Source: Actinoplanes flavus
GTDB lineage: Bacteria; Actinomycetota; Actinomycetes; Mycobacteriales; Micromonosporaceae
DNA length: 64,000 nucleotides
Direction: 5' to 3'
Assembly: GCF_017592555.1 (NCBI RefSeq)
Contig: NZ_JAGFNS010000020.1
Coordinates: 14,593-78,592 of the forward strand
Shown: one piece after another, positions 1-64,000 of the stretch
Layout of the letters: every line of letters begins with the position of its first letter
Position numbering within the stretch: position 1 is the first letter of the stretch
Made by a program: the position numbers and the translations under genes
The notes under the pieces: generated by a model
Seen by the model: the letters and a program-made list of their open reading frames with translations, nothing else
The model's database searches: none
Told to the model about the DNA's origin: nothing

Positions 1-80
1 CCCCCCCCGGGGGGGCCGGGGGGGCCCCGGGGGGGGCGGGGGGGGGGGGGGCCCCGCCCCCCCCCCCCCCCCCCCCCCGG
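1..80. other. G/C homopolymer tract at window edge
   Basis: Bases 1 to about 80 are only G and C in long runs. No gene-like or repeat-unit structure is visible, and the tract passes directly into a normal coding frame at about 81. This looks like a contig-end or consensus artefact and not genuine sequence. Confidence 0.7.
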
Positions 81-329
81 CTCGGCATCACCGACGGCGA
101 TCTCGTCGGTATCGCCTCGCCCCGCGGGGCCATCCAGGCCACCGCACGCATCGGGCGGATCCGCCCCGGCGCGGTGTTCGTCCCGTTCCACTACGGCTAC
201 TTCGACCAGAAGGAGCCGGTCCCCCGGGCGGCCAACGAGCTCACCCTCACCGCCTGGGACCCGGTTTCCCAACAACCCCTTTTCAAGACCGCGGCGGTAC
301 GGGTGACGCGGCTCGCCGGATCGGAGTGA
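81..329 (+). CDS. Molybdopterin oxidoreductase, C-terminal fragment (partial)
   Basis: This is the last ~82 codons of a gene whose beginning lies outside the window. The translation contains GITDGDLVGIASPRG and, further on, VFVPFHYGYFD and AANELTLTAWDP. That arrangement is typical of the molybdopterin-dinucleotide-binding domain closing assimilatory nitrate reductases and formate-dehydrogenase-like oxidoreductases. The usual role is redox chemistry at a Mo-bis-MGD centre; the substrate cannot be told from this fragment. The frame stays open into the artefactual G/C tract. The TGA at 327-329 lies just before the next gene's ATG, suggesting an operon with the ferritin-like protein. Confidence 0.75.
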   Translation, partial: LGITDGDLVGIASPRGAIQATARIGRIRPGAVFVPFHYGYFDQKEPVPRAANELTLTAWDPVSQQPLFKTAAVRVTRLAGSE

Positions 330-334
330 CGACG

Positions 335-790
335 ATGCATCTCGCCCACTACCTCGGCCTGCTGCACCGCGCCCAGACCAACCTGGCCTCCGCCTTCCGT
401 GAGGTGGCCACGGCACACCGGGACGAACCCGACGTCGCGCACCTGTGCGAGCGGCTCGCCGTCCAGTGCGACCGGCACGCCGAGCTGCTCGAACCGTTCG
501 CCCGCCGCTATTCCGAGGACGCACCGGACGAGCCGGACCGGCTGCACTCGGAACTGTTCGGCGGCACCCGGACCGGCGGCATCGGCCTGCTGCGCGATCT
601 CCAGGATCTCTACCTGATGGCCGCCGAGTGCGACATCTGCTGGACCGTCGTCGGGCAGGCCGCCAAGGGGGTCCGCGACGACGACCTGGATCAGGTGGTC
701 CAGCGGTGCGAGGGCGAGACCGCCGGACAGCTGAGGTGGCTGCGCACCCGGATGAAACAGTCCGCTCCGCAGGCCCTGGTGGTCGCCTGA
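335..790 (+). CDS. Ferritin-like helical protein of unknown function
   Basis: A 151-residue protein that looks all-helical and has no signal peptide or membrane segment. ATG at 335 is preferred because a GGAG sits at 323-326, eight bases upstream; a GTG at 326 is the alternative. Conserved-looking acidic and histidine positions (MHLAHYLGLLHRAQ near the start, CDRHAELLEPFARRY near residue 50, LYLMAAECDICW near residue 100) suggest a ferritin-like four-helix bundle, but no complete metal-site motif was proved by eye. It follows the molybdopterin oxidoreductase almost without a gap, so an accessory role for that enzyme is a reasonable guess. Function unknown. Confidence 0.6.
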   Translation: MHLAHYLGLLHRAQTNLASAFREVATAHRDEPDVAHLCERLAVQCDRHAELLEPFARRYSEDAPDEPDRLHSELFGGTRTGGIGLLRDLQDLYLMAAECDICWTVVGQAAKGVRDDDLDQVVQRCEGETAGQLRWLRTRMKQSAPQALVVA

Positions 791-791
791 C

Positions 792-1049
792 TCACCAGCG
801 ACGGCGGCGGCGGGCGTCGACGACCGCCGCCGTGGCGGCGAGGGCGACCACCGTGAGGGTGAGCAGCACCCCGGCGGTCCCCCAGGCGACCATCGCCACC
901 GACAGCAGCGCCCACACCACGCCGCCGGCCACCGCGACGACCGCCCGGGTGGTGCGTGACCAGCGGCGACGGCCCGCCAGGGACGGGTAGTCGGCGGTCA
1001 GGCCCGCCACGATCTGCTCGAACTCGCGTTGCCTGTCACCGGTTCCCAT
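792..1049 (-). CDS. DUF3040-like small membrane protein
   Basis: An 85-residue protein with a short cytoplasmic N-terminus (FEQIVAGLTADYPSL), a basic stretch, then two adjacent hydrophobic segments (about residues 35-75) and an Arg-rich tail. This layout fits the small actinobacterial DUF3040 family, which has no known function. The start at 1049 is chosen over 1082 because GGGAAGG lies a proper distance upstream and the family starts close to this acidic segment. It converges on the ferritin-like gene with one base between the stop codons. Confidence 0.6.
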   Translation of the reverse strand: MGTGDRQREFEQIVAGLTADYPSLAGRRRWSRTTRAVVAVAGGVVWALLSVAMVAWGTAGVLLTLTVVALAATAAVVDARRRRRW

Positions 1050-1124
1050 GGCGTCACCTTCCCTTGCCGGCCGTCCCACCATCGACCATTGTCCCTCGCC
1101 GCCGGGACATGTGTACGGCCGCGA

Positions 1125-1598
1125 TCAGGAGGTGACCGGCCGCCCGTCCTCGGCGACGGCGGCCAGGCGGTCCACCGACGCCTGGAGCCGGTCGCCGGTG
1201 GTGGCCCGCGCCTTGGGGAAGCGCCGCTCGTCGGTGAGCTCGGTCCAGTCGTAGGTGTGCGTGACGCGGGTGTGGGTGGCGTCGACCGGTTCCAGCTCCC
1301 ACCGCCACAGGTGGCCGGGCGTCGCCTGCCCGGGCTCGGCGGGCCGCCAGGCGATGAGCCGGCCCTCGGTGAACTCGACGACGTGGTTCTCCCGGACCTG
1401 ACCGTTCGTGAGGGTCATGGCGAAGACCTGGCCGGCGGACCGGACCCGCTGGCCGGCGGCCGCCTCGGTGAGGTTGTCGTTGCCGTCCCAGCGGGGCTGC
1501 CGCGCCGGGTCGGCGATCAGCTCGAAGATACGGTCGGCGCCGGCCGCGATCACGCGGCCGGCGCTGACGATACGGCTGTCGTCCTGAGGAGTCGTCAT
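1125..1598 (-). CDS. SRPBCC (START/polyketide-cyclase-like) family protein
   Basis: A 157-residue soluble protein. It opens with a strand-like segment (SRIVSAGRVIAAGADRIFEL), continues with the LIADPARQPRWDG stretch common to the Polyketide_cyc2 group, and ends with a long helix (TTGDRLQASVDRLAAVAE), as in helix-grip SRPBCC folds that bind hydrophobic ligands in a central cavity. The length is normal for the family. No ligand can be inferred. It lies 29 bases downstream of the M4 protease gene only by convergence of coordinates; both are on the minus strand, with the protease upstream in transcription, but nothing ties their functions. Confidence 0.75.
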   Translation of the reverse strand: MTTPQDDSRIVSAGRVIAAGADRIFELIADPARQPRWDGNDNLTEAAAGQRVRSAGQVFAMTLTNGQVRENHVVEFTEGRLIAWRPAEPGQATPGHLWRWELEPVDATHTRVTHTYDWTELTDERRFPKARATTGDRLQASVDRLAAVAEDGRPVTS

Positions 1599-1627
1599 GC
1601 CCTCATCCTGACGACCGCCCCCGGCTC

Positions 1628-3892
1628 TCAGAGAGTCAGGGTCCAGCTGTTGATGTATCCGGTGTCGACGGTGGCGGCGTCCTGGACCCGCAGTGTCCAG
1701 GTGCCGTTGGCCGCCTCGGAGGACAGGTTCGCAGTGTAGGTGGTGTCGATGTTGTCGGCGCTGCCGCCGCTCCGGTTGCGCAGGGTGTAGGCGCTGCCGT
1801 CCGGCGCGACCAGGGCCACCACCAGGTCACCGACGTACGTGTGGACGATGTGGATCTCGACGGTGCTGGTCGACGACGCGTTGCGGGCGCAGCCGCTGAT
1901 CGCGATCGTCGAGGTGACGGTGGTGTTGTCCGGGATCGTCACGTCGGTGCCGTTGGTGCCCGAGCAGCTGCCGCCCGCGCCGTTGACGGTCAGGGTGAAC
2001 GACGCGGTCCGGGTCGCCGAGGCGCCGGCGCCGCTGAGGGTGACGGTGTAGGTGCCGGCCGGGGTGGCCGTCGTGGTGGCGATGGTGACCGTCGAGGTGC
2101 CGCCCGCGGTGACCGAGGCCGGGCTGAACGACGCGGTGGCGCCGCTCGGCAGGCCGCTCGCGCTGAACGTCACGGTCTGCGCCGAGCCGCTGGTGACGGC
2201 GGTGCTGACGGTGGCGGTGGCGGACGAGCCGGGGTTGACCGAGGCGGAGGTGGGCGACACGGTCACCGAGAAGTCGTTGCCGGTGGAGCAGGTGGCGTCG
2301 CTGCCGGCCACGTTCACGGCGGTCCAGGCGGCCTGCACGGCGCGGTACTCGCCTGAGCAGGAGCCGTACAGGTCGGTGGCGGCCCGCAGGGTGTAGGCGC
2401 GCGAGGTGTTGGCCGGGTTCGACGAGTTGACGTAGCGGGTGTTGGAGGTGAAGTAGGAGTCCAGCGCCCGGAACCAGATGGCGGCCGCCTTGTCCCGGCC
2501 GATGCCGGTCACCGCGGGCGCCGAGCCGCACACCGGCGAGGTGCCGTAGGAGGTCGCCCCGGTGCCCTCGGCCAGGTTGAAGAAGAAGTGGTTGCCCGGG
2601 CCCGACGAGTAGTGCACGTTGACGCTGTTCGTGCTGGTGGACCAGCAGCCGTGCGAGGCCCCGTCCAGCGTCGGGTTGTACATGTACCGCAGCGGCGTAC
2701 CGTTGCCGTTGATGTTGATCTTCTCACCGACCTGGTAGTCACCCGGGTCGGCGCTGGTGTTGGCGTAGAACTCCACCATGTTGCCGAAGATGTCGCTGGT
2801 GGCCTCGTTGAGGCCGCCGGACTCGCCGGAGTAGGTGAGACCGCCGGAGACCACGCTCTCGGTCACGCCGTGCGACATCTCGTGGCCGGCGACGTCGAGC
2901 GAGACCAGCGGCCGGGAGTTACCGGAGCCGTCGCCGTAGGTCATCTGGGATCCGTCCCAGAACGCGTTGACGTAGGCGTTGCCGTAGTGGACGCGGGACG
3001 GGACGCCCGTGCCGTTGCCGAAGATGCCGTTGCGGCCGTGCACGTTCTTGAAGTAGTCGAACGTCTTGGCGGCGCCGAAGTGGGCGTCGACCCCGGCGGA
3101 CTGCCGGTTCGAGGTGGCCCCGGTGCCCCACGCGTTGTCGGCGTCGGTGAAGGTCGTACAGGTGCTGGTGCCGTTGTTCATGTCGCAGGTGCGGCCGTTG
3201 CCGTGCGACGGGTCGATCATGCTGTAGGTGGAGCCGGAGAGGGTGGTGTCGACGGTGACGCTGCCCGAGTAGAGGCTCGCCCCGGTGCCGGCGACCGTCT
3301 CGATGTCGTCGAACTCACCGATGTACGCGCCGGTGACCGCGTCGCTGATGACGTGCAGCCTGGACGGGGTCTGCCCGTCCGGCGCCCAGCCGCTGACCAG
3401 GGTCTCCCAGGCCAGCACACCGGTGCCGGAGCTCGCGTCGACGAACAGCTCCGGGGTCCCGGTGCCGGTGATCCGGCCCTCGAAGCGGGCCTTGGCCGCC
3501 TTCTGCGCCTTGGCCGCGCTGACCTTCGCGGTGGTGCTCAGGCTGAGCGGGGCGTCCAGGCCGACCGAGGTGCCGTCGAAGGCGCCGCCCGGCCGGGAGT
3601 GCACGACGAAGTCACCGCCGTAGACCCGCAGCCCCTGGTATTCGCGGGTGTAGCGGACGTGTGCGGCGCCGCTGTCGTCCACCGTGGTGCGGTATACGGC
3701 ATAGGTCTCGCCGGGCGCCGCCTCGATGGCCGCCGGGCGGGCGTCGATGTGGTTCTCGGCCGTACGGACCGCCTGCGCTTCCGAGGGCGGAGTGACGGGG
3801 GGTGTGGGCGCCGCCGAGCTGCTCGTGGCGGTGGCGACGAGGACGCTGCCGGCCAGCAGGGTGACGCCGGCCAGCGCAAGGGGTCTCTTCAC
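1628..3892 (-). CDS. Secreted M4 (thermolysin-like) metalloprotease with P domain
   Basis: A 754-residue preproprotein. Residues 1-27 form a signal peptide ending in an Ala/Ser-rich cleavage region. A propeptide follows (FTP and PepSY-like, about 40-195). The catalytic domain covers about 200-525: the zinc motif HEMSH is at 337-341 and the third ligand is in GLNEATSD, Glu at about 363. An Ig-like stretch (about 540-630) rich in Ser/Thr and a C-terminal proprotein-convertase P/homoB-like domain (about 640-754, with AISGCARNAS and WTLRVQDAATVDTG) complete it. The enzyme should be exported, self-activated and broadly proteolytic. An AT-richer region at 3940-4030 probably contains its promoter. 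Confidence 0.93.
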   Translation of the reverse strand: MKRPLALAGVTLLAGSVLVATATSSSAAPTPPVTPPSEAQAVRTAENHIDARPAAIEAAPGETYAVYRTTVDDSGAAHVRYTREYQGLRVYGGDFVVHSRPGGAFDGTSVGLDAPLSLSTTAKVSAAKAQKAAKARFEGRITGTGTPELFVDASSGTGVLAWETLVSGWAPDGQTPSRLHVISDAVTGAYIGEFDDIETVAGTGASLYSGSVTVDTTLSGSTYSMIDPSHGNGRTCDMNNGTSTCTTFTDADNAWGTGATSNRQSAGVDAHFGAAKTFDYFKNVHGRNGIFGNGTGVPSRVHYGNAYVNAFWDGSQMTYGDGSGNSRPLVSLDVAGHEMSHGVTESVVSGGLTYSGESGGLNEATSDIFGNMVEFYANTSADPGDYQVGEKININGNGTPLRYMYNPTLDGASHGCWSTSTNSVNVHYSSGPGNHFFFNLAEGTGATSYGTSPVCGSAPAVTGIGRDKAAAIWFRALDSYFTSNTRYVNSSNPANTSRAYTLRAATDLYGSCSGEYRAVQAAWTAVNVAGSDATCSTGNDFSVTVSPTSASVNPGSSATATVSTAVTSGSAQTVTFSASGLPSGATASFSPASVTAGGTSTVTIATTTATPAGTYTVTLSGAGASATRTASFTLTVNGAGGSCSGTNGTDVTIPDNTTVTSTIAISGCARNASSTSTVEIHIVHTYVGDLVVALVAPDGSAYTLRNRSGGSADNIDTTYTANLSSEAANGTWTLRVQDAATVDTGYINSWTLTL

Positions 3893-4028
3893 TTGGTTCC
3901 TCCCCGAACCCGATGGACACGTCGAACGACGTGTCGGCTCAGTATGGAGAACTTCAAGCGAAGAACATCTATATCTTCCGAGTCATATCAGCGGCCCTGA
4001 ACAGCACTTATAAGCCTCAATCGATATA

Positions 4029-4066
4029 TTCACCGCCGACGCCCCACAACGGGCGCCGGCGGTGAA
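4029..4066 (-). terminator. Terminator of the lysyl-oxidase-like gene
   Basis: Inverted repeat TTCACCGCCG / CGGCGGTGAA (4029-4038 and 4057-4066) with an inner GCCC/GGGC pair. It sits ten bases past the minus-strand stop at 4076 and is followed in that direction by a T/A-rich stretch. It also separates this gene from the M4 protease promoter region. Confidence 0.75.
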
Positions 4067-4075
4067 CGTCATCGG

Positions 4076-5665
4076 TCAGCCGTCGAGGCCGTGCACCGGC
4101 GGAACGGTCAGCGTCCGCGCCTCCGGCGTGCCGCCGAGAATGATCTCGCGCAGCGCCGTGTTGTTGGTGGTGCTCAGCTCGGCCAGCTTCTTCTCCGGGT
4201 TGGCCAGCACCTGGATGTAGTAGGTGCCGTTCGGCAGATCGGTGATCTCGAACGACTGGCCGGGCCGGTCCTGGCTGTACGTGTCACCGTTGCCGATGTC
4301 CAGCACCTCACGCACCGCCACCACGGTGTCCGCACCGCACGAGGTCTCCAGCGAGGTGTTCTCCGGCCGCCACTTCGCGCCCGCGATGGTGTAGTCGACC
4401 GCGTCCGTGTTGGCCAGGCAGAACGCCTCCTTGCCGCTGCGCACCGCCAGCTTCTGGTCGGACGAGAGCAGGTTGTACTGGGCGAAGTCGGTGAAGTGCC
4501 AGTGCTTGTGACCCTCCCGCGGGTCCCACTCCATGGTTCCGGCCTCCTTCGACCCGACCTGGTTGCCCTTCGCGTCGAAGAAGTACTGGTAGGCGTCCAT
4601 CAGATCCGTTCCGGTCCGGCGGAAGCCGTCCACCAGCAGCGGAGACGTGCCGGCGTTCCAGACCGTGGCGCCGAAGTTGACGTACCACTTGCCGTCCTCG
4701 TCACTGAGGGTGATCCCCCAGGCCGGAAGCGACTTGAGGTCCGGCTTGGGCCCGCTCGCCGGCGCCGCCTTCAGCGTGGCCGGGCGCTTGGCCGGGGCAC
4801 GGAACTCCGGCAGGTACGACGACACCTGCCGGCTCGCGTCGCCCTCACCGGCGTGCAGGGCGTGCTCGCCCTCGGCCGGCGGCGCGGCGGCCGGTTCCAC
4901 CTTCCTGGCCTTGGTCAGCGCGGCCTCCTCGCCGCCCTCGTCCGCGTCGACCACGGTGACGCCGATCGTGGCGCTCGCCGACCCCTGCGGGATGCCGAAC
5001 AGCTCCCGGTAGACCGGGTTCACCGTGGCGGTAGCCGTGTACTTACCGGGCGCCAGGTCGAACGCCGGCTTGCCCGGCGCGTAGTCCGGCTGGTCCGGCA
5101 CCTGCGCGTTCCACCCGGCCTGGACGCCCCAGACGGCGCCCAGGGTGAACGGGTTGTAGCCGTTGCAGCCGGTCGGGTACGGGTTGGTCGCCGGCGCGTC
5201 CGGCCGGGTCCGCGCCGACCCCCAGCCGTTGCCGCAGAACGTGGTCTTGTACTCGGCGACCTTCGCCCCGGACTCGTCGGCGAAACTGATCGTGGTGAAG
5301 TCCTTGAGCCCGTAGAAGTCGGTGACGGTCCCGGCCGGCAGGGCCACCTTCTTCTTCTTGCCGTTCTGCACCACCAACCGCTCGGCGGTGATCGGCTTGT
5401 CGTACCCGGCGCGCTTGGCCCAGATCTCGAACGGGTCCTTGCCGGCGACCACGTGCAGGCCGAGGTCGAGCGAGAGATAGATGTCGCCGTCGTAGTCGTA
5501 CCGTTCGGCGGTCACCGCGGTGGTGGCGGCCACGAAGGCGAGCGGCGGCGGCGAGGCCGCGGCCTGCGCCACCCCCACCCCGGCGGCGGTGAGCGCGAGG
5601 GCGCCGGTGACGGCGCCGAGGGTCAGCAGGCGGGAACGGCGACGACGATTCGTCGGATCGGTCAT
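4076..5665 (-). CDS. Secreted lysyl-oxidase-like protein
   Basis: A 529-residue protein with a basic N-terminus and hydrophobic signal segment ending near AQA (about residue 36). The C-terminal part (about 310-520) matches actinobacterial lysyl-oxidase-like proteins (PF01186 group). It has the copper-site pattern HKHWH at about 386-390 followed by FTDFAQYNL, a Cys-containing segment (EAFCLANTDAVDY), and the closing NGTYYIQVLANPEKKL with STTNNTALREI. The family oxidises primary amines of lysine side chains with copper and a quinone cofactor; activity here is not proved. The N-terminal half (40-300) is unassigned. The start at 5665 is preferred over 5803 because CCGGAAGGAC precedes it and the signal peptide begins there. 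Confidence 0.8.
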   Translation of the reverse strand: MTDPTNRRRRSRLLTLGAVTGALALTAAGVGVAQAAASPPPLAFVAATTAVTAERYDYDGDIYLSLDLGLHVVAGKDPFEIWAKRAGYDKPITAERLVVQNGKKKKVALPAGTVTDFYGLKDFTTISFADESGAKVAEYKTTFCGNGWGSARTRPDAPATNPYPTGCNGYNPFTLGAVWGVQAGWNAQVPDQPDYAPGKPAFDLAPGKYTATATVNPVYRELFGIPQGSASATIGVTVVDADEGGEEAALTKARKVEPAAAPPAEGEHALHAGEGDASRQVSSYLPEFRAPAKRPATLKAAPASGPKPDLKSLPAWGITLSDEDGKWYVNFGATVWNAGTSPLLVDGFRRTGTDLMDAYQYFFDAKGNQVGSKEAGTMEWDPREGHKHWHFTDFAQYNLLSSDQKLAVRSGKEAFCLANTDAVDYTIAGAKWRPENTSLETSCGADTVVAVREVLDIGNGDTYSQDRPGQSFEITDLPNGTYYIQVLANPEKKLAELSTTNNTALREIILGGTPEARTLTVPPVHGLDG

Positions 5666-5788
5666 GCTGTCCTTCCGGTCGGTGCGGCCGAGGGACGGCC
5701 GCGGCCGGATCATCCGAATAGGACGGCTATGAAAATCCTGTGAGGAAGATACCCGTTGGCACGAACCCGGGAGGAAGCTAACGTGACC

Positions 5789-5802
5789 TGGGAGCGCTCC
5801 CA
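5789..5802. promoter_or_regulatory. CebR/CelR-type operator upstream of cellulase gene
   Basis: TGGGAGCGCTCCCA is a perfect 14-bp palindrome and exactly the cellobiose-responsive CelR/CebR box known from Thermobifida and Streptomyces cellulase genes. It lies 22 bases before the GTG start of the GH12 gene, just upstream of an AAGGAG ribosome-binding site, where a bound LacI-family repressor would block transcription. No cebR-like gene lies next to it. Confidence 0.93.
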
Positions 5803-5823
5803 CAATCCCCTAAGGAGCTTCCT

Positions 5824-6951
5824 GTGGCCCGTTCTCTCCGTGCCCTGTTCGCCGCCGGCCTCCTGGCCGCGACCGGGCTGACCGCTCTCACCCTGGCCGG
5901 CCCGGCCCAGGCCGACACCCTCATCTGCGATCAGTACGGTGCCACCACCGTCGGTGGCCGCTACATCGCGATGAACAACCGCTGGGGCACCAGCGCCGAA
6001 CAGTGCATCAACGTCACCGCCTCTGGCTTCACCATCACCCGCCAGCAGGGCACCGGCAGCACCAGCGGCGCCCCCGTCTCCTACCCGGCCGTCTACTTCG
6101 GCTGCCACTACACGAGGTGCTCGCCCGGCACGAACCTGCCGATCCGCGTCGACGCGATCAGCAGCGCCACCAGCAGCATCAGCTACAACTTCGTCTCCGG
6201 CGCCACCTACAACGCCTCCTACGACATCTGGCTCGACCCCTCGCCGAAGACCGACGGCGTCAACGCGCAGGAGATCATGATCTGGTTCAACCGGCAGGGC
6301 AACATCCAGCCGATCGGCTCCCGGGTCGGCACCGCCACCGTCGGCGGCCGCTCCTGGGAGGTGTGGCAGGGCAGCAACGGCTCCAACGCCGTCGTCTCCT
6401 ACGTGGCGCCCTCCCCCATCAGCAGCTGGAACTTCAGCGTCCTGGACTTCATCACCGACGTGAAGAACCGCGGCGCCATCACCAGCTCGTGGTACCTGAC
6501 CAGCATCCAGGCCGGCTTCGAACCCTGGATCGGCGGCGCCGGCCTCGCGGTCAACAGCTTCGCCGCGACGGTCAACGGCGGCGGCACCGTGCCGTCCACG
6601 TCGTCCACGCCGTCCAGCCCGCCCACCGGCACGGCGGCCTGCCGGGTCACCTACGCCACCAACGTCTGGAACACCGGCTTCACCGCCAACGTCACCCTCG
6701 CCAACACCGGCAACAGCGCCGTCAACGGCTGGGCGCTCAACTTCACCCTGCCGTCCGGCCAGTCCGTCACCGGCTCCTGGAACGCCGCCCTCAGCGGCAC
6801 CTCCGGCGCGATCACGGCCCGCAACGCCGGCCACAACGGCGCCATCCCGGCCGGCGGCAGCACGACCTTCGGCTTCCAGGGCACCTACGGCGGCACGTTC
6901 ACCGCACCCACCACGTTCACCCTGAACGGCACCGCCTGCACCCGAGCCTGA
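5824..6951 (+). CDS. Secreted GH12 endo-beta-1,4-glucanase with CBM2
   Basis: A 375-residue cellulase. Residues 1-30 are a signal peptide ending in AQA. The GH12 catalytic domain (about 31-250) shows the nucleophile region GVNAQEIMIWF (Glu about 150) and the acid/base region GFEPWIGG (Glu about 233). A Ser/Thr/Pro linker (about 253-268) leads to a C-terminal CBM2 cellulose-binding domain (about 272-375) with the usual flanking cysteines and surface tryptophans (NVWNTGF, NGWALNF, GSWNA). It should cut internal beta-1,4 bonds of cellulose or xyloglucan outside the cell. Start is GTG at 5824 after AAGGAG. Transcription is probably released by cellobiose through the CelR/CebR box. Confidence 0.96.
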   Translation: MARSLRALFAAGLLAATGLTALTLAGPAQADTLICDQYGATTVGGRYIAMNNRWGTSAEQCINVTASGFTITRQQGTGSTSGAPVSYPAVYFGCHYTRCSPGTNLPIRVDAISSATSSISYNFVSGATYNASYDIWLDPSPKTDGVNAQEIMIWFNRQGNIQPIGSRVGTATVGGRSWEVWQGSNGSNAVVSYVAPSPISSWNFSVLDFITDVKNRGAITSSWYLTSIQAGFEPWIGGAGLAVNSFAATVNGGGTVPSTSSTPSSPPTGTAACRVTYATNVWNTGFTANVTLANTGNSAVNGWALNFTLPSGQSVTGSWNAALSGTSGAITARNAGHNGAIPAGGSTTFGFQGTYGGTFTAPTTFTLNGTACTRA

Positions 6952-6960
6952 TCACCCTCC

Positions 6961-6991
6961 GGAGAGGCCGTCGCGGTCCGGCGGCCTCTCC
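6961..6991 (+). terminator. Terminator of the GH12 gene
   Basis: GGAGAGGCCG (6961-6970) and CGGCCTCTCC (6982-6991) form a perfect 10-bp stem with an 11-base loop nine bases after the stop codon, followed by a C/T-rich run. Confidence 0.85.
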
Positions 6992-7146
6992 CCACCCCTT
7001 TCTCGTACGCGCACCACCTCCCCAACCACACCCCCCTCGCCCCGCCCGCTCCACGCAAGCCAGCCACCCCCTCCCGGCCATGCCGCGCCCGCCGGGCGTG
7101 AGCCCAACCTCACCCTCACCCCACCCCTCCCATCACCCCCAAACCC

Positions 7147-7445
7147 CAGCTCACCCCGGCCCGACCACCCACCACCCACCGGCACCAACTCACCCCGGTC
7201 CGACCACCCAAAGCCACAAGCATCAGCTCACCCCGGCCCGACCACCCACCACCCACCGGCACCAACTCACCCCCGGCTCGTCCACCCAAACCGCAGACGC
7301 CAACGCACCCCCGACCGGCCACCCACCAAGCGCAACGCCAACTCGCTCCCGCTCCGCCCCGGCCACCCGCCAGGCGCAACGCCAACTCGCTCCCACCTCG
7401 CCTCGGCCACCCGCCAGCACCGGCCCGACCACCCACCAGCCGTAA
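7147..7445. repeat. C-rich intergenic minisatellite
   Basis: The 619-base gap 6952-7570 holds, after the GH12 terminator, a strongly strand-biased C/A-rich stretch made of degenerate repeats. A ~50-base segment at 7147 recurs almost unchanged at 7224 (period 77). Shorter units of the type CCAACTCGCTCCC and CGGCCACCCGCCAG follow to about 7445. Open frames through this stretch have no protein-like composition. The promoter of the next gene should lie in 7446-7560; no clear -35/-10 pair was found. Confidence 0.8.
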
Positions 7446-7570
7446 ACACCGACTCACCCTCGACTCGACCCTCGCCACCCGCAGTCCAAGACACAGACCG
7501 GCGCGGCCGACGGTCGGTCGCGGCCGGGACGGGAAATCGTTCGCCGCTCAAGGACTTCCGAAGGAGAACT

Positions 7571-8344
7571 ATGCGCAAGCTCATCGCCGCGTGCGCCGCG
7601 GCCCTGGTGGCCGCCGTCGCGGCCGGCAGTGTCCCGGCGGGCCCGGCGGGAGCGGTCCACCGTGGATCCTGCACCCGGGACCTGCTCTTCTGCGAGGACT
7701 TCGACCGGCTACCGTCCGGCGGCCCGAACACCCTGAACTGGGGCGTCGACACCCGCAACGGAACCCTCACCGTCGAACGCGCCCGCCACGGCAAGCAGCT
7801 GCACATCCGCACGGTCGACAACGGCCGAGCCTTTCTCCGCGTCGACGACTTCGCCGCGCCCGGCAACCGCTTCTTCGGCCGCATGCGGCTGCGGGTGGAC
7901 GCCTTCCCCACCGCCCCCGACTGGGCCCACTTCACCCTGGTGGAGGCCACCGGAACCGGCAGCCCCGAGGTGGTCCGCCCGATCGGCGGCCAGTACGCCC
8001 CCACCGTCCCCGGCACGTTCTGGGGCATCGGCGCCGACGGCGGCCCCACCGGCGACTGGACCGAGTGGCGCGAATCCGCCCCGGTGGCCGAGGACACCTG
8101 GCAGTGCTTCGAATGGTCCCTGGACCGTGCCGACAACCGGATCACCGTCTGGATCGACGGCGTCGCCAACCCCGACCTGACCGCCTCCACCACCGACCAC
8201 GGCGGCAACGACGTCCCGTTCATCCTGCCCGCGGTCGACACCGTGAAGATCGGCTGGCAGCTCTACCAGCCGAACACCACCCCCACCGAGTTCAACCTCT
8301 GGATCGACGACATAGCCCTCTCCTCCACTCGCCTCGGCTGCTGA
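7571..8344 (+). CDS. Secreted Cip1-like protein (plant-biomass-associated jelly-roll)
   Basis: A 257-residue protein with a signal peptide (1-28). The mature part resembles Cip1, the cellulose-induced protein of Trichoderma reesei: an opening LLFCEDFDRL, the central QCFEWSLDR, and above all the ending KIGWQLYQ then WIDDIALSSTRLGC, which parallels the Cip1 ending DDISIASTRVGC. Cip1 proteins are lectin-like beta-jelly-rolls structurally close to polysaccharide lyases; weak lyase activity is reported for some, but the role is unsettled. Location directly after a cellulase gene supports a biomass role. It starts at ATG 7571 after a GAAGGAG. Bacterial members are sparse compared with fungal ones. 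No separate carbohydrate-binding module is present. Confidence 0.8.
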   Translation: MRKLIAACAAALVAAVAAGSVPAGPAGAVHRGSCTRDLLFCEDFDRLPSGGPNTLNWGVDTRNGTLTVERARHGKQLHIRTVDNGRAFLRVDDFAAPGNRFFGRMRLRVDAFPTAPDWAHFTLVEATGTGSPEVVRPIGGQYAPTVPGTFWGIGADGGPTGDWTEWRESAPVAEDTWQCFEWSLDRADNRITVWIDGVANPDLTASTTDHGGNDVPFILPAVDTVKIGWQLYQPNTTPTEFNLWIDDIALSSTRLGC

Positions 8345-8543
8345 ACCGCTTCCCCGCTCAGCGTCCCAACGCCGCCAACTCCCACACCGCCCTAACGTCG
8401 ACTTAGGACAATCCACCGCATGGCGCGCCAAACGCAATGCCGACGGCCGCGTTCGACTTGACCTCGCGCGACCGCACCACCGCAGGCGCACCAACCCAGC
8501 CCAGCACCAGCACCAGCACCAGCACCAGCACCAACCCAGCACC

Positions 8544-9395
8544 GATCTTGAACGATCCACCACCGCCGCCGGTGGAAAAGCACCCAAGATCGCGCAGATC
8601 CGGCATGCAAGACGCGCGGCCCTCACACCACGAACCGCGTTGCGAAACGCACTCACGCAAGATCCATAGACACCCTCCCGACCCGAGCAGCCGGCCACGC
8701 ATCCGTCACCCACCAGATCCCCGCAAGACCTTGAACGCCCCACCACCGAAAACGGCAGGAAAACGTCCAAGATCGACGCAATGACAGAAGCGGTGACGGC
8801 GCCGCCAACCCGCACCGACCCAGCGCCGACCCAGCGCCGACCTTGAACGATCCACCACCGCCTCGGGTTGCAAAGCACTCAAGAATCCGCAATTCGGCAT
8901 GCAACACGCGCGGCCCTCACACCACGAACCGCGTTGCGAAACACCACCACGCAAAATCCATAGACACCCTCCCGGTCCGAACAGCCCGTCGCGCACCCAG
9001 CACCCACCAGACCGGCGAGACCTTGGGCGCCTCACCACCGAAAACGGTGGAAAATCGTCCAAGATCGGCGCGCGGGCAGGAGCGATAGTGGCAGCGCCAC
9101 CCGCACCAACCCAGCACCGACCCAGCGCCGATCTTGAACGATCCACCACCGCCGCCGGTGGGGAAGTACTCAAGATCGCGCGATCCGGCATGCAAGACGC
9201 GCGGCTCTCACACCACGAACCGCGTTTCGGGACGCACCCACGCAGGATCCATAGACACCTCCCCTATCCGAACAGGCCGCCGCGCAGCCGGCACCCACCG
9301 AACCGGCGAGATCTTGGGCGCCTCACCACCGAAAACGGTGTGAAATCGACCAAGATCGACGTGTGGGCGGGAGCGGTGGCGGCAGCGCCGCGAAT
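8544..9395. repeat. Three ~295-bp tandem repeats with paired hairpins
   Basis: Most of the gene-free interval 8345-9598 is three diverged tandem copies beginning at 8544, 8839 and 9130. Each copy holds two related hairpin elements of about 49 bases, starting at 8544 and 8728, 8839 and 9019, 9130 and 9310. Each hairpin opens with GATCTTG or GACCTTG, contains CCACCACCG opposite CGGTGG, and closes with CAAGATC (imperfect in the third). Between hairpins every copy repeats a block with CACACCACGAACCGCG and CCATAGACACC. Translations in all frames are low-complexity and no start/RBS pair stands out. A short (CAG-type) run, AGCACC repeated, precedes the array at about 8500-8540. Confidence 0.88.
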
Positions 9396-9439
9396 CTGAT
9401 CGCAATAGCGGTCCAGTCCCGTCACACCCCTCCAGCTGG

Positions 9440-9609
9440 CCACCGAGCTCAGCCCGGCGGCCGCGGCAAAGGATGGAGCTGCAGCGAGCCTGCGCGATCG
9501 GCCGGCCACCGAGCTCAGCCCGGCGGGCGCGGCAAAGGATGGAGTTGCAGGGAGCTCGCGTGGCTGGGCGGGACTGTCCTGGAAGGAACGGGACGGGGTC
9601 ACGCGTACC
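9440..9609 (-). repeat. Dispersed intergenic repeat, copy A plus partial duplicate
   Basis: A ~105-base unit (9505-9609, reverse orientation) starting GGTACGCGTGAC and ending in GCCGCGCCCGCCGGGCTGAG followed by a CTCGGTGG. Related copies lie at 21769-21872 and 49715-49820. The terminal half is duplicated once more at 9440-9490. The last codons and the stop of the LysR gene fall inside the unit. Confidence 0.8.
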
Positions 9610-10558
9610 GGGAAGGGGCGGAAGCGGAACGCTGGGCTGGACCACGGGAACGCGGCCGGCCGGCAGCGCGGCGGCGGGCCGGCGCGGGGACGGCCTCGCG
9701 GATCCGGGCGAACAGGTCGGCGACGCGCGGGTCGTCGAGGGCGCCCGGCCGGTGGATGGCGTGGAAGGTGACGTGCGGCAGGTCAGCGATCGGGCGGGCG
9801 ACCAGGCCGGGTGGGGGTTCGACGCAGCCGGCGACGACGGCGAGGCCGACGCCGAGGGCCGCGAAGTCGAGGGTCATCGGCAGGCCCTCGGCCTCGACCG
9901 CGATCGTCCAGCCGATGCCGGCGTCGGTGAGGGCGCGTTCCAGGTTGATCCGGTGGGGGCGGGTCGGCGGCGGGACGATCAGTTCGGCGCCGGCCAGATC
10001 GCGCAGGCGCAGGGAGCGGCGGGACGCGAGCGGGTGTTCGGCGGGCATGAGCAGCATCTGCGGGTAGCGGGCGATCGGCACGGTGACCAGGTCGGCGGGC
10101 AGCACGTGCAGGCTGAACACGCCGAGGTGGGCCTGTCCGGTCCGGACGGCCGCCTGCATCTCCTGCCGGTTGGTGTGCAGTGGCCGCAGGCTGCCGGGAC
10201 GTTCCGACAGCATGCCGCGGATCACGTCGCCGAGCAGGTAGAGGTACGCCGTGTGGCCGGACGCGATGACCAGTGGGCGGGTGGCGGGCACCCCGCGCAG
10301 CTCGGCCAGGAACAGGTCGAGGCGTTCCTGATGGTCGCGGGCGAACCGGGCCACCCGTTCGCCGTCGGCGGTGAGCCGTAACCGGTTGCCGGCCCGCAGG
10401 TAGAGCGGTCGCCCCAGTTCGCGGGCCAGCGTCGCCAGTTTGGAGTGCAGGGACGGCTGGCTGATGTGCAGCTCCTTGGCCGCGCGGGTCATGTTGAGGT
10501 GGTCGGCGAAGACCGCGAAGGCGGCCAGCGCGTCGGAGGAGACCCGGGGATTGGCCAT
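9599..10558 (-). CDS. LysR-family transcriptional regulator
   Basis: A 319-residue LysR-type regulator. The N-terminal winged HTH (about 5-65) includes AAFAVFADHLNMTRAAKELH and SQPSLHSKLATLARELG. A linker helix follows, and then the effector-binding domain (about 90-290), with LVIASGHTAYLYLLGDV opening it and FAALGVGLAVVAGCV near its end. The C-terminal ~25 residues are Arg/Ala/Ser-rich and unlike the family; the last four codons lie in a dispersed intergenic repeat, so the end may have been altered by it. It is divergent from the HD-domain gene with about 70 bases between starts, the usual layout for a LysR target or autoregulated pair. Ligand unknown. Confidence 0.9.
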   Translation of the reverse strand: MANPRVSSDALAAFAVFADHLNMTRAAKELHISQPSLHSKLATLARELGRPLYLRAGNRLRLTADGERVARFARDHQERLDLFLAELRGVPATRPLVIASGHTAYLYLLGDVIRGMLSERPGSLRPLHTNRQEMQAAVRTGQAHLGVFSLHVLPADLVTVPIARYPQMLLMPAEHPLASRRSLRLRDLAGAELIVPPPTRPHRINLERALTDAGIGWTIAVEAEGLPMTLDFAALGVGLAVVAGCVEPPPGLVARPIADLPHVTFHAIHRPGALDDPRVADLFARIREAVPAPARRRAAGRPRSRGPAQRSASAPSRYA

Positions 10559-10627
10559 AGAACTATTCTATGAGCACTCGCGCAGAACATAGTTCTTCCG
10601 ATGATCGGCATCCACGATCATGAACCC

Positions 10628-11374
10628 ATGACCACATCGGACGCGCAGTTGACCGTCATGCCGCTGCACGCGGTGACCGAGGTGTACGGCGAGGCCGGGC
10701 TCCGGCGCCGGCTCGACCTGGAACTGGGCCGGCTCCCACCGGAGGGCCGGACCGACGTCGCGAGCGCCGCCGGCTGGGCGGCCCACCTGCACGCGGGGCA
10801 GCGCCGCACCCGGGAGCCGTACGTGAACCATCCGCTGCGGGTCACCCTGCGGATGCTCTGCCACTACCGGGTCACTGATCCGGACGTGCTGGTGGCGGGT
10901 CTGCTCCACGACGTCGTGGAGGACCAGCCGTGGGCCGTCACCGGCGCCGAGCGGGCGGGGCCGCCACCGGCCGGGGAGGCGCTCGCGGTCATCGCGCGGC
11001 GGCACAATCCGCGGGTGGCCGCTCTGGTCGCGGCCGTGACGGTGCCGCCGCGACCGGCCGGGGCCGACCGGATCCGGCACTACCTGGACCATCTCACCGC
11101 GTCGCTGGCCGGGGATCCGTGGGCGCGGGTGATCAAGTTGTCCGACTTCACCGACAACGGTGTCGGCATCATCCACTCGTCGGGGCCGCTGGTGGCGCGG
11201 TCCGCCCGCAAGTACGACCCGGCCGTACCGATCCTGCGGGCGCACCTCGACCGCCCGGACACCCCGCTGGACGCCGACGTGAAGGAGCACATCCGCGGCC
11301 AGCTCGATCTCGGCCGCCGCCGTTTCGCCGCGATCCTGGCGGCTTGCACCCGTTTCCCAGACTGTGCCGTGTAA
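10628..11374 (+). CDS. HD-domain protein of the RelA/SpoT hydrolase type
   Basis: A 248-residue cytosolic protein whose N-terminal two thirds match the (p)ppGpp hydrolase HD domain: HAGQRRTREPYVNHPLRV with the first metal-binding His, then VLVAGLLHDVVED with the HD pair, and later VIKLSDFTDNGVG resembling the K-x-x-D-R/F-x-x-N segment of SpoT. There is no synthetase, TGS or ACT domain, so it is a stand-alone small hydrolase-like protein. It could degrade (p)ppGpp or a related nucleotide. The start is set at ATG 10628 as the first methionine with a compact N-terminus; 10601 is possible. It is divergent from the LysR gene. Confidence 0.8.
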   Translation: MTTSDAQLTVMPLHAVTEVYGEAGLRRRLDLELGRLPPEGRTDVASAAGWAAHLHAGQRRTREPYVNHPLRVTLRMLCHYRVTDPDVLVAGLLHDVVEDQPWAVTGAERAGPPPAGEALAVIARRHNPRVAALVAAVTVPPRPAGADRIRHYLDHLTASLAGDPWARVIKLSDFTDNGVGIIHSSGPLVARSARKYDPAVPILRAHLDRPDTPLDADVKEHIRGQLDLGRRRFAAILAACTRFPDCAV

Positions 11375-11426
11375 CCGCGTCGTCCCACGGGGGGCCGAGC
11401 GCGCCGCGCAGTGGACGGAGTACAGC

Positions 11427-11849
11427 ATGGGGCCTTTCGAAGACCCGCCGGTGATCAGCCCGGATCTGCGGCTGGCCTGGCGGGTGACCGAGCGGATCCT
11501 GGCCGATTCCCGGCTCGCGGGTGAGCCCATCGGTGTGGTGGCGCAGAACCGGGTCGTGACGCTGACCGGCGTGGTCGGCTCGGTTCGGGCGAGGGCTGTC
11601 GCGGGTGAGGTCGCCGGCGGCTTCCCGGGGGTCGCCGATGTCTGCAACCGCCTGGAGACGGCCTGCCCGGCCGACGCCACCACGGATCCGTTCGAGCGGC
11701 TGGTGTCTCAGTGGTCGGGTGAGCGGCCGGACGCGGCCCGCCTGATCCGGGCCCGGCTGCGCAGGGAGCGGCTGTTCAAGGCGGCTGTCGTGCTGGCGGC
11801 GCTCGCGGTGGTGCTGCTGGTGCTGTTGCCCCGTCTCGCCGCCGATTGA
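11427..11849 (+). CDS. BON-domain protein with C-terminal membrane anchor
   Basis: A 140-residue protein. Residues about 10-75 form a BON domain (LAWRVTERILADSRL, then VVAQNRVVTLTGVVGSVRARAVAGEVAGGFPGV), a fold thought to bind phospholipid or membranes. A C-terminal hydrophobic helix (AAVVLAALAVVLLVLLPRL, about 118-137) should anchor it in the membrane with the BON domain in the cytosol, since no signal peptide precedes it. The start at 11427 is chosen because GGACGGAG lies just upstream; an upstream in-frame start at 11364 would overlap the HD-protein gene and add unlike sequence. Function unknown. Confidence 0.78.
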   Translation: MGPFEDPPVISPDLRLAWRVTERILADSRLAGEPIGVVAQNRVVTLTGVVGSVRARAVAGEVAGGFPGVADVCNRLETACPADATTDPFERLVSQWSGERPDAARLIRARLRRERLFKAAVVLAALAVVLLVLLPRLAAD

Positions 11850-11922
11850 CCGGATGTCCACATCGGATACCGGGCTCCGGTAACATCCCGAGACGTCTAT
11901 ATACGGGGTGAAAGGTGCAGCG

Positions 11923-12708
11923 GTGACGGAACCGATCGATTCGAGCAGGCCACATCCGGCCCGCCGGTACAACTACTGGCTGGGCGGCAAGGACCATTTC
12001 GCCGCCGACCGGGAGTCCGGCGACCAGATCGCCGCGGTGACGCCGTCGATCCGCACGGCCGCGCTGGAGAACCGGGCCTTCCTCGGCCGTGCGGCGCGGC
12101 ACATCGCCGAGCAGGGGGTGCGGCAGTTCCTCGACATCGGCACCGGCATCCCGGCACCGGGCAACACCCATGAGGTCGTCCAGGCCATCGACCCGGCGAC
12201 CCGGGTGGTCTATGTCGACAACGATCCGCTGGTGCTGGCGCACGCCCGCGCGCTGCTGTCCGGGACGCCCGGCACGATCGCGTACCTGGACGCCGACCTG
12301 CGGGATCCGGCCGCCATCCTGGATCACGACGACCTGCGTGCGCTGATCGACTTCTCCCGGCCGGTCGGGTTGCTCCTGATCGCGGTGCTGCATTTCGTCC
12401 GGGACGACGAGGACGTCGAGGGTGTCGTCACCAAGCTGCTGGACCGGCTCCCGGCCGGCAGCTGGGTCGCGGCCAGTCACGCCACCTACGAGTTCATGCC
12501 CGCCGAGGTGGTCGCCGGCCTGGCGGAGGCCAACCGGGACGGCCGGTTCGTCCCGCGCGACGGCGAGCGGCTGCGTGAGCTGTTCGGCGACCGGGTGGAG
12601 ATCGTCGAGCCGGGTGTCGTCTCGGTGGCCCACTGGCACAACGACGACCCGTCCCGGGCGTCCGCCGCGGACGTCATGTGCAACGCGCTGGTCGCCCGTA
12701 AGCACTGA
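11923..12708 (+). CDS. SAM-dependent methyltransferase, PF04672 (DUF574) family
   Basis: A 261-residue protein of the actinobacterial S-adenosylmethionine methyltransferase family PF04672. Recognisable parts are the N-terminal ARRYNYWLGGKDHFAADRE, the SAM-binding strand FLDIGTGIPAPGNTHEV (motif I), VVYVDNDPLVLAHARALL (motif II), and the late PVGLLLIAVLHFVRDDED. These proteins are abundant in actinomycetes, many copies per genome, and their substrates are unknown. GTG at 11923 is taken as start because AAAGG lies about seven bases upstream; GTG 11908 is the alternative. Confidence 0.88.
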   Translation: MTEPIDSSRPHPARRYNYWLGGKDHFAADRESGDQIAAVTPSIRTAALENRAFLGRAARHIAEQGVRQFLDIGTGIPAPGNTHEVVQAIDPATRVVYVDNDPLVLAHARALLSGTPGTIAYLDADLRDPAAILDHDDLRALIDFSRPVGLLLIAVLHFVRDDEDVEGVVTKLLDRLPAGSWVAASHATYEFMPAEVVAGLAEANRDGRFVPRDGERLRELFGDRVEIVEPGVVSVAHWHNDDPSRASAADVMCNALVARKH

Positions 12709-12721
12709 ATCACGCGCTCCG

Positions 12722-12754
12722 AAGGGACCTGTGGCTGACGCCACAGGTCCTTTC
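12722..12754 (+). terminator. Terminator of the methyltransferase gene
   Basis: GGACCTGTGGC and GCCACAGGTCC enclose a 4-base loop and are followed by TTTCAC. It lies 13 bases past the methyltransferase stop and shields the iron-box promoter that follows. Confidence 0.88.
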
Positions 12755-12781
12755 ACGTTTAGGCGATCGAATGATCTCTAT

Positions 12782-12800
12782 TTAGGGTAGGCTTACCTCA
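12782..12800. promoter_or_regulatory. IdeR/DmdR-type iron box
   Basis: TTAGGGTAGGCTTACCTCA matches the 19-bp actinobacterial iron box TWAGGTWAGSCTWACCTWA at 17 of 19 positions by hand comparison (exceptions are positions 6 and 18). It ends 24 bases before the ATG of the DoxX gene, with AGGAG between. Iron-loaded IdeR/DmdR should repress this promoter. Confidence 0.85.
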
Positions 12801-12824
12801 CCCCAGATGATCTAGGAGATCCCC

Positions 12825-13256
12825 ATGACGTTCGATCGCTTCACCGGCCCGGTCTGGTCGCTGTTCCGCATGGTCGTCGGCCTGCTCTTCGCCTGCCACG
12901 GTCTCGCCAGCCTGTTCGGCCTGCTGGGCGGCAACAAGGGCACCGGCGAGGCCGTCCCGCTCGGCACCTGGCCCGGGTGGTACGCGGCCGTCATCCAGCT
13001 GGTCTGCGGCGGCCTGGTCCTGGTCGGCCTGTTCACCCGGCCGGCGGCGATCCTGGCGTCCGGTTCGATGGCGTACGCCTACTTCGTCGTCCACCAGCAG
13101 ACCGGCCTGATGCCGATCCAGAACGGCGGCGTCACCTCGGCGCTCTACGCGTGGTCGTTCCTGGCGGTGGCCGCCCTCGGCGCGGGCCCCTGGTCGGTGG
13201 AGGCGCTGCTGTCCCGCCGGCGCGCGGCCACCACCGCGGAGCCGGTCACCGCCTGA
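12825..13256 (+). CDS. DoxX-family membrane protein under iron box
   Basis: A 143-residue protein with four hydrophobic segments (about 8-30, 48-68, 72-90, 104-122), the layout of the DoxX family. LFRMVVGLLFACHGLASLFG near the start and the Gly-rich second helix match the group. DoxX proteins are small integral-membrane proteins linked to quinone or thiol redox and, in mycobacteria, to a membrane oxidoreductase complex with SodA and SseA; no partner lies here. ATG 12825 follows AGGAG. Control by iron is predicted from the box at 12782-12800. Confidence 0.85.
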   Translation: MTFDRFTGPVWSLFRMVVGLLFACHGLASLFGLLGGNKGTGEAVPLGTWPGWYAAVIQLVCGGLVLVGLFTRPAAILASGSMAYAYFVVHQQTGLMPIQNGGVTSALYAWSFLAVAALGAGPWSVEALLSRRRAATTAEPVTA

Positions 13257-13266
13257 GGACACGAAC

Positions 13267-13295
13267 GAGCCCCGCCGATCAGATCGGCGGGGCTC
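13267..13295. terminator. Bidirectional terminator
   Basis: GAGCCCCGCCGAT / ATCGGCGGGGCTC form a perfect 13-bp stem with a 3-base loop between the converging DoxX and L,D-transpeptidase genes. Confidence 0.92.
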
Positions 13296-13308
13296 GCGGC
13301 GTTCGCGG

Positions 13309-14526
13309 TCAGCGACCGTACTTGTCGAAGGGGACGGTCCAGTCGCCGAGGCCGTTGTCGATCGTCAGGTCACGAGGGCTGTTCCGGACGTCGACGATGT
13401 CGCCGATCAGGAAGTTCTCGTACACCCACTTGGCGTCGGAGGTGCTCAGGTTGATGCAGCCGTGGGACAGGTTGGCGCGGCCCAGCGAACCGTTCCACGG
13501 GGCGGCGTGCAGGTACTCGCCGGAGTAGCTGATCCGGGTGCAGTACTCGATGTCCTCCGACACGTAGTAGTTCGGATCCTTCGGGTCGCTGACGCCGTAG
13601 CTCGCCGAGGTCATCGTGTGCGTCCGCAGCCGGCCGAGCACGACGTGCGGGCCGCCGGTCGTCCAGTAGCTGATGCGCTCGCCGTTCGCCCCGGTGGTGC
13701 CGCCGCCCTTGCCGAGGCTGCACTTCATGGAACGGACCAGCTTGCCGTTGACGTAGACCTTCGTCATGTGCGTCCGGTTGTCACTGATCGCGATCAGCTG
13801 ACGACCGATCTCGAAGTTCGTGGAGGCGTTCTTCGCGCCGTACACCGTCTTGCCGAGTTTGACGCCGAAGGCGTTGACCTTGACCTTGATCCGCGTGCCG
13901 GCCGCCCAGTACTTCGCGGGCCGCCAGTGCACGGTCCGGTCGTTCTTCCAGTAGAACTTGCCCTCGACCGACGGCGAGGTGGTGATCTCGATGGCCTTCT
14001 CGGCCGCGGCCTTGTTGACGGCACGGCTGAACGCGACGATCACCGGCTGGCCGGCGCCGTACGTCTGCCCGGATTTGAGCGACGCCATGGCGTTGGCCTG
14101 GAATGTGATCTTCGCGAGGTTCTTCGGGTTCACCGTGGCGAAGCTGGAGGTGTGGTCGCTGGTCACGCCCTTGGCGTCGGCGGCCGTCGCGACCACCTTG
14201 TAGGTCTTGCCGTAGTCCAGGTCCTCTGTCGACTTCCACGTGCCGTCGGCCTGGAGGGCGCCCTCGACCTTGGTCTTGCCGACGGTGACGGTGACCGACT
14301 GGAGCGTGCCCTCCTCGACGGCCACGGTGATCGGCGTCACCGGCGACACGTCCTTGGTGCCGCTCACCGGCGTCACGTTCAGCTTGACCGGCGCGACCGG
14401 GGGCTCGATGTTCGCCACCGGCTCGACCCAGTCGGTGCCCTTCTTGTCACGCGAGGTGCACCCGGCCGCCGTGGCGGCCGCGGCCACGCCCAGTGTGCCG
14501 ATGATGACCTTACGTCGCTGAATCAT
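13309..14526 (-). CDS. Lipoprotein L,D-transpeptidase (Ig-like domains plus YkuD)
   Basis: A 405-residue enzyme that builds 3-3 crosslinks in peptidoglycan. The N-terminus is a lipoprotein signal (basic start, hydrophobic stretch, lipobox ATAAGC, Cys about 23). Two Ig-like domains follow (about 45-250). The YkuD catalytic domain (about 250-380) has the active site SHGCINLS with Cys about 357 and the upstream His of the usual pair. The layout equals mycobacterial LdtMt-type enzymes. The start at 14526 is used because the lipoprotein signal begins there; three upstream codons are possible. It ends at a shared terminator with the DoxX gene. A 16-bp tandem repeat lies 42 bases upstream. Confidence 0.93.
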   Translation of the reverse strand: MIQRRKVIIGTLGVAAAATAAGCTSRDKKGTDWVEPVANIEPPVAPVKLNVTPVSGTKDVSPVTPITVAVEEGTLQSVTVTVGKTKVEGALQADGTWKSTEDLDYGKTYKVVATAADAKGVTSDHTSSFATVNPKNLAKITFQANAMASLKSGQTYGAGQPVIVAFSRAVNKAAAEKAIEITTSPSVEGKFYWKNDRTVHWRPAKYWAAGTRIKVKVNAFGVKLGKTVYGAKNASTNFEIGRQLIAISDNRTHMTKVYVNGKLVRSMKCSLGKGGGTTGANGERISYWTTGGPHVVLGRLRTHTMTSASYGVSDPKDPNYYVSEDIEYCTRISYSGEYLHAAPWNGSLGRANLSHGCINLSTSDAKWVYENFLIGDIVDVRNSPRDLTIDNGLGDWTVPFDKYGR

Positions 14527-14567
14527 GGCTCTCACAATCGAGGGGGTCCCGTCGGCGCCATCCGTGG

Positions 14568-14599
14568 CCGTACATCGTGATGTCCGTACATCTTGATGA
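14568..14599. promoter_or_regulatory. Tandem 16-bp repeat upstream of L,D-transpeptidase
   Basis: CCGTACATCGTGATGT (14568-14583) is directly followed by CCGTACATCTTGATGA (14584-14599), matching at 14 of 16 positions. Head-to-tail repeats of one and a half helical turns at this distance from a start codon are typical binding sites for a response regulator dimer, for instance in an envelope-stress circuit. No regulator can be named. Confidence 0.5.
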
Positions 14600-14750
14600 C
14601 GTGGCTGAGGCTCGGAACGTTGCCTGTCGAGTCGATCGAACTATGCAGGTGTGTTTCTGGAGAGGACATCCTGACAGATCTTGAGCCCGCCCGGTACACC
14701 GCATCGGCCTTCGATCGCTCCGGAACCCGGATTCAGTGACGAGACCTGCG

Positions 14751-15188
14751 TCACCCGGCCGGATGCCGGCGCCGTGACGAGACCGCGATCACCCCAAGGA
14801 CCAGGGCAAACATGACAAAAGACGCAATAATCGTACGGTCGGAGGCACCGCCACAATCGGACAGTGGATCGTCGTGGGTCAGCGCGCACACCATCACCGA
14901 CGCGCGCCGCTCGCCGTACTCCTCGCGCAGCGCGTCCCGCAGTTCCCGCCACTGGTGACGGCTCTCCACGACGGCGCCGGTCACCGCCTTGGCGAAGTTC
15001 GTACCCACCCGGCCGCGCGGCGTGCCCGGCCCGCTCGCCGCACCGGTGGCCGCGTCGATCAGGCCGTTGTCCTTGTTGAGGGCCGCATGGGTGATCCGCC
15101 GCTCGCACACGCCCACCCCGGGGACGGAGTCGTGCAGCCCCGCGGCGTCGCGGACCGCCGCCCGGAAGCGGCCGCGCAGATGTTCCAC
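14751..15188 (-). CDS. Hypothetical protein with C-terminal membrane helix
   Basis: A 145-residue protein, not recognised. A soluble N-terminal part (about 1-118) holds four Cys and several charged helices (HQWRELRDALREEYGERRAS). A hydrophobic helix TIIASFVMFALVLGVIAV (about 119-136) is followed by a basic tail SSRRRHPAG, so the soluble part most likely faces outside or the helix is a C-terminal anchor. The frame stays open upstream to about 15330 with no further standard start codon, so the GTG at 15188 is used; it has no strong RBS. Existence as a gene is likely but not certain. Confidence 0.45.
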   Translation of the reverse strand: MEHLRGRFRAAVRDAAGLHDSVPGVGVCERRITHAALNKDNGLIDAATGAASGPGTPRGRVGTNFAKAVTGAVVESRHQWRELRDALREEYGERRASVMVCALTHDDPLSDCGGASDRTIIASFVMFALVLGVIAVSSRRRHPAG

Positions 15189-15332
15189 ACAGGCGGTGAC
15201 GGCCGCGGTGGCCTGGCCCCGGGTACGCGGATATCCGCCGCCCCGGACCTCCGCCTCATCGCCACAGGATTCCCCGGTGGGCCCGGCCGGCGCCTCCTCC
15301 CGTACGGATGGACCGTCGCCTGTCGCAGTTTA

Positions 15333-15381
15333 TTAGATTATTAATCTAACATTGACAGGGTTGTATCTACGGTCGCATGCT
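15333..15381 (+). promoter_or_regulatory. Operator and promoter of mannanase gene (predicted ROK site)
   Basis: A perfect 17-bp palindrome TTAGATTATTAATCTAA (15333-15349) lies two bases before TTGACA (15352-15357). CATGCT follows after 18 bases (15376-15381). The arrangement and most bases recur upstream of the sugar-binding-protein gene (19573-19621), so both should answer to one regulator, most simply the ROK protein encoded next to the second copy. Confidence 0.8.
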
Positions 15382-15413
15382 GAGCCGCGTCCCTTCCCCC
15401 AAGGAGGTTCCGC

Positions 15414-16493
15414 ATGCGACTCAACCGTCCGATGTGGGCCGTCGGCGCCGCGCTGGTGCTGCTCGGCGCGGGCCTGGCCCACCACCCCACCGAGGCCGCG
15501 GCGTTCCCGGCCACGGCGAGAACCGTGGTGATCGACTACCTCCGGTCGGTCACCGGCAGGTCGGTCGTCTCCGGGCAGCACAACAAGGAACCCGCGAGCA
15601 GCCCCGCCCAGTACACCCAGCAGGTCCGCAACGTCACCGGCCAGTACCCGGGGCTGTGGGGCGGCGACATGATGTTCCGCGCCGACGACCAGGCCGACCG
15701 GCAGCGCGTGATCGACGAGGCCAAGGCGCAGTGGGCAGCCGGCTCACTGGTGGCGCTCACCTGGCACGCCTGCTCGCCGACGGTCGGCGTCACCTGCGAG
15801 TTCGACGGCGGGGTGAAGACGCGGATCACGAACGCGCAGTTCCAGGAGATCGTCACCGGCGGCACCGCGCTCAACACCACCTGGCGCAGCCGGATGGCCA
15901 CTGTCGTGCCGTACCTCAGGCAGCTGCGCGACGCCGGTGTCCCAGTGCTGTGGCGGCCCTTCCACGAGATGAACGAGACCTGGAACTGGTGGGGCGGCCG
16001 TCCCGGGGCCAACGGCGGCGCCAAGATCTTCCAGCAGATGCGGGACTACTTCGACAGTCAGGGCCTGAACAACCTGATCTGGGTGTGGAACGTCCAGGAC
16101 AACCCGGCCGCTAACTGGTCGCAGTACTACCCGGGCGCGAACTACGCCGACGTGGTGAGCCTCGACGTCTGGTGGAAGAGCCATCCCTCGTCCGCCGACT
16201 ACCAGCAGATCCAGACGGTCGCCGCGGGCAAGCCGATCGCCGTCGCCGAGATCGGGAAGATGCCGACCGCGGCGCTGCTGGCCACCCAGCCGCGGTGGGC
16301 GTACTTCATGATGTGGTCCGAGCACCTGCTCGGAAACAACACCACCGCCGAGATCCAGGCGGCCTACCACATCCCGCGGGTGCTGAGCCGAGGCGAGATC
16401 AGCCTGCCCGGCGCCGGCACGGCGAACGCCGCCCCGGTGCAGCCGTGGACCGGCGACGGCGAGGCCGGCCAGGACCTCCTGCTGCCGTCCTGA
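15414..16493 (+). CDS. Secreted GH26 beta-mannanase
   Basis: A 359-residue enzyme. A signal peptide occupies about 1-30. The GH26 domain fills the rest. WRPFHEMNETWNWWG (about 180-194) carries the acid/base Glu, as in mannanases of this family, and KPIAVAEIGKMP (nucleophile Glu about 279) closes the active site. VSGQHN near residue 53 is also typical of the family. It should cut beta-1,4-mannan or galactomannan outside the cell into oligomers for the ABC importer encoded next to it. It has no CBM. ATG 15414 follows AAGGAGG. Control is expected by the palindrome at 15333. Confidence 0.94.
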   Translation: MRLNRPMWAVGAALVLLGAGLAHHPTEAAAFPATARTVVIDYLRSVTGRSVVSGQHNKEPASSPAQYTQQVRNVTGQYPGLWGGDMMFRADDQADRQRVIDEAKAQWAAGSLVALTWHACSPTVGVTCEFDGGVKTRITNAQFQEIVTGGTALNTTWRSRMATVVPYLRQLRDAGVPVLWRPFHEMNETWNWWGGRPGANGGAKIFQQMRDYFDSQGLNNLIWVWNVQDNPAANWSQYYPGANYADVVSLDVWWKSHPSSADYQQIQTVAAGKPIAVAEIGKMPTAALLATQPRWAYFMMWSEHLLGNNTTAEIQAAYHIPRVLSRGEISLPGAGTANAAPVQPWTGDGEAGQDLLLPS

Positions 16494-16499
16494 GCCACG

Positions 16500-16530
16500 A
16501 GGTGGGAGGCGCGGTCCGCGCCTCCCACCT
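16500..16530. terminator. Bidirectional terminator between GH26 and ABC genes
   Basis: AGGTGGGAGGCGCG / CGCGCCTCCCACCT form a perfect 14-bp stem with a 3-base loop, then TTTC. It serves the converging mannanase and permease genes. Confidence 0.93.
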
Positions 16531-16551
16531 TTCAGCGGGATCCGTCGGAGG

Positions 16552-17373
16552 TCATTTGGTAGCTCCCGCCGTGATGCCGTTGTAGATGAACCGCTGCAAC
16601 AGCAGGAACACGACCACGGTCGGGATGATCACGATCATGGTGCAGGCGGCGATGGTCTCCCACTGCGCTCCGTAGGGCCCCTTGAACCGGAACAGCGCGG
16701 TGGAGATGACGTTGAGGCCGGGCGACCGCATGTAGAGGAAGGGGATGTAGAACTCGTTGTAGATCGCGATGCCCTTGATGATCACGACGGTGGCGATGGC
16801 CGGTCTCATCAGCGGCAGGATGATCCGGCGGTAGACGGTGAACCGGGACGCTCCGTCGATCATGGCCGCCTGGTCGAGACTCGGCGGTATCGACTGCATG
16901 AACTGGATGAAGATGTATATCGAGATGATGTCGGTACCCATGAACAGGACGATCGCCGACCACGGTGTGTTGACCAGGCCCATCGACTTGACGATCTGGT
17001 AGGTCGCGACCTGTGTGGTGACACCGGGCACCAGTGCCGCGACCAGGAACAGCCCCAGGATCAGGCGCTTGAACGGAAAGACGAAACGACTGATCGCGTA
17101 CGCCGCGAGCGTCCCCACCAGCACGGTGCCGGCCAGCGACACCACCAGGATCAGCGTGGTGTTGCCGAAGCCCCGCAGCATGTCGCCCCCGGTCCAGGCG
17201 GTGGCGAAGTTGTCCAGGTGCAGCCAGCTCTCCGGAGGCGTCAGGGGACCGCTTCGCGCGTACTCCTCATGGGTTTTGAAAGAAGCGAACAGCACCACCA
17301 CCAGCGGGATGAGCACGATCATCGAGGCCAGCACGAGCGAGCCGTACTTGGCCAGGCGCGCCACGGTCCTCAC
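16552..17373 (-). CDS. Carbohydrate ABC transporter permease (MalG-like)
   Basis: A 273-residue inner-membrane permease with six hydrophobic segments and the MalG-type EAA loop (MQSIPPSLDQAAMIDGASRF, about 180-200, followed by RRIILPLMRP). It should form the channel with the adjacent MalF-like subunit and a shared cytosolic ATPase (MsiK-type) encoded elsewhere, since none is present here. GTG at 17373 overlaps the stop of the upstream permease (GTGA), showing translational coupling; longer in-frame extensions belong to the other gene's antisense frame. Confidence 0.93.
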   Translation of the reverse strand: MRTVARLAKYGSLVLASMIVLIPLVVVLFASFKTHEEYARSGPLTPPESWLHLDNFATAWTGGDMLRGFGNTTLILVVSLAGTVLVGTLAAYAISRFVFPFKRLILGLFLVAALVPGVTTQVATYQIVKSMGLVNTPWSAIVLFMGTDIISIYIFIQFMQSIPPSLDQAAMIDGASRFTVYRRIILPLMRPAIATVVIIKGIAIYNEFYIPFLYMRSPGLNVISTALFRFKGPYGAQWETIAACTMIVIIPTVVVFLLLQRFIYNGITAGATK

Positions 17374-18227
17374 GACAGGGTCACCTCCTCGTCGGGCAGG
17401 ATCCGCCGCTGGACCCCGGTGATGAGCAGCACGAGCAGCAGCAGCACGACCGCCATCGCCGAGGCCAGGCCGATCTGCCGGAACTGGAAGGCGGTCTCGT
17501 AGGCCTGGACGACGAACGTGCGGGTGCCGTTCGCGCCGCCGGTCATGATGAACGGGATCTCGAAGACCGACAGGCTCCCGGAGATCGCCAGGATGAAGGA
17601 GAGGCTGATGATCCGGCGGATGCCCGGCACGATGATGTGCCGGAACTGGTGCCACCGGTTCGCGCCGTCGATCTCGGCGGCCTCGTAGACGTCGCCGGGG
17701 ATCGACTGGATCGCGCCGAGGAACAGCACGAAGTTGAGCCCGGTGAACCGCCACACCGAGGTGCCGGCCAGCGAGATGTTGGCGATGTCCGGATCACCGA
17801 GCCACTGCCGTGTGTGGTCGCCGAGGCCGATCAGCCGCAGCACGGTGTCCAGAGTGCCGTCGGGCTGGAACAGGTAGAGGAAGACGAAGCCGACGGCGAC
17901 CCCGTTGAGCAGGTACGGGAAGAACAGGATGCCCTTGAACAGGTTCCGGAACCGGGTCCGGAAGGACAGCACGACCGCGAAGTAGAGGGCGATCGCGATC
18001 TGCGCGAACGACGCGGCCAGGTAGTAGAGGCTGATCATGAAGACGCGCCAGTACCGTTCGTCGGTGAGGACCCGCACGTAGTTGCCGAAGCCGGCCGGCT
18101 CCATGGTGACGTCCAGGCCGTCCCACTTGTGGAAGCTGTAGAACACCATGGCGCCGACCGGGACGTAGGTGAAGGTGATCAGCAGGATCAGGGCCGGCGC
18201 GACGTACAGCCAGGGCCGACGGGTCAC
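17370..18227 (-). CDS. Carbohydrate ABC transporter permease (MalF-like)
   Basis: A 285-residue permease with six membrane segments. The EAA loop is IQSIPGDVYEAAEIDGANRW, followed by RHIIVPGIRR (about 185-215). It starts at a GTG (18227) overlapping the TGA of the binding-protein gene in a GTGA pattern, and its own stop overlaps the next permease in the same way. The three genes are therefore one transcript made from 19522 downward. The sugar is most likely manno-oligosaccharide, inferred from the shared operator with the GH26 gene. Confidence 0.93.
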   Translation of the reverse strand: MTRRPWLYVAPALILLITFTYVPVGAMVFYSFHKWDGLDVTMEPAGFGNYVRVLTDERYWRVFMISLYYLAASFAQIAIALYFAVVLSFRTRFRNLFKGILFFPYLLNGVAVGFVFLYLFQPDGTLDTVLRLIGLGDHTRQWLGDPDIANISLAGTSVWRFTGLNFVLFLGAIQSIPGDVYEAAEIDGANRWHQFRHIIVPGIRRIISLSFILAISGSLSVFEIPFIMTGGANGTRTFVVQAYETAFQFRQIGLASAMAVVLLLLVLLITGVQRRILPDEEVTLS

Positions 18228-19522
18228 TTCATGACCTGCGACTGGGCGGCGCTCCATCGCTTGTTCAGTTCGGCGAAGTAGGACTCCTTGTCACCCTCGG
18301 CCGCGCCGCGGGCGATGTCGACGAGCTTCTGCCGGTAGATCGGGCCGGCCAGGTCGATCTCGGACTCCTTGATGATCTGGTCCTCCTTGCCGCTGTTGGC
18401 CGTCGCGGCCGGCAGTTCCAGCAGTTCGACGCCGGTGGCGGTGAAGTCCTGCAGGGCCTGGGGCAGCGGCTGGCCGACCGGGGTGGGGATGGCCTGCTGG
18501 TCGGCGGCGAACCCGGACTCGGTGACGAACCACTCCAGCCACGCCTTCGCGGTGGCCTTGTTGTCCGAGTTCCGGCTGACCGCGCCCTTGTAGTCACCCT
18601 CGATGCGGGCGTGGAACTTCCCGCCGGTCTGGTACGGGAACGGCCAGAAGGCGATGTCCTCCGGGTTCGCGCCGGCCGCGGTGGCGGCGTCGCGCATCTG
18701 CGGGACCGCCCAGGAGCCGAGCAGCATGCTGGCGACCTTGCCGGTGCCGAGCATCGGCTTGGAGCCCTCCCAGTTGGTGGTGAGCGGGTCCTTCTCGCTG
18801 AGCCCCCGGTTCACGATGTCGAAGAGCAGGCCGTCGGTGAGGTGCTGGAGCTTGCCGGGCTGCCACGGCCGCGGGTCGGCCGGGAACGTCTCGTTGACCG
18901 TCGGGTCGGCGAGGACGGCGCGCTGGCTGTTGAAGAAGCTCAGCGGCCAGCCGTCCTTGTAGTTGGTGTAGAACGGGGTGGCCCCGGTCTTGTCCGCGAC
19001 CGCCTTGAGCCCGGCCAGGAACTCCTCCGGCGTCTTCGGCGGGGCGGTGATCCCAGCCTCGGCCCAGACCCGCTTGTTGACCACGAAGCCGTTGGCGACG
19101 CCGCCCAGCGACAGGCCGTAGACCTTGCCGTCGTAGGCCTTCTCGTCGGTGAACCGGTACCTGTCCTTCAGTTCGCCGACGGTGCCCAGCGGCTCGAAGA
19201 ACTGGCCGAGCTGGTCCACGGCGACGGTGTTCGGGATGAGCAGCACGTCGCCGTACTCGCCGCCGCTGAGCTGGGTGGTGACGTCCTGCTCGTAGTTGGT
19301 CACGCCCTCGAAGGTGACCTTCGTGCCCGGGTACTTCGCCTCGAACCTCTTGGCGTACTCGGGCAGTTTGCCGGTGACCAGGTCGGTGCGGTTGGTGAGA
19401 ACCGTGATGTCGCCCTTGATCTCGCCGGAGAAGCCGGCCGGCTCGGCGCCTCCGGTGCATCCGGCCATCAGGGCGAGAGCCGTCACGGCCCCGGCGACGA
19501 TCGCGTTCCTTCTATTGATCAT
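18224..19522 (-). CDS. Sugar-binding lipoprotein of ABC transporter
   Basis: A 432-residue extracellular solute-binding protein (family 1). It has a lipoprotein signal with lipobox LMAGC (Cys about 22), the opening GDITVLTNRTDLV and an overall two-lobed binding-protein composition, with conserved aromatic residues for sugar stacking (YTNYKDGWPLSFF, LEWFVTESGFAADQQAIPTP). It should bind oligosaccharides at the membrane surface and deliver them to the MalF/MalG-like pair. ATG 19522 is preferred over 19543 because the basic n-region starts there. Its promoter is a near copy of the mannanase promoter. Confidence 0.93.
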   Translation of the reverse strand: MINRRNAIVAGAVTALALMAGCTGGAEPAGFSGEIKGDITVLTNRTDLVTGKLPEYAKRFEAKYPGTKVTFEGVTNYEQDVTTQLSGGEYGDVLLIPNTVAVDQLGQFFEPLGTVGELKDRYRFTDEKAYDGKVYGLSLGGVANGFVVNKRVWAEAGITAPPKTPEEFLAGLKAVADKTGATPFYTNYKDGWPLSFFNSQRAVLADPTVNETFPADPRPWQPGKLQHLTDGLLFDIVNRGLSEKDPLTTNWEGSKPMLGTGKVASMLLGSWAVPQMRDAATAAGANPEDIAFWPFPYQTGGKFHARIEGDYKGAVSRNSDNKATAKAWLEWFVTESGFAADQQAIPTPVGQPLPQALQDFTATGVELLELPAATANSGKEDQIIKESEIDLAGPIYRQKLVDIARGAAEGDKESYFAELNKRWSAAQSQVMK

Positions 19523-19572
19523 GACAGCGTCCCATCTGCACATCTCGCTTCGTCTCGCTTCGTCGAGTGCAG

Positions 19573-19621
19573 AGCATGGAGCCGCCGTTACCGCGCTGTC
19601 AAGGTTATATTACTAATTTAA
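19573..19621 (-). promoter_or_regulatory. Operator and promoter of the ABC operon (predicted ROK site)
   Basis: On the minus strand, TTAAATTAGTAATATAA (plus-strand 19605-19621) lies two bases before TTGACA (19597-19602), then 18 bases, then CATGCT (19573-19578). Spacing is identical to the mannanase promoter and 14 of 17 operator bases agree. The site also lies 33 bases before the ROK start, so it can control both directions. Confidence 0.82.
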
Positions 19622-19653
19622 GTCGCGCCTTCGCTGGTGGCAGGCTTGTGACC

Positions 19654-20904
19654 ATGAAGGACCGGCGGCCGGGTACGGTAACGGCGGAGAGCGGTGAGCA
19701 GGAGCGGAGACCCATCGGCATGGCACGTCGAGAAACGCCCGCGGCCGGGCCCGGCAGCCGCGCCCTGATCGTCGACGTGGTCCGTTCCGCGGTGACCATC
19801 AGCCGCGGCGAACTGGCCGACAAGACCGGTCTCACCCAGCCGTCCATCTCGATCATCGTGCGCGACCTGATCGCCGACGGGATCATCCACGAGATCGGAT
19901 CGACCGGCTCCACCTCCGGCCGGCCCCGCAAGCTCATCGCCATCGACCCGGCCAACCGTTTCGGCGTCGGCTTCCACCTCGGCCCGGACACGCTGACCTG
20001 CGTCGCCATCGACCTCACCGGCGGTGTCGTCGGCCGCGAGGTGGTCCCCCGCGGCCCGCGGGACATCTGGCCGGCCGACCTGCTGGCCCGGCGGTTCGAC
20101 GACTTCACCGCATGCCTCGACCTGCCGCGCGGCCGCATCGAGGGTCTCGCCGTGGTGGCGCCCGCCCCGGTCCCCGGCCAGCCCGACACCGCCACCACGC
20201 TGAGCCTGCTGCGCGCCGAGCTCACCGACCGCATCGGCGTACCGGTCCTGGTCGAGAACGACGCCGCGGCCGCCGCGCTCGGCGAGTTCTGGAGCCGCCG
20301 GGTCTCCCGCGACCAGACCTTCGGCTGCGTCTACCTGTCCACCGGCATCGGCGCCGGGCTGGTCTTCGGCGGCGCCCTGCACCGCGGCGCCGGCTTCGAC
20401 GCCGGCGAACTCGGTCACGTCTCCATCTCGTACGACGGCCGGCCCTGCCCGTGCGGCAACCTGGGCTGCGTGGAGCAGTACGCGTCCACCTCGGCCACCG
20501 TCCGGGCGGCCCGGGAGGATCCGGGACTGCGCGCCCGGCTGCCCCTGGACGGCAGCGAGTCCAGCGCCTACGACGCCATCGCCCGGGCCGCCGTCAACGG
20601 GGACCCGGCGGCGTACGCGGTGCTCGACCAGGCCGCCGTCTTCCTCAGCATGGCCGCCACCTCGATGGTCAACCTGCTGGACCTGGGCCGGCTGGTGCTC
20701 ACCGGGCCGGGTGTCGCGCTGGCCGGCTCCATCTACGCCCGCCGGCTGCGCACCCACCTGAGCCGGACCGCGCACGCCCGGCACCGGCACAGCCTCGCCG
20801 TCGAACTCTCCGCCCAGCCCCGCGACGCGGCCGGCATCGGCGCCGCCGCCCTGGTCGTCCAGGCGGCCATCGCCCCCGGCCACACGCCCGGCGCGGCCGC
20901 CTAG
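19654..20904 (+). CDS. ROK-family transcriptional repressor
   Basis: A 416-residue regulator. An HTH (about 45-95: VRSAVTISRGELADKTGLTQ, then SIIVRDLIADGIIHE) and the following GRPRKLIAIDP are typical of NagC/XylR-type ROK repressors. The ROK sugar-kinase-like domain (about 105-400) includes VLVENDAAAAALGE, STGIGAGLV, AGELGHVS and the zinc motif CPCGNLGCVEQYAS. It should leave the operator when its sugar ligand binds. Several starts are possible (19648 GTG, 19654 ATG, 19720 ATG); 19654 lies just past the operator, while 19720 would begin directly before the HTH. It is divergent from the ABC operon and followed after 13 bases by a sensor-domain gene. Confidence 0.88.
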   Translation: MKDRRPGTVTAESGEQERRPIGMARRETPAAGPGSRALIVDVVRSAVTISRGELADKTGLTQPSISIIVRDLIADGIIHEIGSTGSTSGRPRKLIAIDPANRFGVGFHLGPDTLTCVAIDLTGGVVGREVVPRGPRDIWPADLLARRFDDFTACLDLPRGRIEGLAVVAPAPVPGQPDTATTLSLLRAELTDRIGVPVLVENDAAAAALGEFWSRRVSRDQTFGCVYLSTGIGAGLVFGGALHRGAGFDAGELGHVSISYDGRPCPCGNLGCVEQYASTSATVRAAREDPGLRARLPLDGSESSAYDAIARAAVNGDPAAYAVLDQAAVFLSMAATSMVNLLDLGRLVLTGPGVALAGSIYARRLRTHLSRTAHARHRHSLAVELSAQPRDAAGIGAAALVVQAAIAPGHTPGAAA

Positions 20905-20917
20905 AAAAAGGAGTCCG

Positions 20918-21757
20918 GTGTCGCAGGAACCACAGCGGGTCGGTCTGGTGCTGGCACGCGCCTCGCAGGTCCTCGGGGAGGAGCCGTTCTACCACGAGTT
21001 CATCGAGGGGCTGGAGCGCGTGCTCACCCCCGCCGGGGTGTCGCTGCTGGTCAAGGTGGTCACCGACCGGGCCGCGGAGACCGCCACCTACGAGCAGTGG
21101 GCCGAGCGCAAACAGGTCGCGGGTGTGATGCTGGTCGATCTGAGCCCCGACGACGAACGGGTTCCGCTGGTCCGCCGCCTCGGCATCCCGGCGGTCGTCC
21201 TCGGTGACCCGTCGACCGCGGACGGCCTCCCGACGGTGTGGACCGACGACGCCGGTTTCGCCCGCGACGCGGTCCGCTTCCTCGCCGAACGCGGCCACAC
21301 CGTGGTCGGTCACGTCTCCGGCCCGCTGCTGTTCGCCCACACCCAGTTGCGCCGCGAAGGCGCCGAGACGGAGGCGGGCGAACGCGGGCTGACCCTGGTC
21401 ACCGCCGAGGGCGACTACTCGCAGGAGTCCGGCCGCCAGGCCACCGCGCGGGTGCTGAGCCACGCCGCCGGCCGCCCCACCGCCATCGTCTACGACAACG
21501 ACATGATGGCCCTCGGCGGTCTGGACACGATCCGCGACCGCGGCCTCCGGGTCCCGGCGGACGTCTCGGTCGTCGCCTGGGACGACTCGGCCCAGTGCCA
21601 GCTCGCCGTCCCGGCGCTCTCCGCCATGAGCCACGACGTGGGCCGCATCGGCGAACTCGGCGGCGGCGCCATCCTCGACGCCATGCGCGACGCGGCCGCC
21701 GCCACCGTCTACGAGGCCCCGAAGGCCCAGATCGTCGAACGCGAGAGCACAACCTGA
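20918..21757 (+). CDS. LacI-type sugar-sensor domain without DNA-binding domain
   Basis: A 279-residue protein that aligns from its first residues with the ligand-binding part of LacI/GalR regulators: RVGLVLARASQ opening, GIPAVVLGDP, FLAERGHTVVGHVSG, PTAIVYDNDMMALGGL, LRVPADVSVVAWDD and the final SHDVGRIGELGG. No HTH or hinge helix is present, and the preceding sequence is the ROK gene, so nothing was missed upstream. It has a strong RBS (AAAAAGGAG) before GTG 20918 and lies 13 bases after the ROK gene, so they are co-expressed. It could sense sugar and act on the ROK protein, or be a remnant of a LacI repressor. No signal peptide is seen. Confidence 0.75.
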   Translation: MSQEPQRVGLVLARASQVLGEEPFYHEFIEGLERVLTPAGVSLLVKVVTDRAAETATYEQWAERKQVAGVMLVDLSPDDERVPLVRRLGIPAVVLGDPSTADGLPTVWTDDAGFARDAVRFLAERGHTVVGHVSGPLLFAHTQLRREGAETEAGERGLTLVTAEGDYSQESGRQATARVLSHAAGRPTAIVYDNDMMALGGLDTIRDRGLRVPADVSVVAWDDSAQCQLAVPALSAMSHDVGRIGELGGGAILDAMRDAAAATVYEAPKAQIVERESTT

Positions 21758-21768
21758 AAACCATTTCC

Positions 21769-21872
21769 GGTACGCGCGATCCCGTCCCGCCTCATCAGGG
21801 CTGTTCCGCCCCGCCACGCGAGCTCACTGCCACTCCAGCCGGTGCCGCGCCCGCCGGGCTCAGATCGGTGGT
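21769..21872 (+). repeat. Dispersed intergenic repeat, copy B
   Basis: The unit begins GGTACGCGCGATCCCGTCCC and ends GTGCCGCGCCCGCCGGGCTC before an AGATCGGTGG, matching copies at 9505-9609 (reverse) and 49715-49820. It starts 12 bases after the sensor-domain stop codon in the 347-base gap 21758-22104. The rest of that gap has only a small hairpin (GTCTC / GAGAC at 21897-21915) and no gene. Confidence 0.8.
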
Positions 21873-22104
21873 CACCCCCGGCCGGCCCTGAGGGCAGTCT
21901 CAGCGCCGCCGAGACAGCCCCACGACCAGCCGAAACCGACCGGCTGGCTCCCGCGCCGTCTCGACGGCACTGACGACCAGCTGGGCGAGAGCGGCCGCTG
22001 TCCGAAGCCACGGCCACCGGCGGGCGCCCGGCCCCCGGGCGGTGCCGCCGCACACGTGGGGACTCTCGTGTGCGACGGGCACCGCCTGAAACGGGGCGCG
22101 GCTC

Positions 22105-22932
22105 CTACAGCAGGTAGGTGGCCAGCGGGATGTTCTGGGTGCGCAGCGCGCCGGCCACCAGGCCGGCGATGCGCTGGGCACCGTACGCCTCGAAGTGGGT
22201 GTGGTCGTTGCAGAAGTACCGGCCGACCAGCCCGGCCGTGTAGTCGCCGTTGTTGGGGCAGAGCCGGACCGCGTTGTAGTGGTTCACGCTGAGCGTCTGC
22301 AGGTCGATGAGCGGAGCGCCGGTCGCGGCCGCGGCCGCCTGGGCCGGGGTGACGAAGCCACGGTTCTTGACCGCGGTGCCGCCCGAGCAGGTGATCGCCG
22401 CCACGGCGGTGAGCAGCACCGGGTGGGCGCCCCGGGCCAGTGCCGTGCGGGCCATCATCGTCATCAACTGCTGGTAGCGGGCGACCCCGACGTGCCGGGG
22501 GCAGGTGGTGGAGCCGTCGTTGATGCCGAACTGGATGAACAGGTAGTCGCCGGCCTTCATCCCGTCGAGCACCCGCTGCCAGCGCGCCGACGCCGTCGTC
22601 GAGCTCAGCACGCACTCACCGTCGGCGCCGATGGTGGAGGTGACGTTGCCCTCGTAGAGCCACGTCTGGATGCTGCGGCCGCCGAGGGCCAGGTTGTCGA
22701 CGACGACGTCGCCGGTGAACAGCGGGTCGAACGAGGCGCCCCAGCCCACCGGGCAGGTGGCGGACGGGTTCGCCATGGTGGAGTCCCCGGCGAGCCAGAC
22801 CGTGGTGGGAGCCGCGGCGGCCGCCGCGGCGGCGGAGCGGATGCCGCATCCGGGCAGCTCGGCCGAGGCGGGGGCGGCCAGCAGCAGGGGCACGGCGAGG
22901 GCGGTGGCGATCAGTAGGCGAAACGAGCGCAT
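22105..22932 (-). CDS. Secreted SGNH/GDSL esterase (rhamnogalacturonan acetylesterase-like)
   Basis: A 275-residue protein with a signal peptide (1-24). The SGNH blocks are all visible: VWLAGDSTM (block I, nucleophile Ser), LALGGRSI (block II, Gly), FIQFGINDG (block III, Asn) and DHTHFEAYGA (block V, Asp and His). The order and the GDST start fit the rhamnogalacturonan acetylesterase subgroup, which removes acetyl groups from pectin backbones, consistent with the PL11 and PL1 lyases in this window; other esters are possible. ATG 22932 is chosen for its GGAGG RBS and signal peptide. A LacI-type operator overlaps the leader. Confidence 0.88.
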   Translation of the reverse strand: MRSFRLLIATALAVPLLLAAPASAELPGCGIRSAAAAAAAAPTTVWLAGDSTMANPSATCPVGWGASFDPLFTGDVVVDNLALGGRSIQTWLYEGNVTSTIGADGECVLSSTTASARWQRVLDGMKAGDYLFIQFGINDGSTTCPRHVGVARYQQLMTMMARTALARGAHPVLLTAVAAITCSGGTAVKNRGFVTPAQAAAAATGAPLIDLQTLSVNHYNAVRLCPNNGDYTAGLVGRYFCNDHTHFEAYGAQRIAGLVAGALRTQNIPLATYLL

Positions 22933-22949
22933 GGGACCTCCATGGGGGA

Positions 22950-22992
22950 TGAATCGTTTCACGGACGAGCCTAAGTATCGACAATTCTCGAT
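22950..22992. promoter_or_regulatory. Two palindromes upstream of SGNH esterase gene
   Basis: TGAATCGTTTCA (22950-22961) is a LacI-type operator with a central CG, 18 bases before the start codon. ATCGACAATTCTCGAT (22977-22992) is symmetric at 14 of 16 positions. Both lie in the only AT-richer stretch between the divergent esterase and prfC genes and are good candidates for sugar-responsive control. Confidence 0.6.
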
Positions 22993-23114
22993 GTCAAGCG
23001 GGAGTATGACGCTTCCCACCGGGGCTTTCCGTGGGTGCGATCCGCGCCGACCTTAAAGTTGCAGGGGCAGCGGCGCGGAGGCGCCGTGCGGGTCACAGGG
23101 GAAGTTGGGGTTTC

Positions 23115-24728
23115 GTGAGTCAGAGCGTGTCGTCAGCAGCCACGGCGGCGGGTGTCGGTGTCCAGGCGGCCAGACGGCGTACCTTCGCGGTGATCTCGCA
23201 CCCGGACGCCGGCAAGTCGACGATGACCGAGGCACTCGCCCTGCACGCGCGGGTGATCGGGCAGGCCGGCGCGGTGCACGGCAAGGGCGACCGCCGGGGC
23301 GTGGTCTCCGACTGGATGGCCATGGAGCAGGAGCGCGGAATCTCGGTCACCTCGGCCGCACTCCAGTTCTCCTACCGCGACACGGTCATCAACCTGCTGG
23401 ACACGCCCGGTCACGCCGACTTCTCCGAGGACACCTACCGGGTGATCACCGCGGTGGACAGCGCCGTCATGCTGCTCGACGCCGCCAAGGGCCTCGAGCC
23501 GCAGACCCTCAAGCTGTTCGAGGTGTGCCGGCAGCGCGGCATCCCGGTGATCACCTTCATCAACAAGTGGGACCGTCCCGGCAACGACGCCCTCGCCCTG
23601 ATGGACGAGATCGAACAGCGGATCGGCCTGCGGCCCACCCCGCTGACCTGGCCGGTCGGCATCGCCGGGCACTTCCACGGCGTGATCGACCGCCGGACCG
23701 GGGTGTTCACCCGCATGCAGCGCTCCCCCGGCGGCGCCGACCTGGCGATCGAGGAGGACATGACCGCCGACGAGGCGGCCGAGCGGTTCGGGGCGGACTG
23801 GACCACCGCCAACGAGGAGCTCGAACTCCTCGACATGACCGGCGCCGACCACGACCAGGAGGCGTTCCTGGCCGCGACCACCACGCCGGTGCTGTTCGGC
23901 GCGGCGGTCGCGAACCTCGGCGTACGCCAGCTGTTGAACGTTCTCGTGGAGCTGGCGCCGCCGGCGACCGCGCGGCCCACCGCGGCCGGCACCGACCAGC
24001 CGGTCGACGCGCCGTTCTCCGGGTTCGTCTTCAAGATTCAGGCGAACATGAACCGGGCCCACCGCGATCAGGTGGCGTTCATGCGGGTGTGCTCCGGCAA
24101 ATTCGAGCGTGGCATGGTCGTCACCCACGGCGGCACCGGCAAGCCGTTCACCACGAAGTACGCGCAGCAGATCTTCGGGCAGGGCCGCGACACCATCGAC
24201 GAGGCGTTCCCCGGCGACGTGGTCGGCCTGGTCAACGCGACCGCACTGGGCATCGGCGACACGCTCTACGCCGGCCGCCCGGTCCGGTACCCGGCACTCC
24301 CCTCATTCCCGCCGGAGCACTTCGCCGCGGTCCGCACCGACGACACCTCGGCCTACAAGCGGTTCCGCCGCGGCATCGAGCAGCTCGACGCCGAGGGCGT
24401 GATCCAGGTGCTGCGCTCCGAACAGCGCGGCGACGGCACACCGGTGTTCGCCGCCGTCGGGCCGATGCAGTTCGAGGTCGCCACCCACCGCCTCGAGGCC
24501 GAGTTCGGGGTGCGGGTGAAGCTGGAGTTCCTGCCGTACGAGATCGCCGCCGTCACCGACACGGCCGGCCGCGAGATGCTGCGCGGCGAGTCGAACGTCG
24601 AGGTGATGACCCGGGTCCGCGACGACGCGCTACTCGCCGTCTTCCAGCACCGCTGGCGGATGCGCACGGTGGCCGGCCGCCACCCGGGCCTCAGACTCGA
24701 CGGGGTGTTCGACGCAGGCCTGTCATAG
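23115..24728 (+). CDS. prfC: Peptide chain release factor RF3
   Basis: A 537-residue translational GTPase that recycles RF1/RF2 from the ribosome after peptide release. G1 is SHPDAGKSTMTE, then GKGDRRGVVSDWMAMEQERG with the switch region, G3 DTPGHADFSEDTYR and G4 NKWDRPGN. Domain II and the RF3-specific C-terminal domain follow (FEVATHRLEAEFGV). The length equals the family norm. GTG 23115 is used because it begins a few residues before the GTPase core; upstream in-frame codons lie in the untranslated region. This is a housekeeping gene set among carbohydrate genes. Confidence 0.95.
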   Translation: MSQSVSSAATAAGVGVQAARRRTFAVISHPDAGKSTMTEALALHARVIGQAGAVHGKGDRRGVVSDWMAMEQERGISVTSAALQFSYRDTVINLLDTPGHADFSEDTYRVITAVDSAVMLLDAAKGLEPQTLKLFEVCRQRGIPVITFINKWDRPGNDALALMDEIEQRIGLRPTPLTWPVGIAGHFHGVIDRRTGVFTRMQRSPGGADLAIEEDMTADEAAERFGADWTTANEELELLDMTGADHDQEAFLAATTTPVLFGAAVANLGVRQLLNVLVELAPPATARPTAAGTDQPVDAPFSGFVFKIQANMNRAHRDQVAFMRVCSGKFERGMVVTHGGTGKPFTTKYAQQIFGQGRDTIDEAFPGDVVGLVNATALGIGDTLYAGRPVRYPALPSFPPEHFAAVRTDDTSAYKRFRRGIEQLDAEGVIQVLRSEQRGDGTPVFAAVGPMQFEVATHRLEAEFGVRVKLEFLPYEIAAVTDTAGREMLRGESNVEVMTRVRDDALLAVFQHRWRMRTVAGRHPGLRLDGVFDAGLS

Positions 24729-24824
24729 GCACCGCCGAAATGAGCGCCGAGCGTCTTCGACACCGGCCCCACAGGCACTGACCGACGAGAAGCCGGGGAC
24801 GCTCGACGCCGGCCTGTCATAGGC
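24711..24824. repeat. Short direct repeat between prfC and GH5 gene
   Basis: A 20-base word with GGCCTGTCATAGGC at its end occurs at 24711-24730 and again at 24805-24824 with one difference. The first copy holds the prfC stop, the second holds the (minus-strand) stop of the GH5 gene. This suggests a small duplication covering the end of prfC. Confidence 0.6.
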
Positions 24825-26676
24825 GGCGGCAGAAGAGGGCGTCCGGGGTCTTGGACGACAGGAAGCGCCCGGTGTAGGCGATTCCGGCCGCGTACTCGCC
24901 GTCGGCGCACTGGCCCTTGTAGTGCCCGCTCGCGAAGTCACCGCCCGGCCCACCGGCCGGGCGGTTGTCGCCGCGGTCGAACCACACGGTCCGGCCGCTG
25001 TCGGTGGCCGCTGTGGGCAGGGCGGTGGCGCACAAAACGCTGGACACGGCGGCGCCCCGCACCGCGTAGCCGATCAGCACCGACGACGCCGGGCACTGCA
25101 CCTTGGTGTAGCCGGACGCCCAGTCGCGGGAGACGTGCCGCTCGTCGGTCACCACCTGGTAGCCGGTCCAGACGGTCGCGCCGGAGTAGTCGGTGCACAG
25201 GCCACGGTTGCCGGTGTGGCTCAACCCGATCAACCGTTGACCGTCCGGGCAGGCGGCCTTGCGGGCACCCCGGTCCCAGTCCGGCTGTGCACGCATCAAC
25301 GTTGACGCGATGAAGTCAACATGGTCCGGGCTCAACATTGATCGTGACGGGACCGGATCAACGTACCCCTGTCGTGTCGTGGCATTGACCAGCCGCTGCC
25401 AGGCGGCCGACCGCCAATCCGGACCGTCGATCAGCCCGGATCGCCGCCCCGCGGCGTCGAAGAACAGCAGCCCCCACTCGTTGCCGCTCTCCGCCCAGCC
25501 GATCACCGGCCAGTAGGCGAAATCGGCGTCCGCCCGGATCAGGATGTCGACGAAGTTCTCGAACCAGGCCCGTTGCAGGCTGCCCGGCGCGGCGTCGGCG
25601 GCCACCCCGAACTCACTGATCCACACCGGCGCGGTGAAGTGGTTGCCGGGCTCCCCGGCGACATACAGGGCGTCCCGCTGCACGACGGCGGCCAGATCGG
25701 CGGGGCTCAGGTCCCGGTAGCGCGGATCGGTGGTCTCGCCGGTCCCGGTGGCCCCACTGTGATTCGGGCCGGTGTAGTCGTAGAAATGCGCCGAATACAC
25801 CAGTTTCCCGGACCGGATCAGGGTGTGCGACAGGGTCCGGACCGGCCGCAGCGTGGGCCGCTCGTGCGCGAACCCGTCCACCGGGATCCCGGTCCAGTTG
25901 ATCCCCTCCACGATGATCAGCAGGTTCGGGTTGGCCTCGGCGAGAATCCGGTCGCCGGTGCGCTGCGACGCGGCGAACCAGTCGTGGGCGTTGCCCCAGC
26001 CCCAGTTCGGGTCGTCCAGGACGGTGCGGCGCACCTCGTTGTACAGATCGGCGCCGACCACCCGCGGATCGTCACGGTAGCGGCGGGCCATGAACAGCCA
26101 GTCGTCCTCCCACTGCCGCACACTCTGCGACGTGTTCCACCGCTCGTTGCCGTCGACGGCACAGCACCAGCGGGTCGTGTTGGTGTGGTTGTTGAGGATC
26201 ACCGCGAGCCCGCCACCGGTGAGCGCGGCGACGACCCGGTCGTACACCTGCAACGGGGTGAGCCCGCGCAACTGCGGATTCGCGGCGACGGCCCGGTCGG
26301 TCACCGGGCGGCTGTCGCGCAGCATCTCGTTCGAGAACGGCAGCCGTACGCTGTTGAGCCCCAGCTCCCGGAATCCCGCGACGATGGTGTCCAGCGGCGC
26401 CCGGTCGAGCCCGAGCGGGATCCGCCCCGAGTTCTCCCCCGCGTGATGGTTCGCGTCGACCAGGGTGTCGCCGGAACCGTTCCACGTGCCGCTCGCGCCG
26501 TGCCAGTTGCCGGAGCGCAGTTTGAAACGCTGCCCGTCGGCGTCGACGATGTAGCGGCCACGGGTCGAGAGTGGGCCGGTCCATCCGGGTTCGGCCGCCA
26601 GGGCGGCCGGTGCGCCGGGCAGCAGGGACGTCAACGACAACGACAGAACCACCAGCAGGCGTACGACGGTGCGCAT
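24817..26676 (-). CDS. Secreted GH5 glycoside hydrolase with Cys-rich C-terminal region
   Basis: A 619-residue enzyme with a long signal peptide (1-28). The GH5 barrel covers about 35-430: a substrate-site RYIVDADGQRFKLRSGNWHG, LNSVRLPFSNEML, VILNNHTNTTRWCC, the acid/base in VVGADLYNEV and the nucleophile in PVWISEFGVA. Residues about 465-619 form a separate Cys-containing domain built of three similar parts (CPDGQRLIGLSHTGNRGLC; CPASSVLIGYAVRGAAVSSVLC; CADGEYAAGIAYTGRFLSS then LFC), probably a repeat module for binding. The substrate is a beta-glucan or mannan; not settled. ATG 26676 starts the basic n-region; ATG 26694 is possible. No good RBS for either. The inverted repeat CGGTGA/TCACCG at 26719-26736 may be its operator. 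Confidence 0.9.
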   Translation of the reverse strand: MRTVVRLLVVLSLSLTSLLPGAPAALAAEPGWTGPLSTRGRYIVDADGQRFKLRSGNWHGASGTWNGSGDTLVDANHHAGENSGRIPLGLDRAPLDTIVAGFRELGLNSVRLPFSNEMLRDSRPVTDRAVAANPQLRGLTPLQVYDRVVAALTGGGLAVILNNHTNTTRWCCAVDGNERWNTSQSVRQWEDDWLFMARRYRDDPRVVGADLYNEVRRTVLDDPNWGWGNAHDWFAASQRTGDRILAEANPNLLIIVEGINWTGIPVDGFAHERPTLRPVRTLSHTLIRSGKLVYSAHFYDYTGPNHSGATGTGETTDPRYRDLSPADLAAVVQRDALYVAGEPGNHFTAPVWISEFGVAADAAPGSLQRAWFENFVDILIRADADFAYWPVIGWAESGNEWGLLFFDAAGRRSGLIDGPDWRSAAWQRLVNATTRQGYVDPVPSRSMLSPDHVDFIASTLMRAQPDWDRGARKAACPDGQRLIGLSHTGNRGLCTDYSGATVWTGYQVVTDERHVSRDWASGYTKVQCPASSVLIGYAVRGAAVSSVLCATALPTAATDSGRTVWFDRGDNRPAGGPGGDFASGHYKGQCADGEYAAGIAYTGRFLSSKTPDALFCRRL

Positions 26677-26769
26677 CCATCCATTGAAGAACATGAACGG
26701 ATTTCAGGAAATACCTTTCGGTGACCCAGATCACCGATGAGTTCCCGGAGCGGGGCCGGTCTACCCCGT

Positions 26770-26979
26770 ATGACCAACCCGGTGAAGGGCCCCGCCAGCT
26801 ATTTTCCGTCGATCGAGAAGAAGTACGGGCAGCCGATCGCGTACTGGACCGACCTCATCCGATCGTCCCCGCTCACCCGGCACGGTGAACTCGTCACGTG
26901 GCTGAAGACCGAACACGGCCTCGGGCACGGGCACGCCAACGCCCTGGTCGCGCACACCCTCGCCGAACAGTCGAACTGA
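26770..26979 (+). CDS. DUF4287 domain protein
   Basis: A 69-residue protein that begins MTNPVKGPASYFPSIEKKYG and continues with WLKTEHGLGHGHANALVAH, the signature of the small DUF4287 family widespread in actinobacteria. Function unknown. It is divergent from the GH5 gene and stands alone; the 234-base gap that follows shows no gene. Confidence 0.8.
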   Translation: MTNPVKGPASYFPSIEKKYGQPIAYWTDLIRSSPLTRHGELVTWLKTEHGLGHGHANALVAHTLAEQSN

Positions 26980-27213
26980 CCGGACATCACACGAGGGTCC
27001 GGATCCCGCCAAGAACCGCAACCCATCCGGCGGTCACGGGGGCCGTCCGGATGACAGCGCTCAGCGTCGGCCGGGCAGGAGCTATCACCATGCGCCGTCG
27101 CCTGGAACTGGGCAGAGGGCTGCCATGTGTGCCGAGTCGCGGCTCGGGACGGGCGGCGGTCGGCCGGACCGGGACGTACCCGGTCCGGCGAGGCCGTCAG
27201 GAGGCGCGGGCCG

Positions 27214-28806
27214 TCAGGAGGCGTATGTCTGGAATTCGGCGATCCTCGGCGTACCGGAAGAGCTTGTGATCTTGAAGGTCAGCTTGGTGGTGGAGGTGGC
27301 CGCGAAGCTGACGTTCCCGCCGCCCGTGCCGGAGGCCAGAACCGTGCCGGTCGCGCCGTTGATCACCTGGTAGGCGCCGATCGACGAGCCGGACGCCTCG
27401 ACGATGGTGATGCGGGAGACCTTGGTGGCCGCCGGCCACTTGATCGAGATGTCACCGGTGGCGCCGTTCGGCGACCAGTAGGTGGCCGTGTTGCCGTCCT
27501 TCACGTTGCCGTAGCTGGTTCCGCTCGCCTTGCTGGAACCGTCCGCGCCGGCGCCGATGCTCAGGTTGACGCCGCTGGTCGCGGTGGCCGTCGGAGAAGC
27601 GGTCGCGGTGGGAGAAACAGTCGCGGTGGCGGTGGCGGTGGGAGAAACGGTGGCAGTTGCGGTGGGGGAAACGGTGGCGGTCGCGGTGGGAGAAGCGGTC
27701 GCGCTGCACTTTCCGTCCGAGACCTTCAGGCCGATGCCGGCGCCCGCGGTGGCCGCCACGATCGACGGGACGCAGGACGCGTTGTCGAGGGTGAACGCGT
27801 ACGGGATGGTGACGCTGGTGGTGGACACCAGGTCCGGGCCGGCCGGGTTGTTCTCGGTGCCCTTCGCCGACCAGGTCACGTTGTCGAGGATGTTGCCGGA
27901 CACCTGCCAGTAGCCGGCCGCGTCGGTGTAGAAGGTGCCGAGCACGTCCTTCGAGTCCTCGAAGTAGTTGCCGTCCACCCGGGCCTTGGCGCCGGCCCGC
28001 GAGTTGATGCCCGACTCGTTGAGGCTCACGTAGTGGTTGTTGTAGATGTGGGCGACCCCGCCGCGCAGCAACGGCGTACGCGAATCGATGTTCTGATATT
28101 TGTTGTGGTGGAAGGTGATGAAGCTGTTGCCGGTGTCGCTCTCGCTGGAGCCGATCAGGCCACCCCGGCCGGAGTCGCGCAGGATGCTGTAGGACAGCGT
28201 CACGTATTGGGTGTCGTCCTTCATGTCGAAGAGGCCGTCGAAGCCCTCCGACTCACCACCCGAGGCGATCAGCGTGGCGTGGTCCACCCACACGTTGCGG
28301 ACCGTGCTCTCCATGCTGATCGCGTCACCGCCGTTGGACAGCGGCGAGCCGGACTTCTTGACGTTCTGCACCGTCACGTTCTGGATGACGATGTTGCTGG
28401 AGTCCCGGATGTGGATGCCGAGTTGATCGAACGTGGCGCCCGCGCCCACACCGACGATCGTGACGTTGCTGATCTCTTTCAACTCGATACGATCGGCCGC
28501 CGTGTTGCAGCTGTCACCGGACACCTTGCTCGTGTTGCCGTGATTGATCGTGCCCTCAACCTGAATGATGATCGGCGTGTCACTGGAAGCCCGGGTGCAC
28601 AGCGCGTTGTGGATCGCGGTGCCGGTGGTGGCCTTGACGGTGGCCCCGCCCGCGCCACCGGTGGTGCCGCCGTTCTGGCTGGCGAAACCGGTGACGGTGG
28701 CTTCCGCGGCCGACGCGTCGTGCTGGGGCAGCCCGAAGGCGATGGCTCCGGCGACGCCGGCCACGCCGAGGACGGCGGAGAGTCGCAGCGCGACTGATCG
28801 TTTCAT
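27214..28806 (-). CDS. Secreted PL1 pectate lyase with C-terminal F5/8-like domain
   Basis: A 530-residue enzyme. Residues 1-33 are a signal peptide. The PL1 parallel beta-helix (about 35-365) includes the conserved NVWVDHATL, DGLFDMKDDTQYVTLSYS, FITFHHNKYQNIDSRTPLLR and IYNNHYV, holding the calcium Asp residues and catalytic Arg. A 44-residue linker of SPTATATV-type repeats follows, then a C-terminal domain (about 410-530; YGNVKDGNTATYWSPNG) of the discoidin/F5-8 type, likely carbohydrate binding. It cleaves de-esterified pectin by beta-elimination. ATG 28806 follows GGTGAAG. A partial palindrome around CACTAGTG (28869-28885) may be its operator. Confidence 0.94.
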   Translation of the reverse strand: MKRSVALRLSAVLGVAGVAGAIAFGLPQHDASAAEATVTGFASQNGGTTGGAGGATVKATTGTAIHNALCTRASSDTPIIIQVEGTINHGNTSKVSGDSCNTAADRIELKEISNVTIVGVGAGATFDQLGIHIRDSSNIVIQNVTVQNVKKSGSPLSNGGDAISMESTVRNVWVDHATLIASGGESEGFDGLFDMKDDTQYVTLSYSILRDSGRGGLIGSSESDTGNSFITFHHNKYQNIDSRTPLLRGGVAHIYNNHYVSLNESGINSRAGAKARVDGNYFEDSKDVLGTFYTDAAGYWQVSGNILDNVTWSAKGTENNPAGPDLVSTTSVTIPYAFTLDNASCVPSIVAATAGAGIGLKVSDGKCSATASPTATATVSPTATATVSPTATATATVSPTATASPTATATSGVNLSIGAGADGSSKASGTSYGNVKDGNTATYWSPNGATGDISIKWPAATKVSRITIVEASGSSIGAYQVINGATGTVLASGTGGGNVSFAATSTTKLTFKITSSSGTPRIAEFQTYAS

Positions 28807-29074
28807 GGTCTTCACCTGTTCTCCGGGGGATGATGCGGCGGGCTCTGGGGGGATGGCCGCCGTGTCGATCACCCACTAGTGGTGACGGATCATGGATTGG
28901 TTGCTCGCTCGGAGAAGAAATCTCGTCCCGGAGGCCGGGCGGGTGGTGACGTCCGGGCCTTCTCCGGGGGCGGTCTCGCGGCGAGCGGCCGGTCGAGGTG
29001 GCCCGCCCGGTGCCTCCCCCGGTTGACCGCAGGGCCTAAGCTCGGTCGCTCGACAAGCTGGAGGCGGCCGCGAC

Positions 29075-29992
29075 ATGACCGACATGACCACCCGGCGTCG
29101 TCTGGTGGCACCGCTGGTCGTCGGCGTTCTCGCCGCCCTCGGGACGCTGGCGACCTATCACGTGTTCGTGCGCACCATCTCCGGGCAGTGGCTGGACACC
29201 GCCGCGATGCTCGGCACGGACGTGGAGCATCCCCGGCTCGCGCAGATCCTGACCCGGGTGCTGAACGGCACCACCCTGGCCGGTCTGGTGCTGGTCTGCC
29301 TGGTCGTGGTCGCGGTCGGTGTGGTCCGGCGGCGGCCCGGTCTGGCGGTGGCGGCGGCGGTGCTGGTGCTCGGCGCCAACGGCACCACCCAGTTCCTCAA
29401 GGACGTCCTGACCCGGCCGCCCATCGACCGGCTGGAGTTCGCGAACTCGCTGCCCAGCGGCCATACGACGGCGGCCGCGTCGGTGGCGTTCGCGGTGGTC
29501 CTGGTCCTGCCCGAGGCGGTCCGCGCGACCGCCGCCCTGTGCGGGGCCGGTTACACGGCGGCCATCGCGATCGCCACCGTGTGGTCGCAGTGGCACCGGC
29601 CCAGCGACGCGGTCGCCGCCATGTTCGTGGTGCTGGGCTGGGGTGCGCTGGTGGTCCTCGGCGTCCGGCTGACGAGCCGGGACCGGACGGCCGCGACCGG
29701 CCGCCCGACCCCGTTGGGTGTGCTGCCGCTGGCCGTGACCGGGCTGGTCACGGCACCGGCCGCGGCGCTGGGCTTCCTCGTCGCGAAGGCGTCCGAGCCG
29801 ATGACCACCACTCCGGAGCCGAGCCGCATCGCGGTCGCCTCCGGAGCGGCCGGGGTCGCCGCGGTCGTCGCCGGCGCCTTCCTGGTGTGGCTGTGGCTGG
29901 CGACCGACGGCGTACGCGGTCAGGAGGTGCGGCGGAAGGTGGCGTCGGCGCGTTCGGTGGCGGTGGAGACCGGGTCGATCCGCAGCACGTAG
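29075..29992 (+). CDS. PAP2-family membrane phosphatase
   Basis: A 305-residue integral-membrane protein with six or more helices. The three phosphatase motifs are present: KDVLTRPPIDR (C1), SLPSGHTTAAA (C2) and SQWHRPSDAVAA (C3), as in type-2 phosphatidic acid or undecaprenyl diphosphate phosphatases. The last ~24 residues (EVRRKVASARSVAVETGSIR region) are polar, basic and encoded antisense to the end of the GH43 gene; the overlap of 73 bases is unusually long, so the natural stop may once have been earlier. ATG 29075 follows GGAGG. Confidence 0.88.
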   Translation: MTDMTTRRRLVAPLVVGVLAALGTLATYHVFVRTISGQWLDTAAMLGTDVEHPRLAQILTRVLNGTTLAGLVLVCLVVVAVGVVRRRPGLAVAAAVLVLGANGTTQFLKDVLTRPPIDRLEFANSLPSGHTTAAASVAFAVVLVLPEAVRATAALCGAGYTAAIAIATVWSQWHRPSDAVAAMFVVLGWGALVVLGVRLTSRDRTAATGRPTPLGVLPLAVTGLVTAPAAALGFLVAKASEPMTTTPEPSRIAVASGAAGVAAVVAGAFLVWLWLATDGVRGQEVRRKVASARSVAVETGSIRST

Positions 29993-31401
29993 TTGCTGTG
30001 CCGGATGTAGTGGGTCGGGAAGTTGTACGACTGGAACGACGACCAGGAGGAGTCCGCCAGCCCGGCCACCTGACGGAAGGTGGCGTCCTGCCGGAACGTG
30101 GCGGTCCCGTTGTTCGGTTCGAGCCGCAGCACGTAGTTGTTGTGCCGCAGGTAGTGGCCGGGGAAGTTGACCGACTCGAAGGACACGGCGGTGCTGTCGG
30201 CCAGGCCGGCCACGACGCGGAACTGGGAGTCCAGCGCCGGGGTCACGTTCGCGTCGATGCGGGTGGCGTAGTTCGAGTGGCGTACGAATCGGTCCTGGAA
30301 GTTGTAGGACTGGATCCGCTGGACCGTGACCGCACCCGGGTTGCCCAGCTCGCCGGAGGGTCCGGCCAGCACGGTCGCGGTGGAGACCGGGACGCCCAGG
30401 TTGGGGGTGCCGTCGGCGTTCCAGGAGATGCGCTGGGCCCGGCTGGTACGCGTGGTGCCGCACCCTTGCGAGGTGGAGTCGTTGGCGTGGTAGACGATCC
30501 AGTCCTCGGTGCCGTCCGGTGACTTGAAGAAGCTGTGGTGGGCCGGCCCGTAGACCCCGTTGGCGTCGCTGCGCTGGAAGAGCGGGTTGGCGAGCTTGGT
30601 CCACGCGGACCGGTTGAGCGGGTCGGAGCCGGTGAGTTCGAGCGCGCCGATCTTGTAGTCGGGTGTGCCGCAGAAGCTGGCCGAGTAGGTCAGGAAGGTA
30701 CGGCCGTTGCGCTGGAGCACGTAGGGCCCCTCGTTGACCGGGTTGCCGACCCGTTCCCAGGCCAGGGTCGGCTCGGAGATGATGATGCCGAGCGACGCGG
30801 GTGTCCACGGGTTGGTCAGGCGGGTGATGAAGAGGCTCTGCAACCCGCCGTTCTCGAATCCGCCGTTGTTGTTGAAGGCGGAGAACACGAAGTAGTTGAC
30901 CCCGCCGACGGTCATCACGCTGCCGTCGATCGACCAGCCGTTGTTCGGCATCAGGGTGAGCGCGCCCTTGTAGGTGTACGGCCCCATCGGGTCGGTGCCG
31001 GCGCTTTCGAGGACGTGCTGGCGCTGGCCGCCGCAGCAGGCCGACGGCCCGGCCGAGTAGTAGAGGTACCAGCGCTGCCCGTTGGGCCCGTTGAGCAGGT
31101 GCAGGCTGGGCGCCCACATGTTCGACACCGCGTTGGGCTGCGACATCGTGAACACGGTCGTCTCGGCGGCGGTCTTCAGCCCGGCCAGGGTGGTGGACCG
31201 GCGGATGAGGATCTTCCCGGTCCACGTCGTGGCGGCGTAGTAGTAGTTGCCGTTGTAGTAGCTCATCCACGGGTCGGCGCTGTTGGGCGTGCCGACGACG
31301 GGGTTCTGATAGGACGCCCCCGGCGCGGCGAGCGCCGGGGTGGGCGTCACGATGAGAGCCATCGCGGTGACCAACGCGGTGACCAAGGCCCGTATCCGCA
31401 C
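29920..31401 (-). CDS. Secreted GH43 arabinofuranosidase with CBM42
   Basis: A 493-residue enzyme. A signal peptide (1-25) precedes a five-bladed GH43 propeller (about 28-340) with the catalytic positions in NSADPWMSYYNG (Asp), GWSIDGSVM (Asp) and NEGPYVLQRNG (Glu). A C-terminal AbfB/CBM42 arabinose-binding trefoil (about 352-493) shows three similar repeats, each with a SYNF or SVNFP start and RHSNYV/RHNNYV core. The combination equals exo-1,5-alpha-L-arabinofuranosidases of Streptomyces, so release of arabinose from arabinan is expected. GTG 31401 has a perfect AGGAGG. An operator-like palindrome lies just upstream. Confidence 0.94.
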   Translation of the reverse strand: MRIRALVTALVTAMALIVTPTPALAAPGASYQNPVVGTPNSADPWMSYYNGNYYYAATTWTGKILIRRSTTLAGLKTAAETTVFTMSQPNAVSNMWAPSLHLLNGPNGQRWYLYYSAGPSACCGGQRQHVLESAGTDPMGPYTYKGALTLMPNNGWSIDGSVMTVGGVNYFVFSAFNNNGGFENGGLQSLFITRLTNPWTPASLGIIISEPTLAWERVGNPVNEGPYVLQRNGRTFLTYSASFCGTPDYKIGALELTGSDPLNRSAWTKLANPLFQRSDANGVYGPAHHSFFKSPDGTEDWIVYHANDSTSQGCGTTRTSRAQRISWNADGTPNLGVPVSTATVLAGPSGELGNPGAVTVQRIQSYNFQDRFVRHSNYATRIDANVTPALDSQFRVVAGLADSTAVSFESVNFPGHYLRHNNYVLRLEPNNGTATFRQDATFRQVAGLADSSWSSFQSYNFPTHYIRHSNYVLRIDPVSTATERADATFRRTS

Positions 31402-31415
31402 GGCGCGCCTCCTAA

Positions 31416-31427
31416 AGCGTTAACGCT
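31416..31427. promoter_or_regulatory. GTTAACG operator, GH43-CBM42 side
   Basis: AGCGTTAACGCT is a perfect 12-bp palindrome 15 bases before the GTG of the GH43-CBM42 gene. Together with GTTAACGATCAC at 31548-31559 and GTTAACGATT at 35018-35027 it defines a shared motif GTTAACGMT in three pectin/arabinan promoters. Confidence 0.68.
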
Positions 31428-31547
31428 CACAAAGATGACCGGCATGTTACGAGACATCCATACCCGTCACAAGGCTTGATCTCCGGCTCCCGCGACCGCC
31501 TTCTATTTCGGCGACGTTTCTTGACGCGACGGGTGATCGCCGTGCAT

Positions 31548-31559
31548 GTTAACGATCAC
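31548..31559. promoter_or_regulatory. GTTAACG operator, GH43-CBM13 side
   Basis: GTTAACGATCAC lies 35 bases before the ATG of the GH43-CBM13 gene and shares GTTAACGnTCAC with the site of the divergent GH43-CBM42 gene. A LacI-family arabino-oligosaccharide regulator is a sensible candidate, but no such gene is present nearby. Confidence 0.65.
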
Positions 31560-31593
31560 ACCTCCCCGTCCCCCACCTACGAGGAAGTCATCG

Positions 31594-33039
31594 ATGGGTC
31601 TTCGTGCTCGCATCCGTCGCAAGCTCACCGTCGCGCTGGCCGCGACGGTCGTGCTGCTGGCCGGCTTCGCCTCCCCGGCGTCCGCCCAATACATCAGCGT
31701 CAAGAACCCGGTCGTCTCGCAGCGCGCCGACACCGCGATCTTCAAGCACACCGACGGCTACTACTACATGACCGCGTCGGTGCCCGACTACAAGCGCGTC
31801 GAGCTGCGCCGTGCCACCACCCTCCAGGGTCTCGGCACCGCCGCGACGTCCAACGCGTTCGTCGCCCCGTCCAGCGGCGCCCTCAGCGGCTGGATCTGGG
31901 CGCCGGACATCCAGTACATCGACGGCGCCTGGTACATGTACTTCTCGGCGTCGCCCAGCACCGCCGTCTTCGACCAGCGGCTCTACTGGATCCGCAACAC
32001 CAGCGCCAACCCGATGACCGGTACGTGGAGCGCCCCGCAGCGCTTCAACACCGGCTGGGAGTCGTTCCAGCTGGACGCCGCGGTCTTCGTCAACAAGGGC
32101 GTCCGCTACTTCGCCTGGGCCCAGGACAGCCCGTCCACCAGCTTCAACAGCCACATGTACCTGGCCCGGATGAACGGCCCGACCGCGATCACCGGGACCG
32201 CCGTGGAGATCGCCCGGCCCACCGTGGCGTGGGAGAAGGAGGGCGTCGCCGGCGTCGTGGAGGGCCCGTCGCCGCTGGTCAAGAACGGCCGTGTCTACAT
32301 CGCCTACTCGGCGTCCGCGACCGACTCCCGCTACAAGCTGGGCCTGCTCTCCTCGTGGGACACCGCCGACCTGCTCAACCCGGCGTCCTGGTACAAGCAT
32401 CCGAACCCGGTCTTCCAGACCGCCAACGGCGTCTACGGCCCCGGCCACGGCAGCTTCACCGTCGCCGAGGACGGGGTCACCGACATGCTGGTCTACCACG
32501 CCCGCGACTACGCCACCCCGACGCCGGACGCGCTGACCGACCCGAACCGGCACACCCGCATGCAGCAGCTGCTGTGGCGGGAGAACGGCGACCCGTTCTT
32601 CGGCCAGCCGATCCCGAGCACCGTCACCAACCCGGGCATCCGGGGCCAGCACAGCAACCGGTGCGTCGACAACTACAACCGCGACACCACGCTCGGCGCC
32701 CTGGTCCGTCTCTACGACTGCAACGGCGGCACGGCGCAGCACTTCGAGCTGACCTACCGCAACGGTACGTACTACGAGATCCGCAACCGCAACACCGGCA
32801 CCTGCCTGTCGAACATCAACGCCAGCACCGCTCTGAACGCCGACGTCGGCCTCTACACCTGCAACGGCTCCACCAGCCAGCAGTGGATCGTGCTGGACCG
32901 GGGCAGCGGCTGGTTCTCGCTGCGCAACGTCGCCGGCAACACCTGCCTGGACAACTACAACTGGGACGCCGCCAACGGCGCCCGCCTCTCCCTCTACACC
33001 TGCAACAGCCTGGCCGCCCAGAACTGGCGCCTCGGCTAG
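31594..33039 (+). CDS. Secreted GH43 arabinofuranosidase/arabinanase with CBM13
   Basis: A 481-residue enzyme. The signal peptide (1-31) ends in ASA. The GH43 propeller (about 33-340) shows RADTAIFKHTDGYYYM (Asp), WESFQLDAAVF (Asp), VVEGPSPLVKNG (Glu) and the WAPD strand. A ricin-type trefoil (CBM13, about 350-481) has QHSNRCVDNYN, YRNGTYYEIRN and repeated QxW-like ends (SQQWIV, AQNWRL). Arabinan or arabinoxylan side chains are the likely substrate. ATG 31594 is chosen for its GAGGAAG RBS and the signal peptide; an upstream ATG at 31546 lies in the operator region. It is divergent from the GH43-CBM42 gene with about 190 bases between. Confidence 0.92.
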   Translation: MGLRARIRRKLTVALAATVVLLAGFASPASAQYISVKNPVVSQRADTAIFKHTDGYYYMTASVPDYKRVELRRATTLQGLGTAATSNAFVAPSSGALSGWIWAPDIQYIDGAWYMYFSASPSTAVFDQRLYWIRNTSANPMTGTWSAPQRFNTGWESFQLDAAVFVNKGVRYFAWAQDSPSTSFNSHMYLARMNGPTAITGTAVEIARPTVAWEKEGVAGVVEGPSPLVKNGRVYIAYSASATDSRYKLGLLSSWDTADLLNPASWYKHPNPVFQTANGVYGPGHGSFTVAEDGVTDMLVYHARDYATPTPDALTDPNRHTRMQQLLWRENGDPFFGQPIPSTVTNPGIRGQHSNRCVDNYNRDTTLGALVRLYDCNGGTAQHFELTYRNGTYYEIRNRNTGTCLSNINASTALNADVGLYTCNGSTSQQWIVLDRGSGWFSLRNVAGNTCLDNYNWDAANGARLSLYTCNSLAAQNWRLG

Positions 33040-33046
33040 AAGTGAC

Positions 33047-33072
33047 CGCGGGGGCGGTCGCCCGCCCCCGCG
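33047..33072. terminator. Bidirectional terminator
   Basis: CGCGGGGGCGG / CCGCCCCCGCG form a perfect 11-bp stem with a 4-base loop between the converging GH43-CBM13 and PL11 genes. Confidence 0.88.
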
Positions 33073-33077
33073 ACCCC

Positions 33078-34919
33078 TCAGCCGATCGCGAAACTCGGGT
33101 GCGGCGGCTGGTTGTACGCGGTGTTCTGCCAGGCGACCGCCTCCCGGTACTGCCGGTCCTGCATCAGCGAGGCCCGCGAGATGCTGGTCGGATCGGTGGT
33201 CGAGTAGATCCGCAGGGCGGTGTTGTTCGTGGTCGGCCAGATGACCTCCTCCCGCCAGTCACCGAGGATGTCGGCCTGCAATGACGGGGTGGCCTTGGTG
33301 CCGTTGTTCGAGTGCACGCCACTGGCGGTCAGCAGCCGGGTGTCGCCGCCGGTTCCGTACTTGTCGATCCGGGTCTGGTCGAGCAGCTCCCGCTGGGCGT
33401 CACCGTCCCACCAGATCACGAAGTTCGTCGACGACGGTTTGCGGCCGATGTTCGCGCCACTGGTGCTGCGCAGGCCGTCCACCGCCGACGACCACGACTC
33501 GGCGCCCGCGCTTCCGGCGTAGATGTCGGCGGACACGCCCCGGCCGTTGTCGCAGCCGCACGACGCGGTGGACCAGATCAGAGCACCGGTACGGGCGTCC
33601 GCCATCCACATGGCCGGCTTGGACCCGTCCTCGGACACCTTGAAGACCTCCTGCCCCGAGCGGCCCGGGATCAGGTCGCTGACGTGGTAGGCGTCGCCGT
33701 GTCCCCGGCCGGTGGTCCACAGCCCGTAGCCGTTGTCGTCGACCGCCATGGCGCCGTACAGGATCTCGTCGCGCCCGTCGGCGTCCACGTCGGCGATGGA
33801 CAACTGGTGGTTGCCCTGCCCCGCCCAGGCGGATCCGTTGGTGGACGAGTTGCTGTCGAACGTCCACTTGCGGGTCAGCGTGCCGTTGCGGAAGTCCCAG
33901 GCGGCGATCACGCTGCGGGTGTAGTAGCCGCGGGCCATGATGATGCTCGGGTACGACCCGTTGAGGTAGGCGGTTCCGGCCAGGAACCGGTCGACCCGGT
34001 TGCCGTAGGAGTCACCCCACGACGAGACGGTGCCGCGGGCGGGCACGTAGTCGGCGGTGGCCATGGCCCGCCCGGTCTGCCCGTTGAACACGGTCAGGAA
34101 CTCGGGACCGGACAGGATGTAGCCCGACGAGTTGCGGTAGTCGGCGCTCGAGCTGCCGATCACCACGCCGGCGCCGTCCTTCGTACCGTCGGCGGTCTTC
34201 ATGGCCACCTCGGCCCGGCCGTCGCCGTCGTAGTCGAACACCTGGAACTGGGTGTAGTGCGCGCCCGCCCGGATGTTGCGGCCCAGGTCGATGCGCCACA
34301 GCCGGGTGCCGTTGAGCTTGTAGGCGTCGATGAACACGTTGCCGGTGTAGCCGGACTGCGAGTTGTCCTTGGCGTTCGACGGGTCCCACTTGAGGACGAT
34401 CTCGTACTGGCCGTCGCCGTCGAGGTCGCCCACCGAGGCGTCGTTGGCCGAGTAGGTGTAGGCCACGCCGTCCGGTGTGGTGCCGCCGGCCGGGATCTGG
34501 ATCGGCACGTCCTGGTAGGCCGCCAGCAGCCCGACGCTGGGTTCCTCGGCCGCGAGGGTGACGGCCTCGCGGCCGTCGACGACCGGTCGCACGGTGTAGG
34601 CGGCGCCGGCCGGGGCGCCGGCGTCGGTGTAGTTCGTGCCGGCGGCGATCGGGGCGGCGTTGACCTTGACCGATCCGCGGTAGACGTTGAACGCCACCCC
34701 GGCCGGGTCGGACGCGAGCAGCCGCCACGACAGGAAGTTCCCTCGCGACGTGCGCAGAGCGACAAGACCACGGTCAAGATCTTCAGTGGTACGGGCGGAC
34801 GGCGCGGCAGTCGCCACGGGGCCGCTCTCGACGGCGGCCACCGGGACGGCGCCACCGAGCAACAGTACGGTCGTGGCCGCCAGTGCGACGGCGCTTCGGG
34901 GCAGGGCAGAGTGGTTCAT
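33078..34919 (-). CDS. Secreted PL11 rhamnogalacturonan lyase
   Basis: A 613-residue enzyme with a signal peptide (1-29). It follows the PL11 plan: an N-terminal beta-strand domain (RTTEDLDRGLVAL, FLSWRLLASDPAGVAFNVYRG), then an eight-bladed propeller with calcium-binding DxDGD motifs (VGDLDGDGQYEIVLKWDPSN, FDYDGDGRAEVAMKTADGT, IADVDADGRDEILYGAM), GRGHGDAYHVSDL and the end LGDWREEVIWPT. It cleaves the rhamnogalacturonan I backbone by beta-elimination. The length matches the YesW type. Its leader contains a GTTAACG motif and a long inverted repeat (35018-35064). Confidence 0.94.
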   Translation of the reverse strand: MNHSALPRSAVALAATTVLLLGGAVPVAAVESGPVATAAPSARTTEDLDRGLVALRTSRGNFLSWRLLASDPAGVAFNVYRGSVKVNAAPIAAGTNYTDAGAPAGAAYTVRPVVDGREAVTLAAEEPSVGLLAAYQDVPIQIPAGGTTPDGVAYTYSANDASVGDLDGDGQYEIVLKWDPSNAKDNSQSGYTGNVFIDAYKLNGTRLWRIDLGRNIRAGAHYTQFQVFDYDGDGRAEVAMKTADGTKDGAGVVIGSSSADYRNSSGYILSGPEFLTVFNGQTGRAMATADYVPARGTVSSWGDSYGNRVDRFLAGTAYLNGSYPSIIMARGYYTRSVIAAWDFRNGTLTRKWTFDSNSSTNGSAWAGQGNHQLSIADVDADGRDEILYGAMAVDDNGYGLWTTGRGHGDAYHVSDLIPGRSGQEVFKVSEDGSKPAMWMADARTGALIWSTASCGCDNGRGVSADIYAGSAGAESWSSAVDGLRSTSGANIGRKPSSTNFVIWWDGDAQRELLDQTRIDKYGTGGDTRLLTASGVHSNNGTKATPSLQADILGDWREEVIWPTTNNTALRIYSTTDPTSISRASLMQDRQYREAVAWQNTAYNQPPHPSFAIG

Positions 34920-35017
34920 GGGGATCCCATCGTGTGCAGGAACGGGGACACACGGACCGCGCTCGGGGAAAGCGCGGGCGAAGCGAGCCTCGGGGCGGCT
35001 CGCGGTTTCTTGAGTAT

Positions 35018-35064
35018 GTTAACGATTCAATCGAGGGTCAAGCTTCGATGCTCATCGATTGAAT
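35018..35064. promoter_or_regulatory. GTTAACG site plus 10-bp inverted repeat upstream of PL11
   Basis: GTTAACGATT at 35018 overlaps the left arm of a perfect inverted repeat, ATTCAATCGA (35025-35034) and TCGATTGAAT (35055-35064). It is the AT-rich island of the 525-base gap 34920-35444, about 100 bases before the lyase start, and probably the promoter/operator. Apart from the terminator at 35354-35388, I see nothing else in this gap. Confidence 0.62.
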
Positions 35065-35353
35065 TCGGCACTCCCGGCCTCGCGCTGGACACGGCCGGAC
35101 CCCGATCGAGCTCGGCAACCCGGATATCGCCGCAGCTCAACACGGTCACCCGACACCGTCCGGCAGGCCGCGGGCAACCCGGCCCGGCATCCTCCCGGGT
35201 CGATTCCGGCGGCCGGAACGGCACGGAGACGGCAGGAGACGATGCGCCCTGACCGCGGGCGAGCGGGACCGGTTGAAACGCTCGAATCACCTGCTGATGC
35301 TCTCGGCACCCGGACGCCGACGACCTCCGGGACGGCCTGCCGGCGGAATGACG

Positions 35354-35388
35354 TCCGGCGCCGGGATCAGGACGATACCGGCGCCGGA
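35354..35388 (-). terminator. Terminator of the GH2 gene
   Basis: TCCGGCGCCGG / CCGGCGCCGGA form a perfect 11-bp stem with a 13-base loop, 57 bases past the minus-strand GH2 stop. Confidence 0.6.
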
Positions 35389-35444
35389 GCGGGGTCAGGC
35401 GGCCTCGGCCGGATGAGGGGCGGTGACCTCCCGACCGGGGCGGG

Positions 35445-38400
35445 TCAGGCGTGTTCGGCCGTGTAGAGGGCGGCCACCTCCTCGTCGGTCAGGCCCCGGT
35501 CGTAGGCGTGCACCCGGTCGATCGAGCCGGACCAGAAGTCGGTGCGGTTGCCCGCGTACTTCGCCCGGCCCACCGACAGCGGGCCGGTGCTCACCACGTC
35601 CGGGCCGGCCGGGACCGTGGCGACACGCCGGCCGTCGACGTAGAGGCGGATCTCGCCGGTGGCGTGGTCCCGGACGCCGGCCAGGTGGTACCAGCGGTTC
35701 AGTTCGGGCGTGGTGACCAGCCGGGCCCGGTTGCCGCCGGGCGTGCTGAAGGCGAAGGCGCCCTGCCCGTACTGGAGATAGAAGGGGTTCTCGGTGCGGC
35801 GGCCGTCCTGGCTGACCGCGGTGGCGTAGTTGCCGGGCAGCTCGTCGAGGGTCACCCAGGCCGCGACCGTGTAGTCCTTCGTGGTGTCGAGCACCGGCGC
35901 CGCCGTGTCGGCGTGGTCGCCGGCGCCGTCGAAGCGCAGCGCCGTGCCGCTCACGCCGGGAACCCACGCGGTGTCGCCGGTCAGGGTCAGGTGGCTGTCG
36001 CCGCCGCTGTCGCGGGCGGCCGTGCCGCTGCCCTCGTCCAGGTTCCAGTCGCCGTGCCCGGGATAGGTCCGGGCCTGACCGGACGCCGCCCCGGCCGCGA
36101 TCACTTTCGCGTTCACCGCCCGTACCGCCGCGGGGTCGACCTTGATCTCTCGCCGGTCGTAGGTCCAGAGGCCGTTGAGCTCGGTCTCCAGGTCGGTGAT
36201 CTGGGTGTAGACGGAGCCGGACAGCTCCGCTCCGGCCGCCTCCAGGTAGAAGCGCTCGGTGTTGTCGACGTACTTCGCGGTGAGCGCGGCCTTGTCGGCG
36301 ACGCCGCTGTAGATGACGGCGGGCGGGCCCGGCCACATGTGCCCAGGAGTACGCAGGGTGAAGCCGCCGTGTTCACCGTCCATCGCGATGCGGGTGGCGT
36401 CCGGGTAGGGCGGATCGTTGTTGACGTAGTCGTGATGGTCGATCACGTCACCCTTGCCGGAGTCACCCTTGGACGCGCAACAGTTGACGCCACTGTGCGC
36501 GTTGACGATGCGGGACGGGTCGTCAATCTTGACGGCGGTGGCGATCTGTCCGGTCGCCGTGCGGTCCCATTCACCCCAGCCCTCGTTGAAGACGATCCAT
36601 CCGATGATCGACGGGAAGCCGTGCAGCTGGCGCATCATCTCCCGGCCCTGGCTCAGGAACGCCTCCCGGCCGGCCGTGCTGGTGATGTCGGCGGAGACGA
36701 AATCCTGCCAGACGAGCAGGCCGAGTTCGTCGGCGTGCCGGTACCAGCGGGCCGACTCCACCTTGATGTGCTTGCGAACCGCGTTGAAGCCGAGCTTCTT
36801 GGTCTCCGCCAGGTCGAAGCGCAGGGCCGCGTCACTGGGCTGGGTATACAGGCCGTCCGGCCAGAAGCCCTGGTCCAGGGTGGCGAGCGAGAAGATCGGC
36901 TTACCGTTCAGCACCAGCTTCGGGAAACCGCCGACGTTCAGTACGGCGACGTCACGGAGGCCGAAGTAGCCGCGGACGGAGTCATTGCCGAGCCGCACGT
37001 CGAGGTCGTACAGGTAGGGGTCGTCGGGGCTCCACAGGCGCGGCTTGTCGATCTTCACGTGGACGTCGGTGTTGGTCTTCGCCACCGCCCTACCGGCGAT
37101 CCGGCCCTTCCGGTCGCGGGCCACGACGACCGCCGTCGCGTCGGCCGCGGAGGCGACCCGGACGGTCACCGACCCGGTCGCGGCGTCGGGGGTGACGACC
37201 AGGTCGTCGACGGCGACCGGGGCGACCGGCTCCATCCAGACCGTCTGCCAGATGCCGGACGACGGCTCGTAGACGATGCCGCCCGGGTTCAGCGACTGCT
37301 TGCCCTTCGGCTGGTTCGGCCCGGTCACGTCGGTGACCGCGACGATGATCTCCTGCTGGCCGTGCTTGCGGAGCGCGCCGGTGATGTCGGCGGTGAAGGC
37401 CGTGTAGCCACCGGTGTGCGTGGCGACCAGCGTGCCGTTGACCCACACCTTCGCCTCGTAGTCGACGGCGCCGAAGTTGAGCTTGATCCGCTTGCCGGTC
37501 CAGCCGCGCGGAACGGTGACGAGCTTGCGGTAGAACATGTGGTCCTCGCGCCGTTCGATGCCGGACAGCAGCGACTCGACCGGGTAGGGCACGATGATCC
37601 GCTCGCCGAGGGCCTTGCCGAAGACCGGCTGCTCCCCGGCCTGGGCCGCGGCGAACTCCCACGGCCCGTTCAGGTTGATCCAGTCCTTGCGGATCAACTG
37701 TGGACGCGGGTATTCGGGCAGCGGATGGCGCTCGTCGACCCGGTCACCCCACGGCGTGGTGAGCCGGTGTGTGGACGTGTTGACCGCCGAGCGGATGACC
37801 TGCGGGACCGTCTCGCCGCCGACGACGAGCCCACCGCCGCCGTCGTAATTCACCCGGACCCGCTGACCCTTCTGGATCTTCTCGGTGAGGGTGACGACCG
37901 CCCTGTCGCCGTGCTTGCGGACGCTCCGGATCGGGAAGGCGGTGGTGTCCACCTCGACCTTGAGGTGCTGGGCGAGGGTGCCGAGGTCGTCGACGGTCGC
38001 GTCGAAGTCGGCGATCAGGGTGCGGCCGTCCGGCTGGACGGTGAACGCGACCGGGAAGACCTGGAAGCCGTCCGGCGGCGTGAAAGCGCTCTCCGGGACG
38101 ATCTGCCTCTCGAGCCCGGCGCCCGACCACCGCAGGAACAGGTTCGCGCCGCCGACGTCCTGGAACATCTCGATGCGGACGTCGTGCGCCTCCCCCGCCA
38201 CCAGCGGCACCGGGGCGCTGACCTGCTCGCGGTCCCAGTCACCGACCCAGTGGTCGATCACCGGCCGCCCGTCGATCAGGAACCGGAACCCGTTGTCGCC
38301 GATCATCGAGAACGTGTAGTCGCCGGTGGCCGGCGCCGTGATCTTTCCGGTCCAGCGTGCGGTGGTGTGCTCGGTGCGCCCGGTCAGCGACGCGAACGTG

Positions 38401-38609
38401 CCGGCCAGGCCGGGCAGGTCGATGTTCGCATCGAGCAGGATCCCGCCGAGTTCGGCGAAGTCCCGGGCGCCCGGCGCGGACATCCGGAAGTACTCACCCT
38501 TGAGGCCGTGCACCGGCGGCGCCGCGGAGGCGGGCGCGGCGGGCGCGGCGAGGACGGAGAGAACCAGCAGGACGGCGAGGAGCAGGGTTCTCCCGGGCGA
38601 TCGGGGCAT
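35445..38609 (-). CDS. Secreted PA14 - GH2 - LamG multidomain glycoside hydrolase
   Basis: A 1054-residue protein. Signal peptide 1-30. A PA14-type domain follows (about 35-180; LKGEYFRM, GDYTFSMIGDNGFRFLIDG, GANLFLRWSG), then a linker strand region. The GH2 part (about 300-850) opens with WINLNGPWEFA, has the sugar-binding jelly-roll (MFYRKLVTVPRGW), an Ig-like domain, and the barrel with acid/base Glu in WIVFNEGWGEWD and a probable nucleophile in MDGEHGGF. A C-terminal LamG/concanavalin-like domain (about 880-1050; YTVAAWVTLDELPGN, YHLAGVRDH) ends the protein. GH2 specificity (galactoside, glucuronide, arabinopyranoside) cannot be fixed; pectin side chains fit the context. ATG 38609 follows GAAGGGA. 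Confidence 0.88.
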   Translation of the reverse strand: MPRSPGRTLLLAVLLVLSVLAAPAAPASAAPPVHGLKGEYFRMSAPGARDFAELGGILLDANIDLPGLAGTFASLTGRTEHTTARWTGKITAPATGDYTFSMIGDNGFRFLIDGRPVIDHWVGDWDREQVSAPVPLVAGEAHDVRIEMFQDVGGANLFLRWSGAGLERQIVPESAFTPPDGFQVFPVAFTVQPDGRTLIADFDATVDDLGTLAQHLKVEVDTTAFPIRSVRKHGDRAVVTLTEKIQKGQRVRVNYDGGGGLVVGGETVPQVIRSAVNTSTHRLTTPWGDRVDERHPLPEYPRPQLIRKDWINLNGPWEFAAAQAGEQPVFGKALGERIIVPYPVESLLSGIERREDHMFYRKLVTVPRGWTGKRIKLNFGAVDYEAKVWVNGTLVATHTGGYTAFTADITGALRKHGQQEIIVAVTDVTGPNQPKGKQSLNPGGIVYEPSSGIWQTVWMEPVAPVAVDDLVVTPDAATGSVTVRVASAADATAVVVARDRKGRIAGRAVAKTNTDVHVKIDKPRLWSPDDPYLYDLDVRLGNDSVRGYFGLRDVAVLNVGGFPKLVLNGKPIFSLATLDQGFWPDGLYTQPSDAALRFDLAETKKLGFNAVRKHIKVESARWYRHADELGLLVWQDFVSADITSTAGREAFLSQGREMMRQLHGFPSIIGWIVFNEGWGEWDRTATGQIATAVKIDDPSRIVNAHSGVNCCASKGDSGKGDVIDHHDYVNNDPPYPDATRIAMDGEHGGFTLRTPGHMWPGPPAVIYSGVADKAALTAKYVDNTERFYLEAAGAELSGSVYTQITDLETELNGLWTYDRREIKVDPAAVRAVNAKVIAAGAASGQARTYPGHGDWNLDEGSGTAARDSGGDSHLTLTGDTAWVPGVSGTALRFDGAGDHADTAAPVLDTTKDYTVAAWVTLDELPGNYATAVSQDGRRTENPFYLQYGQGAFAFSTPGGNRARLVTTPELNRWYHLAGVRDHATGEIRLYVDGRRVATVPAGPDVVSTGPLSVGRAKYAGNRTDFWSGSIDRVHAYDRGLTDEEVAALYTAEHA

Positions 38610-38769
38610 CGATTGTTTCCCTTCGATCGACGACACTGCAAACACACTGAACTATTTGCATACGTGAGTCAACAGAAGGCAACAGCTTCGGACATGTTCG
38701 CGCGAGGTTCGCCGTCCCCGTCCCGGGCAGAGCCCGACGGGGCCCGGCCCGGCACCGGCGCGCGGCTCG

Positions 38770-40662
38770 TCAGTCGCGTTGGATGGGGATGCAGTTCCCG
38801 GTGTGGTAGCTGCCGTCGGCGGCCCGGGCCAGCCCGTGTCCGCTCTTGGCGATGCGGGCGCACACCTTCGGGGCGTCGCCGACGGCCTCGAAGTCGGCGT
38901 CGCTGGTCCGGCGCACCGAGGGTTGCTGGTCCTCGAAGTAGTACTCGCCGTGCGCGGTCACCTGGCTGCCCATCGTCGTCTCGTCGGGATTCTGCCCGTC
39001 GCCGCCGTAAACGTGCAGGTGGAACCCCTTCACGGTGTCCGGGGTCTCGCCGTTCCAGTCCGCCTCGTACCAGATGACGAACTTGCCGTCCCGGATGGTG
39101 GCGCGGGAAAGGCAGACCCAGCGCGGGCTCTGCCTCATCTGATCGGTGCACGCCTCGTCGGCCGGCACCGGGGCGGCGGCCGCGCTCGCCGGAACGCTCG
39201 CGCTCGGCGAGGCGGTCGCCCCCGCGGCCGGAGTGTGCTGCGGGCTGTGCATGCCGGCCTCGGTGGCCGGGGCCTTCGTCCTGTCGTCCCCGCCGAACCT
39301 GTCCACCGCCCAGACCGTGCCGGCGACGCCGGCCAGTAGCGCGACCACGGCGGCGGCCAGAACAGCGCCGACGGGGCGCGACAGCTTCGGCCGGCCGGCC
39401 GGCGACGCGACGGCGGCGGTCGGCCCGGCCGGCTCCGGAACCGGCGCTCCGGAGGTCGCCGGCGGCCGCGACGATTCCGGGGCGGGCTCGGCGGTGGCCG
39501 TCCAGGCGTCACCGGGCCAGGCCGGGGCGACGGCCTCCGCGGCGCCGGTCGCCCACGGGTCGACGGCCTCGGGCAGCACCAGCGCCGTCTGGGCCTCGGC
39601 GATCGAGGCGCCGGCGTGCCAGGCGGCGCCGAGCGCCACCGCGTGCTTGGGGTGGGCGTCGACCGCCACCGGACGGCCGAACTCCGCGCCCACCATCTGC
39701 GCGACCAGCGGAATCCGCGACGACCCGCCGACCAGCAGCACCGAGTGCAGGTCCGCCGGCTCGATTCCGGCCGACCTGACGGCCCGGCGCAACGCCTCGG
39801 TCGGGCCACTCAGCACCGGGCGGACCATCGCCTCCAATTCGGCGCGAGTGAGCCGGACCTCGGTGGTGAGAGCCGGCAGCAGCACCGGGATCGTCACGTC
39901 GGTGTCCACCGACAGCGCCTCCTTGGCCTGCACACACTCCTCGCGGAGGCGGGCGACCGCGGCGGTCACCGCCGGATCCTCCCCGTCGAGGTCGTCCAGC
40001 GCGCCGTCGAGGGAGCCGGCGACGTGGGCGAAGATCGCGGCGTCGAAGTCGATGCCGCCGAGACGCTCGATCCCCTCCGGCTTGCCGATCAGGTCGAATC
40101 CGTCCGGAGTCTTGCGCAACACCGCCGCGTCGAACGTGCCGCCGCCGAGGTCGTAGACGGCCACCGTCGCGTCCGGCTCCAGCCTCTGCTGCCGGGCGTA
40201 GAAGACCGCCGCCGCGTGCGGCTCGGTGATCAGCTGGACCGGCCGCTCGATGCCGGCCAGCCGGAGCACCTGATACAACAGATCGATCTTGTACGGTCCC
40301 CAGTTCGCCGGATGCGAGACGCAGATCGCGTTCGGCTCACCGCCCTCGCGGGACGACACCTCGTCGATCACGGCCCGCAGCATCCGGGCCATCAGCGACT
40401 CGGCCGAGTACGGTGCCCCACCGAGCAGGATCGGCGTGGGGTCGCCGAGACGCCGCTTGAACTCGCGGGCGACCCGGTGCGGCTCGGTCAGCCCACGACG
40501 GCTGGCGATCTCGCCGGTCAGGATGGTCTCGTCGGCGCGCAGCAGCACCACCGAGGGTACGGCCGCCGACCGGCTGCCCAGCGAGACGATCTCGGCGTGG
40601 CCGGAACGCCAGACGGCCGCGGCCGTGTAGGTGGTTCCCAGATCGATACCGAGCGCATACAT
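38770..40662 (-). CDS. Membrane-anchored Hsp70-type protein with extracytoplasmic domain
   Basis: A 630-residue protein. Residues 1-365 are an Hsp70 nucleotide-binding domain: MYALGIDLGTTYTAAAVW (phosphate 1), VYDLGGGTFDAAVL (phosphate 2) and SVLLVGGSSRIPLV (adenosine). No DnaK substrate-binding domain follows. Instead there is a Pro/Ala/Ser linker (about 385-430), one membrane helix (VGAVLAAAVVALLAGVAGTVWAV, about 432-454), another low-complexity stretch, and a Cys-containing domain (about 500-630; CTDQMRQSPRWVCLSRATIR, FVIWYEADW, GFHLHVYGGDG). The topology mirrors actinobacterial receptor kinases, with an ATPase inside and a sensor outside. Role unknown; signalling or envelope chaperoning is inferred. 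It does not sit with dnaJ or grpE. Confidence 0.85.
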   Translation of the reverse strand: MYALGIDLGTTYTAAAVWRSGHAEIVSLGSRSAAVPSVVLLRADETILTGEIASRRGLTEPHRVAREFKRRLGDPTPILLGGAPYSAESLMARMLRAVIDEVSSREGGEPNAICVSHPANWGPYKIDLLYQVLRLAGIERPVQLITEPHAAAVFYARQQRLEPDATVAVYDLGGGTFDAAVLRKTPDGFDLIGKPEGIERLGGIDFDAAIFAHVAGSLDGALDDLDGEDPAVTAAVARLREECVQAKEALSVDTDVTIPVLLPALTTEVRLTRAELEAMVRPVLSGPTEALRRAVRSAGIEPADLHSVLLVGGSSRIPLVAQMVGAEFGRPVAVDAHPKHAVALGAAWHAGASIAEAQTALVLPEAVDPWATGAAEAVAPAWPGDAWTATAEPAPESSRPPATSGAPVPEPAGPTAAVASPAGRPKLSRPVGAVLAAAVVALLAGVAGTVWAVDRFGGDDRTKAPATEAGMHSPQHTPAAGATASPSASVPASAAAAPVPADEACTDQMRQSPRWVCLSRATIRDGKFVIWYEADWNGETPDTVKGFHLHVYGGDGQNPDETTMGSQVTAHGEYYFEDQQPSVRRTSDADFEAVGDAPKVCARIAKSGHGLARAADGSYHTGNCIPIQRD

Positions 40663-40842
40663 CCCGAGGACTCCGGATCCGGTCGAGGGCGTGACCTGCC
40701 TCCCCCGGGCCGGGGGGCTACCAGAATAGGGTCAGGCGGACGGCCGGGCCGCCCGGGAGATCTCCGGCGTGCCGGGCTTCACACGACCGGGCGGGCCGCC
40801 GGGGGGACCGGCGGTCGCGGCCCCGTGGATGTACATGCACCG

Positions 40843-40877
40843 CCCCCTGCCACAGCGGCGCGTGCCGTGGCAGGGGG
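40843..40877. terminator. Terminator after the GH5 gene
   Basis: CCCCCTGCCAC / GTGGCAGGGGG form a perfect 11-bp stem with a 13-base loop. It lies 18 bases past the minus-strand GH5 stop and ahead of the Hsp70 gene promoter. Confidence 0.85.
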
Positions 40878-40894
40878 CCGGTCCGTTCCGAGCG

Positions 40895-41929
40895 TCAGAG
40901 GCCCCACCCGTAGCGGATGCGGTCGCGGCCGGAGGCGTTGCGGACGGCCAGGTTGAGGTTGGTGCCGCTGCCACTGAAGGCGAACATCGAGTAGTAGTCG
41001 AAACCCGAGGTGCCGGTGGGTTTGCCGCCCAGGGCCGGCCAGTAGGTGCCGCCCATCTGGTTGTCCCGCATGACCTGGGTGACGGCGCGGATGTGGCGTA
41101 CGAAATTGTCGGTGCTGTTCGCGTCGGCGTAGTTGAGCCCGGTGGACATCGGGGCGCCGAACTCGGTCACCACGGCGCGGGAGGCGCAGTTGCCGAGCCG
41201 GGTCTGGATGTGGCTGCGGAAGGCGTCGTAGGTCATCGCGCTGTAGAAGAACGCGTAATGGTGGAACGAGAGCAGCGTGCCGCTGAACCGGCTGTCGTTG
41301 CAGACGTCCCGCAGGTCCTGGCTGTACCCGGTGCCGCCGATCAGCGTCCGGGCCGGCACCGCCGAGTAGTGGTAGCTCATCCAGTTCGCCGCCACGTTGC
41401 GCCACTCCGCCGAACTGTAGCCGTGCGGCTCGTTCATCGGCTCGAAGTAGACGTTGGTGTTCCCGCCGTATTGGTAGGTCACCTTCGACCACATGGTGTT
41501 CCAGGCCGCGATGTTGGTGATCCGGCCACCGGAGGCGGCGCCGTCCTCCCAGTAGGCGAGGATCACCTTGAACCCGCGGGCGGTGGCGGCGTCGATGGCG
41601 CCCCGGTAGTTCTCCCACCACGCTGTGCCGACGGTGTGCGTGTTGATCGGCAGCCGGACCGTGTTGACGCCGATCGCGGCCATGTCGTCGTACAGGGCGT
41701 TGGCCTTGGCCCGGACCGTCGCGTTGCTGTCCGACGAACTGAGGCCCTGCACGACCAGCGGGCCGGTGCTGAAGTTGTCGCCCAGCACCGCCCAGTTCAT
41801 ACCGCGGAACTGGTTGGTGGCGGCGGCCGCCGGTGACGAGCCGACGGCGACGGCGCCCAGCGCGGTCAGGGCGGTCACCAGGAGAGGGGTGAGGATCCGG
41901 CGCAACGGTGTCATGGGGAGTCCAATCAT
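40895..41929 (-). CDS. Secreted GH5 glycoside hydrolase
   Basis: A 344-residue single-domain enzyme with signal peptide (about 1-37, ending AAAA). The GH5 barrel shows FRGMNWAVLGD, VNTVRLPINTHT, the acid/base in VYFEPMNEPHGY and the nucleophile in AVVTEFGAPM. The order and spacing are typical of small bacterial endoglucanase/mannanase-like GH5. ATG 41929 overlaps the stop of the upstream GH43 gene (ATGA), so they are translated together; ATG 41914 is an alternative start that would shorten the n-region. The frame remains open upstream across the GH43 gene, but that part is a shadow. Confidence 0.9.
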   Translation of the reverse strand: MIGLPMTPLRRILTPLLVTALTALGAVAVGSSPAAAATNQFRGMNWAVLGDNFSTGPLVVQGLSSSDSNATVRAKANALYDDMAAIGVNTVRLPINTHTVGTAWWENYRGAIDAATARGFKVILAYWEDGAASGGRITNIAAWNTMWSKVTYQYGGNTNVYFEPMNEPHGYSSAEWRNVAANWMSYHYSAVPARTLIGGTGYSQDLRDVCNDSRFSGTLLSFHHYAFFYSAMTYDAFRSHIQTRLGNCASRAVVTEFGAPMSTGLNYADANSTDNFVRHIRAVTQVMRDNQMGGTYWPALGGKPTGTSGFDYYSMFAFSGSGTNLNLAVRNASGRDRIRYGWGL

Positions 41930-42786
41930 CGGGGAATCGCGGTGCCGTGGCGGCAACCGGAGCAGCCGACCGCGCTCAGGCCGGTCCACGTGTCGAGGTC
42001 GGAGCTGGTCGCGGTCCAGATCCCGCCGTTGGTGTACTTGTCGATGTAGATGCGCCACCGGCCGTCGTCCAGCCGGACCAGGGACGGCCCCTCGTAACCG
42101 GAGGCCCACAGGGTGCCCCGGTTGATCCAGCCGCCGGTGAGCCGGTCGGTGCTGGTCCAGTGCTCGATGTACTTGGTGGTCTCGTTCTTGACGAAGGAGT
42201 GCCAGGTGCTGCCGGACTTCACCACGTACGCGTCGATGTGGTTGAAGCCGAGGCCCCACATCTGCTGCGGCCCGCTCCACGAGGTGAGGTCGCTGTTCTG
42301 CGCCGTGTAGACGTACGGCCGGAAGCAGTTGGAGCAGGTCGTCTGGGCCACGTTGGCGATGATGGTGACCGTGCTGCCCTCGATGTAGAACTCCGGCGCC
42401 CAGGTGAACCGGGTGCTGCTGATCCCGGACGGGACGGTGGCGATGTTGGTCCAGTTCAGCAGGTCGGTGCTGCGGGCCACCGCGAAGTACGTCGAGTTCG
42501 TCGTCCAGGACTGCCAGGTGTAGGCGATGAACCAGGTGCTGCCCCGCTTGATGATGCTCGGGTCGCGCAGCACCCCGGTCGGGCCCCGGAAGTTGGTGTC
42601 GTACAGGACGTTGTAGCTGGTGCCGCCGTTGGTGGACTGGTAGATCCACAGCTCCTGGTCGGCCGCCCCGTCGCCCTTGAAGGTGGCGTAGATCAGCGTC
42701 GTGGCCGCGCTGGCGGGCTGGGGCAGGGCCAGGCCGCCGAGGACGACGGCGACCAGGCCGGTCACCGCCATCAGAATGCGTTTCAT
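41926..42786 (-). CDS. Secreted GH43-like glycoside hydrolase
   Basis: A 286-residue protein with a signal peptide (1-27). The five-bladed propeller of GH43 type is indicated by VLRDPSIIKRGSTWFIAYTWQ (Asp), FTWAPEFYIEG, GFNHIDAYVVKSG (Asp), GYEGPSLVRLDDG (Glu) and the terminal CRHGTAIPR. It may act on arabinose- or galactose-containing side chains; specificity is not clear. ATG 42786 directly follows GGGAGGAAGG. It is the first gene of a two-gene operon with GH5 (4-base overlap). A palindrome at 42811-42826 precedes it. Confidence 0.85.
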   Translation of the reverse strand: MKRILMAVTGLVAVVLGGLALPQPASAATTLIYATFKGDGAADQELWIYQSTNGGTSYNVLYDTNFRGPTGVLRDPSIIKRGSTWFIAYTWQSWTTNSTYFAVARSTDLLNWTNIATVPSGISSTRFTWAPEFYIEGSTVTIIANVAQTTCSNCFRPYVYTAQNSDLTSWSGPQQMWGLGFNHIDAYVVKSGSTWHSFVKNETTKYIEHWTSTDRLTGGWINRGTLWASGYEGPSLVRLDDGRWRIYIDKYTNGGIWTATSSDLDTWTGLSAVGCSGCRHGTAIPR

Positions 42787-42810
42787 CCTTCCTCCCTTCG
42801 TGGACCGCAC

Positions 42811-42826
42811 ACTGAATATGTTCAGT
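42811..42826. promoter_or_regulatory. Palindrome upstream of GH43-GH5 operon
   Basis: ACTGAATATGTTCAGT has arms ACTGAA/TTCAGT in a 16-bp site 25 bases before the start codon. A half site, ACTGAA, also lies before the GH2 gene (about 38645-38650). Likely operator of an unidentified repressor. Confidence 0.6.
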
Positions 42827-42906
42827 CGGGATGACAGGTGTCCACGAAGCGAGCAAGGGCACTCAGAACCGTTCACAACCGAACATGAACGGTGCCGATC
42901 GGAAGG

Positions 42907-44235
42907 TCAGAGCAGGCGCGGGGGCGGCGGCAGCGCCGGGCGGTCGAGCCACGCGGTGAACAGGTCGTCCAGCGGCGCACTCGTGAACCGGGCGGCGTGC
43001 GCCTTGAACAGGGCGGTCGTCACGGTCCGGTGCCGGTGCTCGGCCACCCAGGAGCGCAACAGTGCGAAGAACGCCTGCTCACCGACCCGCACCCGCAGGG
43101 CGTGCAGGGTCAGCGCGCCGCGTTTGTAGACGCGCGGGTCGAACATCCGGTCGACGCCCGGGTCGCCGACGACGACGGTCGCCGGCTGCGCCGCCGCCCA
43201 GGCGTGCCATCGGGCCGCGTGCACCTGTTCCGGCACGCCGCCGGAGACCTCGGACCACAACCACTCGGCGTACGTGGCGAAGCCCTCGTTGAGCCAGATG
43301 TGCCGCCAGTCGGCGACCGTGAGGCTGTTGCCGAACCACTGATGGGCCAGCTCGTGCACGACCAGCCGCTCGTGGGTGCGCCGCCCGTCGACGTGGTTGC
43401 GCCCGAAGACGGCCATGCCCTGCGCCTCGACCGGGTCGTCCAGCTCGTCGTCGGTGACCACCACGACGTACTCGCGGAACGGGTACGGCCCGAACAGCCC
43501 CTCCAGAGCCGTCATGATCTCGCCGTGCCGGCCGAAGTCGTGCCGGAAGGCGGCGCGCACCCGCGGGGTGATCGCGGCCCGCTGGGTCACCCCGCCGGCG
43601 GCCAGCTCCACCAGGTCGTAACGGCCGATCTGGACGCTCATCAGGTACGGGGCGGTCGGCTCGTCACGCTCGTACACCCAGGTGGTCGATCCGGCCCCGC
43701 GGCGCCGGGACACCAGGTCGCCGGTGACCAGCACGGTGTACGGCGACGGCACGGTCAACCGCACCAGGAACCCGGCCTTGTCGTCCGGCCGGTCGTTGCA
43801 CGGGAACCAGGACGGCGCCCCGTTCGGCTGGCTCGCCACCAGCACACCGTCGGTCAGCTCGTCCCACCCGATGTCGCCCCACCGCCCGGAGACCGGCACC
43901 GGCTTCCCGCCGTACCGGATCTCGGTCTTGAAGGTCGCGCCGTAGCCGATCGGGCGCTCCGGTTTGATCCGGAGCTTGCCCCGCCGGTGGTCGAAGCTCG
44001 CCGGGCGGCCGTCGACGCGCACCCCCTGGACCCGCATCCCGGCCAGGTCCAGGCTGAACCGTGACAGCGGCTGGACCGCCCGCGCCGTGACGATCGCCTT
44101 ACCGGCCAGCCGGTTCGACACCACCCGGTAGTCGAGGTCGAGTTCGTAGTGCAGCACCCGGTAGCCGCCGTTGCCGTGCTCCGGCAGGTACGGGTCGGGG
44201 GAACGGTCGGCGCCCGGCGTGGCCGGTGGGTTCAT
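42907..44235 (-). CDS. M1-family zinc aminopeptidase
   Basis: A 442-residue protein. The catalytic part shows GMAVFGRNHVDG, where GAMEN-type M1 enzymes have their substrate loop, the zinc motif HELAHQWFG and the third ligand in WLNEGFATYAEW. It is short for M1, lacking the C-terminal helical domain, as in many actinobacterial M1 proteins. It has no signal peptide. ATG 44235 lies at the very edge of a TnpB-type insertion: the bases before it now come from the element, giving only a poor RBS (GAAAGA). In the reconstructed empty site the ATG overlaps the TGA of the NRPS-like gene, so this gene has lost its original coupling and may be poorly expressed. Confidence 0.9.
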   Translation of the reverse strand: MNPPATPGADRSPDPYLPEHGNGGYRVLHYELDLDYRVVSNRLAGKAIVTARAVQPLSRFSLDLAGMRVQGVRVDGRPASFDHRRGKLRIKPERPIGYGATFKTEIRYGGKPVPVSGRWGDIGWDELTDGVLVASQPNGAPSWFPCNDRPDDKAGFLVRLTVPSPYTVLVTGDLVSRRRGAGSTTWVYERDEPTAPYLMSVQIGRYDLVELAAGGVTQRAAITPRVRAAFRHDFGRHGEIMTALEGLFGPYPFREYVVVVTDDELDDPVEAQGMAVFGRNHVDGRRTHERLVVHELAHQWFGNSLTVADWRHIWLNEGFATYAEWLWSEVSGGVPEQVHAARWHAWAAAQPATVVVGDPGVDRMFDPRVYKRGALTLHALRVRVGEQAFFALLRSWVAEHRHRTVTTALFKAHAARFTSAPLDDLFTAWLDRPALPPPPRLL

Positions 44236-44392
44236 CAGAATTCTTTCGTGGATACTCCGGCCTTCAGGCCGGAGAGGAAACGGAGTTGCCTGCGGAGCAG
44301 GACAGGGATAGCCGATTCGCCGTCCCGGCGAATCGGCGTCGGCACACCGACCCGCCACGACCGCGCTCGTACGCCTGTTCTATCCTGCGTGG

Positions 44393-45565
44393 ATGGTCAG
44401 GGTGGTGGAGCGCGGGTATCGGTACCGCTTCTATCCCACCCCGGCGCAGGCCAGCCTGTTGACGCGGACGTTCGGGTGTGTCCGGTTGGTGTACAACCTG
44501 GGTTTGCAGGCCCGCCGTGACGCCTGGCAGCAGCGGCAGGAGAAGCTCGGCTACGGGGCGACGTCGGCGTTGTTGACCGGCTGGAAGACGACCGCCGAGC
44601 TGGCGTTTCTGGGCGAGGTGTCGTGCGTGCCGTTGCAGCAGGCGTTGCGGCATCTGGACACCGCCTACCAGAAATTTTTCAAGGGTGAATGCCGGTTCCC
44701 GCGGTTCAAGTCGCGGAAGAGGTCGCGGCGGTCGGCGGAGTTCACCGCGAGTGCCTTCACCTACCGGCAGGGCGAACTGCGGCTGGCGAAGCTGATGGGC
44801 GCACCTCTGGCTGTGGTGTGGTCGCGGCCGCTGCCCGAGGGTGTGGTGCCGTCGACAGTGACCGTGTCCCAGGACCGGGCCGGCCGCTGGTTCGTCTCCC
44901 TGCGGTGCGAAATCCCAGCCGCCACCGCCCCTATCGCCGAAAAGGTGGTGGGGATCGACGCCGGGTTGAATCGGCTGCTGACCTTCTCCACCGGCGAGGC
45001 GGTGGAGAACCCGCGGCAGAAACGCCGCGCACGCCAGCGGGTGGCCCAGGCGCAGCGTGAGTTGGCGCGGAAGGAGAAGGGCTCCCGGAACCGGGAGAAG
45101 GCGCGGCTGAAGGTGGCGCGGGTGCATGCCCAAGTGGCTGACCGGCGCCGGGACATGTGGCATCAGGTGACGACTCGACTCGTGCGCGAAAACCAAACGC
45201 TCGTGATCGAAGACCTCGCCGTCCGCAACATGCTCCAAAACCACACGCTCGCGCGGGCGATCAGCGACGCCTCCTGGGGCTTGTTCCGTGAGCTGCTCGA
45301 ATACAAAGCCAAGGAGTACGGGCGGACGCTGATCGTGGTGCCACGCTGGTACCCGTCCACCCGGCTCTGCTCCCACTGCGGAATGCGGGCGCGGAGGATG
45401 GATCTGTCGGTGCGGGTGTGGACCTGCATCGGCTGCGATATCAGGCATGATCGGGACGTGAATGCGGCCCGAAACCTGGTGGCCGCCGGGCTGGCGGTGT
45501 CGGCCTGTGGAGCTGATGTGAGACCTCAACGGGGAACCACCTCCCGGGCGGGCGATCGGCGATGA
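44393..45565 (+). CDS. tnpB: TnpB, RNA-guided nuclease of IS200/IS605 elements
   Basis: A 390-residue protein with the full TnpB plan: the N-terminal wedge/REC part (GYRYRFYPTPAQASLL, LVYNLGLQARRDAW), then the split RuvC nuclease. Catalytic residues are all present: Asp 189 in VVGIDAGLNR, Glu 273 in LVIEDLAVRNM and Asp 355 in RHDRDVNAARN. The zinc finger has Cys 326, 329, 345 and 348 (CSHCG and CIGC). TnpB cuts DNA next to a TAM using a guide taken from the element's right flank, helping retention of the element. The frame is intact, so activity is likely. ATG 44393 is used; a GTG just inside is possible. Confidence 0.95.
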   Translation: MVRVVERGYRYRFYPTPAQASLLTRTFGCVRLVYNLGLQARRDAWQQRQEKLGYGATSALLTGWKTTAELAFLGEVSCVPLQQALRHLDTAYQKFFKGECRFPRFKSRKRSRRSAEFTASAFTYRQGELRLAKLMGAPLAVVWSRPLPEGVVPSTVTVSQDRAGRWFVSLRCEIPAATAPIAEKVVGIDAGLNRLLTFSTGEAVENPRQKRRARQRVAQAQRELARKEKGSRNREKARLKVARVHAQVADRRRDMWHQVTTRLVRENQTLVIEDLAVRNMLQNHTLARAISDASWGLFRELLEYKAKEYGRTLIVVPRWYPSTRLCSHCGMRARRMDLSVRVWTCIGCDIRHDRDVNAARNLVAAGLAVSACGADVRPQRGTTSRAGDRR

Positions 45566-45629
45566 AGCAGGAAACACTCTGGGGCGACCCAGTGGAATCC
45601 TTGTCCCTTTCAGGGCAAGGAGATGTCAA
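45450..45629 (+). ncRNA. Predicted omega (re)RNA of the TnpB element
   Basis: In this family the guide RNA is made from the 3' end of tnpB through the right end of the element, and its last ~16-20 bases are the flanking DNA. The right-end hairpin and terminal GTCAA at 45599-45629 are the conserved scaffold end. The guide would begin at 45630 (GCCCAGGTCGCGATCG), that is, the last codons of the NRPS-like gene. The 5' border is only approximate. Confidence 0.55.
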
Positions 45630-48600
45630 GCCCAGGTCGCGATCGGGTTGCCGAGCCAGCGGGTGTCGGCGGGCACGGCGTCGCCGCGGGTGACCAGCGA
45701 GCCGGGGCCCACGGTGGTCCGGGCACCGATGCTCGCGCCGGGCAGCACGATGCCGTGCGGGCCGAGGGTGGCGCCCGCGCCGAGAGTGACCTCATCCATG
45801 CTCATGATCCGATCATGGAACAGGTGGGTCTGCACCACGCACCCCCGGTTCACGGTCGCGCCGGCGCCGAGACGGACCAGATCGAACTCCGGCAGCCACA
45901 GCGTCTCCAGCCACACACCACGGCCGATCCGCGCGCCGAGCGTCCGTAGCCACAGGTTCAGCAGCGGCGTCCCGGTGACGAACCGGAACAGCCAGGGCGC
46001 GCCGAGCACCTCGACGAACGTGTCGGCGAGCTCGTTGCGCCAGACGAACGACGTCCACAGCGCCCGCTCGCCGGCCCGGAACCGGCCGACCAGCAGCCAC
46101 TTCGCCGCTGACGCGGTGAGCGCCGCGACGATCGCGGCGGCCGACAGCACCGGCCCGGCGGCGAGCGCGGCCACCGCTGCTCCGGCGGTCCGCCAGATCA
46201 GCGTGAGCACGGCGAGCACCAGGATCGCCAGGGCGCCGGAGCCGATCACCGGGACGACCCGGCACAGTTCGATCGCGGCGCGGGCCAGCCGCAGCCGCGG
46301 CGGCGGGTCGAAGGTGCGGCCGGTGTCGGCCGCCTCGACGACGCGGCGCAGCGGCATCGGCGGGGCGCCCAGCCAGGACGAGCCCTTCTTGGCCCGGCGC
46401 GGCGCCGACGAGAGCACCCCGACCAGGCCGCGTTTGGGCACCGACCGGCCCGGCGCGGCCATCCCGGAGTTGCCGAGGAACGCCTGCTTGCCGATCCGGG
46501 CCGGGGCGACCCGCAGCCAGCCGTGGCTCAGCTGGTAGGTGGCGACCATGGTGTCGTCGGCCAGGAACGCGTGGTCGTCGACGGTGGTCATGGCCGGGAC
46601 CGCCAGCACCGTGGAGATCTCGGCGCCCCGGCCCACCCGCGCGCCGAGCAGGCGCAGCCACACCGGGGTGAACAGGCTGGAGTAGATCGGGAACAGCGCG
46701 ACCCGGGCCATCCCCATCAGGCGCTCGGTGGTCCACACCTGCCAGGCGACGCGCCCGCGGACCGGGTGGAACCCCTCCCGCAGGCCGATGCCGAGCAGGC
46801 GCACCGCCGCCAGCACGAGCAGGGCGTAGGCGACCAGGTAGGCGACCGGCGCGGCCGGGACGGCGAGCAGCGCGGGGCCGCGGGTGTTCGCCCAGCCGGC
46901 CAGGGCGAGCGCGGGCAGCGCGGCGAGCACCGGGAGCAGGCCCAGCAGCTGGGCGGTGACGCTGTAGGCGGCCACCCAGAACGGGCCGCCGAGCCGGGAG
47001 GGTTCCGGGCGCCGCTCCGGCCAGCCGGTCGTGTCCTTACCGGCGACCGGTACGGCCGGGGAGCCGGCCCAGCGCTGCCCGGCCGGCACCGCGCCGGTCA
47101 CGGTCGAGCCGGCGCCGATCCGCGCGCCTTTGCCGACCCGGGCGCCGGGCATCAGAGTGCTCCGGGAGCCGACCCGGGCGCCGGCGCCGACGCGCACCGT
47201 GCCGATCCGGACCACGTCGCCGTCGACCCAGTAGCCGGAGAGGTCGACCTCCGGCTCGACCGCCGCGCCGCGGCCGAGCTTGAGCAGCCCGGTGACCGGC
47301 GGCGCGGAGTGCAGGTCGACGTCGGCGCCGAGCCGCGCGCCGAGCGCCTTCGCGTAGGTGATCATCCAGCCCGCCCCGGCCACCCCGGTCGCGCCGGTCA
47401 GCTCGGCGAAGCGTTCGGCCGCCCACAGCCGGAGATGGACGTGTCCGCCGCGCGGGTAGGCGCCGGGGCCGACGCCGCGCAGCAGCAGCCGGGCGGCGGC
47501 CGCGGCCATGACGATCCGGCCCGGCGGGCTGAACAGCAGCGCCCAGGCGGCCGCGATCCACCACCAGGAGACCGCCGGGAGCAGCCCGACGGCGCGGCCC
47601 AGCGCGGCGGCCACGGTGAGCCAGCGGAGCCCCACCATCGCCAGCATCGGCACCATGAGCAGGGCCTGGAGGAACCCGGTCCGCCGGGGCGTGGGCCGCA
47701 CCGCCCGGTGGACCGTGGTCTCGGCGCCGAGCCCGTCGAGCACGCCCGCCATCTCGGACAGTCGCGGATTCTGGTAGACGTCGGCCACCGACACCCGCGG
47801 GTGGTCCCGCCGGATCCAGGCGACCAGCTGTGCCGCGTTCAGGCTGCTGCCGCCGCTGCTGAAGAAGTCGGCGCCGGGCTCGGCCGGGCGGACCCCGAGG
47901 ATCTCCTCCCAGCCGCCGGCCAGCCACTGCTCGGTCGCGGTCAGCCCGGCGTCCGGTGCGGCGCCGGGCACGGCCAGCGGCCAGGGCAGCGCCGCCCGGT
48001 CCACCTTGCCCGAGGTGCGGGTCGGCAGCCCGTCCACCACGGCCAGCAGCGGGACGAGCGCGGCCGGGAGCTGCTCGCGGATCCGCCGGTTGGCGGCCGC
48101 CAGGTCGAAACCGGCGGCGTCGTGCGGCACCAGGTAGCCGACCAGCAGCTGGTTACCGCCGGCGGTCCGCCGCACCGCGGCCGCCGCGCCGGCCACCCCG
48201 GACAGTGCCTGCAGCGCCGCGTCCACCTCGCCCAGCTCGATCCGGCGGCCACCGAGTTTCACCTGCTCGTCGCCGCGGCCCAGGAACAGCAGGCCGTCCG
48301 GCTCGGCGCGGACGATGTCGCCGCTGCGGTAGGCGCGGTCCCAGTCCAGGGCGGGCAGCGGCGCGAACTTCTCGGCGTCCTTGGCGGCGTCGAGATAGCG
48401 GGCCAGGCCGACACCGCCGATCACCAGCTCGCCGGTCTGCCCCATGGTGACCGGCTCACCGGACTCGTCGACGACGGCCAGCTCCCAGCCGGCCAGCGGC
48501 AGCCCGATGCGCACCGGGCCCTCGCCGGTCATCCGGGCGGCGCAGGCCACCACGGTCGCCTCGGTCGGGCCGTACGTGTTCCACAGCTCGCGTCCCCCGA

Positions 48601-49495
48601 CGGCCAGCCGCTCGGCCAGCTCCGGCGGGCACGCCTCACCACCGAAGATCAGCAGCCGGACGTCCTCGAGCGCCTCGGCGGGCCACAGCGCGGCGAGCGT
48701 CGGCACCGTGGACACCACCGTGATGCGCTGCCCGGCCAGCCACGGGCCCAGGTCGACGCCACTGCGCACCAGCGACCGCGCGGCCGGCACCAGGCAGGCG
48801 CCGTGCCGCCAGGCGAGCCACATCTCCTCACAGGACGCGTCGAAGGCCACCGACAGGCCGGCCAGGACGCGGTCGCCCGGCCCGAGCGGCGCGGCGCCGT
48901 CGCCGGTGAGGAACAGGTGCGCCTCGGCGTCCACGAACGCGGCCGCGGCGCCGTGCGGGACCGCCACCCCCTTCGGGGTGCCGGTGGATCCCGAGGTGAA
49001 GATGATCCAGGCGTCGTCGGCCGGGCCCCGCCGACCCGGCCGCCCGTGCGGGGTGCCCCGCGGCGACACGTCCAGGCCGTCGCCCAGCACGGCGCAGACG
49101 CCCGCCTCGGCGAAGACCAGCTCGGCGCGCTCGTCCGGGTCGTCGGCGTCCACCGGCACGTACGCCGCGCCGGCCGCCAGCACACCGAGGATGGCCAGGT
49201 ACAGTTCCGCCGTACCGGAGGAGATGCGGACGCCGACCCGGTCGCCGACGCCGATCCCGTGTCCGCTCAGCGTGGCGCGCAGCGCCTCCACCTCGGCGGC
49301 CAGCCGCCGGTAGGTCAGCGTGCCGGCGCCGGTGTCGATCGCGGGGGCGTCGGGGTGTGCCGTGACCGTCGCGTCGAGGATGTCGACCAGCGTGCGCCGG
49401 ACCGGAGCGGACCGCGAGCGGAACACCGCCGGGGCCTCCGGCTCCAGGGTGAACTCGGGAAGCTCGATCAGTCGCGGGTCGCTCGTCACGGTCAC
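45626..49495 (-). CDS. Pls/PosA-type NRPS (A-T plus membrane LbH acyltransferase-like domains)
   Basis: A 1289-residue membrane enzyme. An adenylation domain (about 25-510) has IIFTSGSTGTPKGVAV (A3), FDASCEEMWLAW (A4), NTYGPTEATV (A5), YRSGD (A7) and GRGDEQVKLGGRRIEL (A8). A thiolation domain follows, FFSSGGSSLNAAQL (about 540-555). The remaining ~700 residues alternate membrane helices with left-handed beta-helix stretches (GAGARVGSRSTLMPGARVGK and others), as in the NRPS family that includes epsilon-poly-L-lysine synthetase Pls. It activates one amino acid and polymerises or transfers it without condensation domains. The substrate is unknown. The gene ends at the border of the TnpB element; the last codon is unchanged by the insertion (GCA to GCT) and the stop is retained. 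Confidence 0.88.
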   Translation of the reverse strand: MTVTSDPRLIELPEFTLEPEAPAVFRSRSAPVRRTLVDILDATVTAHPDAPAIDTGAGTLTYRRLAAEVEALRATLSGHGIGVGDRVGVRISSGTAELYLAILGVLAAGAAYVPVDADDPDERAELVFAEAGVCAVLGDGLDVSPRGTPHGRPGRRGPADDAWIIFTSGSTGTPKGVAVPHGAAAAFVDAEAHLFLTGDGAAPLGPGDRVLAGLSVAFDASCEEMWLAWRHGACLVPAARSLVRSGVDLGPWLAGQRITVVSTVPTLAALWPAEALEDVRLLIFGGEACPPELAERLAVGGRELWNTYGPTEATVVACAARMTGEGPVRIGLPLAGWELAVVDESGEPVTMGQTGELVIGGVGLARYLDAAKDAEKFAPLPALDWDRAYRSGDIVRAEPDGLLFLGRGDEQVKLGGRRIELGEVDAALQALSGVAGAAAAVRRTAGGNQLLVGYLVPHDAAGFDLAAANRRIREQLPAALVPLLAVVDGLPTRTSGKVDRAALPWPLAVPGAAPDAGLTATEQWLAGGWEEILGVRPAEPGADFFSSGGSSLNAAQLVAWIRRDHPRVSVADVYQNPRLSEMAGVLDGLGAETTVHRAVRPTPRRTGFLQALLMVPMLAMVGLRWLTVAAALGRAVGLLPAVSWWWIAAAWALLFSPPGRIVMAAAAARLLLRGVGPGAYPRGGHVHLRLWAAERFAELTGATGVAGAGWMITYAKALGARLGADVDLHSAPPVTGLLKLGRGAAVEPEVDLSGYWVDGDVVRIGTVRVGAGARVGSRSTLMPGARVGKGARIGAGSTVTGAVPAGQRWAGSPAVPVAGKDTTGWPERRPEPSRLGGPFWVAAYSVTAQLLGLLPVLAALPALALAGWANTRGPALLAVPAAPVAYLVAYALLVLAAVRLLGIGLREGFHPVRGRVAWQVWTTERLMGMARVALFPIYSSLFTPVWLRLLGARVGRGAEISTVLAVPAMTTVDDHAFLADDTMVATYQLSHGWLRVAPARIGKQAFLGNSGMAAPGRSVPKRGLVGVLSSAPRRAKKGSSWLGAPPMPLRRVVEAADTGRTFDPPPRLRLARAAIELCRVVPVIGSGALAILVLAVLTLIWRTAGAAVAALAAGPVLSAAAIVAALTASAAKWLLVGRFRAGERALWTSFVWRNELADTFVEVLGAPWLFRFVTGTPLLNLWLRTLGARIGRGVWLETLWLPEFDLVRLGAGATVNRGCVVQTHLFHDRIMSMDEVTLGAGATLGPHGIVLPGASIGARTTVGPGSLVTRGDAVPADTRWLGNPIATWA

Positions 49496-49714
49496 CGTGC
49501 GCTCTTCCTCTCCGCCTCGGGGTCGACGTCGGCCGGGCGCCTGTCGCTGAACCGTCCGCGGCAGCCTTCGAAACTACGAGACGGGGACGGGGAAAGACGC
49601 CGGAATGACGGATACGTGTCCACTGACACACGGCAACGACCCTGTTACGTACCGAAAACGCCCTATGTAGAGCTTTCGAGGTCAAGGTCCCAGCACCCCC
49701 AACCCCTTTCTACC

Positions 49715-49820
49715 GGTACGCGTGACCTCGCCCCGCCTTGTTCCGGCCGTCCCGCCCGTGCGGCGCGCGCTTTCCGGGTGGTCCGGCCTTTGCCGCGCCC
49801 GCCGGGCTGAGATCGGTGGC
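49715..49820 (+). repeat. Dispersed intergenic repeat, copy C
   Basis: This unit begins GGTACGCGTGACCTCGCCCC and ends TTTGCCGCGCCCGCCGGGCT before GAGATCGGTGG. It matches copies A (9505-9609) and B (21769-21872), most strongly at both ends. It is in the 476-base gap 49496-49971 between the divergent NRPS-like and kinase genes. The remainder of this gap should hold both promoters; no convincing -35/-10 pair was seen. Confidence 0.8.
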
Positions 49821-49971
49821 GGCGGGCCGATACCTTGTGACGCATTCGAGGTCGCCGATCCGGCCGGGGAAATCACCCGATGTGCTGATCCCCCGGGTGG
49901 CCGTCGCGCGACCAGAATGATCGGCGCGGTGGAGGTGGGCCTCCGCCCCTTGGATGGTGGAGTAGGTCGAC

Positions 49972-51624
49972 ATGAGCAGCTGGCAGTTGTCCGGCTACAC
50001 GACCGTTCGTCAGCTCGGCGCCGGCGCGTCGGGCAGCGTCGTGCTCGCCACCCACGACGAGACCGGCACCCCGGTCGCCATCAAATATCTGGTGCACGTG
50101 CTCGGCGACGACGCCGCCTTCCGGGCCGCGTTCCGCCGGGAGGCGCAGCTGCTCGGCGAGATCGACGACCCGCACGTCTCGCGCCTCTACGAGTACGTGG
50201 AGACCGCCGACGGCGCGGCGATCGTGATGGAGCTGGTCGACGGGGTGTCGCTGCGGCAGATGCTGCGGGAGAACGGCCCGACGACCCCCGAGGCGGCGCT
50301 GGTGGTGCTGAAGGGTTCGCTGGCCGGGCTGGCCGCGGCACACGCCCACGGTGTCGTGCACCGGGACTACAAGCCGGAGAACGTGCTGGTCACCGGTGAT
50401 GGGCTGAGCAAACTCGCCGACTTCGGCATCGCCACGACGGCCGGTCAGGGCACCGGCACCGTCGTCACCGGCACGCCCCGCTACATGGCCCCCGAGCAGT
50501 GGACCGGCGCACCGGCGACACCCGCCTGCGACATCTACGCCGCCACCGCCACCTTCTTCGAATGCCTCACCGGCCGGCCGCCCTACGACGGCGCGAACCT
50601 GTTCGCCCTGCACGACCAGCACGCCAACGCGCCCATCCCGACCGATCCGGCCCCGGCGCCGGTGCACGACCTGCTCCGGCGGGGCATGGCCAAGCAGCCC
50701 GCCGACCGGCCCCCGCACGCCGTCGCCTTCCTCGACATCCTGGAGCGGGTGGCCGGTGCGGCGTACGGGCCGGACTGGGAGGACCGCGGGCTGCGCGAAC
50801 TGGCCCGCCGGGCCGCCCTGCTCGCCCTGCTGTGGCCGTTCCCGGACCGCGCCGAGAACGCCACCAGCCTCGCCTCCACGACGGTCGGCGCCGGCACCGC
50901 CACCGGCCGCCGCGCCCGCAAGGTGACCGCGGCCGCCGCGGCCGCCGTCGTCGCGACGCTGCTGATCGCCGGGGTGGGGTACCGTTTCGCCGCCGCCGAC
51001 GAGGCGTCCCCGGTGATCGCGGCGGGTGAGGCCGCCGATCCCACGACGGTCGCCCCGGCGACGGCCGGCCCGATCCCCCCGGCGGCGTCGGCGACACCCA
51101 CGGCCGCACCGGCCACGGACAGCCCGGAGACACCGGACGCCACCACCGGCCCGACATCGACGACGGCCCCGGCCACCCGGTCACCGTCCACGCCGGCCCC
51201 CACCACGACCACGACCCCCACCACGGCCGCGCCGAGCCCGTCGGTCAGCACCTCCCCCACTCCGCCGCCGGACACCACCGCGCCCGCGGTCGGCGCGGTC
51301 CGGGCCAGCCCGACCAGGCTGGAGTCGGAGAAGTGCACCTACGGCAACCGCTCGAGCACCGTCACGGCCACCGTCACCGATGACGAGAGCGGGCCGGCCG
51401 AGCTGAAGGTGACGTTCCGCTACACCCTGAACGGCGCCACCTCGACCGTCGCGATGAGCTCGGCCGGCCGCAACGTCTTCCGGGGGACGCTCACCTCGCT
51501 GCCGATGCCCAAGGTGGCCACCCGGATCCCGATCTCGGTCGTCGCCGTCGACGCCGCCGGCAACTCGGGGCGGTCGGCGTCCCCGGTGTACGTGACTCTC
51601 GACAACATCTGCACCCCCGGTTAG
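49972..51624 (+). CDS. Receptor-type Ser/Thr protein kinase
   Basis: A 550-residue Hanks-type kinase. The kinase domain (about 5-265) has the glycine loop LGAGASGSV, VAIKYL (Lys), HRDYKPENVLV (catalytic Asp), ADFGIAT (metal-binding) and YMAPEQW. A juxtamembrane part leads to one membrane helix (AAAAAVVATLLIAGVGYRF, about 322-342). A long Thr/Pro-rich spacer (about 345-430) carries an extracellular Ig-like domain (about 432-550) with two Cys. It lacks PASTA repeats. It should sense an outside signal and phosphorylate cytosolic Ser/Thr. The next gene, 10 bases on, encodes a likely substrate with repeated Thr motifs. Confidence 0.93.
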   Translation: MSSWQLSGYTTVRQLGAGASGSVVLATHDETGTPVAIKYLVHVLGDDAAFRAAFRREAQLLGEIDDPHVSRLYEYVETADGAAIVMELVDGVSLRQMLRENGPTTPEAALVVLKGSLAGLAAAHAHGVVHRDYKPENVLVTGDGLSKLADFGIATTAGQGTGTVVTGTPRYMAPEQWTGAPATPACDIYAATATFFECLTGRPPYDGANLFALHDQHANAPIPTDPAPAPVHDLLRRGMAKQPADRPPHAVAFLDILERVAGAAYGPDWEDRGLRELARRAALLALLWPFPDRAENATSLASTTVGAGTATGRRARKVTAAAAAAVVATLLIAGVGYRFAAADEASPVIAAGEAADPTTVAPATAGPIPPAASATPTAAPATDSPETPDATTGPTSTTAPATRSPSTPAPTTTTTPTTAAPSPSVSTSPTPPPDTTAPAVGAVRASPTRLESEKCTYGNRSSTVTATVTDDESGPAELKVTFRYTLNGATSTVAMSSAGRNVFRGTLTSLPMPKVATRIPISVVAVDAAGNSGRSASPVYVTLDNICTPG

Positions 51625-51634
51625 GAGCAGGGCC

Positions 51635-52444
51635 GTGCCGGAGGAACCCTTCGACGACCGGGCGATGCCGGAGCCCGCCGATCCGTGGCGGACCCTCGGC
51701 CGCCCCGGTTCGCCCGACGAGCGCACCGCCTACATCGGGTCCTCCGGCGAGCGCACCGCCCCGGTCGGCTCTCCCGACGAGCGCACGGCCCATGTCGGTT
51801 CGCCGGACGAGCGCACGGCCTACTTCGGTGCCGCCGACGAGCGCACCGCTCGGCTCGGCGACCCGAACGCGACCGTGCACCTGTCCGGGCCGCCCCTCGT
51901 ACCGACCGTCCACGCCGGTGGCGAGTCCGAGCCGACCATCCGCACCCACAGCGAGATGCGCTTCGGTCCCGGCGTACCGGTGACCCCGGTGGCCACCCCC
52001 GCCTGGCCGGCCACCGCCCCGCCGGCCCGCGCGCGCCCACTGCTGCGCCGGCTGGTGTCGCTGGTCTCCGGCCTGCTGACCCTCGCGCTGGTCGTGGTGG
52101 TCGGCCTCTACCTGTGGCAGCGGCTGCGCCCCCTCGAGGTGGAGAGCGCCACGGTGGCCGTGCCCCGGCCCGCCGGGAACCGCTGCGACGTCGCCGTCGA
52201 CGTGGTCGCCACGGTGCGTACCAACGGACGCGGCGGCACGATCCGCTACCAGTGGTTCCGCTCGGACGCGCCGCCGGGGCCGGTGCTCACCGAACGGGTG
52301 GGCCGCGGACAGCACACCGCCACCCTCACGCTCACCTGGACGTTCACCGGCGTCGGCACGGCCACCGAGACCGCCACCGTCAACATCATCGAGCCGTCGC
52401 CGGCCCAGGCCACGGTGCCGGTCGCCTACCGCTGCCGCCGCTGA
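51635..52444 (+). CDS. Membrane protein with five DERTA-type repeats (likely kinase substrate)
   Basis: A 269-residue protein not matching a known family. Residues about 24-76 hold five tandem 10-residue repeats of the type GSPDERTAYI, GSSGERTAPV, GSPDERTAHV, GSPDERTAYF and GAADERTARL, each with one Thr in the same place. More Thr-rich sequence follows (NATVHLSG, EPTIRTHSEM). A membrane helix (LVSLVSGLLTLALVVVVGLYLW, about 136-158) separates this cytosolic tail from an outer beta-strand domain (about 163-269) ending in paired Cys. GTG 51635 follows TAGGAGCAGG, 10 bases after the kinase gene. Periodic Thr next to a Ser/Thr kinase suggests multisite phosphorylation; this is inference. Confidence 0.7.
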   Translation: MPEEPFDDRAMPEPADPWRTLGRPGSPDERTAYIGSSGERTAPVGSPDERTAHVGSPDERTAYFGAADERTARLGDPNATVHLSGPPLVPTVHAGGESEPTIRTHSEMRFGPGVPVTPVATPAWPATAPPARARPLLRRLVSLVSGLLTLALVVVVGLYLWQRLRPLEVESATVAVPRPAGNRCDVAVDVVATVRTNGRGGTIRYQWFRSDAPPGPVLTERVGRGQHTATLTLTWTFTGVGTATETATVNIIEPSPAQATVPVAYRCRR

Positions 52445-52462
52445 GGTCTGCTCCTCCCGGTG

Positions 52463-52945
52463 TCAGCCGACCTCGGCCGGCGTCGCCTGGACGGTCACGA
52501 TCGCCGGTGCCGGGTCCTGTTCGTCCTGCGGAAGCGGCATCTGCCAGTCGGTCAGTTGCCGGCGGGTCAGCCCGAGGGTGTTGTGGCCCACCCACTGCTC
52601 GACGATCCGGCCGTCACGCAGCCGGAAGGTGTGGATCTCGCTCTCCACGCCCTCCGCGCCGGTGGGCGGGAAGGTCATGAACGGGCCGGTGTTGTGCCAC
52701 CGGATGCTCATCCGGAGGGTGACCCGGGTGCCGTCGGCGTTGCTGAACTCGTCGTGCAGCGAGGCCGTCAGCCCCGGATGTGCCCGGTGGAACGCCGCGA
52801 GGAAGCCCGTGATGAAGGCGGGGCCGGTGTCACCGCGACGGAACGGCGTGTAGAAGACGACGTCGTCGGCGTACATCTCGGTCAGGGTGTCGTAGTCCGC
52901 GGAGGCCACGGCGGTGAGGTAGCGGACGCCGAAACTGTCGGTCAT
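52463..52945 (-). CDS. SnoaL/NTF2-like protein, predicted ECF41 target
   Basis: A 160-residue protein with the cone-shaped NTF2/SnoaL fold: an N-terminal helix VRYLTAVASADYDTLTEMYADDVVFYTPF, then GFLAAFHRAHPGLT, and strands SEIHTFRLRDGRIVEQWVGHNTLGL. Members are ester cyclases or small-molecule binding proteins; no catalytic assignment is possible. It starts at ATG 52945. Its promoter region carries an exact ECF41-type promoter on the minus strand (53035-53061), and it is divergent from the ECF41 gene, replacing the usual oxidoreductase/epimerase/carboxymuconolactone decarboxylase partner. Confidence 0.85.
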   Translation of the reverse strand: MTDSFGVRYLTAVASADYDTLTEMYADDVVFYTPFRRGDTGPAFITGFLAAFHRAHPGLTASLHDEFSNADGTRVTLRMSIRWHNTGPFMTFPPTGAEGVESEIHTFRLRDGRIVEQWVGHNTLGLTRRQLTDWQMPLPQDEQDPAPAIVTVQATPAEVG

Positions 52946-53034
52946 GGTGGATGCCTCTCGGATCGGGGTGGAACGGACCAGCGGACCTGCTGGACAGCGG
53001 TCGCCGGTTCCGCACCGGTGCGTTCGGCCCATAC

Positions 53035-53061
53035 GACGCGGGGCGCCCGTCCTCTGTGACA
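53035..53061 (-). promoter_or_regulatory. ECF41-type promoter for the SnoaL-like gene
   Basis: On the minus strand, TGTCACA (plus-strand 53055-53061) is followed after exactly 16 bases by CGTC (plus-strand 53035-53038). This is the highly conserved ECF41-dependent promoter. It points to the SnoaL-like gene 52945, leaving a leader of about 80 bases. Confidence 0.85.
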
Positions 53062-53115
53062 TGCCGTGCGAAGTAGGGTGAGAACGAGATCGGAAGCCGC
53101 GGCGGGAGGCCTCGC

Positions 53116-54024
53116 GTGTCCGGACAGACCGTGTTCCCCGACGATTTCCAGCGCCATCGCGGGCTGCTCTTCCAGCTGGCGTACCGGATGACCGGCAGCA
53201 CCGCCGACGCCGAGGACGTGGTCCAGGAGACGTGGCTGCGCTGGCACCGGGTGGAGCCCGGGACGGTTCGTGACCCGAGGGCCTTCCTGGTGCGCACGGC
53301 CACCCGGCTGGCGATCGACCACCTCCGCCGAGAGCGGGTGCGCCGCGCGGCGTACATCGGACCGTGGCTGCCCGAGCCGCTGCCGAGCGCGCCGGGCGCC
53401 GACGAGCCGGTGGCGCGGGCCGAGTCCGTCTCGATGGCCGTGCTGGTGCTGCTGGAGTCGCTGTCGCCGCTGGAGCGTGCGGTCTTCGTGCTGCACGACG
53501 TCTTCGACTTCGGTTACCCGGAGGTGGCCGAGGCCGTCGGCCGTGCCGAGCCCGCGGTGCGCCAGCTCGCCGCCCGCGCCCGGGCGCACGTCCGGGAACG
53601 CCGCCCGCGGTACCACGCCGATCCCGCGCTCCGGCGGACCGTCACGGACCGGTTCCTGAAGGCCTGCCTGGGCGGCGATCTGAGCGAGCTGATGGACGTG
53701 CTCGCTCCCGACGTCGCGCTGTGGGCCGACGCGAACGGCTCCAACGAGATGCCGCGGGAGGTTCTGTACGGCTGGGACGCGGTGGTCGCGTTCTTCCGCG
53801 ACTCGATCGAACTGTTCCCGCCGGACCTCGCGGCGCACCCCGCCGACCTCAACGGAGGGCCCGCCGGTCTGCTCACCACCGCCGACGGGGTCGCCGCGGC
53901 GGTGCTGCTCGACCTCGACGAGCAGGGCCGGGTGGCCGTGGTCCGGCTGGTCCGCAACCCGGCGAAGCTCACCCGGCTCGGTCCGGCACGGTATCGGCAC
54001 CCAGTTCCCGGGCGATGTTCATGA
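53116..54024 (+). CDS. ECF41-family sigma factor with SnoaL-like C-terminal domain
   Basis: A 302-residue SigJ-like sigma factor. Region 2 (about 10-80: FQRHRGLLFQLAYRMTGSTADAEDVVQE, RDPRAFLVRTATRLAIDHLR), the ECF41 hallmark YIGPWLPEPLP between the regions, region 4 (about 110-165: LSPLERAVFVLHDVFDFGYPEVAEAVGR) and the C-terminal NTF2/SnoaL domain (about 185-290) with the GWDAVVAFFR stretch are all present. Near the end, RNPAKL corresponds to the conserved NPxKL motif. ECF41 sigma factors are controlled by this fused domain and not by a separate anti-sigma factor. GTG 53116 follows GGGAGG. Its end overlaps rfbA by 56 bases. Confidence 0.94.
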   Translation: MSGQTVFPDDFQRHRGLLFQLAYRMTGSTADAEDVVQETWLRWHRVEPGTVRDPRAFLVRTATRLAIDHLRRERVRRAAYIGPWLPEPLPSAPGADEPVARAESVSMAVLVLLESLSPLERAVFVLHDVFDFGYPEVAEAVGRAEPAVRQLAARARAHVRERRPRYHADPALRRTVTDRFLKACLGGDLSELMDVLAPDVALWADANGSNEMPREVLYGWDAVVAFFRDSIELFPPDLAAHPADLNGGPAGLLTTADGVAAAVLLDLDEQGRVAVVRLVRNPAKLTRLGPARYRHPVPGRCS

Positions 54025-54868
54025 CGTAGCGACCGTACGCCGAGCCGGCCATGCTCCGGCCGAGGCGGTGACACTGCTCGGCGTCGATGTAACCCATCCG
54101 CAGGGCGATCTCCTCGAGGCAGGCGATCTGCACGCCCTGGCGTTCCTCCAGGGTGCGTACGTACTGGCCGGCCTGGAGCAATGCCTCCGGGGTCCCGGTG
54201 TCCAGCCACGCGTACCCCCGGCTGAGTTCGACCACCCGGGCCCGGTTGCAGGCGATGTAGGCGTTGTTGACATCGGTTATCTCGAGTTCGCCGCGCGCCG
54301 ACGGGCGGATGTACTTAGCGATGTCGACCACGTCGTTGTCGTACAGATAGAGACCGGTGACCGCACGGTGGGACGGCGGGTTCTCCGGCTTCTCCTGGAT
54401 CTCCAGGATGTTCCCGTCGGCGTCGGTGACGGCGACACCGTATCGGTGCGGGTCGGTGACCTGATAGCTGAACAGGGTGCAGCCTTTCACCTGCGTCACC
54501 TCACGTTGCAGAAGCCGGCCGAACCCGCTGCCGTGGAAGATGTTGTCGCCGAGCACCAGCGCGCAATCATCGGAGGCGATGTGTTCGGCGCCGATGAGGA
54601 TGGCGTCGGCGATACCGCGCGGCTCGGGCTGGACGGCGTAGGTGAGGGCCACGCCCCAGGGGGAGCCGTCGCCCAGAATCTCGCGGAACAACGGCAGGTC
54701 TCCCGGGCGGAGAACGATGAGGATCTCGCGGATCCCGGCTGCCATCAGAACGGCGAGCGGATAGTAGATCATCGGTTTGTTGCCGACCGGGAGCAGCTGC
54801 TTGGAAAACGCGATGGTGAGCGGATGCAGCCGTTTACCGTTCCCGCCGGCGAGGACGATACCCTTCAC
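53969..54868 (-). CDS. rfbA: Glucose-1-phosphate thymidylyltransferase
   Basis: A 299-residue enzyme that makes dTDP-glucose from dTTP and glucose-1-phosphate, the first step to dTDP-deoxysugars. MKGIVLAGGNGKRLHPLT is the nucleotide-binding start, followed by SKQLLPVGNKPMIYYPL, EPRGIADAILIGAEHI, LVLGDNIFHGSGF and LEIQEKPENPPSHRAVTGLYLYD. The length is normal. Other dTDP-sugar genes are not in this window. It lies 60 bases downstream of the tryptophan dioxygenase gene on the same strand and may belong to the terpenoid cluster, which would then supply a glycosylated product. Its 3' end overlaps the ECF41 gene on the other strand. Confidence 0.95.
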   Translation of the reverse strand: MKGIVLAGGNGKRLHPLTIAFSKQLLPVGNKPMIYYPLAVLMAAGIREILIVLRPGDLPLFREILGDGSPWGVALTYAVQPEPRGIADAILIGAEHIASDDCALVLGDNIFHGSGFGRLLQREVTQVKGCTLFSYQVTDPHRYGVAVTDADGNILEIQEKPENPPSHRAVTGLYLYDNDVVDIAKYIRPSARGELEITDVNNAYIACNRARVVELSRGYAWLDTGTPEALLQAGQYVRTLEERQGVQIACLEEIALRMGYIDAEQCHRLGRSMAGSAYGRYVMNIARELGADTVPDRAG

Positions 54869-54928
54869 GGCGATACTCCCATGTCTGTCAGTGTGAGGTG
54901 ATGTCGGCGGTGGACGGACCCGGCCATG

Positions 54929-55729
54929 TCAGAGTTCGGCGCGCAGTTCCCAGAGCTCCGGGAAGAAATGTCTCTCGCAGGTGGCGCGCAGATAGGACAC
55001 GCCGGACGAGCCGCCGGTGCCCGCGCTGTTCCCGATGACCCGTTCCACCATCAGGACGTGCCGGGCCCGCCACATCGTGATGCCCTCGTCGTGGTCGAGC
55101 ATCGCTTCGGCCAGGACGGTGACCTCGTCGACGGGGACCTTCGACCGATAGAGCTTCACCAGATCGGGGTTGCCGCGCCGGGCCCGGAGCCGCTGGAACT
55201 CGTCCCACAGCGACGGTTCGGCCAGACGCCGTTCCAGGCGCCGCCGTTCGGCGCCGGACATCCGCAGCGTGGCGAGCAGGTTCTTCCTCTTGAGCCCGGA
55301 GAGGCATTCGATCTCGCGGAACTGCACCGATTGCAGACCGCTGGCGCCGCCGAGGGTGCGGCGCATCAGCGCGTAGCTGCCGGGGCTGATCGTCTCCAGC
55401 GTCGCCACCTGCTCGACCATGACGTCTTCCACCGAGCGGACGCGGCGCAGGCAGTGGACGGCCACGGCGATGTCGTCGGCCGCGACGGCCGCCACCGTGG
55501 CGTCCAGCTCGTAGAGAATTATCTTGAACAGCAGCTCGAATGCCTGGTGCACGGTGAAGAAGAAATGCGCGTCGTGCACGTCGGGCGATTCCCGGGGCAG
55601 GGACAACAGGGAATCCAGGCGCAGGAAATCGCCGTACGTCGGTTCGGGTACAGCCACGGGCCAGTCCAATCGCGGTCTCGCCGGCTCTGACGTTCCGGCA
55701 CCCTCGTTGCGGTGTGAACCCTGCCGCAT
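54929..55729 (-). CDS. kynA: Tryptophan 2,3-dioxygenase
   Basis: A 266-residue heme dioxygenase that opens the indole ring of tryptophan to N-formylkynurenine. Family marks are PTYGDFLRLDSLLSL, FFTVHQAFELLFKIILYELD (active-site His and substrate-binding helices), HCLRRVRSVEDVMVEQVATLETISP, LDHDEGITMWRARHVLMVERVIG (heme-ligand region) and GTGGSSGVSYLR, then FFPELW. LLFK replaces the more usual LWFK. No kynurenine formamidase or kynureninase lies beside it. The start is unsure: ATG 55729 lacks a clear RBS. It is divergent from the P450-terpenoid operon, so it may supply an aromatic unit for that product; this is inference. Confidence 0.88.
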   Translation of the reverse strand: MRQGSHRNEGAGTSEPARPRLDWPVAVPEPTYGDFLRLDSLLSLPRESPDVHDAHFFFTVHQAFELLFKIILYELDATVAAVAADDIAVAVHCLRRVRSVEDVMVEQVATLETISPGSYALMRRTLGGASGLQSVQFREIECLSGLKRKNLLATLRMSGAERRRLERRLAEPSLWDEFQRLRARRGNPDLVKLYRSKVPVDEVTVLAEAMLDHDEGITMWRARHVLMVERVIGNSAGTGGSSGVSYLRATCERHFFPELWELRAEL

Positions 55730-55927
55730 TCCCGGGGCCGCCCCAACCCCCACTTGATCGGGGTATTCCGGTCGATCCCCGCCTGATACCGTCGCCCGCA
55801 CCCGGCTATTCGGTCACGCGATCACATAATGGCTTGCCGCCGCCCTTTCCGTTCGGGCAACAAATGAGCACACGGAACGATAGCAGGCAGGAAAAAGGGT
55901 CGGTACCCCATTCAAATCGGGGTTCTG

Positions 55928-55944
55928 CGCACCGGCACGGTGCG
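55928..55944. promoter_or_regulatory. Hairpin in the divergent control region of the terpenoid cluster
   Basis: CGCACCG / CGGTGCG form a 7-bp stem with a 3-base loop in the 316-base gap 55730-56045. The gap also has an AT-richer stretch near 55825-55900, likely with the promoters for both directions. No operator of a known family was recognised. Confidence 0.35.
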
Positions 55945-56045
55945 GCAGCGTGGCCACCGCGACACCGGCGCGCGATGCGTTTCCGAGCGCCGAGGACGAC
56001 CCCGTCGTACACGTTCCGCCCACCGTTGCCCACGGAGGAGAACCG

Positions 56046-56147
56046 ATGACGCCAGCCCGGACAGCCACCCCTCACCGGCACCGCGCGGGCCGGCCCGCCG
56101 CGCCGGCCCGGCTGGGCTCGCTCCGCCCGGATCCGTGCGGCCGATGA
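56046..56147 (+). CDS. 33-codon leader peptide overlapping the P450 gene
   Basis: A small frame with an excellent RBS (GGAGGAG, five bases before ATG 56046) coding for a 33-residue Arg/Pro/Ala-rich peptide beginning MTPARTATPHRHRAGR and ending PDPCGR. Its stop overlaps the P450 ATG as ATGA, while the P450 start itself has only a weak RBS. The leader therefore probably serves to couple P450 translation to a strong ribosome entry site. It could be a short functional peptide; it resembles no known precursor family. It has no Trp or other attenuation codon run. Confidence 0.5.
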   Translation: MTPARTATPHRHRAGRPAAPARLGSLRPDPCGR

Positions 56148-57319
56148 GCGCGTTCCCGCGTGCGGCCGACCACGCCGGCGAACTGCCTCCCGAGTTCGGC
56201 CGGCTCCGCCGGGAGCAGCCGCTGTCCCGGGTCCGCCTCGCGGACGGCCGGACGGCCTGGCTGGTCACCCGCTACGAGCACGTCCGGACGGTACTCGCCG
56301 GGGAGGGTTTCACCCGGGACATCCCGGGGGCCACGTCCGGCGCGGGAGCCGGGATCCGCACGGTCAACATGGACGGCCCGCCGCACACGCAGCTCCGCGG
56401 GCTGGTGGCCAAAGCCTTCACGGTACGCAACGTCGACCGCCGTCGCGCCCGGGTGGAGGATCTCACCGAACGCCTGCTCGACGACCTGGAGAAGGCCGGA
56501 CCGCCCGCCGACCTGGTCGGTCATCTCGCGCGGCCGCTGCCGGCGCTCGTCATCGTCGAGGTGCTCGGCTTCCCCACGGACGACCATGAGCTCCTGCACG
56601 GCTTGTCGAACCGCATCACCGCGCTGACCGGCGACGGCAGCGACCAGCGGGCGGCCTGGCAGGAGTTCGCCGCCTACGTGGGCGGGCACGTCGCGGTGAA
56701 ACGGGCGGCGCTGGCCGCCGGGGCATCGCCGGACTCGGACGTGCTCAGCACCCTCGTCCATGCCCTCGACGCCGGCGGCCGGCTCGTGCTCGAGGAGCTG
56801 GTGAACCTGACCATCGTGATCCTGGCGGGTGGCCTGGAGACCACCGGGACCTCGATCAGCGCCGGGCTGCTCCGGCTGCTCACCCACCCGGCCGAGCTCG
56901 GCCGGCTGCGCGCGGACCCGTCGCTGGTGGACACGGCGGTCGAGGAGATCCTGCGCTACCAGCCGGTCATCGACGTCAACCGGCTGCAGATCGCCACCGA
57001 AGACGTCCGGCTGGACGGCCGGCTGATCCGGGCCGGTGAGCTCGTCCAGATCTCGATCAACTCGGCCAACCGCGACGAGGCCGTCTTCACCGGCGGCGGA
57101 AGCCTCGACGTGGGCCGGCTCCCGAACCCGCACATCGCCTTCGGCCACGGCGCCCATCACTGTCTCGGTGCGGCGCTCGCCCGCCTCGAGCTCCGGACCG
57201 CGCTCACCGCGGTGCTCCGCAGATTTCCGCGGCTCAGCCTCGCCGTACCGGTGGAGAGCCTGCGCTGGCGGGGCGGTCACGTCACCTTGGGCCTCGCCGA
57301 ACTCCCCGTCACCTGGTGA
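56144..57319 (+). CDS. Cytochrome P450
   Basis: A 391-residue bacterial class I P450. It opens ELPPEFGRLRREQPL and WLVTRYEHVRTVL, has MDGPPHTQLRGLVAKAFT, the I-helix LAGGLETTGTS (oxygen activation), the K-helix EEILRY (ExxR) and the heme loop FGHGAHHCLGAALARLE with Cys about 340. It should hydroxylate or otherwise oxidise the terpenoid product using a ferredoxin encoded elsewhere. ATG 56144 overlaps the leader stop. It is the first large gene of an operon running to the window end and is followed after 38 bases by the FAH-family gene. Confidence 0.94.
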   Translation: MSAFPRAADHAGELPPEFGRLRREQPLSRVRLADGRTAWLVTRYEHVRTVLAGEGFTRDIPGATSGAGAGIRTVNMDGPPHTQLRGLVAKAFTVRNVDRRRARVEDLTERLLDDLEKAGPPADLVGHLARPLPALVIVEVLGFPTDDHELLHGLSNRITALTGDGSDQRAAWQEFAAYVGGHVAVKRAALAAGASPDSDVLSTLVHALDAGGRLVLEELVNLTIVILAGGLETTGTSISAGLLRLLTHPAELGRLRADPSLVDTAVEEILRYQPVIDVNRLQIATEDVRLDGRLIRAGELVQISINSANRDEAVFTGGGSLDVGRLPNPHIAFGHGAHHCLGAALARLELRTALTAVLRRFPRLSLAVPVESLRWRGGHVTLGLAELPVTW

Positions 57320-57357
57320 CCGCGTCCCCGCCGTCATAGCCGGAAGGAGGAACACCG

Positions 57358-58221
57358 TTGCTCGTCTGCCGATACACCGACGCGGGCCGGTACGGATACG
57401 GCCGCATCGACTCCGGGTCCGGCGGCACGCACCTCTCCCCGGTCCGCTACGACACCGCGGCCCGGAGCTGGGTCCCCGCGGGCGGACCGTCGCGCCCGCT
57501 CAGCGACGTCACACTGCTCGCGCCGGCCGAACCCACCAAGATCGTTTGCCTGGCCCTGAACTGGGCGGCCGGCGATCGGCCCACCGGCGGCCCACTCCCC
57601 CGCGCGGCGGACTCCGCGGTGCTGCTCAAACCGTCCACCTCACTGATCGGGCCGGACAGCGCCGTCGTCCATCCGGGTCCGGACTGGGAACTGCGCCACG
57701 AGGCGGAACTCGCCGTGGTGATCGGAGTCCGCTGCTCCCGGGTCTCCGCCGCCCGCGCGCCCGACGTGATCGCCGGCTACACCGCGGCGAACGACATCAC
57801 CGCGTACGCGCGCCGGACCCCGCAGAACGCGGACCGGCAACCCGTGTGGGCCAAACACTTCGACGGCTGCACTCCCCTGGGCCCCTGGCTCGCCACCGGT
57901 CTCGACCCGGCCGACGTCGTACTCAGCTGCCGGGTCGACGGTGAGCTCCGGCAACAGGCCGGCACCCGGGACCTGGTCGTTCCCGTGGCCGACGTGGTCG
58001 CGCTGGTCAGCGAGCACATGACGCTGCTGCCCGGCGACGTGGTGCTCACCGGGACCCCGCCGGGTTCCGGCCCGCTGCCGGCCGGCAGCCGGGTCGAGGT
58101 GTCGGCGACCGGCATCGGTGTCCTGCGCACCACGGTCGACGCGCCGTCCCGGCCCGGGGAGCGCCGCACGGCCGCTGCTCTCTCGACCTCCCTCGACGGA
58201 AAAGGACGGTGCCACCGATGA
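57358..58221 (+). CDS. Fumarylacetoacetate hydrolase (FAH) family protein
   Basis: A 287-residue protein with the FAH fold: PTKIVCLALNWAAGD, the metal-binding ELRHEAELAVVIGVRC (Glu pair), VIAGYTAANDITAY with the third acidic ligand, AKHFDGCTPLGPWL, and the end LLPGDVVLTGTPPGSGPLPAGSRVEV. The family hydrolyses or decarboxylates C-C bonds of beta-diketo acids from ring cleavage, or hydrates/isomerises them. Start is TTG 57358 with GGAGGA upstream. Its stop overlaps the polyprenyl synthase ATG (ATGA). Its place in a terpenoid operon is unusual. Confidence 0.9.
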   Translation: MLVCRYTDAGRYGYGRIDSGSGGTHLSPVRYDTAARSWVPAGGPSRPLSDVTLLAPAEPTKIVCLALNWAAGDRPTGGPLPRAADSAVLLKPSTSLIGPDSAVVHPGPDWELRHEAELAVVIGVRCSRVSAARAPDVIAGYTAANDITAYARRTPQNADRQPVWAKHFDGCTPLGPWLATGLDPADVVLSCRVDGELRQQAGTRDLVVPVADVVALVSEHMTLLPGDVVLTGTPPGSGPLPAGSRVEVSATGIGVLRTTVDAPSRPGERRTAAALSTSLDGKGRCHR

Positions 58222-59234
58222 CAGCCACCGAGGAGCATTCCCGGGGCCGCCCCGGGACGCTCGCGTTCCCGGGCGACGGCCGCCCGCTGCTCAGCGACCT
58301 GAGACGGATCTGGACGGCCGGCGACGACGACCCCCTGCGCCGGATCGCGGCGTACGCCCTGCTGCCGGCCGGCAAGCTGCTGCGGCCGCTGCTGGTGCTC
58401 GAGTCCGCCAAGTCGGTCGGCGGCTCGCCCGACGACCTGGGCGAACTCGCGCTCGCCGTGGAGTATCTGCACGTCGCCACCCTCATCCACGACGACATCA
58501 TCGACGAGGACGACATCCGTCGCGGCCGGCCCGCCGTGCACGCCGCTTTCGGCACGCCGGACGCCATCGTGACCGGTGACGGGCTCCTGCTGCAGGCTTT
58601 CGCCGCGCTGACCCGGGTGAGCCCGGCCGGTGTCACCGACACCGCGCTGAGGTCGGCGGTCGCCGTCCTCGCGGACGCCGGCATCGACCTGTGCCGCGGG
58701 CAGCTGCGGGAGGCCGAGCTCACCGGCGACCTGCACTGCTCGACCGAGCAGTACCTGACGATGGCACGGTTGAAGACCGGGGTGCTGTTCGAGGCGTCGT
58801 GCCGGATCGGGGCGATCCTCGGAGGCGGCCCGCCCGCGTGGGTGGACGCGCTCGGCACGTTCGGCGTCCATCTCGGTGTCGCCTTCCAGATCCGGGACGA
58901 CCTGCTCGGCTTCGACGACAACGCCGAGCTCGTGGGCAAGCCCAACGAGAGCGATGTGGCGAACCGGCGCCCGACCCTGCCCATGTTGCTGGCCTACCAG
59001 AGCGCCGGCGCCGACGACCGGGACCTGCTCGAGAGGGCCTTCCGCGGCGAGCTGAGCGGGGTGCGGGCGTTTCCGGAGGTACGCCGGATCGTCGAGGAGA
59101 CGGGCGCTCGCGCGGCGGCCGAGTGGCACGCCGCGGATCTGATCGACCGTGCCAAGCGGGCCCTCGCACCACTGCCCGGGAACGGCGCCGTCCTGACCGC
59201 GATCGCCGACTACGCCCGCGAGCGAGGGCACTGA
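58218..59234 (+). CDS. Polyprenyl diphosphate synthase (GGPP synthase type)
   Basis: A 338-residue trans-prenyltransferase. The first Asp-rich motif is HDDIIDEDD (about 91-99), the second is QIRDDLLGFDD (about 229-239), and GKLLRPLLV and VANRRPTLPMLL are also conserved. An Ala at five residues before the first motif and small residues around it favour C20 or longer chains, but the product length cannot be decided by eye. It condenses IPP with allylic diphosphates for the pathway encoded downstream. It overlaps the FAH gene by four bases and ends two bases before the UbiA start. Confidence 0.93.
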   Translation: MTATEEHSRGRPGTLAFPGDGRPLLSDLRRIWTAGDDDPLRRIAAYALLPAGKLLRPLLVLESAKSVGGSPDDLGELALAVEYLHVATLIHDDIIDEDDIRRGRPAVHAAFGTPDAIVTGDGLLLQAFAALTRVSPAGVTDTALRSAVAVLADAGIDLCRGQLREAELTGDLHCSTEQYLTMARLKTGVLFEASCRIGAILGGGPPAWVDALGTFGVHLGVAFQIRDDLLGFDDNAELVGKPNESDVANRRPTLPMLLAYQSAGADDRDLLERAFRGELSGVRAFPEVRRIVEETGARAAAEWHAADLIDRAKRALAPLPGNGAVLTAIADYARERGH

Positions 59235-59236
59235 TC

Positions 59237-60277
59237 GTGCGCCGGGTCACGACGACGTTCGCCGCCCATGTCCGCACGTGGCGGCCGTACACGCTCTGGT
59301 ATGTCGGTCTGGTGGGGTTGGCGGGTGCGGCTCTCGCGGCCGACCGGCCCACCGTCGCCCGGCTGGCGGCCGCGTGGCTGGTTCCGACGCTCGTCTGGAT
59401 CGCGGCGCACTACCTCGGCGACTACCTCGACCGTGACCTGGACGCGATCGCCAAACCCCAGCGGCCGATCCCCTCCGGGCAGATGCGGCCGGGGACCGCT
59501 CTCGGATGCGGCGTGGCCCTGGCCGTCGGGGCGGGCGCGGTGGCCCTGGCCGTGAACTGGCGCGTCCTTCTGGTGTTCCTGGCGGGCATCGGCGGCGCGG
59601 TCGCCTACAACGGCTTCTTCAAGGCCCGGGGCATCTGGGGCAACCTCGTGCGGGGTTCGCTCACCGGCGCCGCCTTCCTCTGCGGTGAGCTGATGACCGC
59701 CCCGGCCCCGGTCCCGCGGCTGCTGCCGTTCGTGCTCGCCTTCTGCCTGCACGACACCGCGTCCAATCTCGTCGGCGCGCTGCGCGACGTCGACGGGGAC
59801 CGGGCGGGAGGTTATCGCACCTTCGCGGTACGCCATGGGCTGCGCCGAGGAGTGTGGACCTCCGCCGGTCTCTACGCCGCGAGCATCGCCGCCGTGGTGA
59901 CCGGGCTTCTGCTCGTGCCGCGGCACGACCGGTTCTCCGGCGTTCTGCTCGTCGTCGCGACGGGCCTCGGTTGTCATGCCTGGGCACCGCTGGTACGGGC
60001 CGGGGACGCCCTGTCCGCCCGGACGGCGCTGCGGTCGCACGCGACGCTCGTCGTCGAACGGGTCGTCCTGGCCGCCGCGGTGCTGGTTCCGGGCCTGGGC
60101 GCGCCGGTCACGGCGGCTCTCGTCACGCCGATGCTGCTGGTCACCGCCGCGAGTCAACGGCTGATGCGGACACGACACGAGTTCACCCCCGCCGCCCGGC
60201 CGGTCCTCTGGTCCGCCGTGACATCCGCGCGGCGCCCGGCCCGGACGATCGCCCCCATGAAGGAGAAGCAGCCGTGA
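59237..60277 (+). CDS. UbiA-family membrane prenyltransferase or cyclase
   Basis: A 346-residue integral-membrane protein with eight or nine helices. The first Asp-rich motif is GDYLDRDLD (about 61-69; the usual leading Asn is Gly) followed by AIAKPQRPIPSG, and the second is DVDGDRAGGYRTFAVRHG (about 178-195). These bind the Mg-diphosphate of the prenyl donor. UbiA enzymes prenylate aromatics or other acceptors, and some act as terpene cyclases in bacterial diterpenoid pathways; both fit here. GTG 59237 begins just after the synthase stop. Its own stop overlaps the next start (GTGA). It does not sit with menaquinone genes. Confidence 0.9.
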   Translation: MRRVTTTFAAHVRTWRPYTLWYVGLVGLAGAALAADRPTVARLAAAWLVPTLVWIAAHYLGDYLDRDLDAIAKPQRPIPSGQMRPGTALGCGVALAVGAGAVALAVNWRVLLVFLAGIGGAVAYNGFFKARGIWGNLVRGSLTGAAFLCGELMTAPAPVPRLLPFVLAFCLHDTASNLVGALRDVDGDRAGGYRTFAVRHGLRRGVWTSAGLYAASIAAVVTGLLLVPRHDRFSGVLLVVATGLGCHAWAPLVRAGDALSARTALRSHATLVVERVVLAAAVLVPGLGAPVTAALVTPMLLVTAASQRLMRTRHEFTPAARPVLWSAVTSARRPARTIAPMKEKQP

Positions 60278-61971
60278 GCTCCCCGGTGAACGATCAGGTG
60301 GACGGCGCCGTCGGGCGCGCGGCCGACGCCCTGTTCGCGGTACAGCGCGCCGAGGGTTCCTGGCCCAATCGCCGGCCCACCGCCGTGCTGGGCACGGCGG
60401 GTGCGGCGATCGCCCTGCATCTGGCCGACCGCGACCGCTCGGCCGGCCTGACCGCGCGCGCGGTCCACTGGCTGGGCGAGGCGCAGAACCCGGACGGCGG
60501 CTGGGGTGGTGTCGCCGGAGCGCCCTCGCAGGTGATCCCCACGGTGATCGCGGCGTCCGCGCTGCGGATCATCGCGCCGGAGACGACCCACGACCGGGTC
60601 CGCCGCGCGCTGGACCTGGTGCACGCCGACGGCGGGCCGACCGCCCTGAACGACGCCGGCATGGCGCACATGGCGTCGGCCTTCCTGACCCTGGCCGGGC
60701 TGCCGGCCGCGGGCGGCGCCCGCCGTATCCCGCTGGAGCTTCTGCTGCTCCCGGCACGACTGTGGCGTGCCCGGCTGTCGTTCCGGATGGCCCCGTTCGT
60801 CGCCATGGCGTTCATGCAGTCGCGGGGCCGTCCGGTGCGGGGCCCGCGCCGGCTCGCCCGGCGCGCCGGGTTGCGCCTGCTGAGCCGGATGGAACGACAG
60901 GAGAACGATCCCGGCGGGTACGGCGGCGACAACTGGCTGGTGGCCGTGGTCTGCATCGGCCTGGTCAGCGCCGGGGCACCGCAGGAGATGATCGCCCGTA
61001 CCGTGGACTACCTGCGGGCCAACGTCCATCCCGACGGCTCCTGGCACATCATGCAGGGACTCGACGTCATCGGCGGGGCGTACGTCGCCCGCGGGCTGGC
61101 CGACGCCGGGTACACCGGCGACGCCCGCCTCGCCGCGGCCCGCCGGTGGTTGCGCGGCTGCCAGCAGTCCGAGGCCTTTCCGCTGTACGCCAGCCCGCCC
61201 GGCGGATGGGGCTGGGAGGGCCCCCGCGGCTGGCCCAACATCCTCGACAGCGCCAGTGTCCTCGCCGCCCTCGTCGTGGCCGGCGGCGAGGAGCCCGGCG
61301 AGGTGACGCGCCTGGGGCTGCGCTGGCTGGTGTCGCGCCAGGACCGCTCCGGCTCGTGGGGGACCTTCGTGCCCGACACCACGCTGCGCAATGACGGGCC
61401 GTGCCCGTACGTGACCGCGGCCTGTCTCGAGACGCTGATCGACAGCGGCGCCGCCGGCGATCCGGCCGTTCGCCGCGGCCTCGACTGGCTGCTCGGCCGG
61501 CAGCGGCCCGACGGCACCTACGAGGCGCTCTGGTACCGGGGGCCGGTGCCGGGCACCGCGATGGCGCTCGCCGCCTTCGGCCGGGCCGGGATGGCCGGGC
61601 ACCCCGGCGCCCGCCGGGCCCGCGACGCCCTGCTGAGGGCCCAGTTGCCGGACGGCGGATGGGGCCCCGGGGACACCGGCGTGCCCGGCGACGATCCCAC
61701 CGGCACCGTCGAGGAGACCGCCTGGGCGGTGCGCGCCCTGCTGGTCTCCGGGATGCCCGCGGACGACCCGAGGATCCGCCGGGGGGTGGCGTTCATCGTG
61801 GCGGCGCAACGCCCGGACGGGCTCTGGCCGGCGGCGCCGGTCTGCATGCACATCCGGGACGCGGCCTACTACGTGGACGGCTTGATCGTCGACGGGCTGA
61901 GCCTGCGGGCTCTCGGCGCCTATCGTGCCGCCCGGCACGCCGCCGCCGTCGCCGGCAGCGAGGTGTCATGA
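60274..61971 (+). CDS. Squalene-hopene-cyclase-like protein lacking DXDD
   Basis: A 565-residue alpha/alpha-barrel protein with at least six QW-like repeats (QNPDGGWGG, HPDGSWHIM, QDRSGSWGTF, RPDGTYEALW, LPDGGWGPG, RPDGLWPA). The order and the C-terminal GTVEETAWAVRAL agree with squalene-hopene cyclases. The catalytic DXDDTA is replaced: the aligned segment is WPNILDSASVLAAL (NILD at about 322-325), so the central Asp that donates the proton becomes Leu. It may cyclise an epoxide, made by the next gene product, or use another acid, or act only as a scaffold. GTG 60274 follows AAGGAG and overlaps the UbiA stop; it overlaps the next gene by four bases. Confidence 0.85.
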   Translation: MSSPVNDQVDGAVGRAADALFAVQRAEGSWPNRRPTAVLGTAGAAIALHLADRDRSAGLTARAVHWLGEAQNPDGGWGGVAGAPSQVIPTVIAASALRIIAPETTHDRVRRALDLVHADGGPTALNDAGMAHMASAFLTLAGLPAAGGARRIPLELLLLPARLWRARLSFRMAPFVAMAFMQSRGRPVRGPRRLARRAGLRLLSRMERQENDPGGYGGDNWLVAVVCIGLVSAGAPQEMIARTVDYLRANVHPDGSWHIMQGLDVIGGAYVARGLADAGYTGDARLAAARRWLRGCQQSEAFPLYASPPGGWGWEGPRGWPNILDSASVLAALVVAGGEEPGEVTRLGLRWLVSRQDRSGSWGTFVPDTTLRNDGPCPYVTAACLETLIDSGAAGDPAVRRGLDWLLGRQRPDGTYEALWYRGPVPGTAMALAAFGRAGMAGHPGARRARDALLRAQLPDGGWGPGDTGVPGDDPTGTVEETAWAVRALLVSGMPADDPRIRRGVAFIVAAQRPDGLWPAAPVCMHIRDAAYYVDGLIVDGLSLRALGAYRAARHAAAVAGSEVS

Positions 61972-63242
61972 CACCGCCGACCGACACCGACGTCGTGGTC
62001 TGCGGCGCGGGGGTGGCCGGCCTCGCCGCGGCCCGCGCCCTCGGCCGGCTCGGCCTGCGGGTGACGCTGATCGAGAAGAAGCGCCGGCAGCCGCCCGTGG
62101 CGAAGGGTGAGGTGCTGCAACCCGGATCGCTCGACATCCTCGACGGCTGGGACGTGCTGCACCGGCTCGAATCCCGGGACGCCGTGCGCCTGGACCGGCT
62201 CGCCGTCCGCACGGCCGACGGCCACGACCTGGCGACCATGGATTTCACCGCGCTCGACTGCGCACGCCCGTGGATGCTCGCCCACGACTACACCGTCATC
62301 CTGGACTGCCTGGAGGAGGCTCTCGGCTCGAACGTGCGCCGGCACCGGGGCGTCCTCGCGGAGGAGCTGATGCGCGACGGCGACGGGCGCGTCACCGGGG
62401 TGCACGTCTCCCAGGACCGGCGACGGCATTCGATCCGGGCCCGGCTGGTGGTGGCCGCCGACGGCATGTCGTCGCGTCTGCGGCGGCTGGCCGGCCTGAC
62501 GGCGGAGCCGGTGGCGTACGGCCACAAACTGCTGTCGTTCGAGCTCACCGACGCCCCGGCCGGCGCCGCCGAGGTGTCCGCGCACATCACCCGCCGGGGC
62601 CTCGTCATGGTCTATCCCCTGCCGCACCGCCGCACCCGCGTCTACGTCCAGGTGGGCCCGGACGAGTTGCGGGGCATGACGGGCACCTGCCTGAAGGAGT
62701 GGTGCGACGGCTTGGTGGCCGACGTACCCGTCCTCGAGCCGCTGACCGACGCGCTCCAGAGCGGCCTGGCGCACCGGCAGGTGCTTCCCGTCTGGCGGTA
62801 CTGTGCGGCTTCCCTGGTCGGTCCCGGCTTCGCCCTGGTCGGCGAGGCCGCGCACGGCGTACATCCGTTGTCGGCCCAGGGCATGAACACCGCGATCGGT
62901 GACGCTCACGACCTCGCGAACCGGCTGGCCGGGATCGATGCCGGACGTCCGGACGCGGTCGACGGCGCGCTGCTGGCCTACCAGCACGCGCGGGCCCGGC
63001 GGATCAAGGACGTCCACGTGATGAGCCACAACGCCGCACGGATGATCACGCAGACCTCGTGGGCCGGCCGGTTGCTGGGCCGCCGCCTGCTGAGCCGCAC
63101 CGGGCGCAACCCCCGGCTGTCGCACCTCACCGCGTACAACATGTCCGGCCTCGGCATGCGCCCGCTGAACGTGGTGGACCGGCTGGTCCAGCTGGGCGCA
63201 CTCCCCGAGACCCGCGGCCGCTCACCCATGCCTCTCCCGTGA
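61968..63242 (+). CDS. FAD-dependent monooxygenase (epoxidase-like)
   Basis: A 424-residue flavoprotein. The N-terminal GxGxxG is [18 protein letters not shown], followed by LIEKK. The middle has [16 protein letters not shown] (DG motif) and the late [34 protein letters not shown] (GD motif). This is the para-hydroxybenzoate-hydroxylase/squalene-epoxidase fold. In a terpenoid operon it most likely epoxidises the terminal alkene of the prenyl chain before cyclisation, though ring hydroxylation is possible. ATG 61968 overlaps the cyclase-like gene (ATGA). It has a C-terminal extension with many basic residues, likely membrane-associated. Confidence 0.9.
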
Positions 63243-63292
63243 CCGGCCCGGAGCGGGCCCGCGGAAACGAGAAGACCGGAAAGGAACCGCAG

Positions 63293-64000
63293 ATGTCCGA
63301 CACACTCAAGACCGCTTTCGAGGTGACGCCGCTGACCGGTGCGCTCGGGGCGACGGTTCGCGGCCTGAGGCTCGCGGAGATCACCGACGAGGATTTCGCC
63401 GAGCTGCGCCGGCTGCTCCTGCAACACCTGGTGCTGTTCCTCCCCGACCAGCAGGACTGGGCGCCCGAGTCCCGGGTCGCCTTCGGGCGCCGGTTCGGCG
63501 AGCTGGAGGTGCATCCGTACCTCCCGCACCTCGACGGCCACCCGGAGATCCAGATCATCGACTCCGAGCAGGACGGCAAGATCCCGATCTGGCACACCGA
63601 CATGACGTACTCGCCCAACCCTCCGGTCGGATCGGTGTTGCAGATCATCCGGACCCCCGGGCACGGCGGCGACACCATGTGGTCCAACCAGTATCTGGCG
63701 TACGAGTCGCTGTCGGCGCCGCTTCGCGATCTGCTCGACGGGCTGACCGCGATCCACGCCATCCACATTCCCGGCCTCGACAGCCGGGCGGAGCACCCGG
63801 TCGTACGGACGCATCCGGAGACGGGCCGGCGTGCGCTCTTCGTCAACCGGGCGCACACGTCGCACATCGTGCAGCTCAGCCGCAACGAGAGCGACGCGCT
63901 CCTGCAGTACCTCACCGAGTTCGCCACATCGCCCCAGTTCACGTGCCGCTATCGATGGACCGCCGGTGACGTCGCGATCTGGGACAACCGGGTCACCCAG
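63293..64000 (+). CDS. TauD/TfdA-type Fe(II)/2-oxoglutarate dioxygenase (partial)
   Basis: The first 236 codons; the gene runs off the window. [16 protein letters not shown] and LVLFLPDQQ open the family fold. The iron-binding HxD is [13 protein letters not shown], and [16 protein letters not shown] follows. [22 protein letters not shown] and [15 protein letters not shown] lead to the distal His/Arg, the Arg and His being cut off or just beyond. It should hydroxylate or desaturate the terpenoid using 2-oxoglutarate. ATG 63293 follows AAAGGAA, 50 bases after the monooxygenase gene, the longest gap within the operon. Confidence 0.92.

Follow-up and report, generated by a model that had tools for sequence, protein, structure and literature searches.

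Genes for a polyprenyl synthase, a UbiA-family prenyltransferase, a cyclase and a flavin monooxygenase lie side by side in the 64,000-nucleotide stretch of Actinoplanes flavus DNA analysed here (the window; positions 14593-78592 of contig C13, in a genome of 9.68 Mb and 94 contigs). They raise the question of whether the locus encodes a new kind of pathway or a member of a family that has already been described. The contig was also read beyond the window, over 80 kb from C13:68000, and coordinates above 64000 are window numbering extrapolated onto C13. Our results indicate that the cluster is real, looks intact and belongs to a described family, and is not a new kind of pathway. We put the probability that these genes make up the scaffold-forming half of a diterpenoid cluster of the phenalinolactone/tiancilactone type at roughly 0.88.

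Organisation of the locus

The genes in the window are listed below; percentages are identities to the corresponding genes of Streptomyces sp. CB03234 (locus L063).

53969..54868, minus strand: RmlA, glucose-1-phosphate thymidylyltransferase for deoxysugar supply (NCBIfam TIGR01207, 398.5 bits, cut-off 360.65)
54929..55729, minus strand: divergent tryptophan 2,3-dioxygenase, the cluster copy (Pfam PF03301, 1.5e-43; ATG at 55729, ORF open to GTG at 55801)
56144..57319, plus strand: cytochrome P450 (Pfam PF00067, 3e-31 on 56147-57319; start taken from the sequence as the ATG at 56144; 64%)
57358..58221, plus strand: FAH-fold protein with no His-Glu lid pair (TTG start; Pfam PF01557, 6.6e-50; 59%)
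58218..59234, plus strand: polyprenyl (probably GGPP) synthase (Pfam PF00348, 3.2e-58 on 58209-59234; 63%)
59237..60277, plus strand: UbiA-family intramembrane prenyltransferase (Pfam PF01040, 2.2e-31; 64-65%)
60274..61971, plus strand: class II-type cyclase of the SHC fold, with NILD replacing DxDD (SQHop_cyclase_C 8.3e-37, SQHop_cyclase_N 7.1e-25; 63%)
61968..63242, plus strand: FAD-dependent monooxygenase, a probable terminal-olefin epoxidase (FAD_binding_3 1.4e-33, squalene epoxidase PF08491 8e-10; 66%)
63293..64000, running to 64159 past the window end, plus strand: TauD-type Fe/2-oxoglutarate dioxygenase (PF02668, 3.7e-65 on the full gene, L007:9886-10752; 84-85%)

A first-pass annotation had named the P450, FAH, polyprenyl synthase, UbiA, SHC-like, FAD, TauD and tryptophan dioxygenase genes, and Pfam confirmed all of them. 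It had also counted eight genes in one direction with five tight junctions. The plus strand carries seven, the dioxygenase lying on the minus strand with an ATG (55729) at the left edge of the annotated interval. With the start codons that we picked, on which all of these distances depend, four junctions in the window are tight (FAH/synthase -4, synthase/UbiA +2, UbiA/cyclase -4, cyclase/FAD -4) and two are looser (P450/FAH +38, FAD/TauD +50); a fifth tight one, dxs/ispG at -4, falls outside the window. The translated polyprenyl synthase contains HDDIIDEDD and RDDLLG stretches, and the UbiA protein contains the aspartate stretches GDYLDRDLD and RDVDGD, variants of both of which occur in its relatives.

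On the left side of the cluster, several further genes were named by eye: an IS200/IS605-type OrfB/TnpB-like ORF (44393-45565, plus strand), a lone NRPS-like ORF of 1289 residues with an adenylation-type start (45626-49495, minus strand) and, between the latter and RmlA (52463-54024), a SnoaL-like protein (minus strand) and an ECF sigma-factor-like gene (plus strand). On the right side, the operon runs on past the window end along C13:

64224-66098: dxs (named by eye)
66095-67228: ispG (named by eye)
67269-68789: acyl-CoA ligase
68921-70366: NDP-hexose 2,3-dehydratase (2.7e-149)
70872-71717: SARP regulator
71987-73111: ispH (named by eye)
73357-74547: P450 (further P450s likewise named by eye)
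at 75561, 80042 and 95310: three EryCIII-like glycosyltransferases
elsewhere beyond the window on C13: RmlD-like reductase, several methyltransferases, PapA-type acyltransferase, ACP
also beyond the window: RfbH-type 3-dehydratase (654.5 bits, cut-off 423)

Deoxysugar and glycosyltransferase genes, as expected of a phenalinolactone-like glycoside, were found in the cluster, namely RmlA, the 2,3-dehydratase, the RfbH-type dehydratase, the RmlD-like reductase and three glycosyltransferases. A dTDP-glucose 4,6-dehydratase is encoded outside it, on contig C31 (409.8 bits, cut-off 365.1). Because the RfbH-type 3-dehydratase occurs together with the NDP-hexose 2,3-dehydratase, a 2,3,6-trideoxy sugar is predicted. 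We also observed a 936-residue protein (L008:12363-15173, equivalent to 85770-88580) with two methyltransferase regions, one of them AprA MT2-like (PF23525, 1.5e-67); it is 74% identical to its Actinomadura litoris counterpart and looks unusual in a terpenoid cluster.

Relatives of the operon and the acceptor of the UbiA enzyme

The first-pass annotation took the gene set to be undescribed and named a known cluster of the same order as the result that would overturn this view. Such a cluster exists. In Streptomyces sp. CB03234, all seven operon genes are collinear and on the same strand (P450-FAH-synthase-UbiA-cyclase-FAD-TauD, 59-85% identity), with the synthase, UbiA, cyclase and FAD epoxidase genes adjacent as in the window. 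This strain is named as a tiancilactone producer in an excerpt of PMC10301674, so the set is not undescribed. An excerpt of PMC11069151 describes tiancilactones as diterpenes in which chloroanthranilate and gamma-butyrolactone are separate moieties, and mentions a CB03234 derivative in which the tnl cluster was inactivated. A close relative of the window cyclase occurs in the CB03234 genome only here, matched in two pieces with identities of 68 and 71%; the other match, elsewhere, is 37% identical. Since it is the sole such locus in that genome, we take it, from sequence, to be the published tnl cluster.

Two overlapping samples, in which some loci are identical places, were used to follow the operon genes. 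First, among 300 genomes of the same family, a cyclase relative at E <= 1e-30 was found in 25, including the window's own genome. Within about 20 kb around the other 24 loci, the synthase, UbiA, cyclase and FAD genes occurred together in 22, TauD in 20 and the FAH gene in one. Second, a scan of named genomes gave 25 loci, counted over about 10 kb either side of the cyclase (with a shorter flank on one side in L067-L069 and L072). UbiA was present in 24, FAD in 23, the synthase in 22 (one just 29% identical), TauD in 20, FAH in six and the tryptophan dioxygenase in two.

The FAH-fold gene was found only with cyclases of the NxLD clade (seven of its eight rows) and in none of the examined VTLE-type loci, each of about 22 kb or less. 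E115, E117, D146 and K166 are invariant in all seven members; the first three, which align with solved relatives and are the metal-binding acidic residues of the FAH superfamily, are thus retained. The His-Glu pair, the usual lid pair of the hydrolases and decarboxylases of this superfamily, is absent from the window protein and its six relatives alike, whereas 3rr6, 4pfz and 3qdf have HAAE, HAEE and HIAE after the NY turn (three alignments compared). The predicted structure had a mean pLDDT of 48 from seven rows, too low for use. One speculative reading, which we consider rather unlikely, is that this protein is no longer a hydrolase and supplies or holds a C3 enol unit at the level of pyruvate, which UbiA prenylates with GGPP. 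If so, UbiA would alkylate a keto acid that is not aromatic, and the resulting C23 chain would be epoxidised and then cyclised by the NxLD enzyme, with closure of the lactone coming later. The lactone carbons of phenalinolactone originate from pyruvate. In addition, the C23 count would fit the 'dinorsesterterpenoid' lactones (trinulactones), which an excerpt of PMC10301674 places beside the tiancilactone/phenalinolactone group. A limited literature search by title, with subscription journals mostly outside its scope, found no paper on the seven-gene operon or on the origin of the lactone.

The first-pass annotation had instead proposed a meroterpenoid, in which UbiA joins GGPP to an aromatic acid derived from kynurenine before epoxidation and cyclisation. 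The divergent tryptophan dioxygenase does neighbour the UbiA, epoxidase and cyclase genes, a bacterial pairing of UbiA with an SHC-like enzyme (merosterols) is on record (PMC5618424), and the genomes of all seven nearest named loci contain some dioxygenase match that could act from elsewhere. However, UbiA is present in 24 of the 25 named loci and the dioxygenase in two, or three if one counts the L061 genome, where a dioxygenase and a halogenase lie about 10 kb from the cyclase, just outside the counted locus; in the genomes of L064 (Symbioplanes lichenis), L065, L066 and L067 the matches are on contigs other than that of the cyclase. Furthermore, the operon of L061-L063 is accompanied by an acyl-CoA ligase (60-62%) and an ACP (57-72%), which would activate an acid, and in the described relative the chloroanthranilate is a moiety separate from the lactone (excerpt of PMC11069151). 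Coupling of GGPP to kynurenine-pathway acids by UbiA was therefore rejected on the co-occurrence counts, and we regard the meroterpenoid as highly improbable.

The same counts suggest that the dioxygenase is tied to an acyl unit, which it probably feeds with anthranilate, rather than to the UbiA acceptor; the aromatic acid is more likely to be handled by the ligase and ACP than by UbiA. A kynurenine-derived unit is plausible somewhere in the product, if not where it was first placed. In A. litoris, the cluster dioxygenase directly follows TauD, and after it come a tryptophan halogenase (Pfam, 546.2 bits) and a kynureninase (263.1 bits, cut-off 246.4); a gene read by eye as a probable kynurenine formamidase is also adjacent. 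The window dioxygenase is 70% identical to this copy and only 30% identical to that in the CB03234 cluster. It scores 207.2 bits against the equivalog TIGR03036 (NCBIfam cut-off 390.7), and it keeps the HQ, RH and GTGGSSG stretches of solved dioxygenases, which we assume to be functional.

A genome search placed no kynureninase in the window's cluster; the single match lies on contig C25, beside another dioxygenase. Nor did the window's own genome contain a convincing tryptophan halogenase, the enzyme by which a tiancilactone proper would gain its chloroanthranilate: one match on another contig reached 20.8 bits (29.4 with its neighbours; cut-off 21) over profile positions 1-62. Chlorination of the product is therefore unlikely, and with neither enzyme in the cluster we expect the acyl unit to be anthranilate without chlorine, or some other acid derived from tryptophan, whose formation would use the kynureninase on C25.

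The cyclase

In the phylogenetic tree, the window cyclase fell within a set of eight rows that includes the CB03234 enzyme, with support of 100/100, and it is 63-71% identical to that enzyme. Its predicted fold contains the two alpha-barrel domains of squalene-hopene cyclases. The DxDD motif of canonical class II terpene cyclases is absent, and NILD occupies the position set against DVDD of the squalene-hopene cyclase 1gsz in the HMM alignment. Over 41 rows, this position reads NxLD in eight, VTLE in 31, NTDD in one and SAAA in one. An NDGPCP stretch was considered as a substitute for DxDD and ruled out, as HMM alignments to 1gsz and lanosterol synthase set GWPNILD against DVDD/DCTAE.

Some relatives depart from the common pattern. 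In Actinoplanes sp. KI2 (L084, 9923-11653), the NTDD sequence belongs to a third, long-branched lineage, and dxs, ispG and ispH lie immediately upstream of its gene; this lineage may be intermediate towards NxLD/VTLE. The SAAA sequence (L060, genome G024, about 8877-10817) was matched in two pieces, with no UbiA or synthase match in 20 kb, and is possibly degraded or re-used. Wenjunlia vitaminophila (L066) belongs to the NxLD clade by its cyclase, and just the cyclase and FAD genes were matched among the queries in 21.7 kb. A Kutzneria MAG (G306, the genome of L067) carries two relatives of the window cyclase on two contigs, C181 and C47, one sharing 64% identity with it and the other 43%.

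Two other roles for this enzyme were weighed. We give very little credence to a platensimycin-like pathway, in which the SHC-fold enzyme would first cyclise GGPP to a copalyl diphosphate and the UbiA protein would act as a class I terpene synthase. An ordinary hopanoid or triterpene locus, as the SHC/oxidosqualene cyclase fold and the squalene-epoxidase-like FAD enzyme might suggest, was rejected with near certainty on family scores and motif, since the scores fall far short of the SHC and OSC cut-offs (TIGR01507, 133.3 vs 431.1 bits; TIGR03463, 106.1 vs 851; TIGR01787, 148.3 vs 322.7), DxDD is absent and the surrounding genes are of secondary-metabolite type and recur in the tiancilactone producer.

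Proposed pathway and comparison with known systems

For the phenalinolactone/tiancilactone-type pathway, we infer the substrates, steps and product as follows. Cluster-borne Dxs, IspG and IspH would raise precursor supply, and the polyprenyl synthase would make GGPP. UbiA would move the C20 chain onto a small acceptor, the FAD enzyme would epoxidise the chain at its terminal olefin, and the SHC-fold cyclase, lacking a DxDD motif, would open the epoxide and form the rings. This order is taken from the early steps of phenalinolactone biosynthesis, which reportedly run through prenylation, epoxidation and cyclisation, and the prenyl transfer, epoxidation and cyclisation read into the operon by the first-pass annotation are supported. 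P450s and the TauD enzyme would then oxidise the product towards the gamma-lactone. The CoA ligase and ACP would activate an aromatic acid, most likely anthranilate formed from tryptophan via the dioxygenase, for attachment as an acyl group, and the 2,3,6-trideoxyhexose would be built and attached by the glycosyltransferases. The family is known; what is fresh is that an Actinoplanes-like genome carries a tiancilactone-type operon together with MEP, deoxysugar and glycosyltransferase genes, from which a glycosylated compound related to this family of antibacterial diterpenoids is predicted.

Phenalinolactone itself carries a pyrrole acyl unit and an amicetose sugar. Its producer was absent from the matches of the named-genome scan, and the likeness was drawn from descriptions of the cluster and its products: those of the Streptomyces sp. 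Tu6071 cluster are tricyclic terpene glycosides (excerpt of PMC10301674), and the cluster contains a squalene-monooxygenase homologue (excerpt of PMC5618424). The VTLE-type clusters of Micromonospora and Saccharothrix mostly share the synthase-UbiA-cyclase-FAD block with the window, and most have TauD, P450 and glycosyltransferase genes close by. However, their cyclases are 41-47% identical (named loci) with VTLE in place of NILD, no FAH-fold gene was found in them, and that of Micromonospora chalcea (L074) differs in having an aminotransferase, a KASIII-type protein and an O-methyltransferase.

In CB03234 (L063, L096, L097), the likeness extends beyond the operon to the CoA ligase (60%), ACP (58%), P450e (68%), P450b (70%), MT4 (58%) and a dioxygenase copy. 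Unlike the window's genome, it has a tryptophan halogenase (465.1 bits) beside that copy, and its 61 kb gave no best match to the sugar, glycosyltransferase, MEP, SARP, MT1-MT3 or MT5 queries. With one query kept per place and 26% matches left out, 13 of 36 query genes have a relative there. By the same count, the closest whole cluster among those compared is that of A. litoris NEAU-AAG5 (L062, L098-L100), with 30 of 36. No paper on the latter was found by title, and its stretches gave no best match to the RfbD-like, AMP2, GT3, DegT/RfbH, SAM synthetase and FAD2 queries. It differs from the window's cluster in holding the halogenase and kynureninase inside, and resembles it in the operon, the dioxygenase, dxs (76-81%), ispG (86%), ispH (82%), RmlA (55% in L100; relatives in L064 and L065 are 56-57% identical), and other sugar genes, glycosyltransferases, methyltransferases and P450s.
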